A stretch of DNA of 53,646 nt from Actinomycetota bacterium. GTDB taxonomy: Bacteria > Actinomycetota > Aquicultoria > Aquicultorales > Aquicultoraceae. Shown here one piece after another: positions 1-53,646 of the stretch; position 1 is the stretch's first letter; each line of letters starts with the position of its first letter. Position numbers and translations under genes: made by a program. A model generated the notes under the pieces. That model saw only the letters and a program-made list of their open reading frames with translations. It was not told the origin of the DNA and made no database searches. Location: positions 1 to 53,646 of the forward strand of contig JAGXSZ010000008.1 in assembly GCA_018333515.1 (NCBI GenBank). Reading direction: 5' to 3'.

Positions 1-573
<573 letters not shown>

Positions 574-752
574 ATTGTGTGCGGCCACAAGAACCGCAAA
601 CTTATTCTTAAAGAGCCTGAAAGCTCGTTAAAAAACATGTAAACTTGTCGCTCGCTTATCCCAGGAGTTTGCACCCCCGCGAAAGCGAGCTGACGGGTAT
701 CACGCTTAAAAGCGTGATGTGTTAATTCATCTTTACCTTACTGGCATTTCCA

Positions 753-774
753 CTGTTCAGTTTTCAAAGACCAA
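753..774 (-). promoter_or_regulatory. rrn leader boxA-like antitermination element
   Basis: The minus strand reads GGTCTTTGAAAACTGAACAG. It lies between the last rrn promoter and the 16S 5' end. The core GTCTTTGAAA matches boxA elements that recruit NusB/S10 to rRNA leaders. The assignment rests on motif and position. Confidence 0.6.
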
Positions 775-793
775 GAAGTCAACAACAGACGGT

Positions 794-822
794 ACTTTAC
801 CACGCTGTTTTTCGCGTGTCAA
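794..822 (-). promoter_or_regulatory. rrn promoter P3 (proximal)
   Basis: Minus strand: -35 TTGACA (817-822), 17-bp spacer, -10 TAAAGT (794-799). It is the nearest of three tandem promoters facing the 16S gene. All three share GTGG immediately upstream of the -10. Confidence 0.8.
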
Positions 823-1005
823 CCATCCTTAGACAAAAAAATTCGCTGTGGAGTTTTTATCTCACACAGCGACAAGTAAAACCACATGGTTGCTTTTGCA
901 ACCTTGCTAAGGTTCTCTACACTTGTCGCCTCCGAGATAAATTGTAAGCAATATCCCACAACTCCACGGACAAATAATATTGCCTGCCGCACCGGCAGCA
1001 TAAAT

Positions 1006-1034
1006 ACTATACCACCGGGCACACTTGATGTCAA
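1006..1034 (-). promoter_or_regulatory. rrn promoter P2
   Basis: Minus strand: -35 TTGACA (1029-1034), 17-bp spacer ending GGTGG, -10 TATAGT (1006-1011). It is a near-consensus sigma70 promoter facing the 16S gene. Confidence 0.8.
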
Positions 1035-1102
1035 TCGATTCGCTCCGAATTATTGACCCGTTTCGAACCTTTTTTCGCGTGCCCTACGGCCTTGCATAGA
1101 GT

Positions 1103-1130
1103 ACTTTACCACGTCCAGATTAATAGTCAA
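1103..1130 (-). promoter_or_regulatory. rrn promoter P1 (distal)
   Basis: Minus strand: -35 TTGACT (1125-1130), 16-bp spacer ending CGTGG, -10 TAAAGT (1103-1108). The GTGGTAAAGTAC block is identical to that of P3, which supports a duplicated rrn promoter. I see no real gene in the rest of 574-1333; the short open frames there have no RBS. Confidence 0.7.
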
Positions 1131-1333
1131 GTACCCTCTCGCAAAAACTTACGGAATGCCGCAAATAAAGTGTTTAGCCAAACCGGGAGGCTGTGTGCCC
1201 AGAGAGGCGCACTCGATTACTATCGGCGCGAAGTCGCGCAGTATTTAGCAGAATTTACCAGGATATTTTATCGGTGGGCTTCAGACGCACGGAATGATTT
1301 GTGCGCACGGCGCCCATTAATAGTTATACGCAT

Positions 1334-2587
1334 TTAGACGCTAACTTTTGCGATACGCCGCTTGCCTGCCTGAAGGATGTCTCCACTCTTAGGTGAGACT
1401 TCGAGGTTGGGGTCGGTGATTTGCTCGTCGTTGTACTTGACGGCGCCGCCTTCGATGAGCCGACGGGCTTCGCCGTTGCTCTTCGCAAAACCCGCCGTGG
1501 TCAGGAGCTTGACTATCCATACGCCTCCGCCATCGGCTAGCATGTCGGATGTGACCAAAAGCTCGGGGATATCGGCGCCGATTGCGGCAAGGCGCTCAGC
1601 CGCCGTCGCCCCTTCTACCTTCTTAAACTTGGCGTCGAAGATGCCCTCGGCCTCCTCGGCCGCGTCAGGCGAGTGGTAGAGCGCGATAATCTCTTTAGCT
1701 AAACGCCTCTTTATAGCATTGGGATGGAGCGACCCGTCCGCGAGCGCATTCTCGAGCGCGTCGACCTCGTCGCGAGAGAGGTCGGTGCAGAGGCGGTAGT
1801 AGCGGACCATCACGTTATCGGGAATAGACATCAACTTGCCGAACTGCTCGTCGGGGGCCTCGGTGAGGCCGATGTAATTACCCTTGGATTTGCTCATGCG
1901 CACAACGCCGTCGGTTCCTTCGAGTATCGGCATGGTGATGACCGCTTGCGGTTCCTGCTCCGCCCAGCGCTGAAGGTCGCGCCCGGCTAGCATGTTGAAC
2001 TTCTGGTCGGTGCCGCCTATCTCGACATCGCTCTCGAGTTCGACCGAATCATAGCCCTGCATAACGGGATAGAGTAACTCGTGGAGGCTGATTGGCGCCT
2101 GTGTGGAAAAGCGCTTCGAGAAGTCGTCGCGTTCGAGCATGCGCGCCACCGTAAACTGCGCGCAAACCTTAAGCACCCTGTCAAAGGGCATCGTTGCGAA
2201 CCAGCGGCCGTTGTAGTCGAGGATGGTCTTGTCGCGGTCGAGAATCCTGAAAGCTTGGCTTGTGTAGGTCTTCGCGTTTTCATCGATGACCTCGGGTGAG
2301 AGCTGCGGCCTGGTCGACGAGCGCTCTGTGGGGTCGCCTACTCGCGCGGTGTAGTCGCCGATGAGAAGTTGGACGGTGTGGCCCAGCTCTTGGAACTGGC
2401 GAAGCTTGCGCAGGGTGACGGCATGGCCGAGGTGAAGGTCGGGTGCGGTGGGGTCGACACCGTATTTTATCTTAAGCGGTATGTTCGTCTCGATGGCCCG
2501 CGCCAACTTGGCTTTGAACTCATCGAGCGGGACTATCTCCTCCGCGCCGTCTTCTATTATATAGAGCTGTTCCTCAACCGATTTCAT
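1334..2587 (-). CDS. tyrS: tyrosyl-tRNA synthetase
   Basis: TyrS charges tRNA-Tyr with tyrosine in the cytoplasm. The 417-residue product has the class I signature region DPTAPDLHLGHAV in the N-terminal third, the KMSKS-type loop VRMSKSKGN near the middle, and a C-terminal S4-like RNA-binding domain (LTTAGFAKSNGEARRLIEGG). The length is normal for the family. I chose the ATG at 2587, which has a G-rich Shine-Dalgarno just upstream; an in-frame GTG at 2599 is the alternative. It reads toward the 16S gene. I looked for a T-box leader upstream (2588-3035) and found none; that gap holds an intron-like scar instead. A tRNA-Tyr gene lies 22 kb away. Confidence 0.96.
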   Translation of the reverse strand: MKSVEEQLYIIEDGAEEIVPLDEFKAKLARAIETNIPLKIKYGVDPTAPDLHLGHAVTLRKLRQFQELGHTVQLLIGDYTARVGDPTERSSTRPQLSPEVIDENAKTYTSQAFRILDRDKTILDYNGRWFATMPFDRVLKVCAQFTVARMLERDDFSKRFSTQAPISLHELLYPVMQGYDSVELESDVEIGGTDQKFNMLAGRDLQRWAEQEPQAVITMPILEGTDGVVRMSKSKGNYIGLTEAPDEQFGKLMSIPDNVMVRYYRLCTDLSRDEVDALENALADGSLHPNAIKRRLAKEIIALYHSPDAAEEAEGIFDAKFKKVEGATAAERLAAIGADIPELLVTSDMLADGGGVWIVKLLTTAGFAKSNGEARRLIEGGAVKYNDEQITDPNLEVSPKSGDILQAGKRRIAKVSV

Positions 2588-2643
2588 CCCAACCCCCACG
2601 CACGCGAATCACTATTTATATGCATATGCAATTAAAACATAAG

Positions 2644-2704
2644 AAATCGTACCACCTGTTTTTGGATATGTCCAGCTCACGCATGATAGTTTAGAGCAAA
2701 TACT
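2644..2704. repeat. direct repeat copy A (about 60 bp)
   Basis: This stretch, with core ACCACCTGTTTTTGGATATG, recurs at 3764-3822 in the same orientation with a few mismatches and small indels. The two copies flank the intron-like scar and the small exported-protein genes, so the intervening 1.1 kb may have arrived or been duplicated as a unit. No transposase is visible. Confidence 0.7.
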
Positions 2705-2945
2705 GACCGGGGTGTACCGAACTTCGACAGTTAGTAGACAAACGTCGCCCCAAACAGGGCATTATTAAGCAAGGTTACCCGTCTTACGAGCCAACCTCGG
2801 TTCGCTTCGCGCTATGTTCCAAGTTTCCCCTTGAGGCTTCCTTCAGACCCCACCGTTGCCAGTGGCGCCCTTGCCCTCAGGTTGTCTTCCCACTAGTGAG
2901 GCGAGAGGGTTTCTTTCGACTCATCGGCGTTGACAGACATGCCGG
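2690..2945 (-). mobile_element. group II intron domain I-like fragment (scar)
   Basis: On the minus strand the segment contains motifs usual in bacterial group II intron 5' halves: AAACCCTCTC, a later GGGAAGACAACCTGAGGG, then GGGTCTGAAGGAAGCC, GGAACA and GAACCGAGG. No maturase/reverse transcriptase frame and no domain V are visible, so this is at most a truncated remnant. The call is by motif memory only. Confidence 0.45.
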
Positions 2946-2963
2946 CGCGACGGCGGCACTTAA

Positions 2964-2990
2964 GAGTGAGGGAGAAAATCTCCCTCACTC
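2964..2990. terminator. terminator-like hairpin after the 45-aa peptide gene
   Basis: A perfect 12-bp stem (GAGTGAGGGAGA with TCTCCCTCACTC) has a 3-nt loop. It lies 46 bp beyond the stop of the minus-strand gene at 3036-3173. There is no clear U-tract, so termination is inferred. Confidence 0.5.
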
Positions 2991-3035
2991 GAATGAAAAC
3001 CCAATGGTCTATTATGCAGGAAACAAAAATATAGT

Positions 3036-3173
3036 TTATTTCTTTGCAGAGTTGTTCTGCACTTTATTGTACCAAACACCGCTATCAACATAGACGACAG
3101 CAAAGGCGCTTGCTGGTAGCGTAGCTACTAGGGTTGCGATTAGCAAAGCAAATAGAATCATCCTTTTCATCAT
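3036..3173 (-). CDS. 45-residue secreted peptide, translationally coupled
   Basis: This small gene was read directly from the sequence. Its ATG shares a base with the stop codon of the preceding gene (TAATG), implying coupled translation. The 45-residue product starts MMKR, has a hydrophobic core of about 16 residues (ILFALLIATLVATL) and a signal-peptidase-I site ASAFA. That leaves a 20-residue mature peptide (VVYVDSGVWYNKVQNNSAKK) with two aromatics and a basic end. No family is recognised. Candidate roles are an exported signal, a bacteriocin-like peptide or a cell-wall peptide. A 12-bp hairpin follows the stop. The gene sits between the direct repeats at 2644 and 3764. Confidence 0.6.
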   Translation of the reverse strand: MMKRMILFALLIATLVATLPASAFAVVYVDSGVWYNKVQNNSAKK

Positions 3174-3571
3174 TACTTTACCACCTCCACTGCCTTGTCC
3201 TTGTCCTTGATGCCTGCTTCTTCCAAGAATTTCTTAGCGGGATCATCATGCACTTTCTTACCATCAACCTCAACTAGAACATAGTTGCCATCTTTATCCT
3301 TATACATACCGATAGATTTTTTAGCGCTTTTTGCAAGTGCCTTATCCTCTGGAGATAACTTTTCAATGCGTTCTGCAAGTGGCTCTACTGCATAGCTGCC
3401 GGTTGCGGCATCTGGTTGCGTTGGCAGTACTATTCTTTCTGTTGCACTTACGCTTACTTTTTGCTCTTTGGCTTGGGTGAACACTCCGTGTTTACCTTGC
3501 ACAAGGGCAAACACGCCAACGATAACTACAATTACTACTACTACGCCCACAAAGACTCTAACCCTTTTCAT
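3173..3571 (-). CDS. membrane-anchored or exported small protein, unknown function
   Basis: The 132-residue product begins with basic residues, then a strong hydrophobic segment (about residues 7-24, VVVVIVVIVGVFALV) acting as a signal anchor, then a hydrophilic extracytoplasmic part rich in Lys, Asp and Glu. A segment near residues 85-105 (GMYKDKDGNYVLVEVDGKK) looks like a beta-hairpin. The RBS AAGGAGG lies just upstream of the ATG. It is the first gene of a two-gene unit with the 45-residue peptide. No Cys and no catalytic motif are seen. I do not recognise the family. Confidence 0.7.
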   Translation of the reverse strand: MKRVRVFVGVVVVIVVIVGVFALVQGKHGVFTQAKEQKVSVSATERIVLPTQPDAATGSYAVEPLAERIEKLSPEDKALAKSAKKSIGMYKDKDGNYVLVEVDGKKVHDDPAKKFLEEAGIKDKDKAVEVVK

Positions 3572-3611
3572 GCCGCCTCCTTACCTAATTTGGTATCCAA
3601 AACACACCTGC

Positions 3612-3695
3612 TTAGTCTTTAATAACAGAGTATTTGTTTTTATATAGTACAAGCTCGATTATCTCTTTTTGCCTACGCGTTAATGGATGAGACAT
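3612..3695 (-). other. possible 27-codon leader or truncated HTH reading frame
   Basis: An ATG-TAA frame of 27 codons lies 40 bp upstream of the exported-protein gene. Its product, MSHPLTRRQKEIIELVLYKN and seven more residues, resembles the first helix of LexA/LuxR-type HTH domains (LTxRQKEIxxL) but stops early. No convincing RBS is visible. It may be a remnant of a regulator. Confidence 0.25.
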
Positions 3696-3763
3696 AATAT
3701 TAATGCTATCACAACCTACAAACCTACGTCACTTCCTTGACTTATGCGGTGATAAAACACAGA

Positions 3764-3822
3764 AAATCGCACCACCTGTTTTTTTGGATATGTCCAGCTC
3801 ACGGTAGTTTAGAGTAATTACT
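3764..3822. repeat. direct repeat copy B (about 60 bp)
   Basis: Second copy of the repeat at 2644-2704, with shared blocks CACCACCTGTTTTT, GGATATGTCCAGCTCACG and TAGTTTAGAG. It ends about 110 bp before the PBP1 gene, so it may include part of that gene's upstream region. Confidence 0.7.
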
Positions 3823-3934
3823 GCCTAAGCGTGTCCTTCGCGGGCTTCAATCGCCCCAGAATCCTAGCCCCTGAGCAATCCCGTTATGTTATAATCCAGC
3901 AAGGTAAAGCATAAAGCACAATGCCGGTGGAGTA

Positions 3935-6364
3935 ATGTCTCGATCGAGAATCAAAAGAGCGAAGAAGCGCACTCATCGCAAGCGTAAGGCCCACATCATC
4001 GTAGCGCTCGCCGTATTGACTATAATCCCGATAATCCTGGTGAGCCTCGGAGGCCTGGTCGCCGCGGCGGCGGTCTTTACCAACCTCCCAAAGATCAACA
4101 ACCTCGGCGAAGTCCAGGACTGGCAGACTACTAAGGTGTACGCGGCGGACGGGACGCTCCTCACCAACCTCTATTACGAGCAGGATCGTGTAAGCATACC
4201 CCTCTCCGAAATCCCGATCCACATGCAGCAGGCCGTAATCGCCATCGAGGACGAGCGGTTTTACAAGCATAAAGGGTATGACCCGGAAGCCATCGGACGC
4301 GCGTTTTTTACGAACCTGTCGAGCGGACAGCTCCTCGAAGGGGCAAGCACTATAACGCAACAATATATTAAGAACACTGCTATCAGCCGCGAGAAGACCT
4401 TCGACCGCAAAATTAAGGAGGCCTACCTCGCGTACCAGCTCGAAGAGAAATATACGAAAGAGCAGATACTGGAGAAGTATCTCAACACTATATACTTCGG
4501 CCATAGCTGGTATGGGGTCGAGACGGCGTCGCTCAATTATTTCGGCAAGAAGGCCAAAGACCTGACACTAGTCGAAACCTCGCTCCTCGCCGGCATAATC
4601 AAGTCCCCGAACAGATTCTCGCCGTACTCGAAACCGGTCGAGGCAAAGGCACGCCGCGACCTCGTCCTGGCGCAGATGGCGCGCCTTAAGTTCATCCCGA
4701 GCGAACAGTACGAACAAGCCACGAAAACGCCGATGCAAGTCAAGCCGATAAGCAAACCATCGACGGTCGCGCCATACTTCGTCGAAGACGTCAAGCAGCG
4801 GCTCATCAAGGAATACGGGGCCAACATCGTCTTCAAAGGCGGCTTGCGCGTCTACACGACCATCGATTTGAAGATGCAGAAACACGCCGAAAACGCCGCA
4901 TGGTCTATCCTGAACAGGCCGACGGACCCATCGGTCGCGCTGGTGGCGATAGAGCCGAAAACAGGCTATGTGCGGGCGATGGTGGGCGGAAAGAACTTCG
5001 AAGAGAGCAAGGTCAACCTGGCATTGCGCCGCCGTCAGCCCGGTTCGGCCTTTAAGACATTCGTCTTTGCTTCGGCAATCGAAAACGGTATCTCGCCCTA
5101 CCAAACATACAGCTCATCCCCGGCGCTCATCGACATCCCGGGAAGCACGCCCTGGAAGGTCAACAACTACGTCGAAGGAAGCGGCGGACCGCCTATGAAT
5201 ATCCAAGAAGGACTGGTCAAATCGGTAAACACCGTATACGCGAGACTAATTATGGACGTAGGTGCGGAAAACGTCGTGGAGACCGCGCGAAAAATGGGCA
5301 TCTCCAGCCAACTCAACCCGAACCCGGCGATAGCGCTCGGGGGGCTAACCCACGGGGCAACGCCGCTCGATATGGCGAGCGCGTACGGGACGCTGGCCGA
5401 CGGCGGCAAACACACAAAGCCGATATCGATCATCAAAATAACAGACGCGACCGGAAACGTCATAGCAGAGACAAAACCCAAGCCGGAGCAGGTCATAAAC
5501 GAGGCTACCGCCTTCCTGGTAACCGATGTTCTGGAAGACGTCTTGCGCAGGGGCACGGGAACCCGCGCGAGGATAAGCAGGCCGGCCGCGGGCAAGACGG
5601 GGACCGGCCAGGAATATAGGGATGCCTGGTTCTGCGGTTACACGCCCGACCTTTCGGTTGCCGTATGGGTGGGATATCCCAAGGGCCAGATATCGATGAA
5701 GAACGTCCACGGGATACGCGTTTCGGGAGGCTCCTTCCCCGCGCAGATATGGGGCAAGTTCATGTCGAGCGCCCTTAAGGATAGGCCGTACTCGAACTTC
5801 ACCAAGCCTAAGGGCGGTATCGATTATACGAGCGTCTGTTCCGAAACCGGCTTGCTCGCCAATAGATACTGCCCGGATATCGAGAAGCGACCGTTCCTAA
5901 GCGAAAAAACGCCGAAAAAGAAGTGCGATAAACACGCCAAACCGAGCATTACGGAGATACCGAATGTCGTCGGCCTCAGCGAGAAAGAGGCCGTGGAGCG
6001 CCTTGAAAAAATACACTTCGGCTACGCGGTCATGTATGCTGTCGACAACCACGCGCCGCGCGGCATGGTCGCGAGCCAGACACCGGCGGGCGGCGAACGG
6101 GCGCGCCAGGGCGCCACAATTCAGATTGTCGTGAGCGCGGGTTCGACCGAGCAGAAGATAAACGTTCCTGATTTGGTGGGGCTGGACGAGGAGCAAGCCA
6201 GGGATAAGTTGCAGAAGGTCGGCTTGAAGGCTATCGATATCACCGCGACACCCTTTATAGAGGCGAAGGACAAACGCGACAAGGTCATCTACCATAACCC
6301 GGCGGTCGGCACCGAACTCGAATACGGCCAGTCGGTGACGATTTACATCAACAGGAAGCGTTAA
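3935..6364 (+). CDS. mrcA: bifunctional class A penicillin-binding protein (PBP1) with two PASTA domains
   Basis: This enzyme polymerises and crosslinks peptidoglycan at the outer face of the membrane. The 809-residue product has a basic cytoplasmic tail, a TM segment (about 20-47), a GT51 glycosyltransferase domain (EDERFY at 105-110), and a transpeptidase with SAFK (catalytic Ser371, Lys374), SVN (Ser430) and KTG (Lys554). Two PASTA domains follow (about 665-735 and 740-807), with typical PNVVGLSEKEA and PDLVGLDEEQA starts. PASTA-bearing PBP1 is usual in Actinobacteria and Firmicutes. The ATG follows GGTGGAG. It is transcribed alone, divergent from the small exported-protein cassette. The symbol follows family convention; ponA is the alternative name. 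Confidence 0.95.
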   Translation: MSRSRIKRAKKRTHRKRKAHIIVALAVLTIIPIILVSLGGLVAAAAVFTNLPKINNLGEVQDWQTTKVYAADGTLLTNLYYEQDRVSIPLSEIPIHMQQAVIAIEDERFYKHKGYDPEAIGRAFFTNLSSGQLLEGASTITQQYIKNTAISREKTFDRKIKEAYLAYQLEEKYTKEQILEKYLNTIYFGHSWYGVETASLNYFGKKAKDLTLVETSLLAGIIKSPNRFSPYSKPVEAKARRDLVLAQMARLKFIPSEQYEQATKTPMQVKPISKPSTVAPYFVEDVKQRLIKEYGANIVFKGGLRVYTTIDLKMQKHAENAAWSILNRPTDPSVALVAIEPKTGYVRAMVGGKNFEESKVNLALRRRQPGSAFKTFVFASAIENGISPYQTYSSSPALIDIPGSTPWKVNNYVEGSGGPPMNIQEGLVKSVNTVYARLIMDVGAENVVETARKMGISSQLNPNPAIALGGLTHGATPLDMASAYGTLADGGKHTKPISIIKITDATGNVIAETKPKPEQVINEATAFLVTDVLEDVLRRGTGTRARISRPAAGKTGTGQEYRDAWFCGYTPDLSVAVWVGYPKGQISMKNVHGIRVSGGSFPAQIWGKFMSSALKDRPYSNFTKPKGGIDYTSVCSETGLLANRYCPDIEKRPFLSEKTPKKKCDKHAKPSITEIPNVVGLSEKEAVERLEKIHFGYAVMYAVDNHAPRGMVASQTPAGGERARQGATIQIVVSAGSTEQKINVPDLVGLDEEQARDKLQKVGLKAIDITATPFIEAKDKRDKVIYHNPAVGTELEYGQSVTIYINRKR

Positions 6365-6390
6365 GGACTCCGCTGAAGACCGATAGTTTA

Positions 6391-6413
6391 TTTCAGGGCT
6401 AAGGCCCTGAAAG
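6391..6413. terminator. hairpin after the PBP1 gene
   Basis: An inverted repeat TTTCAGGGC/GCCCTGAAA with a short loop lies 27 bp past the PBP1 stop. A similar CAGGGC-TTTA-GCCCTG hairpin recurs at 19452-19467, so this may be a genome-wide intergenic hairpin used as a terminator. Confidence 0.45.
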
Positions 6414-6486
6414 CGAGCGCAGAGACGAGACCTAAGCTACGAGAGACCCCGGAGCCGCAAACGGCCCTTTACCACTCAATCGCCCG

Positions 6487-7518
6487 TTAGAAGAGCTGGT
6501 TCTCGCTCGATTGACCGGCGGCATTTGAATTCTCAAGCCCTAAATGCCGGCAGGCACGCTCGGTGGCAACGCGGCCGCGCGGTGTGCGCTGGATGAACCC
6601 GAGCTGCAAGAGATACGGCTCGTAGACATCCTCCAGCGTCTCGGTCTCCTCGCCGATAGACGCGGCGAGCGTGTTTAAGCCCACCGGGGCGCCGGCGAAC
6701 TTCTCGATGAGAGTATGGAGTATCTGGCGGTCGGTCCGGTCGAGGCCGAACTCATCTACCTCCAAGAACGCGAGCGCCTTGTCGGCGATATCTTTGGTTA
6801 TGTGGCCGTCACCCTTCACCTGCGCGTAATCGCGGACCCGTTTTAGGAGCCGGTTGGCGACGCGCGGCGTTCCCCGCGAGCGCCGCGCGACCTCTAGCGC
6901 TCCGGCGGAATCGATGGCGACATCCAAAATCGCCGCCGAGCGCTTGATTATCTCATCCAACTCATCGTTTGCATAGTAGTCGAAACGACAGTTTACGCCG
7001 AAGCGGTCTCTCAGCGGTGAGGTTATCAAACCCTGCCTCGTCGTCGCGCCGACCATGGTGAAATGGGGCAGCTCCAGGCGGAGCGAGCGCGCCGACGGGC
7101 CTTTTCCGATGATGATATCAAGTTCGAAGTCCTCCATCGCCGGGTAGAGTATCTCCTCGACCTGGCGGTGCAGACGGTGTATCTCGTCGATGAAGAGCAC
7201 ATCGCTTGGCTGCAAGTTAGTAAGGATGGCCGCCAAGTCACCCGCCCGCTCGATTGCCGGCCCCGACGTCACCTTGATTCCGACGCCGAGTTCGTTTGCG
7301 ATGATGCCCGCGAGCGTCGTCTTACCCAAGCCCGGGGGGCCGCTGAGCATAACGTGGTCGAGCGCCTCGCCGCGATTTTTCGCCGCCGCGATAAAGAGGT
7401 CGAGCGAATCTTTGACGCGCGCCTGCCCGATAAACTCATCGAGGCGCTTAGGCCTGAGGGTGCGCTCGTAATCGACGTCTTCTTCGGTAAAGGATGTGCT
7501 GATAATCCGGTCGTCCAT
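6487..7518 (-). CDS. ruvB: Holliday junction branch-migration DNA helicase RuvB
   Basis: RuvB is the AAA+ motor that drives branch migration of Holliday junctions with RuvA. The 343-residue product has Walker [10 protein letters not shown] (60-68), Walker [10 protein letters not shown] (Asp111-Glu112), the sensor/arginine-finger region [18 protein letters not shown], and the C-terminal winged helix ([12 protein letters not shown]...[15 protein letters not shown]). Length is normal. It is the last gene of the minus-strand ruvC-ruvA-ruvB cluster; a gap of 78 bp separates it from ruvA. It begins with ATG after GGGAGC. Confidence 0.98.
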
Positions 7519-7596
7519 ATTGCTCCCTATCTATGCGCGCGCGGCTGCCTAATAAAAGACAGCGTTTAGCGGTTATCATATCTTATGTTTTAGATT

Positions 7597-8193
7597 CTAT
7601 GTTTTAGCAAGCCGCTTTAGAGCGTGCTTCACCAACAGCTCGACAGTGACAGCCTCGCCGTCGGGCGCAAACCCGTCCAGAGCTTTGCGAGCCTCCTGCG
7701 ACGAGTATCCGAGGCTCAAAAGCGCCCCGCGCGCCTCGTCAAAGGCCGAACGGTCTTCTTTGGCCACCGCGCCCATCAGACCCGTCTCCGGCAACGTCAG
7801 CTTCTCTCTCAACTCAAGAACGAGGCGCTGCGCGCCTTTCTTCCCGATACCGGGAATCGATGTGATGAGCGCCACGTCCTCGTTTATTATCGCATGTTTG
7901 AGCGAATCGACATCGAAAGCCGAGAGTACCGCAAGCGCGACCTTGGGGCCGATGCCGCTTACCCCTATCAACCTCTCGAAGAATTCGCGCTCGGGCGCGC
8001 TCGCGAACCCGAAGAGCTGGAGCGCGTCTTCGCGCACATGGAGGTAGGTGTATATAAAGACCGGTTCGCCCAGGGACGGCATCGTCGTCAGCGAATTGTT
8101 CGACATCGCGAGCCTGTATCCCACGCCGGCCACGTCCACTTCCACGGAGCCCGAACTCTTGTCTTCGAGCCGTCCCCTAAGAAACGCTATCAT
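7597..8193 (-). CDS. ruvA: Holliday junction DNA-binding protein RuvA
   Basis: RuvA binds four-way junctions as a tetramer and loads RuvB. The 198-residue product begins [12 protein letters not shown], has the OB-fold N-terminus, two HhH motifs ([16 protein letters not shown] and [22 protein letters not shown]), and the C-terminal UBA-like domain that touches RuvB. I chose the ATG at 8193, preceded by GGAG, over a longer open frame upstream because family members start at MI(A/G)xLxG. The start overlaps the 3' end of ruvC by 17 bp, implying coupled translation. Confidence 0.97.
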
Positions 8194-8689
8194 CCGGCAC
8201 TCTCCTGGTAATTTCATTTGCCTTGTGCGAGTGCGCGTGGCAAATCGCCAGCGCCAGCGCGTCGGCGGCATCGTCCGGTTTGGGGATTTCAGTAAGGTTG
8301 AGAATGGCTTTTACCATCTGCTGCACCTGAGCTTTCTCGGCGCGCCCATATCCGACGACCGCCTGTTTGACCTGAAGCGGCGTGTATTCGGCGACCGGCA
8401 GGCCACCATCGGCCGCCACCAGCAAGCAGACCCCGCGCGCCTGACCCACCGCGAGCGCGGTGCGCACATTTACGTTGAAAAAGAGCTGCTCGACGACGAA
8501 ACAATCCGGGCGATGCCTGGCGATAAGGTTCTTCAAGCCGTCGTAGATTTGCTGGAGGCGCACCTCGGCCGCGGTCTTGGCGTCGGTTGCGACGATGCCG
8601 TAACCCTGGACCTTAAAGCGGTTCCCTATGTGTTCTATGACGCCGTAACCGGTAGTGGCGGTTCCCGGGTCAATGGCGAGAATTATCAT
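8177..8689 (-). CDS. ruvC: Holliday junction resolvase RuvC
   Basis: RuvC cuts Holliday junctions symmetrically. The 170-residue product starts [17 protein letters not shown], with the first catalytic Asp at position 7. It carries the [22 protein letters not shown] segment containing the catalytic Glu, and the C-terminal [16 protein letters not shown] with the last acidic residues. It is the first gene of the ruvCAB cluster, reading toward ruvA with a short overlap. The start is the ATG at 8689. Confidence 0.97.
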
Positions 8690-9110
8690 CGTCTGCCCCG
8701 TCTTTGACTATGTTAGGTTTGCATGTTGGACAAAATCTGCTAATGCTTCTTCAATGTTTAATTGTAATGTAAATAGATGGGCGAACATAGCCCGGGAATC
8801 AGTGAGCGAGCCTACGCCCCACTGCTAATGCTCGCAATAACGATTGAGCATTTATGCGAACATCTGTTTGATTGTAGCAAAAAAATAGGTTGGCGCCAAC
8901 GGGGTGGGCTGTTTTTGGGGTTGCCGGTTGTAGGCATTGCAGCGAATCCACGGCGATTAAGAAAGCACCAGCTTCTATATTGGTGCCATTATCTAATAAC
9001 GTCTACATGAACAAACTGTTTGGTTTTAACGCATTGGCGTTACGGTGTCTGGTGTTTTAATTCGCATCAGACGTTAATATTAAAACACTGCAATGAAACA
9101 GCTCAAACCC
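8690..9110. other. intergenic gap, no gene supported
   Basis: About 420 bp between yebC and ruvC. A 77-codon frame on the plus strand has no RBS, atypical composition and no family resemblance. I see no hairpin with a T-tract, no RNA gene and no repeat here. A ruvC promoter presumably lies near 8700-8770 but no clear -35/-10 pair stands out. Confidence 0.5.
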
Positions 9111-9857
9111 CTACGCCAACTCCTCCAGCACCTCTGCCGGGATGTCGAAGTTGCCGTAGGCGTCTTGGACGTCGTCGTTGTCGTCCAGGGCGTCCATGAA
9201 TCTTAAGACCTTGGCGGCCTCGTCTTTGGTGAGCGCGACGGGGGTCTTGGGGATCATCGATATCTCGGAGAGGGTGACGGGTATGCCGTGCTCTTCGATG
9301 GCCTTCTTGACGGCGTTAAGCTCGGTGGGCTCGGTGGTTATCTGCCACTGGTCGCCTTCGTCGGTCATGTCCTCGGCGCCTGCTTCGACTGCAAAGGTAA
9401 ATAGCTCGTCCTCGGCGATGGGGTGGCTTTTGTCGACCGCGATGACGCCTTTTCTGTCGAACATCCAGCCCACGGAGCCGGACGCGCCCATATTGCCGCC
9501 GTATTTGGTGAAGACGTGGCGGACATCCGAGGCGGTGCGGTTGCGGTTGTCCGTCATGACGTCGACCATGATGGCGACACCGGCGGGGCCGAACCCCTCA
9601 TAGGTCAGCTCCTCGTAGTTGACGGCCTCAAGCTCGCCTGCGCCCTTCTTCACGGCCCTGTCTATATTGTCGGCCGGCATACTGTAGCTTCTGGCCTTCT
9701 CTATAGCATTGGCGAGAGTCGCGTTCATGTCGGGATTGCTGCCGTTGCGGGCGGCAACCATTATCGCCCGGCTTAGCTTTCCGAAAAGCTTGCCGCGCTT
9801 GGCGTCCTCCCTGCCCTTTTTATGTTTGATTGTCGCCCACTTAGAATGCCCTGACAT
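9111..9857 (-). CDS. YebC/PmpR-family protein
   Basis: The 248-residue product begins MSGHSKWATIKHKKG and continues with the typical family stretches (LARAIEKARSYSMPADNIDRAVKKG, YEGFGPAGVAIMVD, NRTASDVRHVFTKYGGNMG, GSVGWMFDRKG). YebC proteins are known as transcriptional regulators and, in recent work, as ribosome-associated factors that relieve proline stalling. The ATG overlaps the pdxT stop (TGATG), so it is translated in the pdxS-pdxT-yebC unit. Its usual neighbour ruvC lies 420 bp downstream on the same strand. Confidence 0.95.
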   Translation of the reverse strand: MSGHSKWATIKHKKGREDAKRGKLFGKLSRAIMVAARNGSNPDMNATLANAIEKARSYSMPADNIDRAVKKGAGELEAVNYEELTYEGFGPAGVAIMVDVMTDNRNRTASDVRHVFTKYGGNMGASGSVGWMFDRKGVIAVDKSHPIAEDELFTFAVEAGAEDMTDEGDQWQITTEPTELNAVKKAIEEHGIPVTLSEISMIPKTPVALTKDEAAKVLRFMDALDDNDDVQDAYGNFDIPAEVLEELA

Positions 9858-10432
9858 CAAGACTCCTCTATCATGTCCAGGAAGTATTTGTGTATGCGCA
9901 CGTCCCCGGTGAGTTCGGGGTGAAACGCCGAGACGAGATACTGGTTCTGCCTCGCCATCACCTTGATATTATCAAATTCGGCAAGCGTTTGGACACCCTC
10001 GCCAATCGCTTCTATCCGCGGGGCGCGGATGAAGACCGCCCTGAAGGACCCAATGCCCGCTATATCGAGGTCGGCCTCGAAGCTCTCCCTCTGCCTGCCG
10101 AACGCGTTGCGGCGCGCCTCGATATCCATCAAGCCCAAGAGCGGCTGACCGCCTTCGGCGATTCGCTTCGCCAAGAGTATCATGCCGGCGCAAGTCCCGT
10201 AGATCGGTTTGCCGGCCTCGCCGAACGCGCGCACGGCATCGATAAAATCGTATTCGACCATCAATTTGCCGATGGCCGTGCTCTCGCCGCCGGGTATGAT
10301 AAGCCCCGCGATGTCATCGAGTTCGCGGGGCCGCTTGACGGCGACCCCGGTCGCGCCAAGCGCTTCGATATGCCGTATGTGTTCGCGCACCGCACCCTGG
10401 AGGGCCAGCACGCCGATTTTGATATTCTTCAA
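9857..10432 (-). CDS. pdxT: pyridoxal 5'-phosphate synthase glutaminase subunit
   Basis: PdxT hydrolyses glutamine and channels ammonia to PdxS for PLP synthesis. The 191-residue class I glutaminase has GVLALQGAVREH at its N-terminus, the oxyanion region LIIPGGESTAIGKL, the nucleophile elbow PIYGTCAGMILLA (catalytic Cys), and the His/Glu pair in YLVSAFHPELTGD. It starts with TTG at 10432, immediately after the pdxS stop, and its stop overlaps the yebC ATG. The rare start codon fits tight coupling to pdxS. Confidence 0.96.
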   Translation of the reverse strand: MKNIKIGVLALQGAVREHIRHIEALGATGVAVKRPRELDDIAGLIIPGGESTAIGKLMVEYDFIDAVRAFGEAGKPIYGTCAGMILLAKRIAEGGQPLLGLMDIEARRNAFGRQRESFEADLDIAGIGSFRAVFIRAPRIEAIGEGVQTLAEFDNIKVMARQNQYLVSAFHPELTGDVRIHKYFLDMIEES

Positions 10433-10435
10433 TGT

Positions 10436-11320
<885 letters not shown>

Positions 11321-11467
11321 TTATTCATTCTTCCTTTCAATGTTGGGCTATTTACGGCGACCTCAATCGCGGCAATCTAGGTCATAGGCCGGATTAATTC
11401 CCATCATACAAGAATAAATACCAGGTCGCAACTGCATACATTTGAGCGAAAGGCCAAAAACGGCCTG

Positions 11468-12295
11468 CTATTTCTGGCAGTGCGAACAGATGTGAGTCCC
11501 GCGCCCCGCGACCTTTATCTTTTCGACGACGCCGGGGCAACCGCCGGGGCACGGCTTTCCGGTCTGCCCGTAGACGCTGAGAAGGTTGTGGTAATTGCCG
11601 GGGTTGCCGAATAAGTCAACGAAGAGCGAGAACGAACTTCCCCGCTCGGCGACGGCGCGGGTAAGAATAGAGCGGATGCCCTCATACATCCGCGCACTCT
11701 CGGCGGCGCTGAGCGAGCCCGCGCGACGCAGCGGGTGGACGCGCGCGTAAAAAAGAATCTCATCGACGTAGATATTGCCGAGGCCGGCGACGAACGACTG
11801 GTCGAGAAGGAGCGCCTTGATGCAGGCCCGGGGCCTGCGCGCCAGCCGCTCCCCGAAGACCTCGAGCGTGAAATCATCGGCCAACGGCTCCGGCCCCAAG
11901 TGGGCGAATTCGGGCGCTTGCGTAACGTCCGCCCCGGAGAGCAGTTTGACATAGCCGAAGAGGCGAAAGTCTTTATAGCGTAGTTCGTAGCCGTTATCGA
12001 GGACGAAGACGACTTGGGTCTTCTCCTTCCGCTCGATGCCGGCCGGCCGGTACAAGAGCGAGCCCGCCATCATCAAATGAAAAAGGAGTGTATCGCCCGA
12101 TGACAGGTGGAGCATGATGATTTTGGCTCGCCTACCCGCCCCGGTTATGGTGGCGCCTTCGACTCGCCGGGCAAACTCGGTTGCGTCCATGCGCAGAACC
12201 CGCTCGACAGCGATGTCGACCCCGGTGATTCGCAGGCCGACCACCGTATCTTCCAGTTCGCGTTTGATAGTCTCGGTCTCCGGCAGCTCGGGCAA
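11468..12295 (-). CDS. mutM: formamidopyrimidine-DNA glycosylase (MutM/Fpg)
   Basis: This enzyme removes oxidised purines such as 8-oxoguanine and nicks the abasic site. The 275-residue product starts MPELPETETIKREL, with catalytic Pro2 and Glu3, has the H2TH region (LLDQSFVAGLGNIYVDEILFYARVHPLR), and ends with a zinc finger. The first Cys pair is spaced CPGGC (Cys-X3-Cys) instead of the common Cys-X2-Cys; the second is CSHC, followed by QK. It appears to be transcribed singly, with 148 bp between it and pdxS. Confidence 0.96.
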   Translation of the reverse strand: MPELPETETIKRELEDTVVGLRITGVDIAVERVLRMDATEFARRVEGATITGAGRRAKIIMLHLSSGDTLLFHLMMAGSLLYRPAGIERKEKTQVVFVLDNGYELRYKDFRLFGYVKLLSGADVTQAPEFAHLGPEPLADDFTLEVFGERLARRPRACIKALLLDQSFVAGLGNIYVDEILFYARVHPLRRAGSLSAAESARMYEGIRSILTRAVAERGSSFSLFVDLFGNPGNYHNLLSVYGQTGKPCPGGCPGVVEKIKVAGRGTHICSHCQK

Positions 12296-12488
12296 GGTAT
12301 CCCTTCTTGGTTCGGTTGAGGTTATGCCTTACAGTATATCTATTGGATGGGCGCAATATCCAGACTATCGAGTATCTTCCCCATAAGAAGCGGCCGATAA
12401 CGGATAAGCGCTCGGGGAGCTTTCATGTTAAGCTCTTAGTGCTTGGGGAATATAATCGTATGCAAAGATAAACCGATTCGGAGGCGGC

Positions 12489-13190
12489 ATGTTATTACCC
12501 ATCCGCGATGAAAACCCTACGCGGCGGTTTCCTTATCTGACAATCGCGCTGCTCATTATGAACGTGGCGGTCTTTATCGTCATGCTGCGGTTGCCCGACG
12601 AAGCCGCGGTCAACACCTTTTTCGCCGCGTATGCGATGTACCCGCATGCGGTCGTGACGGGAATGCCGGTGACCGCGGACTCCATCGAACCGGTCTATCT
12701 TACCATCTTCACCTCTATGTTCTTGCACGGGGGTTTTCTGCACATCGCCTTTAATATGTTATTCTTGTGGATTTTCGGGAACAACATCGAGGACGCGCTG
12801 GGGCGCGGCAAGTTTCTCGTGTTCTACTTCGCGACCGGGGTCGCGGGCGCACTCGCCCACATCCTGACCGACCCCAACTCGGTCATCCCGACGGTCGGGG
12901 CGAGCGGGGCGATATCCGGGATACTCGGCGCATACCTTATTCTCTACCCCAACGCGCGCGTCCTGACAATCGTTCCAATCTTCTTTTTCATACAGATAAT
13001 ACGCCTGCCCGCCATCGTGCTCATCGGGTTTTGGTTTTTGCTCCAGCTCCTTTCGGGCATCTTCGAACTCGGACTCGGGACGGACGGGGGCGGAGTCGCG
13101 TACTTCGCGCATATCGGAGGCTTTGTCGCGGGGGTCATCCTCGTGCTTTTGATGACAAAACGCCGCGGGCGACACCCGTACCTTTCGTAG
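12489..13190 (+). CDS. rhomboid-family intramembrane serine protease
   Basis: Rhomboids cleave membrane substrates within the bilayer. The 233-residue product has six or seven hydrophobic segments. It carries the loop and helix FLHGGFLHIAFNMLFLWIFG, the nucleophile motif VGASGAISGILG (catalytic Ser), and the catalytic His in YFAHIGGFVAG. Asn in the HxxxN-type motif of TM2 is present. The ATG at 12489 follows CGGAGGCG. Substrate unknown. Confidence 0.93.
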   Translation: MLLPIRDENPTRRFPYLTIALLIMNVAVFIVMLRLPDEAAVNTFFAAYAMYPHAVVTGMPVTADSIEPVYLTIFTSMFLHGGFLHIAFNMLFLWIFGNNIEDALGRGKFLVFYFATGVAGALAHILTDPNSVIPTVGASGAISGILGAYLILYPNARVLTIVPIFFFIQIIRLPAIVLIGFWFLLQLLSGIFELGLGTDGGGVAYFAHIGGFVAGVILVLLMTKRRGRHPYLS

Positions 13191-13412
13191 TATCAAGAGA
13201 CGAATTTTAATAAAAATTTTTGCGTAACGGCACGAGTCTGAGCTATTCTATTATTTAGCGCGAAAAACTCGCACAAAATTGCACAAGTATAGCTGTAGAA
13301 GCGTTCAAACTTTCATCTTATCTCAGCAGTATTCTAGGCCCACTCACCACTAGGTGGTTGAATAGTATGCGACAACTCTCAAAGAATGAGAGCCTAAGGG
13401 GAGGAGATAGTA

Positions 13413-15494
13413 TTGAAGAAGTATACAACGGCAAACATTCGAAACATAGGCCTCGTCGGCCACGGCGGATGTGGGAAGACCACGCTGACCGAGGCCCTGC
13501 TCTTTACCAGCGGCGCTATTAACCGCTTTGGAAAAATCGACGAGGGCAATACCACATCCGACTACGATCCCGAAGAAATCAGGCGTCAGTTCTCAATCAA
13601 CGCCTCCCTTGCGCCCTGCGAGTGGAACAAGCACAAAATCAACATAATAGACACACCGGGTTATACCGACTTCATCGGTGAGGTCTACGGTGCCCTGCGC
13701 GCGGTCGACATCGCCGGCGTCGTCGTCGACGCCGTCTCGGGCCTCGAGGTCCAGACCGAGCGCGTCTGGGCAATCGCCGACGATTACGGCCTGGCCAAGT
13801 TCGTAATCGTCAACCGGCTCGACAAAGAGAACGCCAACTTCGGCGAGGTGATGAGGGTACTCCAAGAGGTCTACACCGACAAGGTCACGCCCCTGCAGCT
13901 CCCAATCGGAAACGAAGCTGACTTCAAGGGCGTCGTCGATGTCTTGGACCAAAAAGCGTACACGACCGCTGGAGACAAGACGACCGCTGGTGACGTCCCC
14001 GCCGACATGGCCGACGAGGTCGCCGCCGCGCGCGAAGCGCTAATCGAGCGAATCGCCGAGAGCGACGACGCGCTCATGGAGAAGTACCTCGAAGAAGGCG
14101 AACTCTCCCCCGCCGAGATAAAGTCGGGCCTTAAAGCCGCAATCGCCTCGGGGCAAGTCATCCCGGTGACCTGCACGGCGGCGGTCGCATCCGTCGGAAT
14201 CGAGGCCTTGCTCAACGCTATCCTCGATTATCTGCCCTCGCCCGAAGAGGCCGGGGCTATTAAGGGCATCGGCGTAAAGAGCGGGGATGAGATCGAAAGA
14301 GAGCCGTCCGAGTCCGAGCCGCTTACGGCGCTCGTCTTTAAGACCGTCGCCGACCCGTATGTCGGGAAGCTCAACTACTTCAGGGTCTTCTCGGGAAGCC
14401 TTAAAGCCAACTCGACCGTACATAATGCCGAAAAAGCATCGAAAGAGCGCGTCGGGCACGTCTTCGCCGTACGCGGCAAGACACAAGAAGACGTCGAAGC
14501 GGTACCGGCCGGCGATATCGGCGCGGTCGCAAAACTCGCCGACACTATGACGAGCGACACCCTCTGCGACGAAGGCAGGGCGATAAAACTCCCGCCAATT
14601 AAATTCCCCGACCCGGTCATATCGGTGGCGGCCGCCGCCAAGACCAAGGGCGACGAGGAAAAACTCGGCACCGCCCTCAACAGGGTCGCCGAAGAAGACC
14701 CGACGCTTTCCGTCCGAAGGGACACCGAGACGCACCAGACCGTCCTCTCCGGCATGGGCGATATGCACCTCGACATCATAACCGAGCGGGTCAAGAGAAA
14801 ATTCGGCGTCGAGGCCGTCCTTTCGGCTCCGCGCATCCCTTTCAAAGAGACGATCAAGGGCGAGGCGTCGGTTCAAGGGCGCCACAAGAAGCAGTCCGGC
14901 GGGCGCGGCCAATTCGGAGACGTTTGGGTCAAAGTCGAGCCGACCCAGCGGGGTGAGGGTTTCGAGTTTGTCGATAAAATCGTCGGCGGCGTCGTGCCCC
15001 AGCAGTACCGCCCGGCGGTCGAGAAAGGCATCCGGGAGGTCATGGAGCACGGCATCATCGCCGGTTATCCGGTCGTCGATATCAGGGTGACGCTCTATGA
15101 CGGCTCGTACCACGCCGTCGACTCATCGGAGATGGCCTTTAAAATCGCCGGTTCGCTCGCGATTAAAAAAGGTTTCACAGATGCTAAGCCGATTCTCCTG
15201 GAGCCTATCATGAAGGTCGAGGTCGTCGTCCCGGAGCAGTATATGGGCGATGTCATCGGCGACCTCTCCAGCCGCCGGGGCAAGCCGCTCGGCTCCGAGT
15301 CGCGCGGGCGAAACATCGCGGTAAACGCGCTCGTTCCCTTGGCCGAGATGGCGACCTACGCGAGCACGCTGCGCTCGATATCGTCAGGCCGCGGCGCCTA
15401 TCACATGGAGTTCGACCACTACGAGGAAGTCCCGAACGAAACGGCCAAGAAGATAATCGAGGCCTACGAGAAAGAGCGGGCCGCGGGGTCGTAG
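13413..15494 (+). CDS. fusA: elongation factor G-like protein, class 2
   Basis: This five-domain translational GTPase has 693 residues. Its P-loop is GHGGCGKT (16-23), unlike canonical EF-G (AHIDAGKTT), which places it in the EF-G-2/FusA2-like group. DTPGYTDF and NRLDKE are the G3 and G4 motifs. Domain IV contains the GRGQFGDVWVKVEP stretch and domain V begins near LLEPIMKVEVVVPEQYMGDVIGDLSSRRG. It starts with TTG at 13413 behind a strong RBS (GGGGAGGAG). It is monocistronic, not in a str operon, so a housekeeping fusA probably lies elsewhere. Family members may act in ribosome recycling or stress translation. A rho-independent terminator follows at 15548. Confidence 0.93.
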   Translation: MKKYTTANIRNIGLVGHGGCGKTTLTEALLFTSGAINRFGKIDEGNTTSDYDPEEIRRQFSINASLAPCEWNKHKINIIDTPGYTDFIGEVYGALRAVDIAGVVVDAVSGLEVQTERVWAIADDYGLAKFVIVNRLDKENANFGEVMRVLQEVYTDKVTPLQLPIGNEADFKGVVDVLDQKAYTTAGDKTTAGDVPADMADEVAAAREALIERIAESDDALMEKYLEEGELSPAEIKSGLKAAIASGQVIPVTCTAAVASVGIEALLNAILDYLPSPEEAGAIKGIGVKSGDEIEREPSESEPLTALVFKTVADPYVGKLNYFRVFSGSLKANSTVHNAEKASKERVGHVFAVRGKTQEDVEAVPAGDIGAVAKLADTMTSDTLCDEGRAIKLPPIKFPDPVISVAAAAKTKGDEEKLGTALNRVAEEDPTLSVRRDTETHQTVLSGMGDMHLDIITERVKRKFGVEAVLSAPRIPFKETIKGEASVQGRHKKQSGGRGQFGDVWVKVEPTQRGEGFEFVDKIVGGVVPQQYRPAVEKGIREVMEHGIIAGYPVVDIRVTLYDGSYHAVDSSEMAFKIAGSLAIKKGFTDAKPILLEPIMKVEVVVPEQYMGDVIGDLSSRRGKPLGSESRGRNIAVNALVPLAEMATYASTLRSISSGRGAYHMEFDHYEEVPNETAKKIIEAYEKERAAGS

Positions 15495-15547
15495 AGCGGC
15501 TGTGGCGATAAAATAAAAGTGCTAAGCAATATAACATTCAGAAGTTG

Positions 15548-15577
15548 AGGAGGCGGCAGCTGGTGTCGCCTCCTTTT
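15548..15577 (+). terminator. rho-independent terminator after the EF-G gene
   Basis: An 8-bp stem AGGAGGCG/CGCCTCCT with an 11-nt loop is followed by TTTT. It lies 53 bp past the EF-G stop. It occupies the region around a TTG that could otherwise be read as the start of the next gene, which argues for the later ATG there. Confidence 0.75.
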
Positions 15578-15596
15578 GAAAATATATTGGACCATT

Positions 15597-17324
15597 ATGA
15601 AATTATTACCGTTCATCGCTTGGCTTAAAAACTATAAAAAAGGCTATCTGCCTCGGGATTTAATAGCCGGCATCACTATCGCCGTCGTGCTTATTCCCCA
15701 GTCGATGTCCTACGCCATGATAGCGGGCATTCCCCCGGTATACGGGCTCTACGCGGCCGCCTTGCCTCCGATAATCGCCGCCCTCTGGGGTAGGTCGAGC
15801 CTGCTGGCCACGGGTCCCGTCGCCATGGTAAGCCTCCTGGTCTTTACCTCCATTATCCCGTTCGAAAAGCCGGGCAGCCCCGAGTTTATCTCCATAGCGA
15901 TAATGCTCGCGTTAATGGTCGGCGCCGTACAAATTTTAATGGGCGTTTTTAAGTTGGGCTATCTGATGCGATTCGTTTCCCACCCCGTGATTGTCGGGTT
16001 CACCAATGCCGCCGCCATTATCATCGCCGCCACACAGGTCAAGCATATTCTGGGCATCGAGGTTAGAGGCAGCGAATTCATATTTCAGTTGTTCCTTGAG
16101 ATAGGCAGAAACCTGGCCGACACGAATCCGTATACGCTGGGAATCGGAACTCTCTCTTTTATCATCATAATAACCGGCAAAAAGATACACGATAACTTTC
16201 CCGGCGCCATGGTCGCCTCGATAGCAACCGGCGCCCTCGTCTATCTTGCCGGACTGAACGACCTCGGCGTAAAAATCGTTGGCGAAATCCCCGCGGGCCT
16301 ACCAACGCCCGCGTTGACCCTGGTAAACTTTGAGACCGCGGCACGCCTAGTCGGCCCAGCCCTGGTTATAGCGATAATCGGGTTCATGGAAGCCCTCGCG
16401 ATCGCCAAGACCGTCTCGAAGCAAATTCACGAAAAGGTCGATGTCAATCAAGAGCTGATAGGCCAAGGCGCGGCCAACACCGTCGGTTATCTGTTCGGGG
16501 CATACCCGGTAAGCGGATCGTTCTCAAGGACTGCCGTTAACCTACAGATCGGCGGTAAAACCGCGTTATCGAATGTCTTTTCCGGTCTGGCGGTAATAAT
16601 AACGCTCTTGTTCTTTACATCCGCGTTTTATTACCTCCCGAACGCGACGCTTGCCGCTATAGTCATGTCCGCCGTCATCGGCCTGGTAAAACACACTCAA
16701 TTCATCAAGCTTTACAAGACCAACAAGACCGATGGTGCGGTCGCCTTTATCACCTTCATATTCGCCTTCATAACCAAGCCCGATTACGCCATATTCATCG
16801 GGATAGCGGTCTCCTTGATATTGTTCCTGTGGGCATCGATGAGCCCCCGCGTCGTCGTATTGACGAGAAACCCCAAGACCGAGATGTTCGAGAATGCCGA
16901 GATATCCCATCTGCCGACTTGTCCGCAGATACTCTTCGTTAGACTTGATTCCTCGATATACTTCGCGAACGCGGAATATATTACCGAAGATTTGCTCAAG
17001 AAAATAAGGGGTGGGGTAAGCGGTCTCAAGTATGTGCTCTTAGACATGGAGGCCGTCAACCATATCGACGCGACCGGGGTCGATGAACTAACTTCGCTGT
17101 TATCCGAGATAAAAGCGCTAGGGCTGGAGCTTTATTTTGCGAATATAAAGAAACCGGTAAAAGAAGTTCTGACCAATTCAACTTTCATAAAGCTCCTGGA
17201 GCACACGTGTTGCCTCGACTCCAAGGGAGATTCTATCGCGATGCTCTTTGAGGCGCTCGACCACGACTACTGCAAGAACAGATGCCCCTATCGAGTCTTC
17301 GAGGAATGCGCGGCCGTAAAATAA
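15597..17324 (+). CDS. SulP-family anion permease with C-terminal STAS domain
   Basis: SulP (SLC26-like) proteins carry sulfate, bicarbonate or other anions. The 575-residue product shows the family N-terminus (DLIAGITIAVVLIPQSMSYA), repeated hydrophobic segments up to about residue 410, the signature GSFSRTAVN near the middle, and a cytoplasmic STAS domain (about 430-555) with YVLLDMEAVNHIDATGVDEL. The C-terminus carries three Cys residues (HTCCLDS, YCKNRCPYRVFEECAA), which is unusual. I chose the ATG at 15597 because the upstream TTG lies inside a terminator. Substrate cannot be fixed from sequence. Confidence 0.93.
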   Translation: MKLLPFIAWLKNYKKGYLPRDLIAGITIAVVLIPQSMSYAMIAGIPPVYGLYAAALPPIIAALWGRSSLLATGPVAMVSLLVFTSIIPFEKPGSPEFISIAIMLALMVGAVQILMGVFKLGYLMRFVSHPVIVGFTNAAAIIIAATQVKHILGIEVRGSEFIFQLFLEIGRNLADTNPYTLGIGTLSFIIIITGKKIHDNFPGAMVASIATGALVYLAGLNDLGVKIVGEIPAGLPTPALTLVNFETAARLVGPALVIAIIGFMEALAIAKTVSKQIHEKVDVNQELIGQGAANTVGYLFGAYPVSGSFSRTAVNLQIGGKTALSNVFSGLAVIITLLFFTSAFYYLPNATLAAIVMSAVIGLVKHTQFIKLYKTNKTDGAVAFITFIFAFITKPDYAIFIGIAVSLILFLWASMSPRVVVLTRNPKTEMFENAEISHLPTCPQILFVRLDSSIYFANAEYITEDLLKKIRGGVSGLKYVLLDMEAVNHIDATGVDELTSLLSEIKALGLELYFANIKKPVKEVLTNSTFIKLLEHTCCLDSKGDSIAMLFEALDHDYCKNRCPYRVFEECAAVK

Positions 17325-17402
17325 TTTTTCTACAGTCGAACATCGATAGTCGAACACATCCGGCGAGATGAAATAGTCGCGCCGGCCGCTTCGAAGCGGA
17401 AT

Positions 17403-17432
17403 TTGACTCGATACCCCCGGAGGGCTTATAAT
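17403..17432 (+). promoter_or_regulatory. sigma70 promoter of the BASS transporter
   Basis: -35 TTGACT (17403-17408), 18-bp spacer, -10 TATAAT (17427-17432). The -10 overlaps the CsoR-type palindrome, so a bound repressor would block transcription. Confidence 0.7.
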
Positions 17433-17448
17433 ACCCCCCAGGGGTATT
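17430..17448. promoter_or_regulatory. CsoR/CstR-type operator palindrome
   Basis: The sequence AATACCCCCCAGGGGTATT is an inverted repeat (AATACCCC-3-GGGGTATT). It resembles the ATACCCC...GGGGTAT operators of the CsoR/CstR/FrmR (DUF156) family of copper or persulfide sensors. It covers the -10 and the transcription start of the downstream gene. No csoR-like gene lies in the window. Confidence 0.6.
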
Positions 17449-17486
17449 TTTATTTGGTCTATTAACTATAATGGAGGAGTGATATC

Positions 17487-18473
17487 GTGCGAATCTTATT
17501 AACGAGGGTCTCCAGACACCTTGTCGTCCTCATACCCGCGTCGATGCTGCTCGGTTTTGCCGCCGGGCTGGTGTGGGACGTCTCGTGGTTCAAAAGCCTG
17601 GTTTTACCGGCGACATTTCTTATGATCTATCCTATGATGGTCAACTTCAAGCCGCAGGCCGCGCTCTCGATGAAAGATAGTAAGCCCGTGGCCGCATCGC
17701 TCGTACAGAACTTCGCCATCATCCCGCTCATCGGATTCGGGCTGGGAAGCCTCTTCTTTGCCGATAGGCCGGAGCTATTTATCGGGCTTATCCTGGCCTC
17801 TCTCTTCCCGACGAGCGGTATGACGATTTCCTGGACGGGCTTTGCTAAGGGTAATGTCGAAGCGGCGGTCAAGATGACCGTTGTCGGCCTGATAGTGGGC
17901 GCGCTCGTCGCACCATTCTACCTGCAAGCATTAGCGGGCAAGCTGATACCGGTAAACATCACGGAAGTATCTCTGCAGATTCTGCTTATCGTCTTCCTGC
18001 CGATGATTCTCGGTTGGGCCACACGGAAAAGCCTTGTCGAAACCGTCGGTAAGGTGGCGTTCCAGAAGAAATGGGCACCGATATTCCCCGGCATCAGCAC
18101 CATAGGGGTGCTCGTCATCGTATTTATCGCTATCGCGCTCAAAGCTAAAGGACTCGTCGCATCACCCGACGTGCTCCCTGCGATACTCGTCCCGTTGGCG
18201 ATATTTTACGCCATCAACTTCTTGCTCAGCACTGTCGTAGGCAAGCTGTTCTTCGATAGGGATAACGCCATCGCTCTGGTTTACGGCACGGTCATGCGAA
18301 ACCTCTCGATTGCGCTCGGCATCGCGGTTACCGCGTTCGGGCCACAGACCGCGCTGGTGCTCGCCGTTGGCTATATAATCCAGGTCCAGGCGGCCGCATG
18401 GTATGTCAAATTCACTCCGTCGGTCTTCGGCCCCGCGCTAGAGGAAGTGCGCGCGTCTTCGTCCGCCGCGTAG
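17487..18473 (+). CDS. BASS/ACR3-like transporter (arsenite or organic anion efflux)
   Basis: The 328-residue integral membrane protein has about ten hydrophobic segments and the bile acid:Na+ symporter/arsenical resistance-3 fold: LPATFLMIYPMMVNF in TM2 and LFPTSGMTISWTGFAKGN in the middle. I do not see the conserved Cys of true Acr3 in TM4, so arsenite specificity is uncertain; a thiol-linked or organic anion is possible. The start is GTG at 17487 after GGAGGAG. The gene has its own promoter with a CsoR-type palindrome, pointing to control by a thiol- or metal-sensing repressor. A 20-bp hairpin follows. An ArsR gene lies 550 bp downstream on the opposite strand. Confidence 0.85.
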   Translation: MRILLTRVSRHLVVLIPASMLLGFAAGLVWDVSWFKSLVLPATFLMIYPMMVNFKPQAALSMKDSKPVAASLVQNFAIIPLIGFGLGSLFFADRPELFIGLILASLFPTSGMTISWTGFAKGNVEAAVKMTVVGLIVGALVAPFYLQALAGKLIPVNITEVSLQILLIVFLPMILGWATRKSLVETVGKVAFQKKWAPIFPGISTIGVLVIVFIAIALKAKGLVASPDVLPAILVPLAIFYAINFLLSTVVGKLFFDRDNAIALVYGTVMRNLSIALGIAVTAFGPQTALVLAVGYIIQVQAAAWYVKFTPSVFGPALEEVRASSSAA

Positions 18474-18497
18474 CTCCCCAGTACTTAGGTCCCATTA

Positions 18498-18539
18498 GCA
18501 CAACTGAAAAGCGCCCCTTGGGGCGCTTTTCAGTTGTGC
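18498..18539. terminator. bidirectional terminator-like hairpin
   Basis: A perfect 20-bp inverted repeat has only a 2-nt loop (18518-18519). Arms contain GAAAAGCGCCCC and GGGGCGCTTTTC, so a T-run lies within the right arm in either direction. It sits 25 bp past the BASS gene stop. Confidence 0.75.
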
Positions 18540-19025
18540 CGATTCCGTTGTTCTTAACATTACCCTCATGGGATGTTCACTCTTTTATACAGCACTGGCC
18601 ACGCTAGTCGGCGTCGCCAGTCACGCCACTTTGAAATCGCTTGTTCATGTTATTGTTACATTTGTTTATTTTACCATTACATATGCCATTCTAGCGGCAG
18701 TGTTTATTATTTTTTAACGATATCACCAGCATGCTCACCTCGCGAGCCAATAGCACTACCATCTACCGCTAGCGCCGCCGCCACCGGAGCCGCCCACGAA
18801 AAGCGCCGATACACCACAAAGTGACAATCGGCTCTTTTAGCTATTTGTAAATTGCATACGCAAACTTGGAAATTAAAATAAAGCCTTTTACTGTCTTGCT
18901 CAGGACCGAGCCGTTTTAAGTCGTGCTCAGGACTATAATCCTTTGCCTTCGCAACAATGCGCCACCGGACGCAACATGTATTTCTTCAAGTTGACACCTC
19001 CCGCCTTTAATTCATTCTACGTAAC
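18540..19025. other. gap with one possible short peptide
   Basis: No full-size gene is supported. The minus strand holds the RBS-preceded 18-codon frame at 18933-18989. Downstream of it are two imperfect copies of GTCCTGAGCA about 30 bp apart. The rest shows no clear element. Confidence 0.4.
18933..18989 (-). CDS. possible 18-residue Cys-containing peptide downstream of arsR
   Basis: A TTG-initiated frame lies 36 bp after the ArsR-family gene, with a strong Shine-Dalgarno GGGAGGTG five bases upstream. The product reads MKKYMLRPVAHCCEGKGL, with a vicinal Cys pair next to His that could bind thiophilic metal. It could equally be the truncated start of a lost gene. No homolog is recognised. Confidence 0.3.
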   Translation of the reverse strand: MKKYMLRPVAHCCEGKGL

Positions 19026-19352
19026 TCAACTCTTATTTTCCTGTGTATCCGTCAAACCGTGGAATAGGTCGGCACAACATGAAAACCTGCTGAAGTAGCC
19101 CGCAAGGTGGCTTCGCAGATTGCGCGTGTTCAGCGAGTATAGTACTTGCTGCCCTTCCCGGCGACCATGAACCAACCCAGCGTTTCTTAGAATCATGAGG
19201 TGTTTCGAGACCGTCGGCTGCGACGCTCGTATCGAGCGCACAATATCATTTACACACATCCGCTCTTGCTTCTCTAATAATGACAAAATTTTTTGCCTGG
19301 TCGGGTCAGACATGGCTTGAAAAAATATCACCCTCGACCTTACGGTTCGCAT
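19026..19352 (-). CDS. ArsR/SmtB-family metal- or metalloid-responsive repressor
   Basis: The 108-residue winged-helix protein carries the ArsR core: SDPTRQKILSLLEKQERMCVNDI, then the recognition region ASQPTVSKHLMILRNAGLV and the wing GRREGQQVLYSL. Cys33 lies in the alpha-3 position used by ArsR-type sensors, and a C-terminal Cys92-Cys93 pair could complete a thiolate site. The start ATG follows GGGTGGGC. An inverted repeat (TATGCC-6-GGCATA) just upstream probably is its operator. Ligand unknown; the BASS transporter 550 bp away is a plausible target. Confidence 0.88.
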   Translation of the reverse strand: MRTVRSRVIFFQAMSDPTRQKILSLLEKQERMCVNDIVRSIRASQPTVSKHLMILRNAGLVHGRREGQQVLYSLNTRNLRSHLAGYFSRFSCCADLFHGLTDTQENKS

Positions 19353-19376
19353 TTATGCCCACCCTTAATATTGTGT

Positions 19377-19394
19377 TATGCCTATATTGGCATA
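19377..19394. promoter_or_regulatory. putative ArsR operator
   Basis: The palindrome TATGCC-TATATT-GGCATA lies 25-42 bp upstream of the arsR-type start codon within AT-rich promoter sequence. Spacing and position suit autoregulation by an ArsR/SmtB protein. Confidence 0.5.
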
Positions 19395-19407
19395 TTAACA
19401 TAACTCG

Positions 19408-19568
19408 GGGATTTTGCAACTCATATTTTATCTTTCGTCTCCGCGCTCGCTTTCAGGGCTTTAGCCCTGATAATCGAATATGCGTGACCGCTATCAGCTA
19501 AAGAACTTAAGCTACGATCAATTAAAGTCCCTGGTCGCGAGGTTGCTATTTTTGAGTTGCAAAATCCC
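19408..19568. repeat. 161-bp MITE-like element with 15-bp terminal inverted repeats
   Basis: GGGATTTTGCAACTC at 19408-19422 is perfectly inverted at 19554-19568. The 131-bp interior codes nothing and contains a CAGGGC-TTTA-GCCCTG hairpin (19452-19467). The remainder of 19569-19922 shows no gene. Mobility is inferred from structure only. Confidence 0.5.
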
Positions 19569-19922
19569 TGTGACTAGTGGTTAACGGCAACACGATATTA
19601 AATGCCGGTTTACGGGCATTTCCCGGCACAGACTCAAATCATACCACTATATGCCGGCTGCAATACGAAGAGAAACCGGGGGCTACAGCGTGTGCAAACA
19701 CTAAGGAATGTGCGCTCGACCGACTAACGGATTTCTCGTTAGGTATGCCAACGCGCCACTATCAGGCGTGTTCAGTTTTATGGTACAAGCGTTAAGAAAA
19801 GCATTACGCTTGTTAATTAATATGAAACATGCTAGTCTGCCAGCCGAAATCCGACAACACTTAGAATAGGTTGCGCCGGACCTCGAATGCGGCGCCTCGT
19901 GCCCGTAATCGCAAAGACTCGT

Positions 19923-21434
19923 TTACGGCAGCCCTCTGATGAAGGCCTCCTTAACATCGGGTCGCCACATGGTGGGGTTGTGGCAATCCAAACACACAGA
20001 ATCCAAATCCTGCGACGGACCAAGGTCGAGCGAGAGCAGCTTCGCGAGAACCTCGCGTCTCTCACCGGGTCTTACCGCTTCGCCATCGAGGTCGATACCG
20101 AAGAGGTCGTTCTTGAGCATCTTCCAGGCTAAGGTGCGGTGCGGCCAGGAGAGACCCACACTCATGCACTCGGGGGAACAGCCGATGTCGGAACTTCTCC
20201 AACCGGGGTTCCGGTTTTCGGAATGTTCTTGGTTATAATTGCTTAAGATATAGGCGTCCGCGTCAAACTCGCCGTTTCCCATAGATTCGAGACCGTTGGC
20301 GTCGGCGATATCCGAAACTTGCGAGTAGGCCTCTCGGGGCCATTTAATCTTAGACTGCACGGCGGCGCTGTGACACAGGTCGCAGTCCCCACCGCCTCGA
20401 TGGCAGCTGCGGCACGAAGGTCCGTTGTTGATATCGTCGTCGGGATTGAAGACTGTTTGCCCGTCGCATTTACTAGGCTGAGAATCATGCCCATAGGCTT
20501 CGGAATAGTTTTCCAGACCGACGCCCCCTTTCAGCGCAAGTTCCTCGGAGTATATAAGGGAAGGGACGTCGTGCAGACCGGCGTTGCCGTCGTGGCAATC
20601 TACGCAAAGCTCGTTTACGCTTATGACCTTTTCATACGGGACGCTGGAGTGTTTCGGGCTGAGCGGGTTCTCGGTTGCGGGGTCATCCCAGTCTATCGCT
20701 ATCTTGTTGACCGGGTACGGTACCGACGCCGAGTAATTCCCGATATTTATATCGTCGATTTCGCCGGCCGCCCCCGGAGCATACTCGAGATCCGGGTTCT
20801 TCTTTAGAAGCCAACGTCCGGGCTTATGGATTGACAGCGTACCCGCTTGTAGCGACGTCTGAATCGAATTGAAGCCGGAATCGAGAATACCGTATATTGG
20901 ATTACCGCTTGCTGAATGACCGAGCGTTCTTACAGGGTTGGCATGGGCGGCATGACAATCGAAGCAAGAGAGCCCACCCCGCCAGAACGAGGGTGTGAAA
21001 GCCGGGTATGTGTCGCCCGGTGCTTTCCACTTACCGGAGTCTACGCCGAAACCGTGGCTGTGGCCGGTGTCGTACTCTATCGTTCCGTCGTCGTTGTTGT
21101 CCATCGCGATATAACTGGAAGAAGCGGAGCCTGAACCATGACACCAGTCACAAGCACCGTCTTTCGTAATCGCTAATATCGACAAATCCACTTCGCCCTT
21201 ACTATCCGTACCGTGACATATATCACAACGCGAAGGTGTCGTGATATATCTTCCATGGAGGCCTGGTTCGGAATTTTTTACAATTAGGCTCGGTTTCCCT
21301 ATTGCGACGTCGAAGCTGTGGGCCGCGACAGGCTGCGATATGTTCCACTTACTTAATTCGTTATCTGCTGCGTATGCCGCCGAGACGAAGCACGGAATGA
21401 TAAGGGCGACCATGATAAGTAACCGCCTCAACAT
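19923..21434 (-). CDS. exported multiheme (seven CxxCH) cytochrome c
   Basis: The 503-residue product has a signal peptide (MLRRLLIMVALIIPCFVSAAYAA) and seven CxxCH heme-binding motifs: CDICH, CDWCH, CFDCH, CVDCH, CRSCH, CDLCH and CLDCH. Spacing is irregular, as in extracellular electron-transfer or nitrite/sulfite-type decaheme relatives. No CxxCK is seen. A non-heme CSPEC lies near residue 430. The RBS is GGGAG. Its neighbour on the same strand is a beta-propeller membrane protein, so the pair may form a surface redox module. Electron partner and substrate are unknown; heme ligation is inferred from the motifs. Confidence 0.9.
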   Translation of the reverse strand: MLRRLLIMVALIIPCFVSAAYAADNELSKWNISQPVAAHSFDVAIGKPSLIVKNSEPGLHGRYITTPSRCDICHGTDSKGEVDLSILAITKDGACDWCHGSGSASSSYIAMDNNDDGTIEYDTGHSHGFGVDSGKWKAPGDTYPAFTPSFWRGGLSCFDCHAAHANPVRTLGHSASGNPIYGILDSGFNSIQTSLQAGTLSIHKPGRWLLKKNPDLEYAPGAAGEIDDINIGNYSASVPYPVNKIAIDWDDPATENPLSPKHSSVPYEKVISVNELCVDCHDGNAGLHDVPSLIYSEELALKGGVGLENYSEAYGHDSQPSKCDGQTVFNPDDDINNGPSCRSCHRGGGDCDLCHSAAVQSKIKWPREAYSQVSDIADANGLESMGNGEFDADAYILSNYNQEHSENRNPGWRSSDIGCSPECMSVGLSWPHRTLAWKMLKNDLFGIDLDGEAVRPGERREVLAKLLSLDLGPSQDLDSVCLDCHNPTMWRPDVKEAFIRGLP

Positions 21435-21767
21435 GTCGCTCCCAATACGTCTTCAGCAGCCGGTCTATTTAGCTGTCAAAGGATAGTCCCTTAATATATC
21501 GGCCGCTACCTGCAATTATTTAGCGTTTAGCAATTTGAGATGCGCCTTATGCGGCTAAGCTACCCACAAGACGCAAGAACTAACGGATTTTAGGTTATCG
21601 TTCTTTATCGATATTTTGTTTGCGCAGGTAATTGCGGTGCGGCAGCGCTAACGGCCTTGCTCTTAGCCGAGACCACTCCTAGAGCCTTCTTCAAAGATCA
21701 AACGCTATATTATTGGAGGTATCTTGGGTTGTTCAAAGAGTTAGCGGAGCGACTATCGAGGGGTTTG
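21435..21767. other. intergenic gap before the cytochrome gene
   Basis: Contains the presumed minus-strand promoter region of the multiheme cytochrome. I see no gene, no strong hairpin and no repeat. Confidence 0.4.
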
Positions 21768-22065
21768 CTAGGGCAGCCCTATTTCGACGGGCTCGCGCAT
21801 CTCGAAATCGCTTATTAGGCACTTCTCGACAGGGGGGCATGGAAAGAACCAGACCGACTCGGTAACCTTTTGGCCGGGTTTAAGGACGTGCGAATCGTTA
21901 GATAGCAAGCCAAGCGCTATAATTACAACGACGGCCGCTATGGCGTCAACCTTTAGGTTTGTACCTTTGAAAATTTTTGAAAAGTATTCATCCGACCAAA
22001 GCGATAGCGTATTCAGCGCTTCCGCTATATCCCTTACTCTTTTGTCGTCTCGGTTCCATCCTCTT
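21768..22065 (-). pseudogene. coding-like open segment lacking a start codon
   Basis: Minus strand, overlapping the end of the beta-propeller gene in another frame. An open segment encodes DDKRVRDIAEALNTLSLWSD, then a hydrophobic helix (DAIAAVVVIIALGLL) and a tail with VWFFPCPPVEKCLISDF, ending at TAG 21770-21768. The composition looks like a real membrane protein, but no ATG, GTG or TTG precedes the helix in frame. It may be a frameshifted remnant, a frameshift extension of the propeller gene, or a gene with a rare start codon. Confidence 0.35.
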
Positions 22066-23551
22066 CTTTTGCTCCGATTCTCGATTTCAAAAGAAAGCCG
22101 ATACCTATCGCTAAAACGACCGGGATTATATATATCAAAAACGAGCCGGCGCCAAGACCGCCCTGCACTTCGCTATCTTCGCTCTTTTTGGGCTGCTTGG
22201 CCTTCATAACATCTTTATCGGCAATGGCGGCCACAGATGAGTTTGCGGAAATATACAAGACGCCTTCGGGCCCGATAGAGGCCTTACCGCCTACCTTCGC
22301 CCTCCATCTCATTGTCCCGTTCTTAGTTAGACAGGTTAGATACCAGTCCGTAGAGCTTATATAGATATCGCCTTCCCCGTCGATTACCGGCGGCTCGCTA
22401 AAGTCATCGTCGCGACTTTTGAAAGACCATTTCGACTCACCGTCGGGGGTGATACCTATAATATACGCATCGCCTATCGTAAGCGCCCTGTCCTCGGTGT
22501 AGTTCAAGATCGTAGTGGCCAGAACTATGGTACCGTCCTCCGCAATCGCCGGCATAGTGCTTTTCTTTCCTTCTGTTAGAAATCGCCACTTCGGTTTGCC
22601 GCTCGGCTCGAAAGCGTAGACATACTCCATGCCGGCGGTTCCCTCAAAGCGCGTCGCCGAAAAGTAGACGGTGTCGTCTTTAGCCAAGACCGGCGAGGAG
22701 ATATCGGTCGTCTCGGCGACATCCACTTCATACTTCCATTTCAAGGCACCGGACGAGCTAACCGCATAGAGCGCCAAATCCGCTGTTGTAAAGTAAACGG
22801 TTCCGTCGCTTCCGATAGCCGGCGAGCTGTCGATTTTCCCATCCGCCTTGAAGACCCATTTTACGTCACCGGTCTTTGTGACCGCGTACAGGGTCTGCCC
22901 GGCTACCGTGCCCGCGTAAACGGTCTCGTCCTTGTCGAGCATGACGCCCCCCGACGATTCGCCGTTTAGTTTGATAGTCCACTTAGTCGAGCCGTCTTTC
23001 TTGTCGATGGCCGTAAGGTTTCGACCGATGACCGCATATACGGTGCCGTCTTTGCCAATCGCCAGCGGGCCGGTTACATTTCCCTTTTCGCTCGAAACCC
23101 AGATGACCTTTTTATCATCGCCAAACGCGAAGACGCCGGAGTTCCCTATGGCTTCAGCGGCCAAATCGGAGGCGCTCTGAGTAGTCGATGTCTCTTCTTT
23201 CGGCGTGACTATGACTCCGGCGTAAGCGATACCTTCCCGGCTAACCGCCATCGGCGTACTGGGCTTTCCTGTCTGGCCGAAGGGTATTACCCATAAGACC
23301 GTCGGCTTGAGGGGGCCTTTGAATTCGCTGCGGCCGGAATGGCGCATATCGTGCTGATAGACATACCAATCGTCTACAATTGCTTTCTTCTCGACCTTTT
23401 TCTTCCCGGTCTTTGTCGCTTCGGCTGCCGGCTTTTGAGCTTTTTCCGCGGCAAATGCCATCGGGAACATTATGAGGCTCTCCATGATAAGCATGAAGAT
23501 GAGCAAGCCCATCCAGACAGACTTTCCTCGCTGCGACTTTCTGTGCGGCAT
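22034..23551 (-). CDS. exported PQQ-like beta-propeller protein with C-terminal membrane anchor
   Basis: The 505-residue product has a long signal sequence (GLLIFMLIMESLIMFPMAFA). A Lys-rich linker follows, then about seven propeller blades with recurrent GTVYA, KWxF and SSPAIGSDGTVYFTT-like repeats, and a C-terminal TM helix (FLIYIIPVVLAIGIGFLLKS) with a short charged tail. This blade type occurs in BamB and quinoprotein dehydrogenases. The enzyme-specific Ca/PQQ residues cannot be judged by eye, so it may be a scaffold rather than an enzyme. The ATG at 23551 follows GGAGTG. It precedes the multiheme cytochrome gene on the same strand. Confidence 0.85.
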   Translation of the reverse strand: MPHRKSQRGKSVWMGLLIFMLIMESLIMFPMAFAAEKAQKPAAEATKTGKKKVEKKAIVDDWYVYQHDMRHSGRSEFKGPLKPTVLWVIPFGQTGKPSTPMAVSREGIAYAGVIVTPKEETSTTQSASDLAAEAIGNSGVFAFGDDKKVIWVSSEKGNVTGPLAIGKDGTVYAVIGRNLTAIDKKDGSTKWTIKLNGESSGGVMLDKDETVYAGTVAGQTLYAVTKTGDVKWVFKADGKIDSSPAIGSDGTVYFTTADLALYAVSSSGALKWKYEVDVAETTDISSPVLAKDDTVYFSATRFEGTAGMEYVYAFEPSGKPKWRFLTEGKKSTMPAIAEDGTIVLATTILNYTEDRALTIGDAYIIGITPDGESKWSFKSRDDDFSEPPVIDGEGDIYISSTDWYLTCLTKNGTMRWRAKVGGKASIGPEGVLYISANSSVAAIADKDVMKAKQPKKSEDSEVQGGLGAGSFLIYIIPVVLAIGIGFLLKSRIGAKEEDGTETTKE

Positions 23552-23714
23552 CAACCAATCACTCCTCGACTCGCTTAATTGAATATGATTGCGGTTAAAT
23601 TACGATTTGCCTAGATAATCATAACATAATTTGGCGCGCGGGCTATCTCGAAATTGTTTTCGAAGTATGCCTTGGTCGTCGCGGAGTGCTGTTGCCCCCC
23701 CATCGCCGCGCCGT

Positions 23715-23805
23715 TAGGGTTCCGCGCTTGCGGGTATAGAACACTTTGCCGACGATAAACGTTGACGAAAACGTCTAGGGTTCCGCGCTTGCGGGTATAG
23801 AACAC
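23715..23805. repeat. tandem 30-bp direct repeat pair
   Basis: Identical 30-bp units at 23715-23744 and 23776-23805, 61 bp apart, contain TTCCGCGCTTGCGGGTATAG. Each has a CCGC-GCTT-GCGG mini-hairpin followed by TATAGAACAC. They lie 60-150 bp upstream of the YHS gene and might be tandem regulatory or promoter elements. Confidence 0.6.
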
Positions 23806-23863
23806 ACTGAGCGTTAGCATAAAGCGTACCGCGTGCGTAAACCTTGAGTTAAGGATGGATACA

Positions 23864-24031
23864 ATGGCGACATGCCCAGTCTGCAAGATGCCGGTCGACG
23901 AGAAAAAGACGGAATACAAGAGCGAGCATGAGGGAACGACCTATTATTTCCACAGTCGCGAAGAGAAGCGCACGTTCGACCAGAACCCGCATGATTACGG
24001 GGGTCGACCCGGCTTAATGGGTATTCGCTGA
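23864..24031 (+). CDS. small YHS-domain protein (55 aa)
   Basis: This short gene was read directly. It begins MATCPVCKMPVDEKKTEYKS and carries the YHS core (YYFHSREEKRTFDQNPHDYG). CPVCKMPV matches the metal-associated YHS start (DPVCGMxV). The second usual Cys (FCSxxC) is replaced by FHSREE, so only one Cys pair remains. Such domains accompany heavy-metal transporters and oxygenases. AAGGATGGATACA provides a weak RBS. Confidence 0.7.
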   Translation: MATCPVCKMPVDEKKTEYKSEHEGTTYYFHSREEKRTFDQNPHDYGGRPGLMGIR

Positions 24032-24347
24032 TTGCCCTCGAGTGTGCGTTCCTAAGAATTTCGCGTTAGAGGCGCGCTAGAGATTGTCTCTCCATATCAG
24101 GCTACCCGCTTAGGGTAGCGACGGCGTATCCGGCGCTTGATGCTGAGTCTCGATATTTTCCTCTGATACCTGACCATCGACCAACTACCGTTCGTTAGGT
24201 CGGGCAACGCGAGATAGAAGAAACAAACATATCTCACCAGTTGCTTCAAGTGTGCTGCGATTTGTGCCATGATTTTAGATTATCCTCGATGAGCCGGTCT
24301 GTCGTTCAATATAATAAACTTCTATGGAGCTGGGATAAATCCTTCTG
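24032..24347. other. intergenic gap, no gene seen
   Basis: About 315 bp between the YHS gene and tRNA-Thr. A small GGCTACCCGCTTAGGGTAGC hairpin-like stretch lies near 24101-24121. Nothing else is supported. Confidence 0.4.
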
Positions 24348-24421
24348 AGCCTCCTACCGGAATCGAACCGGTAACCTCTCGATTACAAGTCGAGTGCTCT
24401 GCCAAGTTGAGCCAAGGAGGC
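24348..24421 (-). tRNA. tRNA-Thr (anticodon TGT)
   Basis: 74 nt. Acceptor GCCTCCT pairs AGGAGGC, the anticodon loop is CTTGTAA with anticodon TGT, and the T arm is CCGGTTCGATTCCGG. No encoded CCA. It lies 13 bp after tRNA-Tyr and is likely co-transcribed with it. Confidence 0.95.
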
Positions 24422-24434
24422 AACTATGTTTTTG

Positions 24435-24516
24435 TGGAGGGAGCAGGATTTGAACCTGCGAAGGCTTCGCCAACGGATTTACAGTCCGTCCCCTTTGGCC
24501 GCTCGGGAATCCCTCC
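24435..24516 (-). tRNA. tRNA-Tyr (anticodon GTA)
   Basis: 82 nt with a long class II variable arm, as expected for bacterial tRNA-Tyr. The acceptor is GGAGGGA/TCCCTCC, the anticodon loop CTGTAAA and the T arm GCAGGTTCAAATCCTGC. It is the first of a tRNA-Tyr/tRNA-Thr pair. Confidence 0.95.
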
Positions 24517-24638
24517 TTGTGCGCTTGTTTCAACTAAAACATAAAGAAAGCTTTGATAGTCACAGCTCAGCGACCTCAATAGCTGAAAAGAATTATAGCA
24601 TAGACGCCGCGCGTTGAGAATAGAGTAGGAGAGCCTTG

Positions 24639-25163
24639 TTAAATAAGGCGGACGTATGAGTCGACCGGGGCGCTGCAACTCACCTCGTCTCCGCGACGGC
24701 CCTCTTCGAGGCATTTCTCAAGCAGCACTAAGTTGAGGGTGTCTTCACGGTTATACTCAAGGAGGCGCTCCAGCGCGTCGAGGCTGCGGTGGAGGCGATA
24801 CCGGCGCCAGAGAATCCGGGGGTCGTCCTCGCCGCGCCCGAATATGCTCCGCCCGATTCCGAGAGTCCGTTCCACCACTTTTAAGCCGCCTTTGAGGTTG
24901 CGCTTCCAGCAATCATACATAAGGTCGCGTGACTCGAAGCCTTTGCGAAGATTTACGCCCAGGCACTGACGAATCATCGGCAGGTCAAAGCGGTTGCCGT
25001 TATAGGTATAAAGGGTCGTTACGCCATCGAGCCGGGCCATGAGAGTCTCCGGCGTGATTTCCTCGCCTATCATCTGGATAAGCGTGCCGTTGTCGGCAAT
25101 ATAAAACCCGACAACCGTTAGCTCATTTGAAAATGAGGTCTCAATATCGAGATAGGCTCTCAT
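24639..25163 (-). CDS. RNase H-like 3'-5' exonuclease domain protein (YprB type)
   Basis: The 174-residue product starts MRAYLDIETSF, the ExoI-like motif of DEDD nucleases with catalytic Asp and Glu. It continues with LYTYNGNRFDLPMIRQCLG (motif II-like, second Asp) and ENREDTLNLVLLE-type YNREDTLNL near the end, typical of the RNase_H_2/YprB family. The substrate is probably nucleic acid; the role is unknown. The ATG at 25163 follows GGAGAG and is preferred over an upstream in-frame start without RBS. Confidence 0.85.
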   Translation of the reverse strand: MRAYLDIETSFSNELTVVGFYIADNGTLIQMIGEEITPETLMARLDGVTTLYTYNGNRFDLPMIRQCLGVNLRKGFESRDLMYDCWKRNLKGGLKVVERTLGIGRSIFGRGEDDPRILWRRYRLHRSLDALERLLEYNREDTLNLVLLEKCLEEGRRGDEVSCSAPVDSYVRLI

Positions 25164-25293
25164 GACTCTCCAATCGTTGCGGCACCCCAATTGTAGCGCA
25201 TACGGATATGGGGGAGAAGCTATCGTCCTGTAGTATCTCCGGTTCGCCGATGGCCTTGTCGGAAGAGCGGAACTCGTTCCCGTTCTCTCATAT

Positions 25294-25665
25294 CTACTTC
25301 ATAATAGCGATGAGCCGGAGAGCGGCTTTATAGATTAGCCACAAGATAACGATGGCTATCAGCGACGAAAACTCGATTACCATAGTGCCCGAGACCACAT
25401 CGCTGACGATTCCCTTGAAGATGTCTACAATCGGCGCCGTCGCATTGTAGATGAGCGTGACAAAGGCATTATGCGAATTCGCTCCTATTAATTTAAACGC
25501 GAACCTTAAAAGGACGATTGCCACCATTATCCAGAAGACATAATCGACGATTTGACTAGCTTTGATACTCGAACTAATTTCGGTGGGCGGTTTGAGTTTA
25601 GATGTCGCCGCGTTGTTATCGAGCGTGTTCGGCTCGACTCGGCTGTGATTACCTACTTCTTCCAT
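25294..25665 (-). CDS. YggT-like small membrane protein
   Basis: The 123-residue product has a hydrophilic N-terminus of about 40 residues, then two strong TM segments (YVFWIMVAIVLLRFAFKLIG and VIEFSSLIAIVILWLIYKAA) separated by a loop (NAFVTLIYNATAPIVDIFKG). The LRFxFKLxGAN...FVxxIYxxTxPxVxPFxG-like pattern resembles YggT/YCII membrane proteins. Function unknown. The ATG follows GAGGAGGGACC. Confidence 0.75.
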   Translation of the reverse strand: MEEVGNHSRVEPNTLDNNAATSKLKPPTEISSSIKASQIVDYVFWIMVAIVLLRFAFKLIGANSHNAFVTLIYNATAPIVDIFKGIVSDVVSGTMVIEFSSLIAIVILWLIYKAALRLIAIMK

Positions 25666-25785
25666 GGTCCCTCCTCGATTATAGTTCAAGCCATTGTATG
25701 TATCGCCGGCTCCTGTCTATTATACGACAAGACCGCTAAAAAAAACCCGCAAATTTGATATTTGAATTAACCGTAGAGCCTGGGA

Positions 25786-26418
25786 TTATGTATAGAATCT
25801 GCCCTCTGGCTGATATCCCTTGAGAAACTTCTCGGGGCGGATAAAGAACGGGTTTTCGTGGATTTCTTCGCCCAGGATGACGTATGGGTGCGTTTTGATA
25901 AGGTTGTTCGCGATTTGACCGGAAATCATGCGCTGGTTATATTGGCACAACATAATCGCGGGCAGCTTGCCCAGATAGTTGTTGATGGCGGCCTCGAAAC
26001 GGAGCCAAGCGTCGACGTTGTTATTGTCCGCCACAGCCCAGGTAAACTCGTTCGCTATGCGAAGCGCCGCCCACCCCTGCTTGCCCGCGGCCTCGGTCGC
26101 CTCGACTATCAGCTTGGCTAGCTTTTCGTCGTCGAAATGACCGTTGTTCATGTAAAACTCATCGTGCGTCATGAACAAGAGTTGCCCCTCTATCAGGTAA
26201 TAGCCGACATCCATGTTCAGTTTGAGCAAACGGTCCTGGAGCGCGGCGGCCATATCTTTGTCGAGGATGCAGAGACATTTGTGGTTCTGCCGGATGGCGT
26301 CTTTGATGTACTCGACGAGCACGCTGGAGCGCTGCTCGTCGCTATCGTAGAAATGAACGATGTGGTCGCCCAGTTGCACGTCATAATCGATGTATCCGGT
26401 AGACTTGATAACCTTCAC
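25786..26418 (-). CDS. MEDS-domain sensory protein
   Basis: The 210-residue product matches the MEDS (methanogen/methylotroph DcmR sensory) domain: GDHIVHFYDSDEQRSSVLVEYIKDAI near the N-terminus, CLCILDK, then an LRIANEFTWA stretch and the late CQYNQRMISG. MEDS proteins are predicted to bind small hydrocarbon-like ligands and often partner with histidine kinases or anti-sigma networks. No output domain is fused. The start is GTG at 26418 after AGAGGTG. An STAS protein follows upstream on the same strand, suggesting a signalling link. Confidence 0.85.
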   Translation of the reverse strand: MKVIKSTGYIDYDVQLGDHIVHFYDSDEQRSSVLVEYIKDAIRQNHKCLCILDKDMAAALQDRLLKLNMDVGYYLIEGQLLFMTHDEFYMNNGHFDDEKLAKLIVEATEAAGKQGWAALRIANEFTWAVADNNNVDAWLRFEAAINNYLGKLPAIMLCQYNQRMISGQIANNLIKTHPYVILGEEIHENPFFIRPEKFLKGYQPEGRFYT

Positions 26419-26642
26419 TCATGCACCTCTGTAAGTTTTATTAATTATATCAGATTGGCGCTACTGCTATGACTTTTAGCGGGTTTTCTTGGTGCTGGCG
26501 GGATGCACGGGGCTGTGCCAAGATGTTTGTTTGGGGATGTGATTGGTGCGCGATGCTTTGTTGCGAAATGAGCCGGTGGCGGCCATGCTTGAAGCGTTGA
26601 TTGGCGGCGGATTCGCGATGCGCTGGATACGCTCTATCGGAC

Positions 26643-26975
26643 TTAGGCTATAAAATCATGGTCGCGGTTGCCTTTGAAAAATATGGTATCGAAGCCGGCC
26701 ATTTGGAAGACGCGCTTAAGAGACGGCTTTGCGTTTATGACAGTGACTTCGCCGTCGATGGTGCGGCTTAGTTTGAGCAAGAGGCCAAAGGCCGAGCTGT
26801 CGGAATAGTCGACTTTGTCATAGTCGAAGACGACATCGACTATCTCCTCGCTGACGCAGAGAGGATATATCGCCTGCTTAAGCACGCCAACTGTATGAAA
26901 ATCCAGCGAACCGACGGGCCTTACTATCAACTTGCGGTCATCTATGATATCTACCGAAAAAGAAAAATTACTCAT
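26643..26975 (-). CDS. STAS-domain protein (anti-sigma factor antagonist-like)
   Basis: The 110-residue product has the STAS layout: GSLDFHTVGVLKQAI (strand-helix) and VVFDYDKVDYSDSSAFGLLLKLSRT, where the DSSAF Ser is the usual phosphorylation site, then GEVTVINAKPSLKRVFQMAGF. Such proteins switch partners with HATPase kinases; SpoIIE-type phosphatases reset them. Both partner types occur in this window (29664 and 49386). I chose the internal ATG at 26975, which fits domain length and follows GGTGTGGG. Confidence 0.85.
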   Translation of the reverse strand: MSNFSFSVDIIDDRKLIVRPVGSLDFHTVGVLKQAIYPLCVSEEIVDVVFDYDKVDYSDSSAFGLLLKLSRTIDGEVTVINAKPSLKRVFQMAGFDTIFFKGNRDHDFIA

Positions 26976-27308
26976 CAACCCACACCTTACTCGTAGCCCC
27001 ATAAACCCGATGCTGCTGCCCCAACTAAGCAAGATTACTGCATGCTTAATGCCTACCCAAAAATCGCGGAGACTAAGCAGGGGTTGGGGTATAATGCGGG
27101 TAGATTACGGCCTTTCAACACCATAATTGTTCTATTTTTGAGTATCTTTTATCCTGGCCAGGACCCACAGTAAACAACGTCCCCTACTTCATATTATGAT
27201 ATAAACAGGACTAGCGGGAAACATCGCGCCTTATTCTGTCAATTCTGGCGACGGACACAATAATTGTCGGTCGGTTACTGTATCTTGAGTTATAAAGGAT
27301 TGTCTAGT
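26976..27308. other. intergenic gap, divergent promoters expected
   Basis: Separates the divergent STAS and P-loop kinase genes. A degenerate copy of the REP-like motif (ACAACGTCCCCTAC) lies near 27176-27190. No other element is evident. Confidence 0.35.
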
Positions 27309-27863
27309 ATGCATGTTTTAGTTTGCGCAGGACCGCCGTTATCGGGTAAATCCACGGTCGCTAAAGCCTTTGCCATAAAGAAGCATTGGACGTACATAGA
27401 AGTCGACTCTGTTTTGAGTTTGTTGGTTCCAGATTCAAATCGATGTCTTGAACATCGTAAACTAGGATATCGTGCGGCGCATAGACTTGTAAGCGTACTT
27501 CTAGAGTTCGGACAAAATGTTGTTGTCGATTGCACGTACAGTCGTATATTCTATAGGCAAGACTTGGTAAGCGCGGTAAATCGGGTTGAAGGCTCGCTAT
27601 ACCTCGCGGAATTCCATGTAGACCGGGAGAGCGCGCTATCAAGGTTTGAGAGCAGACAGAACCACCCCGCCATCGATCTAACCGAGGATAGGGTGGCGGA
27701 CTTAGTTGCCGCATATCCATATTCCAACACCGGATTATTAATCGACCTCTCGATTATAGACGTCGAAGAAGCCGTAGAAAACATATCGCATCTTACCTCT
27801 GCTACTAATCCTTTGGATAACGGGCTCTGGATAAGCTCCGGAGGGCCCGATTTAATCGATTGA
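27309..27863 (+). CDS. P-loop kinase-like ATP-binding protein
   Basis: The 184-residue product begins MHVLVCAGPPLSGKSTVAKAF, with Walker A GPPLSGKST (8-16). It has a Walker B-like NVVVDCTYSRIFYRQDL and a lid-like segment ESRQNHPAIDLTEDRVADL. It resembles the AAA_33/polynucleotide kinase-type small-molecule kinases (shikimate kinase fold). Substrate unknown. Codon use is slightly AT-richer than neighbours. The ATG is preceded by AAAGG. Confidence 0.75.
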   Translation: MHVLVCAGPPLSGKSTVAKAFAIKKHWTYIEVDSVLSLLVPDSNRCLEHRKLGYRAAHRLVSVLLEFGQNVVVDCTYSRIFYRQDLVSAVNRVEGSLYLAEFHVDRESALSRFESRQNHPAIDLTEDRVADLVAAYPYSNTGLLIDLSIIDVEEAVENISHLTSATNPLDNGLWISSGGPDLID

Positions 27864-27964
27864 CGGTTATTGTTTTTACGCTTAGACGCTTGGAACAGGA
27901 GAACTTCATCATGGATACTTTGCCGCTTTACGAACTTGAACATCGCTGTGGCGCAGGGGACGCA

Positions 27965-28094
27965 GGGGACGTTGCTACGGGAGTTACGGCTGTGGAGGTT
28001 ACGGGAGAAGGGCGGATTCTTTTGATTTGAGGAAAATTCTGCTACTGCTTAATCGTTCGATATGGGCAACCGTAACTCCCGTAGCAACGTCCCC
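27965..28094. repeat. REP-like inverted pair, 25-bp arms
   Basis: Arms at 27965-27989 and 28070-28094 are perfect inverted copies containing GTAGCAACGTCCCC next to CCGTAACTCCC, 80 bp apart. The same motif recurs at 29610, 35673 and 46254. The layout resembles REP/BIME elements mobilised by RAYT transposases, but no RAYT gene lies here. Confidence 0.7.
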
Positions 28095-28096
28095 CA

Positions 28097-28146
28097 CCCA
28101 CACATATAAAACAGCCGCTCGAAAGCGGCTGTTTTATATGTGTGGG
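28097..28146. terminator. perfect 23-bp stem hairpin with CGAA loop
   Basis: CCCACACATATAAAACAGCC begins the left arm; loop CGAA at 28120-28123. The A-run/T-run flanking the GC-rich tip (AAAACAGCCGCT/AGCGGCTGTTTT) makes it a plausible bidirectional terminator. It directly abuts the REP-like arm. Confidence 0.7.
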
Positions 28147-28519
28147 GAAGCCGTAACTCCCATTCTGTTCTATCCCGCCATCTATCTACCGGCCTCGAAA
28201 AGCCAGTGCCGCCTTAAGCGGCTGCCTCTACCCGGGATCTCGCTTTAAGCGCTCCCTATTTGAGTTGCACCCTGCCGGATGTTTACCGCGTTTCACCCGC
28301 TTGAATCAAGCGGCTCGTCTCTGTGGCACTAGTCGTCGGGCTTCGCAGCCCGCCCTCCTTTGCAAGAGGCGGTCTCTTACATGCAAAGCGCGAGCCCCGC
28401 ATGTGGGTGTGGGATGTTTCCTCTAGCCGCGGGCGAACCCTGCGGCCAGCGACGGGTCGTTTCCCCACCTCGTTTAGCCTTATCGGCACATATATCTTAC
28501 CACGTAAACAAATTTTTAG

Positions 28520-28606
28520 CTCGCGCTTACGAGGCGAGCGCGACGAAATTTGGACGATTTATCGCTAAGAAGCTGCGGGTTTTTGACTCGCGCTTACGAG
28601 GCGAGC
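28520..28606. repeat. 20-bp direct repeat pair
   Basis: CTCGCGCTTACGAGGCGAGC occurs at 28520-28539 and 28587-28606. Each is itself partly palindromic. The second copy includes the stop codon of the minus-strand gene ending at 28594, so the first may be a duplicated 3' end. Confidence 0.6.
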
Positions 28607-28872
28607 CGCCAGGTGCCGTCCGGGTTTTTCTCCGCCATTTCCAGCAATGTCCTCAAAATCTGTATGCTCTTCTCAGCTGCTTGTTTGTCCTCCTCGGCAA
28701 GCCCGTCCGGCCACGCGGCTTTGAGGGCTCGCCCGAGCATCGCCACCGAGTCGCTCCCACTCACACCGTCAAGGTCTAAGTATTTGAACTCGTTGTCGTA
28801 GTTGTATCCATAGGTGTCGCCCAAGACCAGGCCCGACGTCCTGCCATCGGGCTCGTTTATCGTGATTCGCAT
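28594..28872 (-). CDS. hypothetical protein (92 aa)
   Basis: The product starts MRITINEPDGRTSGLVLGDT and is acidic and soluble, with a helical C-terminal half (AMLGRALKAAWPDGLAEEDKQAAEKSIQILRTLLEMAEKNPDG). No signal, TM or catalytic motif is visible. The ATG at 28872 has a strong RBS (GGAGGTGACG), which supports it being a gene and excludes the longer upstream frame. No family recognised. Confidence 0.65.
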   Translation of the reverse strand: MRITINEPDGRTSGLVLGDTYGYNYDNEFKYLDLDGVSGSDSVAMLGRALKAAWPDGLAEEDKQAAEKSIQILRTLLEMAEKNPDGTWRLAS

Positions 28873-29142
28873 CGTCACCTCCACACGCGACTTCCCGCAA
28901 TTATGTCTACCGGTATTATAGCGCGAGCATGCAGCTCTAAGGTAGATAGGGAGCAAACCGGTTGTGGTAGCGCGTGCGTGAAGCGGCACGAAGTGCCGAT
29001 GGTGCCCTTTAAGCAGCCCGCGCTTCTGCCTGCTTATCTCCCCGGCTTGACCATAGTGTTTGCTCGTAGGCTTAGCAGGCTCAGTAGGCTTAATATACTT
29101 GTAGGCTTAGTAGCGTTCGGGCTGCTGGGGTATGATACATTT

Positions 29143-29613
29143 ATGGATATCAGGATACGAGAGGCGACGCGCGACGACCTAAAAGTTGCCCACAAGTGGG
29201 CGAACGACCCCGACAGCATACGCATGAACGCCAAGAACGGGACGGTTCCGCCCGACACCTTCGCGCGGTTTTTCGCCGAGCTGTTGCACGACAAGGACGT
29301 GCTTCTGTTAATCGTCGAGGGACTATGTGGCTATGACTGGATTCCGTTGGCGCAGTCGCGGTTAGACGCCGACGGGGAGATAAGTATCTTCGTCGACAGC
29401 GACTATCGCGGCAGAAGACTCGCAACCCCGATAATCCTTGCATCAATCGAGTTTGCCGGTTATAAGCTGGTATTGCCCCGAATCATCGCGAAAATCAGGT
29501 TCGAAAACATCCCGTCCATCAAAGCTTTCGAGCAAGCCGGGTTCGAAGTAACGCGCGAGCTGGTCTACAAAGGACACGCCTGCGTCGAGTATGAATATCT
29601 TGCGCGGGAGTAG
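29143..29613 (+). CDS. GNAT-family N-acetyltransferase
   Basis: The 156-residue product has the GNAT fold pattern: IRIREATRDDLKVAHKWAND at the N-terminus, a beta-bulge region DGEISIFVDSDYRGRRLATP (acetyl-CoA pyrophosphate loop, R/QxxGxG/A-like) and the C-terminal ARIRFENIPSIKAFEQAGF-like IAKIRFENIPSIKAFEQAGF motif. This resembles RimJ/RimL or pseudaminic acid PseH-like enzymes. Substrate unknown. I chose the ATG at 29143; the longer frame upstream is not protein-like. The stop codon lies inside a REP-like motif. Confidence 0.8.
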   Translation: MDIRIREATRDDLKVAHKWANDPDSIRMNAKNGTVPPDTFARFFAELLHDKDVLLLIVEGLCGYDWIPLAQSRLDADGEISIFVDSDYRGRRLATPIILASIEFAGYKLVLPRIIAKIRFENIPSIKAFEQAGFEVTRELVYKGHACVEYEYLARE

Positions 29614-29623
29614 CAACGTCCCC
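29610..29623 (+). repeat. REP-like motif copy
   Basis: GTAGCAACGTCCCC, identical to the core of the pair at 27965-28094. It contributes the TAG stop codon of the GNAT gene. Confidence 0.55.
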
Positions 29624-29663
29624 TACCCCCCCATAAACCCGCGGCCCATCGCCTTGTTTAAGC

Positions 29664-32600
29664 TTAGCTTTTAGCATTGCCCGCACTCGGCAGAGAGAGC
29701 GCGAGTACTACTATGTCGTCCGATATCTCACCTTTTGTGCATGCGATGACTTCGTTGAATATCGCTTCCGGCACTTCCCCTGCCGAAAGCGGCCCCATGT
29801 CCTTGAGCAGGTTTATTAAACCCTCTTCTTCGAAGAAACCTCCGTTACATCTGGCCTCGGTTACCCCGTCGGTATAGAGAACCAACACGTCGCCCTGCTT
29901 GAGAACCGCTTCAGCTTCATCGAATTTCAACTTGTTGAACGCCCCGATGACCGGGCTGTTTACTTCGAGCAGCGAAACTTCAGCTGTCGTCCGCTTAATC
30001 ATCGCCGGCGGGTGCCCCGCGCTACAGTATCTGAGAACGCCGGATTTCGTATCGGCTATCGCAAAGAAGACCGTTATAAAGCTGCCCGAGCATGAACCTT
30101 TTACCACCGCCTCATTGACCTTGGCCATAATGACGGCTGGAGAGGCTTGCTCATACGCGTACGCCCGTATAGTGTTTCTTACCAGAGAGGTAAGAGTGGC
30201 CGCCTCCAAGCCTTTGCCCGCTACGTCACCGACGACGATTCCGACCCTGTCTCCTTCCAGCCCGAAGATATCAAAGAAGTCGCCGCCTACTCGAGCCGCT
30301 TCGGTGGCTGAGCGGTAGAAGTGCCCGTATTCGACTTCCTCAATACACTCCGGAACGGCAAGCAGAGCGGTCTGCAGAGTATTCGCAATATGTCGCTCGG
30401 CCACATAGAGCCTAGTGTTTTCGAGGGCAAAAGAAACTGTGGTCGCTAATTTGCTTGCGAAGTCTATTTGGGCTCCGGTAAACGCGACCGGTGCCGAGCG
30501 GTAGTGGAACGTGAGCATGCCAATAACGGAATCTCGTGTCAAGAGAGGCACAGCTACGAATGACCGGATACCCACCTCCTCCATCAGTTTGCGGTCGACC
30601 CTCTCGTCATTGTATGCATCGTTCATTACCATCATCTGCTTGGTTCTAGCAACCATCGCCAGGTGTTTTGCCTTCGCGTCGGATAATGCTGTGCCTACCA
30701 AGTCATCTGAAAACCCGTAGACAAATTTTATAACCCAGTTATCGTATTCACGAACGACGACCGCGGCCGATTCGCATCCCGAAGCCTTAACGGCATCGGC
30801 CACCAACCGCTTCATTATCTTGTCGATATTGAGCGTTGAGATTAGGTCCGCATTGATATTATTCAAAGCATCGCTTAGCTCTTTTGCTTTTTTAGACTCC
30901 TCTTCCGTTCGCTTGCGCCCGGTGATGTCCTCAATGGCGAGGAGAATCAAGTCCGTCCCCTGCGCATCCCGGACAATTCGACGGGCATTGAACAACATTG
31001 TCCTGCGTCCGATATCCGGGAACTCGTGGTCGACCTCGACATCCTCGAACCGGAGGCTTTTGGATGATATGCCGTCCAGTAGTTCTCTCAGCTTTGGTAT
31101 CTCCCACTGACGGTTGCCGAGTTCGTAGACGAGAATGTTCTCCGTCTCCTTTTTCACGACATGGAAGGTGCGGTAGAAAGATTGATTTGCCGATACGACC
31201 CGCAGGTCGGCATCGAGGACTACCAGAGGCTCCCTGACTGTTTCTACGATAGCCTGGGCATAATTGCGGGCTTCTTCGGCCTGGACTAAGCTGCGTTTCG
31301 TCTCGTCGATATCGAGCAACGATATAACCGCGCCGGCAATCCTATTGTCTGAAGTCTTGTAGGGCCTTATCTGCATAGAGTACCAGCGGCCATCATTATC
31401 TTGGACTTCTTGCTGCCACATGTTGAGGCTTCCGACAACTCCTAGAATCAATTGCTCCAGGTCGGGCGCGTCTATCTTTAGCCTGATATCACCGATTGGC
31501 CGACCGACGTCGGAGGGGATTATATTAAGAATTCGCTCCGCCGTAGGGGTAAAGCGCCTTATGCGTAAATCATTACCCAGCATGATAATCGGGATATCGG
31601 TGCTGGTGTTAAAATTATTCAAATCGTCGTTGAGCAGCATCAATTCCCGATTGCGATTCTGCAGTTCATCGTTGACCGTAGTCAGTTCTTCATTGCTCGA
31701 CTGAAGTTCCTCTTTAGATGTTTCCAGCTCCTCATTAATGCTTTGCAGCTCTTCGTTGCTCGACTGAATCTCCTCATTTGCGGCCCTAAGTTCCTCGCCG
31801 GCGGCGTCTTTCTCCTCAATGGTCGAGCCTAAATACTCTTTGGTTGCGACAAGCTCCTGTTTTAGTTTGGCGATTTCGCGCTCGACAGACCTTCGCTCTT
31901 CGGCAGGTTTTTTCTTACCAGGCTTGGCTTCCCGCAGCTCAGAATCGGCCGGCGCGGTATTCTCTTTAAAAAGGACCAAATAATAGGATTCATTAGACGG
32001 CGCCTTTATGGGAATCACCTCGATAGCGATATCCCTATAGTTGCCGTTATGTTTGATCCTTATGTCTTCCTTGTTGACGGGAGCATTTGTCTTCTTTGCT
32101 TCATTGATAGCCGTGCGTAAATCTAACGCTAATTCTTCTCGGGCCATGTTTAAGAGATTTAGGCTCGCCTTTCCGGGTGCCGGTTCAACAAAAAGACCGG
32201 TGTGCCCGCGGAATTGAAGGATTTCCATATTACCATCGACAATAACGCCGGCGGGGGCGTACTTCTCCAGGACTATATGATTGGCCTCTTTCTGAACATC
32301 GAATTTCGGGAGTATTATCTCGCGGGGCATATTAATCCTTTTTTCAATCTCTAAATATTCCGGCGAGTAACCCCTTGTAGCAAAGTCTACCGGCAGGCGA
32401 GATGGCGCCGGCTTTTTGGAGTAAATTCTGTGCTTTTTGTCGACCGGCTCAAAAAGGTCGATAAAGCCGTCAACCGTCTCAGAGGTGCCCAGCACGAGAT
32501 AGCCCTTTGGCTGAAGAGCATAATGAAGCGCCGGTATTACTTTCTTTTGCAAGGTCGAGTTTAGGTAGATAAGCACATTTCGAAAGCTGACGAGATCGAG

Positions 32601-33860
32601 CCTGGAGAAAGGCGGGTCTTTGGTCACATCGTGCTTGGCGAAGATGCACATCTCGCGGATTACCGTGTTAATCTGGTAGCCGCCCTCCACCTTAACAAAG
32701 AAGCGTTGCAGGCGCTCTGGTGAGACATCGGCCGTAATGTTTTCCGGATATATACCCGCACGGGCTTTCTCGATGGCTATCTCGTTGATGTCCGTGGCAA
32801 AGATTAAAACCGGGGGCTTTTTTGGCATTCCTTCCAAAGACTCAAGCAAGGACATGGCAATACTATATGGTTCCTCACCAGTGGAACACCCCGGCACCCA
32901 CACCCTGATAGGTAAATCGGGTGCTTTATCTTTGATAATTTCGGGGAATACACCTTTCTTTAAAGTCTCGAATGTTTCGCGATCCCGGAAAAAATCTGTA
33001 ACGGTAATGAGAATGTCCTGGTATAGAGCCATCACTTCGGCTGGGTATTCCTGCAGATATCTAACGTACGCCTCCAGCGCATCGAGCTTGTTCACAACCA
33101 TGCGCCGCGTGATGCGCCGCTTGATGGTGGTCTGTTTGTAATAAGTAAAATCGACGCCGGTGGTGCTTCGAAGCAACCAGAATATCTTACTCATGAGGTC
33201 GCCCTTGGCTTCCGGTAGCGATTTTGCCTCCTCTTTAGCCATGGAACGGGCCATAAAAGGGTGCTGCCCGATTCTTGCCAGCTCATTTGCGATTTTTTCA
33301 GGGGGCAGGATAAAATCGACTACGCCCGCGGCCACAGCGCTACGTGGCATACCATCGTATTCGGCCGATTCCGGATCCTGGGCAAAGGTGATGCCGCCCG
33401 CGGCCTTGACCTCCTTTAGACCCAGAGCGCCGTCGGAAGCGGTTCCCGATAAGATAACCCCAATCGCTTTGTTGCTCTGGTCTTCCGCCAGAGAGCGCAA
33501 GAAAAAATCTATCGGCAAGTGCAGCCCACGGATTTCCGTACGCGGCATCAGGTTTAGAACCCCGTGGAAAATAGCCATGTTTACGTTGGCCGGAATGACA
33601 TATACGTGGTTTGGCTCGACGAGCATGCCGTCTTTTACTTCGCTTACCGGCATCTTCGTCGCCTTGGCCAGAAGCTCGGGTAGAATGCTTACATGTTTTG
33701 GGTCTAGGTGTTGAACCAGCACAAACGCCATACGGATGTCACCCGGCAGATGCTGGAGCAGTTGGGTGAACGCCTTCAAGCCGCCGGCCGAAGCCCCAAT
33801 CCCAACAATCGGAATTGCCGTATCTTTATTCTCTTTCGCCGTTTTTGCCGAGTTTTTCAT
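29664..33860 (-). CDS. CheB-CheR-PAS-GAF-SpoIIE phosphatase fusion protein
   Basis: A 1398-residue cytoplasmic signalling protein. Residues 15-195 are a CheB methylesterase (PIVGIGASAGGL; later GTASDGALGLKEVKAAGG). About 215-490 is a CheR methyltransferase (IRVWVPGCSTGEEPYSIAM). A PAS-like domain follows, then a long coiled coil (about 650-745) with repeated SSNEELQSxNEEL heptads. Next come two PAS domains (about 750-870 and 875-985), a GAF domain (about 1005-1160) and a C-terminal PP2C/SpoIIE phosphatase (about 1185-1395) with ARVGGDFFDIF and VGDVAGKGLEAA metal-binding motifs. It has no receiver or kinase domain. The output is probably dephosphorylation of a STAS protein. RBS GAGG; start ATG 33860. 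Confidence 0.92.
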   Translation of the reverse strand: MKNSAKTAKENKDTAIPIVGIGASAGGLKAFTQLLQHLPGDIRMAFVLVQHLDPKHVSILPELLAKATKMPVSEVKDGMLVEPNHVYVIPANVNMAIFHGVLNLMPRTEIRGLHLPIDFFLRSLAEDQSNKAIGVILSGTASDGALGLKEVKAAGGITFAQDPESAEYDGMPRSAVAAGVVDFILPPEKIANELARIGQHPFMARSMAKEEAKSLPEAKGDLMSKIFWLLRSTTGVDFTYYKQTTIKRRITRRMVVNKLDALEAYVRYLQEYPAEVMALYQDILITVTDFFRDRETFETLKKGVFPEIIKDKAPDLPIRVWVPGCSTGEEPYSIAMSLLESLEGMPKKPPVLIFATDINEIAIEKARAGIYPENITADVSPERLQRFFVKVEGGYQINTVIREMCIFAKHDVTKDPPFSRLDLVSFRNVLIYLNSTLQKKVIPALHYALQPKGYLVLGTSETVDGFIDLFEPVDKKHRIYSKKPAPSRLPVDFATRGYSPEYLEIEKRINMPREIILPKFDVQKEANHIVLEKYAPAGVIVDGNMEILQFRGHTGLFVEPAPGKASLNLLNMAREELALDLRTAINEAKKTNAPVNKEDIRIKHNGNYRDIAIEVIPIKAPSNESYYLVLFKENTAPADSELREAKPGKKKPAEERRSVEREIAKLKQELVATKEYLGSTIEEKDAAGEELRAANEEIQSSNEELQSINEELETSKEELQSSNEELTTVNDELQNRNRELMLLNDDLNNFNTSTDIPIIMLGNDLRIRRFTPTAERILNIIPSDVGRPIGDIRLKIDAPDLEQLILGVVGSLNMWQQEVQDNDGRWYSMQIRPYKTSDNRIAGAVISLLDIDETKRSLVQAEEARNYAQAIVETVREPLVVLDADLRVVSANQSFYRTFHVVKKETENILVYELGNRQWEIPKLRELLDGISSKSLRFEDVEVDHEFPDIGRRTMLFNARRIVRDAQGTDLILLAIEDITGRKRTEEESKKAKELSDALNNINADLISTLNIDKIMKRLVADAVKASGCESAAVVVREYDNWVIKFVYGFSDDLVGTALSDAKAKHLAMVARTKQMMVMNDAYNDERVDRKLMEEVGIRSFVAVPLLTRDSVIGMLTFHYRSAPVAFTGAQIDFASKLATTVSFALENTRLYVAERHIANTLQTALLAVPECIEEVEYGHFYRSATEAARVGGDFFDIFGLEGDRVGIVVGDVAGKGLEAATLTSLVRNTIRAYAYEQASPAVIMAKVNEAVVKGSCSGSFITVFFAIADTKSGVLRYCSAGHPPAMIKRTTAEVSLLEVNSPVIGAFNKLKFDEAEAVLKQGDVLVLYTDGVTEARCNGGFFEEEGLINLLKDMGPLSAGEVPEAIFNEVIACTKGEISDDIVVLALSLPSAGNAKS

Positions 33861-34007
33861 CTCTCAAATCCTCGCGGCTCTGAACGCTGCCCCTCTCACG
33901 CTTTCATCGATTAGTCTGACAACACAAACAAAATCAATGAACCCCCCCCCAGCCGAGAAAGATTGGAGTGGGGCTTGACATAAGCTCTTGCGCCTGTCGC
34001 CTTACAG

Positions 34008-34145
34008 ACTAGTACTCCATCACACGTTTTATGAGTTGTCATTCTGAGTGAAACGAAGAATCTCTAAAGCTTGAGATTGTTCGGTCGTTTTCAACTCCCT
34101 CAGAATGACGGATACCAGTCGATGTATCTGTGATGGAGTACTAGT
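34008..34145. mobile_element. 138-bp MITE-like element
   Basis: Perfect 17-bp terminal inverted repeats ACTAGTACTCCATCACA (34008-34024) and its inverse (34129-34145). A nested inverted pair GTCATTCTGAG/CTCAGAATGAC lies within. The interior has no open frame. The GTCATTCTGAG...GAATCTC type of sequence is a common intergenic repeat in diverse bacteria. Confidence 0.65.
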
Positions 34146-34388
34146 ATCCAAAACAATGCCACCGAGCGTGTCGATGCCGAGATACTTTCCGGCGCCAACA
34201 AACCCTTGGTAGTTATTATATCCTTAATCGATAAATTGGAAACACCGCTCAGATAGCTATCGTGGAATATAAGCGCTACCGTGAAAGCGAAGAACAATGC
34301 CGGCACTCTCGCTGACCGTACTCGAATAAGCCGACGATACCGCTCGGTTGACAGCCTTCACGCGGTAGGCGTAGGTGTTATTAATCGC
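34146..34388 (-). pseudogene. fragment of a fibronectin type III-like coding region
   Basis: Just past the galT stop, the minus strand encodes NTYAYRVKAVNRAVSSAYSS and TVSESA, the typical end of an Fn3 domain, with no start codon and no domain beginning. Downstream it degenerates toward the MITE-like element. It looks like a leftover of a surface-protein gene broken by the insertion. Confidence 0.4.
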
Positions 34389-35507
34389 CTACGTGCGGAC
34401 CCGTATCGCTCCCTCAAACCGCGCATCGCGAAGACGCTCGGCCGCATCTTCGGGGGCGATGGTGTTCACAAAAAGTCCCGAGCCGAGTTCAAACCCGGTT
34501 GGAATGCTGGTGCGCGGGCATATTTCGATATGCCAATGGAACGACGGCGCGCAATCATCATACTCTTGGCCGTGGGGTACTGAATGGAGAAAGTAGTTAT
34601 ATTGCGGCGCTCCGCCCAAGACCGCATTAAGCCGAGCCATCGTCCTTCTGAAAATCCAGGCAAGGTCCGCGAGATCCTCGGGATTTGCATCAAGAAAGTC
34701 GGCTCGATGCGCGAGAGGAAGGATTTGCACTTCCCACTCATACCTGCTCGCAAAGGGTTTAATCGCTATAAAGCGTTTGCTGCGCTCGACTACAAATTGC
34801 CCGACATTTATTTTTCGCCGTATTTCTCCAGAGTCTTTGTCGTAAAGCGTCGCCTCAAATGTTAGCGCCTCATCGATTAAACTACAGAAAATACAGTGAT
34901 GATTGGTCTCGAAAAACGCCGAGCTGTTTCTGACTTCCGCCTGCACGTTATCGGGCACGACGGGCATCGCGATTATCTGGCTGTGCGTGTGCGCGATACT
35001 TGCGCCGGCGGCCGGGCCGAAATTCTTAAACACCAACACGTTCTTGATGCGCGGGTTCGCATTATAGAGCTGTTCCATTCGCGTCCGGTAAGTGGCAAAA
35101 AGCAGGCCGAGCTGCTCCTCGGTCATTTCATGGATACGAATCCCGTGCGAAGAATGGTCGATGACGACTTCGTGGCGGCCATATCCGTTCATTGTGTGTT
35201 GCAGCCCGAATACGAAATTCGGGTCTTCATTGTCGTCTCCGAGAATAGGATAGAGGTTCTCGACGATGCGCATTTTCCAGTCACCCTCCGAGGGGACTCG
35301 AAGAATCGATGCCGGCGTCATATCTTCATTTCCTGAGCAAAAAGGGCAAGTCTCTACATATGTTCGCGTATCATGGGGCACGGGCGGTTCTTCTTTTTTA
35401 GGACGCATACTCCGCGCCGTAGCCACGAGCACGCTTTCACTCGGCACAATCGGATTGATTCTAATCTCGCGAACGGCTTTCTCGTTCGGCTCTGTCGTTT
35501 CATTCAT
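34389..35507 (-). CDS. galT: galactose-1-phosphate uridylyltransferase (GalT, HIT superfamily)
   Basis: GalT exchanges UMP between UDP-glucose and galactose-1-phosphate (Leloir pathway). The 372-residue product has zinc-ligand pairs CPFC (near 52) and CIFC, the active-site HxH in GASIAHTHSQIIA, and FHWHIEICPR near the C-terminus. This is the AHTHSQ subtype seen in Actinobacteria and thermophiles rather than the HPHGQ type, so related nucleotidyltransferase activity (such as ADP-sulfurylase-like) is possible. I chose ATG 35507 (RBS GGAACTAGGA) over a longer frame. No galK or galE is nearby. Confidence 0.88.
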   Translation of the reverse strand: MNETTEPNEKAVREIRINPIVPSESVLVATARSMRPKKEEPPVPHDTRTYVETCPFCSGNEDMTPASILRVPSEGDWKMRIVENLYPILGDDNEDPNFVFGLQHTMNGYGRHEVVIDHSSHGIRIHEMTEEQLGLLFATYRTRMEQLYNANPRIKNVLVFKNFGPAAGASIAHTHSQIIAMPVVPDNVQAEVRNSSAFFETNHHCIFCSLIDEALTFEATLYDKDSGEIRRKINVGQFVVERSKRFIAIKPFASRYEWEVQILPLAHRADFLDANPEDLADLAWIFRRTMARLNAVLGGAPQYNYFLHSVPHGQEYDDCAPSFHWHIEICPRTSIPTGFELGSGLFVNTIAPEDAAERLRDARFEGAIRVRT

Positions 35508-35672
35508 TCCTAGTTCCTTCCTTGTTGTTGAATTCTTGTTGTTGAATTTATTGGAGCATATTGGAGTGCTATATATCGCCCATCCTAGAACACTTCCGGA
35601 AGAACCTAGGCAATCCCTTGATGCGCTTGCCGGAGCGCTCCAAGAACGTGGAGAATTAATCGGCGCGCGCAA

Positions 35673-35686
35673 GTAGCAACGTCCCC
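35673..35686 (+). repeat. REP-like motif copy
   Basis: GTAGCAACGTCCCC, between galT and phnH. Matches the copies at 27965, 28070, 29610 and 46254. Confidence 0.55.
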
Positions 35687-35698
35687 CGCCCTACTTCT

Positions 35699-36340
35699 CT
35701 AACCGTAACGCGGCCCATCCGACTCCACATCCCAAGCCGGCCTGCTGCTCCTTGGCAAACAAGCTATTTTGCCCTCCAAATCGACCAGAATGGTGGTGTC
35801 CGTGCCGAGATGATAGTCGTGGCTCCGGGGGGTCGGCCCGCCTATGTTATCCCGGTGCATCCCCGAAAGCCAGAGTTGCGTGGCGCCGTTCACGCCCGGC
35901 CCGGAGAGTTCAAGACGAATGAGTTCTCCGTAACTTCCGGGCGGCTGCCCATACAGGTGATCGATGACCATAACGACCGTTGTGCCCGTCTCTGAAAGGT
36001 CAGTAGTGCCGGGGTGCGCTAAGGCCAACTCGCCTTGCGCTCGCCTCCCGTCACAGAATATGAAGTCGGCATGCTCGACATCGACCGAGCGCGCCCCGGT
36101 GCACCGGAAGATATCTCTCGCATTGAGTTCATCGTTAATGTCGAGACAGGTGAAAGTGACCTCTGTGTCGAGGAGCGTGCGCGCGATCAGGTAGGGAAAG
36201 CTGTTTTCCTTGCCGATAAGAAGCTTTATATCAGGCAGGTAGTTGATCTTACCCGGCCTCGCCATGCTATCCAAAAGCAACCTAAATACCCGCTGAGTAT
36301 CGTATGCGGGGTCGAATGCTTCCTTTACCGGTAGAATCAT
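35699..36340 (-). CDS. phnH: carbon-phosphorus lyase subunit PhnH-like protein (orphan)
   Basis: PhnH is a core subunit of the PhnGHIJ complex that cleaves alkylphosphonates to release phosphate. The 213-residue product begins MILPVKEAFDPAYDTQRVFR and continues LLLDSMARPGKI, the PhnH signature. It also has VEHADFIFCDGRRA and a C-terminal LGTDTTILVDLEGKIACLPR-like segment. None of phnG, I, J, K, L or M lies in the window, so it may be a stray subunit or have taken another role. The ATG at 36340 is preceded by GGCGGCGCA. A weak Pho-box-like repeat lies at 36554-36581. Confidence 0.8.
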   Translation of the reverse strand: MILPVKEAFDPAYDTQRVFRLLLDSMARPGKINYLPDIKLLIGKENSFPYLIARTLLDTEVTFTCLDINDELNARDIFRCTGARSVDVEHADFIFCDGRRAQGELALAHPGTTDLSETGTTVVMVIDHLYGQPPGSYGELIRLELSGPGVNGATQLWLSGMHRDNIGGPTPRSHDYHLGTDTTILVDLEGKIACLPRSSRPAWDVESDGPRYG

Positions 36341-36553
36341 TGCGCCGCCTTCTGTGAATGATTTAGCACAAACCTGAAGTCTTAATTCAATAAAAGGGTG
36401 CGCGGTGCGGCACGCTTGCCCGTGCTCTCCGCAAGACCCCTGCGATACGCGGCGTGGTCCCTCGGAACGGGTAGGGGCACATCTTCGCAGCGCCCCACTC
36501 ACGCCCGTCTTAACTAAGCATAAAGCGCTTCTCGAAGGAGGTGGTTGCAGCGA
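36341..36553. other. upstream region of phnH
   Basis: Non-coding, with presumed phnH promoter. No gene supported; the long minus-strand frame extending into it is not protein-like. Confidence 0.4.
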
Positions 36554-36581
36554 TGTAAACATTCGGTAAATTAATTGTTTA
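36554..36581 (-). promoter_or_regulatory. Pho-box-like repeats upstream of phnH (weak)
   Basis: Minus strand, 11-bp phased units TAAACA (36576-36581), TTTACC (36565-36570) and TTTACA (36554-36559). They lie 214 bp upstream of the phnH ATG. Weaker than the other boxes, but orientation and phasing agree with them. Confidence 0.45.
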
Positions 36582-36660
36582 AACGGTTAAAGGATTATTA
36601 GCGCTGTTCAGAATGGGCATAGTCGCAAACCTGGAGGAAAGTAAACGAGTAATATGCGGT

Positions 36661-37008
36661 CTACTTGCGTTTATTATCCCTATCGAACAGCTCGAGAATC
36701 TCATCGCTCGATGCCATGACCCTAAGGTAGGCGAGTATGTCGATGCTTTTCGGGTCGTACTCGATGATAAGGTTGCGGTTTAAAGGGTTCACCCGCATGT
36801 TCTTGATGCTTGGCGGCAATTTTATATGCGCCAGGCTCTCCAGGTCTTTCCTGGTCAGTCCCTTCGCGGACGGCACCTCGACGCGAATTCGACCGGGAAT
36901 ATGATGTATCACTTTAAATGGAACTACCACCGCTTTCCCCCTAAAGGTAATTGTTCTAGTATCCGCTTGAGAGAGCGACGCCGACTCTTTGGGCTCCCTG
37001 TCGAGCAT
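36661..37008 (-). CDS. small HMA_2-like domain protein
   Basis: The 115-residue product has a ferredoxin-like HMA_2-type domain in its centre: FKVIHHIPGRIRVEVPSAKG, a helix, then IKNMRVNPLNRNLIIEYDPKS. It lacks the CxxC of classical heavy-metal chaperones. The HxxPGRxRxxxPSxKG motif is shared with the proteins at 37490, 38197 (N-terminus) and 42657, all around one P-type ATPase. A GTG at 37020 is an alternative start; I prefer ATG 37008 behind GTGGGA. A Pho box lies 58-85 bp upstream in the right orientation. Confidence 0.75.
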   Translation of the reverse strand: MLDREPKESASLSQADTRTITFRGKAVVVPFKVIHHIPGRIRVEVPSAKGLTRKDLESLAHIKLPPSIKNMRVNPLNRNLIIEYDPKSIDILAYLRVMASSDEILELFDRDNKRK

Positions 37009-37065
37009 GTTTATTCCCACAGAAAATTGAGACTATCTTTATTTTAAAATCTACAGTTCAAATGT

Positions 37066-37093
37066 TGTTAAATGGTTGTAAATAAAATGTAAA
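37066..37093 (-). promoter_or_regulatory. Pho box B (divergent HMA_2 / DUF5132 promoter)
   Basis: Minus strand: TTTACA (37088-37093), TTTACA (37077-37082), TTAACA (37066-37071), each exactly 11 bp apart. This matches the PhoP/PhoB direct-repeat layout. It lies between the divergent genes at 36661 and 37174 and may serve both. Confidence 0.75.
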
Positions 37094-37173
37094 TTCACGG
37101 CTAAACTCATTAAATTGTTATTTAATAGGGTAATAAAGACTTTAACACAAATATAAGTAAGGGGCCGAACACA

Positions 37174-37497
37174 ATGTCAATTCTTGAGAACGCATTGAAG
37201 GGAAACACGGCGACCGGTATAGCGATAGGGCTTGGTGCCGCGATCTTGGTGTCGGCGGCAGCCCCGATCGTCGCAGGCGTCGTGAAGCCGGTGGCCAAGG
37301 CCGCGATCAAGAGTGGAATCATCCTGTATGGAAGGAGCAAAGAGGCCTACGCTGAGGCGCGCGAAGTAACAGAAGACCTCGTCGCCGAGGCGCGCTCTGA
37401 GCTTGAGGCAGTAGCCGAAGGGCCGGCAGAACAAGCGGAAATCAAAGAGGAGAAACCTGCCGCGAAGAGAAAGGGCCGAGGGAACACCGGTGAATAA
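37174..37497 (+). CDS. DUF5132-type small membrane protein, PacL-like (copy 1)
   Basis: The 107-residue product starts MSILENALKGNTATGIAIGL, has a single Gly/Ala-rich hydrophobic stretch (about 10-50) ending VVKPVAKAAIKSGIILYG. An amphipathic acidic helix follows (EAREVTEDLVAEARSELEAV) and a Lys-rich tail. The plan resembles mycobacterial PacL proteins, small membrane partners of metal-efflux P-type ATPases, though the PacL His/Asp metal motif is absent. Its stop overlaps the GTG of the next gene. A paralog lies at 43434-43733. Confidence 0.75.
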   Translation: MSILENALKGNTATGIAIGLGAAILVSAAAPIVAGVVKPVAKAAIKSGIILYGRSKEAYAEAREVTEDLVAEARSELEAVAEGPAEQAEIKEEKPAAKRKGRGNTGE

Positions 37498-38038
37498 TAC
37501 GCCTGAAGCTGTCTTGAGCCACGCGATACCGGGGAGGCTTCGGATAAAGGTCCCGTCAAGAAAGGGCGACGCTAAATATTTTTCGTCTTTGAAAAGCGGG
37601 TTATCCGAACTCCCGGGCGTCGAGAGGCTGGAGGTAAGTCCCGTTACGGCAAGCGTCCTTGTAATATATACGCAGGACTTTAAAGGGCTTGATGAACACG
37701 CTTCGAGTCAACATCTTTTTTCGCTGAGCCGACCTGGAAAGCTCAATAGCCTGGGACAAGGCACTGGGAGCATCCCGGACGGACGACTCTTCGACACAGA
37801 GAACTCAGCGACAAGCACCACTACTCCGATGCGGCAAATCTTTAAGAGCTATGAGGGAGCCAACGCGAAGACAAAGTCCGCCACGGGTGGGGAACTCGAT
37901 GTCGCCACAATCGTCTCTTTAAGCCTTTTAGGTGTTGGGTTCTACCAGATTTTCAGAGGCGGCTTCGTACTTCCCTCATGGCACACGGCTTTCTGGTATG
38001 CGCTTAACATTATCAATATAGTGCGAGCACGCAGGTAA
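37490..38038 (+). CDS. membrane-anchored HMA_2-like protein
   Basis: The 182-residue product has an N-terminal HMA_2-like domain (SHAIPGRLRIKVPSRKG, then GVERLEVSPVTASVLVIY) without CxxC. A polar linker of about 65 residues follows, then a C-terminal hydrophobic region (IVSLSLLGVGFYQIFRGGFV and FWYALNIINIVRARR) that should anchor it. The start is GTG at 37490, overlapping the DUF5132 stop by 8 bp with RBS GAGGGA. It is probably a companion of the P-type ATPase that begins 158 bp downstream. Confidence 0.75.
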   Translation: MNNTPEAVLSHAIPGRLRIKVPSRKGDAKYFSSLKSGLSELPGVERLEVSPVTASVLVIYTQDFKGLDEHASSQHLFSLSRPGKLNSLGQGTGSIPDGRLFDTENSATSTTTPMRQIFKSYEGANAKTKSATGGELDVATIVSLSLLGVGFYQIFRGGFVLPSWHTAFWYALNIINIVRARR

Positions 38039-38196
38039 AAGCGCTCACGGGCCCCCTCACGGGCCCCGCTTTAAGCAACGCTCGGTCTTCATCCGGCTCG
38101 AACGTGCCCGTAATGCCCGTAAGCGCCGCTGCGCGATACAAAGCAATCAGTAAGATATAAAGCATATTAAGACCACAAAGGAGCGAGCGAGACGGT

Positions 38197-41100
38197 GTGG
38201 TAAACATAATCCACTCGGCCGTGAGAGGGAGGGTTCGGTGTAAAATCGAAGGGCTGTACCACTCCGAACCCCTTAAGCGGTATATCGAGTTTCGGTTGAA
38301 AGACAACAACGGAATAAGCCGGGTGTCCGCAAGCGAATTGACCGGTAAAGTGCTTGTGCTGTACAACCCGGAACACAGCCACCGGCAAATCGCCTCATAT
38401 ATTAAAACAATAGTATCAGATTTCAGGAAGCTTCAAGCCCGCGCGGCACGAACCCAACCGCGCACCAGGACCGGCGAGAGCCCCTCTCGTAAGGATAAGC
38501 TTCTGAAACTTCTTCTCGGTGCCGAAGAGCAAAGAGACGAGCCATGGCACCTTATGAAAAAAGCGGACGTGCTACAACTGTTCGGCGCCGATAAGCGAAC
38601 GGGCCTGACCAGTGACGAAGCGCGCAAGCTCTTTCACAAGCACGGCCCTAACGTCTTACCCGAATCGCTTCCCCGCCCAAGACTTGGCATATTCCTCGAT
38701 CAGTTCAAGTCGTTCCCCGTCGCCCTCTTGGGTGTCGCCGCCGGCGTTTCCGTCTTAACCGGAGGGATGGCCGACGCGCTCGTGATTCTCGGCGTCGTAG
38801 CCCTCAATGCATTAATCGGCTACGTAACGGAGTCGCAGGCCGAAAGGACTATCTATTCGTTAAAACGACTCGCCAACCCCTCCGCGCTTGTCATTAGAGA
38901 TGCCAAGCAAACAGAGCTGCACGCGGAAGAAGTCATTCCCGGCGACATCCTGGTCCTCAAGCCGGGAAGCTACGTCGCGGCGGATGCCCGGCTGATAAAC
39001 GCGGAGCACCTCAGCGCGGACGAGTCGGCCCTCACCGGAGAGAGCATGCCGGCCGCAAAAATAACTACCGTCGTGCCAATTAGACAAAAGGCCGTGCCGG
39101 CAAATCGCCATGCGCTGTCGAACACGGGAAACAACGTCGGTTCCGGCATTCCCCTTGCCGACAGGTCGAACATGGTCTATATGGGCACCCTTATCACGGG
39201 AGGCCAAGGACTTGCTGTTGCTGTCGCAACCGGTGGGCATACGGAGATAGGTAAGATACAGGCTCTCGCCCAAGAGGTAAAAGCGCCCGAGACCCCCATC
39301 GAACGCCAGTTGAGCACGATAGGGACACAGCTCGCGCTACTAAGCGGCGCTATCTGTGCCGGCGTGTTTGTGCTCGGAATTCAAACTTACGGTGCCCTTC
39401 AAATGCTTAAAACGTCGATATCACTGGCGGTCGCGGCGGTCCCCGAGGGTCTCCCCACCGTCGCCGTCACGACACTGGCCCTCGGTGTTCGCAACATGAG
39501 GAGCCACAAAGCCATTATTCGACGTCTTGATGTGGTGGAGACCCTTGGCTCGGTACAGACGATCTGCCTCGACAAGACGGGAACGCTTACCGAGAATAAG
39601 ATGTCCGTCGTCTCCGTCTTCGCGGGTATGCGCCGCATGCGGGTATCCAACGGCGCTCTTAGCAGCAACGGTGAGTCGATATGCGTGCGTGGGCAGAGAG
39701 AGCTTCTCCACCTCGTTCAGGTCTCGGCGCTCTGCAACGAAAGCCGGGTGAGCAAGGAAGGCGGCGACACGGTGGTCAGTGGCACTCCGACAGAAAACTC
39801 CCTTGTCTACCTTGCGATGAACGTGAACGTCGATGTCGTACGCCTTCGAAAGCGCTTGCCGGCTAAAAAGATCATCTACCGGTCCGAGACCCGCAACTTC
39901 ATGGTCACTGTTCATAAGGCCAGGGGCGCGCGACAAACGACCGTTGCGGTAAAAGGAAGCCCGACCGAGGTGCTGTCGCGTTGTGCGTGGTATATGAAAG
40001 ACGGCGTAAAGCTGGCCCTCTCAGATGAGGAGCGCCTTGTCATAACAGTAGAGAACGAGCGTATGTCCGGCGCGGCGTTGCGCGTTCTTGGCATGGCGTA
40101 TGCCACATATAACGGCGAGTTCTCATACGGTGAAGATGTCGGTGATATCGCTCGCGACCTCGTCTGGCTTGGCCTTGTCGGCATGGCTGACCCCATAAGA
40201 GAAGGCGTCAAAGAAGCGATAGGCATGTTTCACAGAGCCGGAATCGATACCGTGATGATTACCGGCGATCAGAGTCTCACGGCCTATGCGGTCGCCAAGA
40301 AGTTGCGCCTCAATGGGGGCGAGCAAATCGAGATACTCGATTCGACGCGCATCGACGAGATCGACCCCGCAGTGTTGTCCGCGCTCGCCGACAAGGTGCG
40401 CGTATTCGCGCGGGTAAGCCCCGCGCACAAGCTGCAGATCGTCCAGGCCATGCAGGGTGCGGGAAAAGTCGTGGCCATGACCGGTGACGGGATCAACGAT
40501 GCGCCGGCGCTCAAAGCGGCCGATATCGGTATCGCAATGGGCCATACCGGTACCGACGTGGCGCGTGAAGTCGCCGACGTGGTGCTCGAAGACGACCGGC
40601 TCGAGACGATGATCATCGCCGTTAGCCAGGGAAGGACGATCTATAGCAACATAAGAAAATCTATCCGTTTTCTCTTGGCGACGAACCTGAGTGAGATCTT
40701 TGTCACTTTCCTTGCCCTGGTGGCGCGGCTCGGCCAACCACTCAGCGCAATGCAGTTGCTATGGATAAACCTCATGTCGGATGTGGCGCCCGGTATCGCC
40801 CTTGCCCTCGAGTCACCGGAGCCCGATGTCTTAGACAAGCCGCCGCGAGACCCGAATGAACCGCTTCTTAAAAGGTCGGATATGCGACGTATCTTCTTCG
40901 AGTCGGCCGTTCTTTCGATCGGCGCGCTTGGGGCGTATGGATACGGTATCGCTCGCTACGGCATAGGCGGACTAGCGAGCACGCTTGCATTTATGAGCCT
41001 CACCACGGGACAGCTTCTTCACGCAATAAGTTCTCGCTCGGAGACGCATAGTATCTTTGATAGGTTCGAGGCTGACGGCGTGAGCCCCTTGCAGCCAAAC

Positions 41101-41355
41101 AGATACCTTAACGGCGCCCTAGCCGGGTCGCTCGTCCTACAGGCGCTCACACTTTTAACTCCGGGATTAAGAAGCCTGCTTGGAATAACGCGTATGTCAG
41201 CGGTCGATGGGGCCGTCGTCCTAAGCAGTGCGTTGTTGCCGCTCGCCGTAAACGAGGGCACAAAAAGGTTGGGCGATAAAGGACGCGCGGGGATGGTTCC
41301 GGTAGTAAAGAAAACCCCTTCGCGGTTACAGGGCCGGGTCTTGAGTCCGGCGTAA
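38197..41355 (+). CDS. P2A-type (Ca2+/Mn2+-like) P-type ATPase with N-terminal HMA_2-like domain
   Basis: This 1052-residue pump has an HMA_2-like domain at residues 1-75 (HSAVRGRVRCKIEGL) and a cation-ATPase N-domain (about 115-190). It carries the TGES actuator motif, the M4 ion-site motif AVPEGLP (Glu417) and the phosphorylation motif DKTGTLT (Asp459). GDGINDAP and TM segments 5-10 follow. M5 carries Asn830 and Glu833 and M6 carries Asn858 and Asp862, matching SERCA N768/E771/N796/D800. Ca2+ or Mn2+ transport is therefore more likely than Cu or Zn. The start is GTG at 38197. MetK-like gene follows after 39 bp, suggesting an operon. Confidence 0.93.
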   Translation: MVNIIHSAVRGRVRCKIEGLYHSEPLKRYIEFRLKDNNGISRVSASELTGKVLVLYNPEHSHRQIASYIKTIVSDFRKLQARAARTQPRTRTGESPSRKDKLLKLLLGAEEQRDEPWHLMKKADVLQLFGADKRTGLTSDEARKLFHKHGPNVLPESLPRPRLGIFLDQFKSFPVALLGVAAGVSVLTGGMADALVILGVVALNALIGYVTESQAERTIYSLKRLANPSALVIRDAKQTELHAEEVIPGDILVLKPGSYVAADARLINAEHLSADESALTGESMPAAKITTVVPIRQKAVPANRHALSNTGNNVGSGIPLADRSNMVYMGTLITGGQGLAVAVATGGHTEIGKIQALAQEVKAPETPIERQLSTIGTQLALLSGAICAGVFVLGIQTYGALQMLKTSISLAVAAVPEGLPTVAVTTLALGVRNMRSHKAIIRRLDVVETLGSVQTICLDKTGTLTENKMSVVSVFAGMRRMRVSNGALSSNGESICVRGQRELLHLVQVSALCNESRVSKEGGDTVVSGTPTENSLVYLAMNVNVDVVRLRKRLPAKKIIYRSETRNFMVTVHKARGARQTTVAVKGSPTEVLSRCAWYMKDGVKLALSDEERLVITVENERMSGAALRVLGMAYATYNGEFSYGEDVGDIARDLVWLGLVGMADPIREGVKEAIGMFHRAGIDTVMITGDQSLTAYAVAKKLRLNGGEQIEILDSTRIDEIDPAVLSALADKVRVFARVSPAHKLQIVQAMQGAGKVVAMTGDGINDAPALKAADIGIAMGHTGTDVAREVADVVLEDDRLETMIIAVSQGRTIYSNIRKSIRFLLATNLSEIFVTFLALVARLGQPLSAMQLLWINLMSDVAPGIALALESPEPDVLDKPPRDPNEPLLKRSDMRRIFFESAVLSIGALGAYGYGIARYGIGGLASTLAFMSLTTGQLLHAISSRSETHSIFDRFEADGVSPLQPNRYLNGALAGSLVLQALTLLTPGLRSLLGITRMSAVDGAVVLSSALLPLAVNEGTKRLGDKGRAGMVPVVKKTPSRLQGRVLSPA

Positions 41356-41394
41356 AAGATATGAAAAAGAACAAGATAGGTGGAGGAGCAACAC

Positions 41395-42597
41395 GTGAAA
41401 ACGGAGTTTATGTTTACCTCTGAGTCGGTAACCGAAGGTCATCCCGATAAGCTCTGCGACACCATCAGCGATGCTATCGTGGACCACTTCCTCAAGCAAG
41501 ACCCTCACTCGAGGATTATCGCGGAGTGCGCCGTCTCTACGGCAATCGTGTTTATCGCCGCACGGTTTTTGTCGGAAGCAAGCGTAGACTTCCCGAATGT
41601 CGCGCGCAAAGTCATCAACCAGATTGGCTATGACCGCCCCGACTTTAACGGCAACACCGCAAGCATCATTACCAGCTTAAGAGAGCTTCCTGAGCGCGAA
41701 CGATATACCTTCAACGAGTGGGAACTCACCGAACAAGATATCAATCGCATCGTAGCGAAAAACCAGGTCACGGTATTCGGTTATGCGTGCACCCAAACCC
41801 CCGCCCTGCTCCCCATGCCCATATGGCTCGCGCACCGGCTTGTAAGGAGGCTTTCCAAGGTAAGGCACGAGGGGGTCCTGCCCTACCTCGCCCCTGACGG
41901 CAAGAGCCAGGTGGGTGTGGAGTTTAAAGGGCGAACACCGCGAAGGATCCACAGCATCACCCTCGTGGTAAGCCAGAATAAATCGCCATCAAAGGGTGGG
42001 CCCGATTCGGAGACGCTCTCGCGCGACATTATCGAAACGGTAATAAGCCCGGTCTTCGAGGGCGAGCAGATCGCGCCCGATAAGAGAACGCGCATCTTCA
42101 TAAACCCTGAAGGACCTTACGTAAATGGCGGCCCCTCCGTTCACGCCGGGCTTACCGGGAGAAAGAACGCTATCGATACATACGGTGAGTACTCACGGCA
42201 CAGCGGGGCGGCTTTGAGCGGCAAAGACCCTATGAGAATCGATCGGGTGGGCGCCTATGTAGCGCGGTACGCCGCGAAAAACGTCGTTGCGGCGGGCCTC
42301 GCCGAAGAGTGTGAGGTTCAGCTCAGTTATTCGATCTGCCTTGTGCGCCCCGTCAGTATTCAAGTCGAGACCTTTGGTACGGCTAAAATCGCCGATGAGA
42401 AGATCGCGGAACTCATCGAGGAGCATTTCGATTTCCGCCTCGCCGGTATCGTGAGAGCGTTCAACTTGCGACACCTGCCCGCAACTACCAAAGGTGGGTT
42501 CTACAAAAAGCTGGCGGCATACGGCCAGATGGGGAGAGTGGACATGGACATCCCGTGGGAACGTACCGATAAGGCAGAGGCGCTTATGAAAGCGTAA
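41395..42597 (+). CDS. divergent S-adenosylmethionine synthetase-like protein (MetK paralog)
   Basis: The 400-residue product aligns along MetK. Retained: FTSESVTEGHPDK (His16, Asp18), Lys170 in GKSQV, Arg256-Lys257 in LTGRK, Lys277 and Asp283, which bind ATP and triphosphate in E. coli MetK. Changed: E. coli Glu55 to Arg57, Asp118 of GDQG to Asn123 (KNQV), Asp238 to His250 (GGPSVHAG) and Lys269 to Arg281, all at or near the methionine site. So it may use another acceptor, act only as a triphosphatase, or regulate. I chose GTG 41395 (RBS GGAGGAG). It follows the P-type ATPase by 39 bp. Confidence 0.85.
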   Translation: MKTEFMFTSESVTEGHPDKLCDTISDAIVDHFLKQDPHSRIIAECAVSTAIVFIAARFLSEASVDFPNVARKVINQIGYDRPDFNGNTASIITSLRELPERERYTFNEWELTEQDINRIVAKNQVTVFGYACTQTPALLPMPIWLAHRLVRRLSKVRHEGVLPYLAPDGKSQVGVEFKGRTPRRIHSITLVVSQNKSPSKGGPDSETLSRDIIETVISPVFEGEQIAPDKRTRIFINPEGPYVNGGPSVHAGLTGRKNAIDTYGEYSRHSGAALSGKDPMRIDRVGAYVARYAAKNVVAAGLAEECEVQLSYSICLVRPVSIQVETFGTAKIADEKIAELIEEHFDFRLAGIVRAFNLRHLPATTKGGFYKKLAAYGQMGRVDMDIPWERTDKAEALMKA

Positions 42598-42656
42598 GCT
42601 TAACAACTTAACAACTTAGCAAGCGCCCTGTGGCAAAGGAAGTAACGGGGTGTCCC

Positions 42657-43028
42657 CTATTTCAACATCGCCAGCAGTACCGACGCCGAGTTTCCTACCG
42701 CCCTATCTACGAAAGCCCCGGCGACCTGCTTGCCGATAAACGTCCCCGCCTTCGAGGCCATTGTACAGATGTACTGGTCGTTTGTGACGGCCTTCGAGAG
42801 GTCGAAGTGGCCGGCGCGCTGTAGAATATGGACTATCTCCTTCGGCGTTGTGACTCCCGGGTCGTAGTTGACGACTATGCTTCCCGTTACCATGTTGATA
42901 GTAGTCGAGCTTACCCCCGGTACCGACCTTAGCAACTCCTTAACCTCGGCGGCGGCTCTTTGGCTTCCCTTCAGCGAGGGTGTCTTTATCCGTAGCCGTC
43001 CCGACACGTTATGTATGTAATAACTCAT
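42657..43028 (-). CDS. small HMA_2-like domain protein
   Basis: The 123-residue product starts MSYYIHNVSGRLRIKTPSLKG, with an HMA_2-like fold (helix, then VPGVSSTTINMVTGSIVVNYDP), no CxxC, and a Gly/Ala-rich C-terminal helix that could contact the membrane. It is convergent with the MetK-like gene. The RBS GGGAGG precedes the ATG. A four-unit Pho box lies about 190-230 bp upstream in the right orientation. Confidence 0.78.
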   Translation of the reverse strand: MSYYIHNVSGRLRIKTPSLKGSQRAAAEVKELLRSVPGVSSTTINMVTGSIVVNYDPGVTTPKEIVHILQRAGHFDLSKAVTNDQYICTMASKAGTFIGKQVAGAFVDRAVGNSASVLLAMLK

Positions 43029-43218
43029 CTACTATCCTCCCACACTATCCGCCTACGTAAGAATCCGCTCATCAACAGAACACAGCCTTTCACTCCTGGA
43101 CCAAGAGCTTTACCTGCCACATCTGCGACATCTGCGACACAGCCCGCGCTCGATAGCACAGTCGATAGCACAGCGCTTGACTCCTTACGCCAATCCTACG
43201 ACATATCGGCTCAATAAG

Positions 43219-43257
43219 GGTTAAAGTTTTCTTAATGTATTGTAAAAGTTTTGTTAA
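43219..43257 (-). promoter_or_regulatory. Pho box C (upstream of HMA_2-like gene)
   Basis: Minus strand: TTAACA (43252-43257), TTTACA (43241-43246), TTAAGA (43230-43235), TTAACC (43219-43224), all at 11-bp spacing. It is among the clearest boxes in the window. Confidence 0.75.
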
Positions 43258-43374
43258 CCAGGGGATTGCCCCAACCTGAACAGCGGAGATAAGCTATTTA
43301 ACCATATCGCTGGAGATGAATTAGAAGGATGATTCCGGTGAGAGTCCGCTCGCGCAAATCGCACGCTAAAACGT

Positions 43375-43395
43375 AACACCCTCTTTAAGGGTGTT
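43375..43395 (-). terminator. terminator-like hairpin after DUF5132 copy 2
   Basis: An 8-bp stem AACACCCT/AGGGTGTT with a 5-nt loop lies 39 bp beyond the stop at 43434. On the minus strand ACGTTTTAG follows, a short T-run. Confidence 0.55.
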
Positions 43396-43433
43396 CACGC
43401 TTAGATGTGTGCACTTTGTACGTTGTGTGGATT

Positions 43434-43733
43434 TTAAGAGGGTTGCGGGCTTGCCTTGACCTGACCCTTAGTGATAACAGCGGCGCTTTCGCCACCCTCG
43501 CCAAGTTCCGCTCTCGCCTCGGCTACCAGGTCCTCCGCGGTCTCCACGGTTTCCGCAACGACCCCTCTGCCCATATCATACAGAACGATGCCGCCCTTGA
43601 TAGCCGCCTTGGCGACCGGCTTTACAACGCTTGCGACAATCGGTACCACAACCGGTGCCAAAATCACCACTCCCAGACCTATCGCCGCGCCCGTCACTGT
43701 ATTCCCTTTAAGAATATCTCCGATGTCGGCCAT
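43434..43733 (-). CDS. DUF5132-type small membrane protein, PacL-like (copy 2)
   Basis: The 99-residue paralog of 37174-37497 starts MADIGDILKGNTVTGAAIGL, has a hydrophobic stretch ending SVVKPVAKAAIKGGIVLYD, and the same ETAEDLVAEARAEL amphipathic helix. A short Gly/Lys tail follows and no metal-binding motif is obvious. It is monocistronic with a Pho box 75-102 bp upstream and a hairpin downstream. The shared GNTxTGxAIGLG and KPVAKAAIK blocks show duplication around the ATPase locus. Confidence 0.75.
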   Translation of the reverse strand: MADIGDILKGNTVTGAAIGLGVVILAPVVVPIVASVVKPVAKAAIKGGIVLYDMGRGVVAETVETAEDLVAEARAELGEGGESAAVITKGQVKASPQPS

Positions 43734-44086
43734 CTCTCGTCACCCCCAATCTTCTCTCGGCTCTTGTGGTTATGATACCCCTTAAGGGGATGTTCAAATA
43801 CGATTATTGTTAAAAAATTGTTACATTTTTGTTACATATGCGTTTGCGGCTTGAATTAGGTTTAATTTAATGCGTTAAGGATAATTGTTTAGTATGGGGC
43901 CCAATGTCCACCAGGAGCCACGCCGTTCGGAGCCGGTCGAATATATAGCACCTTTACGATATTAGGCCGGCATCGTACAGTTCTGATTTGCCTGGTGCCT
44001 AAATATGCAAATCAACCGAACGAGGTATCTCATTACGCTTTACATGATAAAACAGGTACCTGGCCGGCCACGAGGAGGAGTTTTAG
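43734..44086. other. divergent intergenic region with Pho box D
   Basis: Separates DUF5132 copy 2 (minus) from the DUF4397 gene (plus). Apart from the box at 43808-43835 it holds AT-rich promoter-like sequence and no gene. Confidence 0.5.
43808..43835 (-). promoter_or_regulatory. Pho box D (upstream of DUF5132 copy 2)
   Basis: Minus strand: GTAACA (43830-43835), GTAACA (43819-43824), TTAACA (43808-43813), exactly 11 bp apart. On the plus strand it reads as three TTGTTA repeats. It lies 75 bp from the minus-strand ATG and about 250 bp from the plus-strand DUF4397 gene. Confidence 0.75.
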
Positions 44087-44572
44087 ATGGCAAAGAAAAG
44101 GGCTGCCGCAAACAAGCCCGCGGAGGAACAAGAAGCCAAAAAAGCTAAAGAGGAGAAACAAGAGGCCCAGAAAAAAGCGGAGGAGAAGCTAGGCGCAGAG
44201 GAGATCGAGGTAGAAGAGTTAGAGGTGGGCCCGAGAGAAGAGGAAAAGAAAGTCGACGAGCCAAAGGCGGAGAATGCTTTCGTCCGTGTAATTCATTCAA
44301 GCCCGGGCGCGCCGAACATTAATGTGCTCATCGACGATGTTGAGGCCATAAGCGATCTCGGCTATATTCATACGACTGAATATATGGGGGCAAAGCCGGG
44401 TACGCGCATGATAACGGTCAACCTCACCGACGGGAGCACGATTTTTGGGCCCGCCGAGACAGATTTAGAAAACGAGATGTATTACACCATGGTCGTGACC
44501 GGCCTTGCGAGTGGCGAGCCACCCCTCGGACTGGTCATATATGAGGATAAGTTAGCGGAAACGTCCGCCTAG
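44087..44572 (+). CDS. DUF4397 domain protein with charged coiled-coil N-terminus
   Basis: The 161-residue product has an extremely charged first 65 residues (Lys/Glu/Ala, probable coiled coil). A DUF4397 beta domain follows: FVRVIHSSPGAPNINVLIDD, then a central PGTRMITVNLTDGSTIFGPA and a final strand. DUF4397 domains are normally on exported proteins, but this one has no signal peptide or TM. It may be cytoplasmic or surface-bound by another route. The RBS GAGGAGG is strong. It lies between Pho boxes D and E, so phosphate control is possible but not shown. Confidence 0.75.
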   Translation: MAKKRAAANKPAEEQEAKKAKEEKQEAQKKAEEKLGAEEIEVEELEVGPREEEKKVDEPKAENAFVRVIHSSPGAPNINVLIDDVEAISDLGYIHTTEYMGAKPGTRMITVNLTDGSTIFGPAETDLENEMYYTMVVTGLASGEPPLGLVIYEDKLAETSA

Positions 44573-44772
44573 TCAGCTGGTTGTCAACACAAGGCCTTTA
44601 ACAATACAAAGCCTGTTGATCGCGGATCAGCGAATAATCGCATTAGTTGCTGCTTCGCGTGGTTTTTTACTTAGCCGGCCTGCAAAGTCGGCGCGTTTAA
44701 GGAGGCATATATGTACGAGGGAGGCGGCCGGAAATCCTTGGAGACTGCGCTACTCCCGTGCTCCCCTTACTT

Positions 44773-44800
44773 TTAACATCAAAATAACATTTCTTTAACC
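44773..44800 (+). promoter_or_regulatory. Pho box E (pstS)
   Basis: Plus strand: TTAACA (44773-44778), ATAACA (44784-44789), TTAACC (44795-44800), 11 bp apart. It lies about 205 bp upstream of the pstS ATG. pstS is the classical Pho target, which anchors the interpretation of the other boxes. Confidence 0.85.
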
Positions 44801-44908
44801 AATGTTTCGGAAACGACTGATACACTATCCCTGGTTCAACGGAACTCTATTGCGGGTGCGGCTTTAAATGTACGAGAGTTCTCCAACCAAACAGTGGTGC
44901 TCGGACAA

Positions 44909-44980
44909 GCACTCATTGCTCAGAACCACGTCTCAAGCAATAGGGCGAATCGGGCGCCGTAAGCGCCGGGTAATGAGTGC
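44909..44980 (+). promoter_or_regulatory. structured pstS leader (possible attenuator)
   Basis: GCACTCATT and AATGAGTGC pair across 54 nt and enclose a GGCGC/GCGCC hairpin, ending 24 nt before the pstS ATG. No known riboswitch consensus is recognised. It may only stabilise the mRNA. Confidence 0.35.
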
Positions 44981-45003
44981 GACAAAACAGGAGGTGTTTC
45001 CTA

Positions 45004-46032
45004 ATGCAATTAGCAAGACGCAACAAGGCAATCGTTCTTCTGCTTATCACAACCCTGCTAGTAGCCGTAACCTTAGCGACTGTGGCTCCAAACATCGCGT
45101 TAGCGCACAAGGACAAGAAACCGAAAAAAGTCATAAAGGTCGCGGGAAAAATCATCAAGGTTGAGACCAAAACCGTCAGGCAAGGCAGCCGGACGAAGAT
45201 AATAAAGATCGTTCGCACGACCGAGAAAGTAGGCGACAAAACCGTTATCACCATAACAAGGACAATTATTAAGGATGATAAGCCGAAGCCGCCCAAGGAC
45301 GCTCTGGAAGGAAAGATTTTAATTAGCGGCTCATCGACGGTCAAGCCTATCGCCGATGATTTGGCGAGGTCGTTTGTGGATAAGCACAAGCGCGTTAGAA
45401 TTCAGATTAAAGCCAATGGTTCCAACGTAGGCATCCAGGAAGTCTCCGCCGGTAAGGTCGATATCGGCATGATATCGCGTGATATCAGGCCTGAAGAAAC
45501 AGCGGCCGGCCTAGCGGCTACAAAGCTCGGCCAAGATGTTGTCGCAATATATGTAAACTCGAATAATCCAGTCAATTCGTTTACGAAAGACCAGGTCACG
45601 AAGGTCTACAACGGAACGATAACAAACTGGCAGACATTCGGAGGCAAAAACGCGCCGATTCTACCGATGGGATTCAATTCGACCGCGGGCACCTACGATT
45701 ACTTCATGAAGACCTTCATGGGCGGTCAAACATTGTCAAGCGCTGTGAGAGCATTCGGTACTAACCTTGGGGTTCGCCGTTCGGTAGCCGCCACCGACAC
45801 AGCAGTCGGATACGCGTCGCTCGCATTTGACAACAAAAGGGTGAGGCCCGTATTTATCGATGGCGTAGCGCCGACCTACGGCAACGCAAGGGCCGGAAAG
45901 TACCCGTATGTTAGAAACCTCAACTTCGTGACGAAGAGTCCGGCGAGCAAAGCGACGAACGAGTTCATCAAATTCACACTCAGCAATGAAGGTAAGCGAA
46001 TCATGCAAAAGCATAACCTTATTATTGAGTAA
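45004..46032 (+). CDS. pstS: phosphate ABC transporter substrate-binding protein (PstS-like)
   Basis: PstS captures phosphate outside the membrane for the PstSCAB importer. The 342-residue product has a signal peptide (LLLITTLLVAVTLATVAPNIALA). A strongly basic, repetitive linker of about 70 residues follows (KKPKKVIKVAGKIIKVETK and related beta-like repeats), then the SBP domain. That domain has ISGSSTVKPIADDL, GSNVGIQEVSAGKVDIGMISRD and the KAP-type NSTAGTYDYF. The basic linker is unusual and may bind wall polymers. The ATG at 45004 has RBS AGGAGG. pstC and pstA are not adjacent. Confidence 0.9.
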   Translation: MQLARRNKAIVLLLITTLLVAVTLATVAPNIALAHKDKKPKKVIKVAGKIIKVETKTVRQGSRTKIIKIVRTTEKVGDKTVITITRTIIKDDKPKPPKDALEGKILISGSSTVKPIADDLARSFVDKHKRVRIQIKANGSNVGIQEVSAGKVDIGMISRDIRPEETAAGLAATKLGQDVVAIYVNSNNPVNSFTKDQVTKVYNGTITNWQTFGGKNAPILPMGFNSTAGTYDYFMKTFMGGQTLSSAVRAFGTNLGVRRSVAATDTAVGYASLAFDNKRVRPVFIDGVAPTYGNARAGKYPYVRNLNFVTKSPASKATNEFIKFTLSNEGKRIMQKHNLIIE

Positions 46033-46154
46033 CGGTGCGCGGATAATCCAATAATGAACCTTTCTATAAAAAGAGGACGGGGATTAACATTAAGTCTCCC
46101 ATGGCCTGCTTGGTCCTTAGGGTATATAGGGTCTTTACCTCCGTCCCCAGCTAA

Positions 46155-46200
46155 CCGTAGCTACAGGTAGCTACAGGGACGTAGCTACCTGTAGCTACGG
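46155..46200. repeat. perfect 20-bp hairpin of GTAGCTAC repeats
   Basis: Left arm CCGTAGCTACAGGTAGCTAC, 6-nt loop, perfect inverse on the right. It is built of repeated GTAGCTAC palindromes and lies 122 bp past pstS. It may be a terminator or part of a REP-type element, since a REP-like copy follows 54 bp on. Confidence 0.65.
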
Positions 46201-46253
46201 TTACTCATGCTAAAAATTAGTAGTAGCGGAATTTTCTTCAGATCAAAAGGCAT

Positions 46254-46278
46254 CCGTAACTTCCGTAGCAACGTCCCC
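46254..46278 (+). repeat. REP-like motif copy (one mismatch)
   Basis: Matches the 25-bp arm at 28070-28094 with a single C-to-T change (CCGTAACTTCC then GTAGCAACGTCCCC). Confidence 0.6.
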
Positions 46279-46364
46279 TCCATTAGTAATTGGTAGTAAT
46301 TAATTGTAGGCCATGCTATTTTAGTCTGGAGCCATATTGTGGTAATTACCCATAGGAGAAATTC

Positions 46365-46664
46365 ATGAAAGCGATCATCTTGGCATTAGTAGCGATACTG
46401 ACCATACTCGCTATCGGATGCAACGGCACCACGGCCAAAATCGGCGAAATGCCTTCCGGCGGTACTTGAAACGAAAATAAGACCTATCTCCAGGGTGGAG
46501 TCGACCGATACAAAGCAGAGTTCGGCACATATCCGGCGACTGTGGAAGAGCTGCTGAAAGAAAAGGACGGTAAGGGTCCATTTGTCGAAGGCATCCCCGC
46601 ATGTCCGTCCAACAGCGATTATGCGATAATAGACGGTATTGTACGAGAAGTGCCAAGGCAATAA
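46365..46664 (+). pseudogene. lipoprotein with pseudopilin-like C-terminal domain, interrupted by in-frame TGA
   Basis: The frame starts with ATG 46365 (RBS AGGAGAA), encodes a lipoprotein signal ending LAIGC, then meets TGA at codon 35 (46467-46469). It continues open for 64 codons to TAA 46662-46664. The downstream part (LQGGVDRYKAEFGTYPATVE, then GPFVEGIPACPSN) matches C-terminal domains of type II pseudopilins. So it is either a nonsense-mutated gene or a selenocysteine readthrough. A 5-bp CTCCA-GGG-TGGAG hairpin lies 18 nt after the TGA, weak support for a SECIS. No sel genes are in the window. Confidence 0.6.
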
Positions 46665-46674
46665 GGCGAAAAAC

Positions 46675-46854
46675 CTAAGAACACACACCTACATGACCCT
46701 TCAGGTTCTTCGAGGGGTCATATTCCTTTGAATGCTTGGATGTCGATCGCGGCATATCTTTAAGCGCTTTTAGCCTCTTGTTCTCATCTCTAAGCCTTGC
46801 ACATTGGTTCAAGGATTCATCTAGTTGATGCTGTAATTCCTCATCGTCTTTCAT
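46675..46854 (-). CDS. short coiled-coil protein coupled to vapC
   Basis: The 59-residue product starts MKDDEELQHQLDESLNQCAR, a coiled coil ending with DENKRLKALK, followed by a polar tail. Its ATG overlaps the vapC stop (ATGA), implying coupled translation as a third gene of the VapBC unit. It may be a truncated larger protein: LRxENxRLKxLL helices begin several nuclease or helicase families. No domain is identified. Confidence 0.5.
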   Translation of the reverse strand: MKDDEELQHQLDESLNQCARLRDENKRLKALKDMPRSTSKHSKEYDPSKNLKGHVGVCS

Positions 46855-47210
46855 AAAAAAACCAGATCGAGTCGTGAAGATTCTGTACTTAGTTTCTTGT
46901 CTAACGTCCATAGCGGCACTCCGGTCAAGGCAGCCGACGCAAGCAGGTTCATGTCGACATATCCCAAACCTTTTCCCATTAAACTATGAGCGTCGATAAA
47001 TTGCATAACCTCTTCGTGATCAGCCTGTACGGCGCATGGAAGTGTTTGAATTAGTGATATAATCTCCGATCTGTTTTTAAGATTTCCGCATGCTAGCTCG
47101 CCTATAATAAATGGATGACAAAGAACACGGTCATCGTCTAGCAGCGTTTCTAAACCTGAGTTTCCGTATCGAAGATGCGCAACCCATACCGACGTATCGA
47201 CAAGAACCAT
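46851..47210 (-). CDS. vapC: VapC-like PIN-domain toxin
   Basis: The 119-residue PIN ribonuclease toxin has MVLVDTSVWVAHLR (first catalytic Asp), a Glu in FIIGELACG, and GYVDMNLLASA with WTLDKKL near the C-terminus (later acidic residues). VapC toxins cut tRNA or rRNA. It starts immediately at the end of vapB (47211), the usual antitoxin-toxin order. A small coiled-coil gene overlaps its stop. Confidence 0.85.
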   Translation of the reverse strand: MVLVDTSVWVAHLRYGNSGLETLLDDDRVLCHPFIIGELACGNLKNRSEIISLIQTLPCAVQADHEEVMQFIDAHSLMGKGLGYVDMNLLASAALTGVPLWTLDKKLSTESSRLDLVFL

Positions 47211-47408
47211 TTATGCGCCTTCCGCCCGTCTTCTCGATATCGGCTTCAGGTTCTTTTCGGTTCCTCCCATTTTTGCAAGCCTCTTGCCGCTTTCTCTTGC
47301 TATAAGAGCTTCAAGCCCTAGGTGAACCAATGAAGTTTTTTCCTTGATACCGGTTATCTTTCTTGCTTTTTCAAGTAGTTCGTCGTTTATATTAAGAGTA
47401 GTCCTCAT
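47211..47408 (-). CDS. vapB: VapB-like antitoxin
   Basis: The 65-residue product begins MRTTLNINDELLEKARKITG, a ribbon-helix-helix DNA-binding start of the VapB type (TTLxIDDxLLxxA). A toxin-binding tail rich in basic residues (GKRLAKMGGTEKNLKPISRRR) follows. The ATG at 47408 follows GGGAGGAAAA. It forms an operon with the PIN toxin and probably autorepresses it. Confidence 0.85.
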   Translation of the reverse strand: MRTTLNINDELLEKARKITGIKEKTSLVHLGLEALIARESGKRLAKMGGTEKNLKPISRRRAEGA

Positions 47409-47659
47409 CTTTTTTCCTCCCATAATACTCAATATCATATGTATTAATATGCATTATTAATCTTCTTATATCAATATCTTTTCGACAATTATGCGTGAAA
47501 TTACAGTCCATAATCTTAAATCTCTTAATTTGTGGTTATCAATGATAATGCGGAAGAGCCTCGGTCACCTGTTACAAAAATCCTACTGAAATTATATAGC
47601 CATGTCGTAGCGAGCGGAATACCGGAGTGCGAAAGTTTTACTTTTGTGAAAACTATCCA

Positions 47660-47872
47660 TCAAAATGATAAAATTGTTCGAATCCTTCCAGGGTCAAAAT
47701 TTTCAGAAGTTGAAAAACGGCTTGTCAAAACCATGATCGAGGGGGTCGTAAGTTTGCTGCCCGTCGAATGTGATACTTTCGTGCTTTGGGCTATCTGGCG
47801 GTTAGATAACCCAATAGCCTTTAGTCTTAACACTTCTTTAAATTTTCGCATGGATAACCTTTTCTTTGGCAT
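47660..47872 (-). pseudogene. remnant of an IS21-family transposase (IstA N-terminus)
   Basis: The frame begins MPKKRLSMRKFKEVLRLKAI and GLSNRQIAQSTKVSHSTGSK, the HTH start of IstA transposases. It then degenerates and stops at 70 residues. A full IstA has about 400-500 residues, so this is a decayed piece. No istB or terminal repeats are visible. A plus-strand frame here (47532-47885) is judged a shadow. Confidence 0.7.
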
Positions 47873-48050
47873 TTTGCCCTCCTAAAACTGTAATTATTAC
47901 AGTATATGGAAGGCTCCTTCTTGTTATCCAGGCGTCATTTATTGCTTCGCACGCGAAGCGGTTGCCTATATTGTGTAAAAATGCAGTTGATTTAAGCCGA
48001 TTATGAGGTAAAATAATAGTATTACTAAGTATTAACAGATGGAGGTGATT

Positions 48051-48299
48051 ATGTTGGGAAGAACAACAAAAGTCTTATCCTTCTCCCTTCCACCGGAGAC
48101 GGCGGACAAAATAGCAGACATGGCAAAGAAAGAGCGTCGCTCTAAAAGCGAGCTTTTGCGTGAAATGGTTCATGTTTATGAGGAGCGTCAAGCCGAAGAA
48201 GAATGGCAAGATCTTTTCGCATTCGGTGAAAAGACGGCAAAGCGCTTTGGTATTAAAAACGAGGATGAGCTGTTCAAGATTCTTAGCGGGACTGCGTAA
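48051..48299 (+). CDS. ribbon-helix-helix antitoxin (CopG/RelB-like)
   Basis: The 82-residue product begins MLGRTTKVLSFSLPPETADK and continues with an RHH helix pair (MAKKERRSKSELLREMVHVY), typical of CopG/MetJ-fold antitoxins, and a helical tail. I chose ATG 48051: the upstream in-frame ATG forms part of its RBS (ATGGAGGTG). Its stop codon overlaps the ATG of the PIN toxin. A second TA pair of the island. Confidence 0.85.
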   Translation: MLGRTTKVLSFSLPPETADKIADMAKKERRSKSELLREMVHVYEERQAEEEWQDLFAFGEKTAKRFGIKNEDELFKILSGTA

Positions 48300-48706
48300 T
48301 GCTAAGAGTGGTTTTTGATTCTAATGTCTATATATCAGCGCTTCTTTTTGATGGCCCACCAAGACAAGTATTAGAGCTTGCCTTAAAGCACCGGGTGATT
48401 CTCGTTGTCTCTGATGATATCATCAATGAGACCGCCGGTAAGCTTCGGGAGAAGTTTTTCTGGCCGGAGCACCGAATTCAGCAATTTGTGCGACAGACCA
48501 GCAGACTTGCTGAGCTTTACAATCCGAAAGCAAAGATTAAAGTCATCAAGGATGAGCCGGATAACAGAGTGCTAGAATGCGCAGTTGCCGGAAAAGCTCA
48601 TCTTATTATTTCGGGTGATAATCACCTGCTAAAACTTAAAGTTTACAAAACCATCCCAATTCAGAAGCCAAAATATCTAACATATCTTATGGAGCAAAAG
48701 GACTAA
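48299..48706 (+). CDS. PIN-domain toxin
   Basis: The 135-residue product starts MLRVVFDSNVYISALLF (first Asp of the PIN active site), with VSDDIINETAGKL (Glu) and EPDNRVLECAVAGKAHLIISGDNHLL (Asp triad). It belongs to the COG1569-type putative toxin family. Its ATG overlaps the RHH antitoxin stop. The product is likely a Mg-dependent ribonuclease neutralised by the upstream antitoxin. Confidence 0.85.
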   Translation: MLRVVFDSNVYISALLFDGPPRQVLELALKHRVILVVSDDIINETAGKLREKFFWPEHRIQQFVRQTSRLAELYNPKAKIKVIKDEPDNRVLECAVAGKAHLIISGDNHLLKLKVYKTIPIQKPKYLTYLMEQKD

Positions 48707-48776
48707 AGATATGAACTGTTTAATCTATCTTCGAGTATCAAACTGATTTTGGGTGCTTTATCTTGCGCTTTAGTGC

Positions 48777-48805
48777 AAAAAAAAGCCCCACTAGGATAGT
48801 GAGGC
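48777..48805 (-). terminator. rho-independent terminator of tRNA-Gln
   Basis: On the minus strand, a 9-bp stem (GCCTCACTA/TAGTGGGGC with one wobble) is followed by eight T. It lies 10 bp beyond the tRNA-Gln 3' end. Confidence 0.85.
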
Positions 48806-48814
48806 AAACAATCG

Positions 48815-48886
48815 CTGGGGCGGAAGGATTCGAACCTACGATAACCGGTACCAAAAACCGGTGCCTTACCACTTGGCCACGCCCCA
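48815..48886 (-). tRNA. tRNA-Gln (anticodon TTG)
   Basis: 72 nt. Acceptor TGGGGCG pairs CGCCCCA, the anticodon stem is CCGGT/ACCGG with loop TTTTGGT (anticodon TTG), and the T arm is GTAGGTTCGAATCCTTC. No encoded CCA. Its own terminator follows. It borders the TA island, which fits tRNA-linked integration. Confidence 0.95.
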
Positions 48887-49023
48887 ATATTAATAAAATA
48901 AAGCTGTGCTCTCGTCACAGCTTTCGCGACAATCCAGGCTCGACCATAGCCGAACGCAGAGCCTAAAAAAATATAACATGCCGAAAAATAAAAGTCCACC
49001 CTGCCGAGACATAGCTACACGGC

Positions 49024-49218
49024 CTAGGGTCTGGCTTTTTTCTTCTGCTTTAACACTTCCACGAGGTGGCTGCCTCTGAGCCAAATGCCGCTGAAAATAA
49101 AGAACAGATGGACGGGTAGCACTTGAGGCAATTTATATCCCAGGGCGAACCCGATAGGCCATGCCAAGCCCGCAAGAATGAAGCAGAGCAGACCGATTTG
49201 TTTCCTGTAAGCCTTCAA
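49024..49218 (-). CDS. small two-helix membrane protein (64 aa)
   Basis: The product MKAYRKQIGLLCFILAGLAW continues with two TM helices (about 8-27 and 34-50) and a Lys-rich C-terminus (VLKQKKKARP). AGGAGC (rc) precedes the ATG. No family recognised; it may be a small membrane regulator. Confidence 0.6.
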   Translation of the reverse strand: MKAYRKQIGLLCFILAGLAWPIGFALGYKLPQVLPVHLFFIFSGIWLRGSHLVEVLKQKKKARP

Positions 49219-49385
49219 AAACAGCTCCTAACTCTATTTGTCTTACGATAACATATTTCGACGCCGGCAGCTAACACTACCTGCGGTACCGAGTAACCGC
49301 TCACCCCTCTAGACGGTCTCCGGATTATCTCGCGATTATCGTTGATAGTCTCACGGCTATTGCGGGTATCTATAAAAAAACAGGC

Positions 49386-49859
49386 ATGTTATGGATTTCT
49401 CAATCCGGCAAGATTATAATCTTATTCGCCCGCAATTATCGACGCAATGAAAGGTCGTGTGGTTTTTTGGTTCAAAAGAATTATTTCTATGTAGTCGAGA
49501 GCAAGCCTGAGAACCTTGCTCGAATTAGGGACTACTTTAAAGATATCGCGAGTACCAACAATATCGTCGACGCGGACAGCTACGACATCTTGGTTTCAAT
49601 CGGCGAGGCGGCGACAAATGCGATAGAGCACGGCCGGGGCGGCGATGTGGAGGTAGATTTCGACCTCGTCAAAGACGTTCTTACCGTCTGCGTTCGCAGC
49701 AATGGAGCGTTCGTCAAAAATATCCCGCTGCCCGAAGAGGATGGCTTTAGGGGTAGAGGGATTCTGCTCATGTTGGCCCTCATGGACCAAGTCACCATCG
49801 ACGAGCAGCAAGACAGCGTGACGGTCGTCATGAGTAAACATTTTAAAAGGGCGGGATAA
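49386..49859 (+). CDS. anti-sigma regulatory factor (HATPase, RsbW/SpoIIAB-like)
   Basis: The 157-residue product has an HATPase_c kinase domain: SYDILVSIGEAATNAIEHGR (N box) and EEDGFRGRGILLMLALMDQV (G box). Such proteins bind and inhibit sigma factors and phosphorylate STAS antagonists. The N-terminal 28 residues are atypical; a TTG at 49467 (MVQKNYFYVVES) is a plausible true start, so the N-terminus is uncertain. Its probable network partners (STAS at 26643, SpoIIE phosphatase at 29664) are far away in the window. Confidence 0.85.
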   Translation: MLWISQSGKIIILFARNYRRNERSCGFLVQKNYFYVVESKPENLARIRDYFKDIASTNNIVDADSYDILVSIGEAATNAIEHGRGGDVEVDFDLVKDVLTVCVRSNGAFVKNIPLPEEDGFRGRGILLMLALMDQVTIDEQQDSVTVVMSKHFKRAG

Positions 49860-50010
49860 AGAAGGCGTACCGCCAGTACACAATCAACCGATTTCAAAAT
49901 TAATAGAAAAACTATTGCTTTGATAGTTTAAACAAAATATTTTTGGGAAAATTCTCAGCAGAACGGCGATACCTAACATTGACGAAGACTTGTTGCAGAA
50001 AGGAGTCATC

Positions 50011-50220
50011 ATGAAAGGTCAGCTAGTCCGCGGCTTGTCGTTCGGAAACTTTAACGGAAAGACACTCGACGAAGTACTCGCGGGCCCAAAACGCATCGAA
50101 AATTTAGCGTTCTGTCGGCGCTGCGGCTGCAAACTCTCTCAATACCGGGACTATAATGAGGACTTCTGCTGCAGCTGTCAGCGGGCACTCAATCCCTTGT
50201 TCGGCCGCACCGCGTCATAA
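50011..50220 (+). CDS. small zinc-ribbon-like protein (69 aa)
   Basis: The product starts MKGQLVRGLSFGNFNGKTLD and has two Cys pairs, FCRRCGCKL and DFCCSCQRAL, spaced like a zinc ribbon (CxxC-15-CxxC). No other domain is visible. The ATG follows AAAGGAG. It may bind zinc and a protein or nucleic acid. It lies between the HATPase gene and convergent pstB. Confidence 0.65.
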   Translation: MKGQLVRGLSFGNFNGKTLDEVLAGPKRIENLAFCRRCGCKLSQYRDYNEDFCCSCQRALNPLFGRTAS

Positions 50221-50340
50221 TATTTAGACATCCGAGACTTGAGAAAAGCGATTCGCTATCGTCACACAATGGCCGGCGATACGTTCGAAACAGCCTCCCG
50301 CAAACGCGGACTTGACTGCGAAAGGCGATCCTCGCGGGCG

Positions 50341-51117
50341 CTATCCGAAACGACCGGTGATGTAGTCCTCGGTCTTCTTATTAGACGGCCTGGTAAATAT
50401 GGTCGTGGTGTCGTCAAACTCGACCAACCTGCCGGGTGCGCCTGTCTCTTCTACCAGGAAAAACGCGGTATAGTCGGATACGCGAGCCGCTTGCTGCATA
50501 TTGTGCGTGACCATGATTATCGTGTAATCTTTCTTGAGTTCGTCTATGAGGTCTTCTATTTTCTGCGTCGATATCGGGTCGAGCGCGGAGCACGGCTCGT
50601 CCATTAAGAGAAGCTCGGGCTTGATGGTCAGCGCTCTGGCGATACAGAGGCGCTGCTGCTGCCCGCCCGAGAGCTGCATAGCCGACTTGTGTAACGTGTT
50701 TTTGACCTCACCCCACAATGCCGCTCTTACCAGGCTCTCCTCGACGATACTGTCGAGGTCGCTTTTCTTTTTGACGCCATGGATTTTAGGTCCGAGCGCC
50801 AGATTCTCATAGATGCTTTTCGGAAAGGGGTTTGGCTTTTGGAAGACCATGCCTACCCGCTTGCGAAGGAGCACCGGGTCGACACCGTTATAGATATCGA
50901 TGTCGTCGATGAGAACCTTGCCTTCGATATGCGTGCTCATAGATATCTCGTTCGTCCGGTTGATAATGCGCAACACGGTCGATTTTCCGCAGCCGGAGGG
51001 CCCGATAAACGCGGTGACTTTGTTCTTCTCCAGCTGAAACGACACATCTTCTATCGCCCTAAACGCGCCGTAATAGAAAGAGACGTTTTTAAACTCTACC
51101 TTTATCTTGCCTGGCAT
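50341..51117 (-). CDS. pstB: phosphate ABC transporter ATP-binding protein PstB
   Basis: PstB powers the PstSCAB phosphate importer. The 258-residue product has Walker [10 protein letters not shown] (39-47), the family loop INRTNEI, Q-loop [16 protein letters not shown], the signature LSGGQQQRL, and Walker [14 protein letters not shown]. FxFYYGxFxAI at the N-terminus and [16 protein letters not shown] are PstB-typical. No pstC, pstA or phoU is next to it, so the transporter genes are dispersed. It is convergent with the zinc-ribbon gene. ATG at 51117, RBS AGGAGAA. Confidence 0.95.
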
Positions 51118-51548
51118 ATCAAGGTTCTCCTAAAAGCCGATGTTCATCGCGATGACGAAAATATTATCAACCATTCCAATATATACAAGTTCGCGTTATT
51201 TTGCTACTCTTGCCCGACCCGACGGAAGCATCCAAAATTATGCGGGCACTGAGAACGCCGCATCCATTCTCGACATAGAGCCCGTCCAAATATCCTTCTC
51301 TGATTATTGCGCGGTAAAGAACCCGCTTGTCTTGTAGTCGATAGATTAATTCCCGCTGTCGTATTTAACAGCTTCCTTACAAATTGTTTGCGCGGGTTTA
51401 ACCAATCATCCCGCGCGCCCTGCTACGGTAAGGGTGAAGCTGAAACGTCGCCACGCGGGCAGGGGTCCCCATAAATAAACCCCTGCCCATCTCGATTGCG
51501 TTTTAGTTACGTCCGAACGACACAGAAAGGAACGGAGGGGGTGATGGG
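51118..51548. other. divergent pstB/psiE region with Pho box F
   Basis: No gene in 430 bp. The Pho box at 51365-51403 faces psiE. No membrane-permease remnant is recognisable near pstB. Confidence 0.5.
51365..51403 (+). promoter_or_regulatory. Pho box F (psiE)
   Basis: Plus strand: TTAACA (51365-51370), CTTACA (51376-51381), TTTGCG (51387-51392), TTAACC (51398-51403), 11 bp apart. The same four-unit pattern (TTAACA, xTTACA, TTTGCx, TTAACC) recurs in box G. It lies 146 bp upstream of psiE. Confidence 0.75.
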
Positions 51549-52052
51549 ATGGCAACCAATAACCACAGTTTGCATAGGAGAGGGATGTTTTTAGACAGCG
51601 CCGTGTTTAAAAAGATATTTGTGGCCGATTGCCGGAAGAAAGTCTTGATTAAATCTTATCGGTCGGTCAGCAACCTCATAATCGATGCGCTCATAATCGC
51701 GGTTCTTCTCGCCCTGGTGGCCGGGACGGTCCGGATTTTCTTGCGCTTGCCCGCCACGTTAAGCCAGGGTTATCTCTCCGGCGTCTTTTATAACCTGCTC
51801 AACGATGTGATGGTCATCTTTATCTTCGTTGAACTCTTTCGCGTACTCTTGGATTACTTTAAGGAGGAGCGGGTCAAAATCACGTACATCGCCGATGCCA
51901 CGCTGGTCTTTACCTTCAAAGAGATCTGGATTCGTTTCACGCAACCCGATTTCGAGCCCGCTAAGATACTGGCTATGGGCGCCACCATGTTGGCCGTCGC
52001 GACGGTTCGCACCCTCGCGGTCATCTACTCTCCCGACCGCGCGAGGGAATAA
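51549..52052 (+). CDS. psiE: PsiE-family phosphate-starvation-inducible membrane protein
   Basis: The 167-residue product has four TM helices (about 42-62, 80-102, 118-135 and 140-158). It carries the PsiE family core NDVMVIFIFVELFRVLLDYF, then VKITYIADATLVFTFKEIWI. PsiE is a known Pho regulon member of unknown biochemical role. The ATG at 51549 follows GGAGGGGGTG. Box F lies directly upstream, and it is convergent with the arsenate reductase gene, whose 3' end it overlaps. Confidence 0.88.
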   Translation: MATNNHSLHRRGMFLDSAVFKKIFVADCRKKVLIKSYRSVSNLIIDALIIAVLLALVAGTVRIFLRLPATLSQGYLSGVFYNLLNDVMVIFIFVELFRVLLDYFKEERVKITYIADATLVFTFKEIWIRFTQPDFEPAKILAMGATMLAVATVRTLAVIYSPDRARE

Positions 52053-52468
52053 AGCGCGCCGGGTAATGTTTCGATAAATGCTTTGACCTCGTCCCGAACC
52101 CGGCGAAAGGCCCCCGTAATCTCCTCTTCGCTCCCCCGCGCCTGGGCCGGATCGTCAAAGCTTACATGGACAACGGTCGCTCGCCCATAAAATAACGGGC
52201 ATCGCTCACGCGCACTATCGCAGACGGTAACAACGAAATCGAAGGCCGCGTCTGTGAACTCATCGACATGCTTCGACCGCCGCGTCGAGATATCGACACC
52301 CGACTCAGCCATAACCCGTACCGCGTAAGGGTTAAGCCCATGCGCCTCGACACCGGCCGAATACGCCTCGAGAACGTCGCCTTTTAAGTATCGCGCCCAA
52401 CCCTCGGCCATCTGGCTGCGCGCGGAATTGCCGGTGCAGAGAAAGAGGACTTTGAGTTTCGAGTTCAT
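52025..52468 (-). CDS. arsC: thioredoxin-coupled arsenate reductase (low-MW PTPase family)
   Basis: The enzyme reduces arsenate to arsenite with thioredoxin. The 147-residue product has the P-loop CTGNSARS (Cys11, Arg17). The resolving Cys pair Cys83 and Cys90 sits in TVCDSARERCP, the layout of S. aureus ArsC rather than of a plain tyrosine phosphatase. Its 3' end overlaps psiE by 28 bp on the opposite strand. Box G lies 221-259 bp upstream, but a 12-bp hairpin sits between. Phosphate-starved cells import arsenate through Pst, so co-regulation makes sense. Confidence 0.92.
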   Translation of the reverse strand: MNSKLKVLFLCTGNSARSQMAEGWARYLKGDVLEAYSAGVEAHGLNPYAVRVMAESGVDISTRRSKHVDEFTDAAFDFVVTVCDSARERCPLFYGRATVVHVSFDDPAQARGSEEEITGAFRRVRDEVKAFIETLPGALYSLARSGE

Positions 52469-52576
52469 GTTTTCAATAACCCCGCTTTAGGATTCATGTT
52501 TACATTATGCCATAACAGCCAAACAACGATTACGCGCCGGCTACGCGCCGTCGTCCGCACAACGAATAGCGCAATC

Positions 52577-52610
52577 GAGAAAGCAGCCTGGGACGTTGGG
52601 CTGCTTTCTC
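52577..52610. terminator. bidirectional terminator-like hairpin
   Basis: A perfect 12-bp stem GAGAAAGCAGCC/GGCTGCTTTCTC with a 10-nt loop. It lies between box G and arsC, so it could attenuate a transcript starting at box G. Confidence 0.6.
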
Positions 52611-52688
52611 CGAGAGCAAAAGGCTGACCCAAGGAGGGCCTTATGTGGGGTCTATCACCTTTAATATAGCGGAGTCGGCAGCCCTGTT

Positions 52689-52727
52689 GGTTAAAGATTT
52701 GCAAACAAATTGTAATTATATTGTTAA
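52689..52727 (-). promoter_or_regulatory. Pho box G
   Basis: Minus strand: TTAACA (52722-52727), ATTACA (52711-52716), TTTGCA (52700-52705), TTAACC (52689-52694), 11 bp apart. Almost identical in pattern to box F. It faces arsC but could also act on the divergent regulator gene. Confidence 0.75.
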
Positions 52728-52782
52728 AGCGTCCCTTTCAAGGTCAGGATTTTCTCGCCGACCGACAGAGTTAAAGAATATT

Positions 52783-52821
52783 TTACAAAGATGAAACCCA
52801 TATTTAACCATTTTGATACAT
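52783..52821 (+). promoter_or_regulatory. Pho box H (response regulator, weaker)
   Basis: Plus strand: TTTACA (52783-52788), GAAACC (52794-52799), TTAACC (52805-52810), GATACA (52816-52821), 11 bp apart. It lies 167-205 bp upstream of the response regulator ATG and suggests autoregulation. Confidence 0.55.
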
Positions 52822-52987
52822 ATAAATACAATGATATTTAAAAATGTTAAATTATTTTGCCGGAGGTTTATCTCAATTATTCAATTTCGGCTTCGAGTAA
52901 CAAGTAACAGGCTGCGTGGGGCGCTTTGATAATTGTAAATTACCGGCGAGTACCTTACTATAGAACCGAAAGGATTTGTGAGTACAG

Positions 52988-53646
52988 ATGGCCCATATTC
53001 TCGTAATAGAAGACGACCCGCTCATACGGGAGACATTAGAATATAGCCTTAGGGGCGCCGGATTTACCGTGAGCGCGGCCGAAAACGGAATACACGGCCT
53101 TTCCAAGGTAAAAGAAAACCCACCGGACCTTGTCCTTCTCGACCTCCTCTTGCCTGAAATCGACGGCTTTGAGGTCTGCGAGAACATCCGCTCTTTCAAT
53201 GAGGATATCCCCGTCATCATGATAACCGCGCTCGACGACCGGCAGAGCAAGCTCAAAGGCTTCAGCCTCGGCGCCGACGACTACATCACAAAGCCTTTCA
53301 GTGTCGAGGAGCTGGTTGCGCGCATCAACGCGAACCTGAAGCGCGCGCATAAGCTCAATAACCAGCCGACCATAATCGAACTGGGAGACATCAAAATCGA
53401 CCCGGCCAAACACTCGGTCGCCGTCGACGGCAACGAGATCTCGCTTCGCCTTAAAGAGTTCCAACTACTTCACGTGCTCGCCTCAAAGCCCGGTGTCCTG
53501 TTCACACGTCACGATTTGGCGGCGCGCGTGTGGGGCCATGAGTTTTACTCGTCGAGCCGCACCATCGACGTGCACATAAGGCGCATCCGCAACAAAATCG
53601 AAGAGCACTCGCGCTTTTCCTTTATACAGACCGTACACGGCCTCGG
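52988..53646 (+). CDS. OmpR/PhoB-family response regulator (3' end beyond window)
   Basis: Two-component regulator of 219+ visible residues. The receiver starts MAHILVIEDDPLIRETLEYS with Asp9-Asp10 and phospho-acceptor Asp52 (LLDLLLPEIDG). MITALDD holds the conserved Thr/Ser position and ITKPFS the Lys. The winged-helix output domain (about 126-219) has LRLKEFQLLHVLASKPGVLFTRHDLAARVW and SSRTIDVHIRRIRNKIE. It is cut by the right edge just before its stop. The surrounding Pho boxes and pstS, pstB, psiE genes make it the best candidate for the PhoB/PhoP regulator. A sensor kinase probably follows. Confidence 0.92.
   Translation, partial: MAHILVIEDDPLIRETLEYSLRGAGFTVSAAENGIHGLSKVKENPPDLVLLDLLLPEIDGFEVCENIRSFNEDIPVIMITALDDRQSKLKGFSLGADDYITKPFSVEELVARINANLKRAHKLNNQPTIIELGDIKIDPAKHSVAVDGNEISLRLKEFQLLHVLASKPGVLFTRHDLAARVWGHEFYSSSRTIDVHIRRIRNKIEEHSRFSFIQTVHGL

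Follow-up and report, generated by a model that had tools for sequence, protein, structure and literature searches.

What is a gene for PhnH, a subunit of the core complex of C-P lyase, doing on its own? The question is raised by the stretch of DNA analysed here, which we call the window: 53,646 nucleotides that make up contig 8 of the genome of a Candidatus Aquicultor relative (2,326,954 bases over 40 contigs; completeness is given as 100% and contamination as 0.25%). The first-pass annotation of this stretch had taken the gene for a genuine phnH, orphaned and preceded by a weak Pho box, and had suggested that it might be a dispersed subunit of an enzyme encoded elsewhere or a re-purposed paralog. 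Our analysis suggests that the window phnH is probably what remains, stranded, of a C-P lyase cluster since lost; its frame is open, and it may yet be expressed when phosphate is scarce. The finding is a modest one, since the family is known and only the solitary state is unusual. Much of the evidence comes from comparison with a congener, G003 (also L033), which is Candidatus Aquicultor sp. isolate C1_metabat.bin.19. The features on which the argument draws are the following, in window coordinates.

34389-35507, minus strand: galT/DUF4921-like gene, conserved in the congeners G002 and G003 at 91-92% DNA identity
35572-35665, plus strand: fragment of an M41-peptidase-like gene, 94 bases of its 3' end, debris between the galT-like gene and phnH
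35699-36340, minus strand: phnH, solitary, an intact frame of 213 codons (Pfam PF05845, NCBIfam TIGR03292)
35792-35854, minus strand: residues 163-183 of PhnH, where a predicted helix is missing, the proline of the motif [YF]-P-x-G-x-[DE] is changed (P177H) and one residue is inserted after D181
36543-36581, minus strand: weak Pho-box-like tandem array with an 11-base period, its core (36554-36581) lying 214-241 nucleotides upstream of the phnH start
36661-37020, minus strand: HMA_2-domain gene, the one that precedes phnH on its strand
37055-37093, minus strand: strong Pho-box-like array (four units of 11 bases) ahead of the HMA_2 gene, on the strand of phnH
52025-52052, no strand: site that corresponds to the position of the whole phn cluster in G003, here the overlap of an arsC-like gene (52025-52468) and a psiE-like gene (51549-52052)

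A PhnH without its partners

The phnH frame runs from an ATG at 36340 to a stop ending at 35699 on the minus strand and encodes a product of 213 amino acids, with AGAAGG placed 7 nucleotides 5' of the ATG as read from the sequence. The ribosome-binding site is good, the frame is fully open, and the codon-position composition remains coding-like. The product matches Pfam PF05845 with E 5.7e-28 and 98.4 bits (cut-off 25) over profile positions 5-186 of 188, and NCBIfam TIGR03292 with 99.6 bits (cut-off 91.5) over positions 4-184 of 184, and has no second family match at E ≤ 1 in either collection. A crystal structure of PhnH was reportedly obtained by Adams in 2008, and Seweryn is said to have described the C-P lyase core complex in 2015. 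Our phmmer search of the PDB with the window protein returned E. coli PhnH chains only, the PhnH of the E. coli core complex Phn(GHIJ)2 (PDB 4xb6, 7z19, 2fsu) being the best solved-structure match by sequence, with E 2e-4. An AlphaFold model built with 42 PhnH sequences reaches a mean pLDDT of 85.1, and judged on this model the window copy has the fold of the PhnH family: its top solved matches are again E. coli PhnH chains, led by chain 7z19_F (TM 0.75/0.83, E 3e-13), and PhnJ chains come next. In one published account PhnJ is described as a homologue of PhnH (PMC9947105). Most of the fold is predicted well, and the product should still fold as PhnH. The family scores, both over their cut-offs, thus bear out the claim that this is a genuine PhnH.

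Its partners are absent from the genome and not merely from the window. Family-model searches of the whole source genome as assembled found one PhnH and no PhnG, PhnI or PhnJ; the same searches, run on E. coli as a positive control, give matches for PhnH, PhnJ, PhnI, PhnG and PhnM. There is no PhnM over the cut-off in the source genome either, the best match scoring 26.4 bits against a required 390.55, and sub-cut-off PhnM matches also arise in all 14 of 14 control genomes. Within the 53.6-kb window, tblastn with the 12 proteins of the G003 phn cluster found no other phn gene; the significant matches were phnH itself and those of PhnC, PhnK and PhnL to a PstB-like ATPase at 50341-51117. Beside phnH, the G003 cluster proteins recognised no remains of phnG or phnI. 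That the gene is an orphan, as had been proposed, therefore holds for window and genome alike, and neither of the two marks of a functional subunit, namely PhnG, PhnI and PhnJ in the same genome and clustering of phnGHIJ, is found for it. As far as the accessible text of PMC9947105 goes, PhnI and PhnJ are assigned the first coupling step and C-P cleavage, and PhnH is assigned no catalytic step of its own. Since the catalytic subunits PhnI and PhnJ are absent, the assembled genome does not suffice for a C-P lyase of the known type.

Solitary copies and a broken motif

How often does PhnH stand alone? All of the 45 named PhnH loci hold PhnI, and 44 also hold PhnJ, the sole locus without PhnJ (L055) being ended by its contig; at each of ten more loci in the phylum (L022-L031) both PhnG and PhnI are found. 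At the level of genomes, PhnH occurs in 45 of 396 genomes of the class of G350, and these 45 together with five more, G003 and the source genome make up a test set of 52 PhnH-bearing genomes. PhnJ is present in 50 of them, the exceptions being the source genome and G683. A further candidate, the weak tblastn match L032 (in G167), is not PhnH by Pfam and was excluded from this test as well as from the tree and the 67-row alignment discussed below.

The solitary phnH of G683 lies at 74564-75127 of contig C87 (L081:4541-5296, minus strand) and has a product of 251 amino acids that scores 64.5 bits. It is internal to a 91-kb contig, adjoining lgt and a gene read from its translation as dCTP deaminase-like, and no phn neighbours occur at its locus. 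In its family (f96, 33 genomes) PhnH is present in 11, and G683 alone has no phn neighbour at the locus; in G739, where phnH is near a contig end, PhnE is the only one. The lack of PhnJ is less sure for G683 than for the source genome, G683 being 90% complete. In the genus Candidatus Aquicultor a solitary PhnH is found in one of four genomes, that of the window.

In the accessible portion of the literature on orphan or remnant phnH and on C-P lyase loss or transfer, we found no description of a phnH standing alone where the genome lacks C-P lyase. A stray copy has been described in Nodularia spumigena CCY9414, where a second phnH (phnH1) is coupled to phnM (PMC3610870). Like the window gene, phnH1 lies outside a complete cluster. 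However, that strain, unlike the window genome, also has a full cluster, and phnH1, unlike the window gene, is truncated and adjoins phosphonate transporter genes along with phnM (PMC3610870).

In contrast to E. coli PhnH, then, the window copy sits in a genome without PhnG, PhnI and PhnJ, and it also differs in the protein itself, with P177H, an inserted residue and, next to the conserved motif, the loss of a helix. This motif, [YF]-P-x-G-x-[DE], is defined by the present alignment and is not a curated family criterion. In the 67 rows all 65 non-solitary copies have it, whereas neither solitary copy has it intact; its last position is D in 60 of the non-solitary copies and E in 5, and E. coli PhnH carries the motif too, as PLGID. 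In the window protein H replaces P, and the residue inserted after D181 is unique among the 67 rows; in the G683 protein L and R replace P and G. Were the rows independent, the two exceptions would both fall on the solitary copies by chance once in 2211, a figure that kinship among the rows weakens. We compared the helix in AlphaFold models of the window and G003 copies made from the same 42 sequences. The G003 model has a helix at 163-172 and block pLDDT values of 93 and 86 over residues 161-180, whereas over these residues the window model has three helical residues and block values of 74 and 49.

Conservation was also scored over 49 rows, after seven divergent ones had been set aside. Of the 24 columns that are at least 90% conserved, the window copy departs at 3 and the G003 copy at none; three cluster-borne copies depart at 4, and the window copy ranks fourth of 49. 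Relative-rate tests with 12 outgroup rows gave no significant result (p 0.13 to 1), and the count of conserved-site changes, 9 against 3, was not significant either (p 0.15), so that accelerated evolution of the window protein is not proven. The damage is therefore local, with no general decay. A compensated frameshift was considered as the origin of the altered helix, and a codon comparison by eye gave nothing convincing.

Descent and surroundings of the gene

Candidatus Aquicultor belongs to the class Candidatus Aquicultoria of the Actinomycetota. Of the 36 genomes of this class, two have PhnH (the source genome and G003) and one has PhnJ (G003), and phn genes are accessory in this class. 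In G003 the cluster occupies 33575-43767 of contig C55 and holds a gntR-type gene, phnD, C, E, G, H, I, J, K, L and M, and a TIM-barrel gene, all placed between arsC-like and psiE-like genes. Here gntR, phnC, E, K and L, TIM-barrel, arsC, psiE, RsbW, pstB, pstS-like and phoP-like are names given from translations; the PhnH and PhnJ of G003 were named from family searches, while Pfam gave PhnD and the assignment of PhnM as an amidohydrolase. Since the arsC-like and psiE-like genes overlap in the window, the place of the G003 insertion is empty and contiguous there. The window phnH lies about 16 kb away from it.

In a tree of 56 PhnH proteins the window copy is sister to the G003 copy (support 100/99), with branch lengths of 0.71 for the former and 0.27 for the latter. 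The two are 51% identical, and the next relative, in Bacillota, is at 41%, but the G003 copy stands in a complete cluster and has an intact motif. The synonymous distance between the two phnH genes is 2.23, which is saturated (above 2 the size is unreliable and the direction reliable), and is far above those of pstB (0.51), psiE (0.34), the RsbW-like gene (0.39) and the galT-like gene (0.36); the split between the two phnH genes therefore predates the split between the species. Going by these distances, the separation would have come about by transfer or by ancient duplication. That the window gene is a leftover of the G003 operon copy is ruled out by the value of 2.23 against 0.34-0.51. Overall dN/dS between the two copies is 0.19, which probably reflects for the most part the time before orphaning and is uninformative on the present. 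No relatives of the window PhnH occur in phages or viral contigs, and the plasmid relatives, 13 records annotated phnH, are all below 32% identity.

Two other genes resemble phnH in their distance, arsC (2.47) and a phoP-like response regulator at 52988 (saturated, not computable). The stretch 52025-53646, which holds these arsC-like and phoP-like genes, appears to have been exchanged in one or other of the two species, because its saturated distances adjoin the close pstB and psiE.

The neighbours of phnH are galT-like, HMA_2, DUF5132 and P-type ATPase genes. No DNA match to 36661-38038 was found in the three congeners searched, and no known RNA families in 33000-38500. The 94-base M41-like 3' end recurs in congeners (L009, L010, L012), and on contig C126 of G003 a full M41-like gene adjoins a CheB/CheR-like sensor gene related to window 29664-33860. 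Farther along, at 46851-47438 and 48039-48706, are two small gene pairs that by eye look like PIN-domain toxin-antitoxin systems.

The consensus of the Bacillus-type Pho box is TTAACA-N5-TTAACA. Sites of this type with at most 2 mismatches number 17 in the window against 2.7 expected, a count reached in none of 100 shuffles, and several of them lie upstream of pstS-like, HMA_2 and DUF5132 genes; in G003 a perfect pair stands 99 bases before the first gene of the phn cluster. We infer that these arrays, Bacillus-type in consensus, are the Pho box of the genus. Directly upstream of phnH there is no site with at most 2 mismatches, and by the simple consensus the best 3-mismatch site is equalled in 38 of 200 shuffles. 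With a matrix built from the window's own Pho-like arrays, whose training half-sites were hand-picked, the array at 36554-36581 (minus strand) ranks 7 of 107,238 positions and is the best three-unit site neither in nor overlapping the training arrays. The weak Pho box proposed earlier for this gene thus has a candidate counterpart upstream and in the right orientation, an array that is weak but probably real and that hints at transcription of phnH under phosphate starvation, without known use. Read-through from the HMA_2 gene, with its strong array, across 320 bases into phnH is also possible. In the interval 35480-36700 we found no sigma-70 promoter-like sites and one terminator-like site, which was not above shuffles. 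Homology of the phnH upstream region with the G003 phn promoter was considered and rejected: with strict gap costs the score of 82 is reached by 7 of 1000 shuffles, and other Pho-array regions score 70-93 against that promoter.

More strong Pho-box-like arrays are found at 43208-43257 and 43808-43835, both on the minus strand and upstream of HMA_2 or DUF5132-like genes. These placements suggest that small HMA_2 and DUF5132-like proteins belong to the phosphate-starvation regulon of the genus.

A probable relic and its rivals

How could a solitary, open phnH arise? We propose that a phnH lineage common to another Candidatus Aquicultor species would have entered this genome inside a phn cluster. 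The genes phnG, phnI and phnJ, absent from the genome as assembled, would then have been lost (of phnM, nothing over the cut-off is there), and phnH would have survived as a single gene where it now lies, beside a galT-like gene and gene debris. Its product, predicted still to fold, is unable to contribute to C-P bond cleavage, and the helix (compared in the models of two copies) and the motif (in the alignment), which all the cluster-borne copies compared keep, have begun to go. We favour this account because PhnH elsewhere accompanies its partners while the source genome is without PhnG, PhnI and PhnJ, and because of the broken motif, the lost helix, the 3 departures at 24 conserved columns, the long branch, the gene debris and the unmatched DNA at 36661-38038. 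The first-pass annotation had set against its own proposal a complete operon elsewhere joined with decay of this copy; no such operon exists in the genome, whereas decay is seen in the motif and the helix. Counting against a relic are the open frame, the good ribosome-binding site, the coding-like composition, the mostly well-predicted fold, the unproven acceleration, the three cluster-borne copies with more departures and the want of any phnG or phnI remains beside the gene; moreover, with the G003 operon copy excluded as the source, the parent cluster would be one still unseen, and two solitary copies are a small sample. The main rival is a repurposed PhnH, since both solitary copies have lost the same motif and yet are open. 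The protein, possibly a homodimer, would have taken on another task under Pho control, and only the complex would have needed the helix and motif now lost. The open frame, the otherwise well-predicted fold, the Pho-box-like array upstream and the HMA_2 gene on the same strand, itself preceded by a strong array, agree with such a role, as does the breakage of the same motif in the solitary G683 copy, expected if the motif serves only complex assembly. However, there are no conserved solitary relatives (G683 only in f96, and 1 of 4 genomes in the genus), and no partner or conserved new neighbourhood is known, so we consider a repurposed protein unlikely, if worth keeping in mind.

The remaining accounts place the partners elsewhere or deny that they were ever there. 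An assembly lacking the contig with a phn cluster, which the window gene would serve as an extra or displaced copy, is conceivable for a genome in 40 contigs, since the partners form one cluster in relatives and a single lost contig would hide them all. We find it improbable, given the listed completeness and contamination of the assembly, the empty and contiguous G003 site in the window, the position of phnH inside a 53.6-kb contig and the breakage of a motif that all cluster-borne copies keep. The suggestion of an active dispersed subunit, with the other subunits elsewhere in the genome, draws on the genuineness of the PhnH and otherwise on the earlier annotation alone. It does not survive the finding that PhnG, PhnI and PhnJ are missing from the entire assembled genome, by models that match E. 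coli, and that PhnM appears only below the cut-off, and is very unlikely indeed. Could phnH instead have been transferred by itself, into a lineage where it never had partners? Its accessory surroundings and the saturated synonymous distance to the G003 copy would fit, but its only close relative is in the same genus, at 51% identity with the next at 41% in Bacillota, and no solitary phnH donor is seen in phages or viral contigs, with plasmid matches under 32% identity; we regard a lone transfer as quite improbable.

A relic thus remains our preferred reading of the window gene. A broader conjecture, which we think doubtful, is that solitary PhnHs arise repeatedly as C-P lyase clusters break up and persist, Pho-regulated and in a new role, shedding the helix and motif that would serve complex assembly only. 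If it were true, the changes in these two copies would show where PhnH makes contact within C-P lyase. More generally, the motif lost in the solitary copies points, in a way that can be tested, to a region of PhnH whose importance may be confined to the complex. For metagenome surveys, phnH alone is poor evidence of C-P lyase, 2 of 52 PhnH-bearing genomes being without PhnJ.
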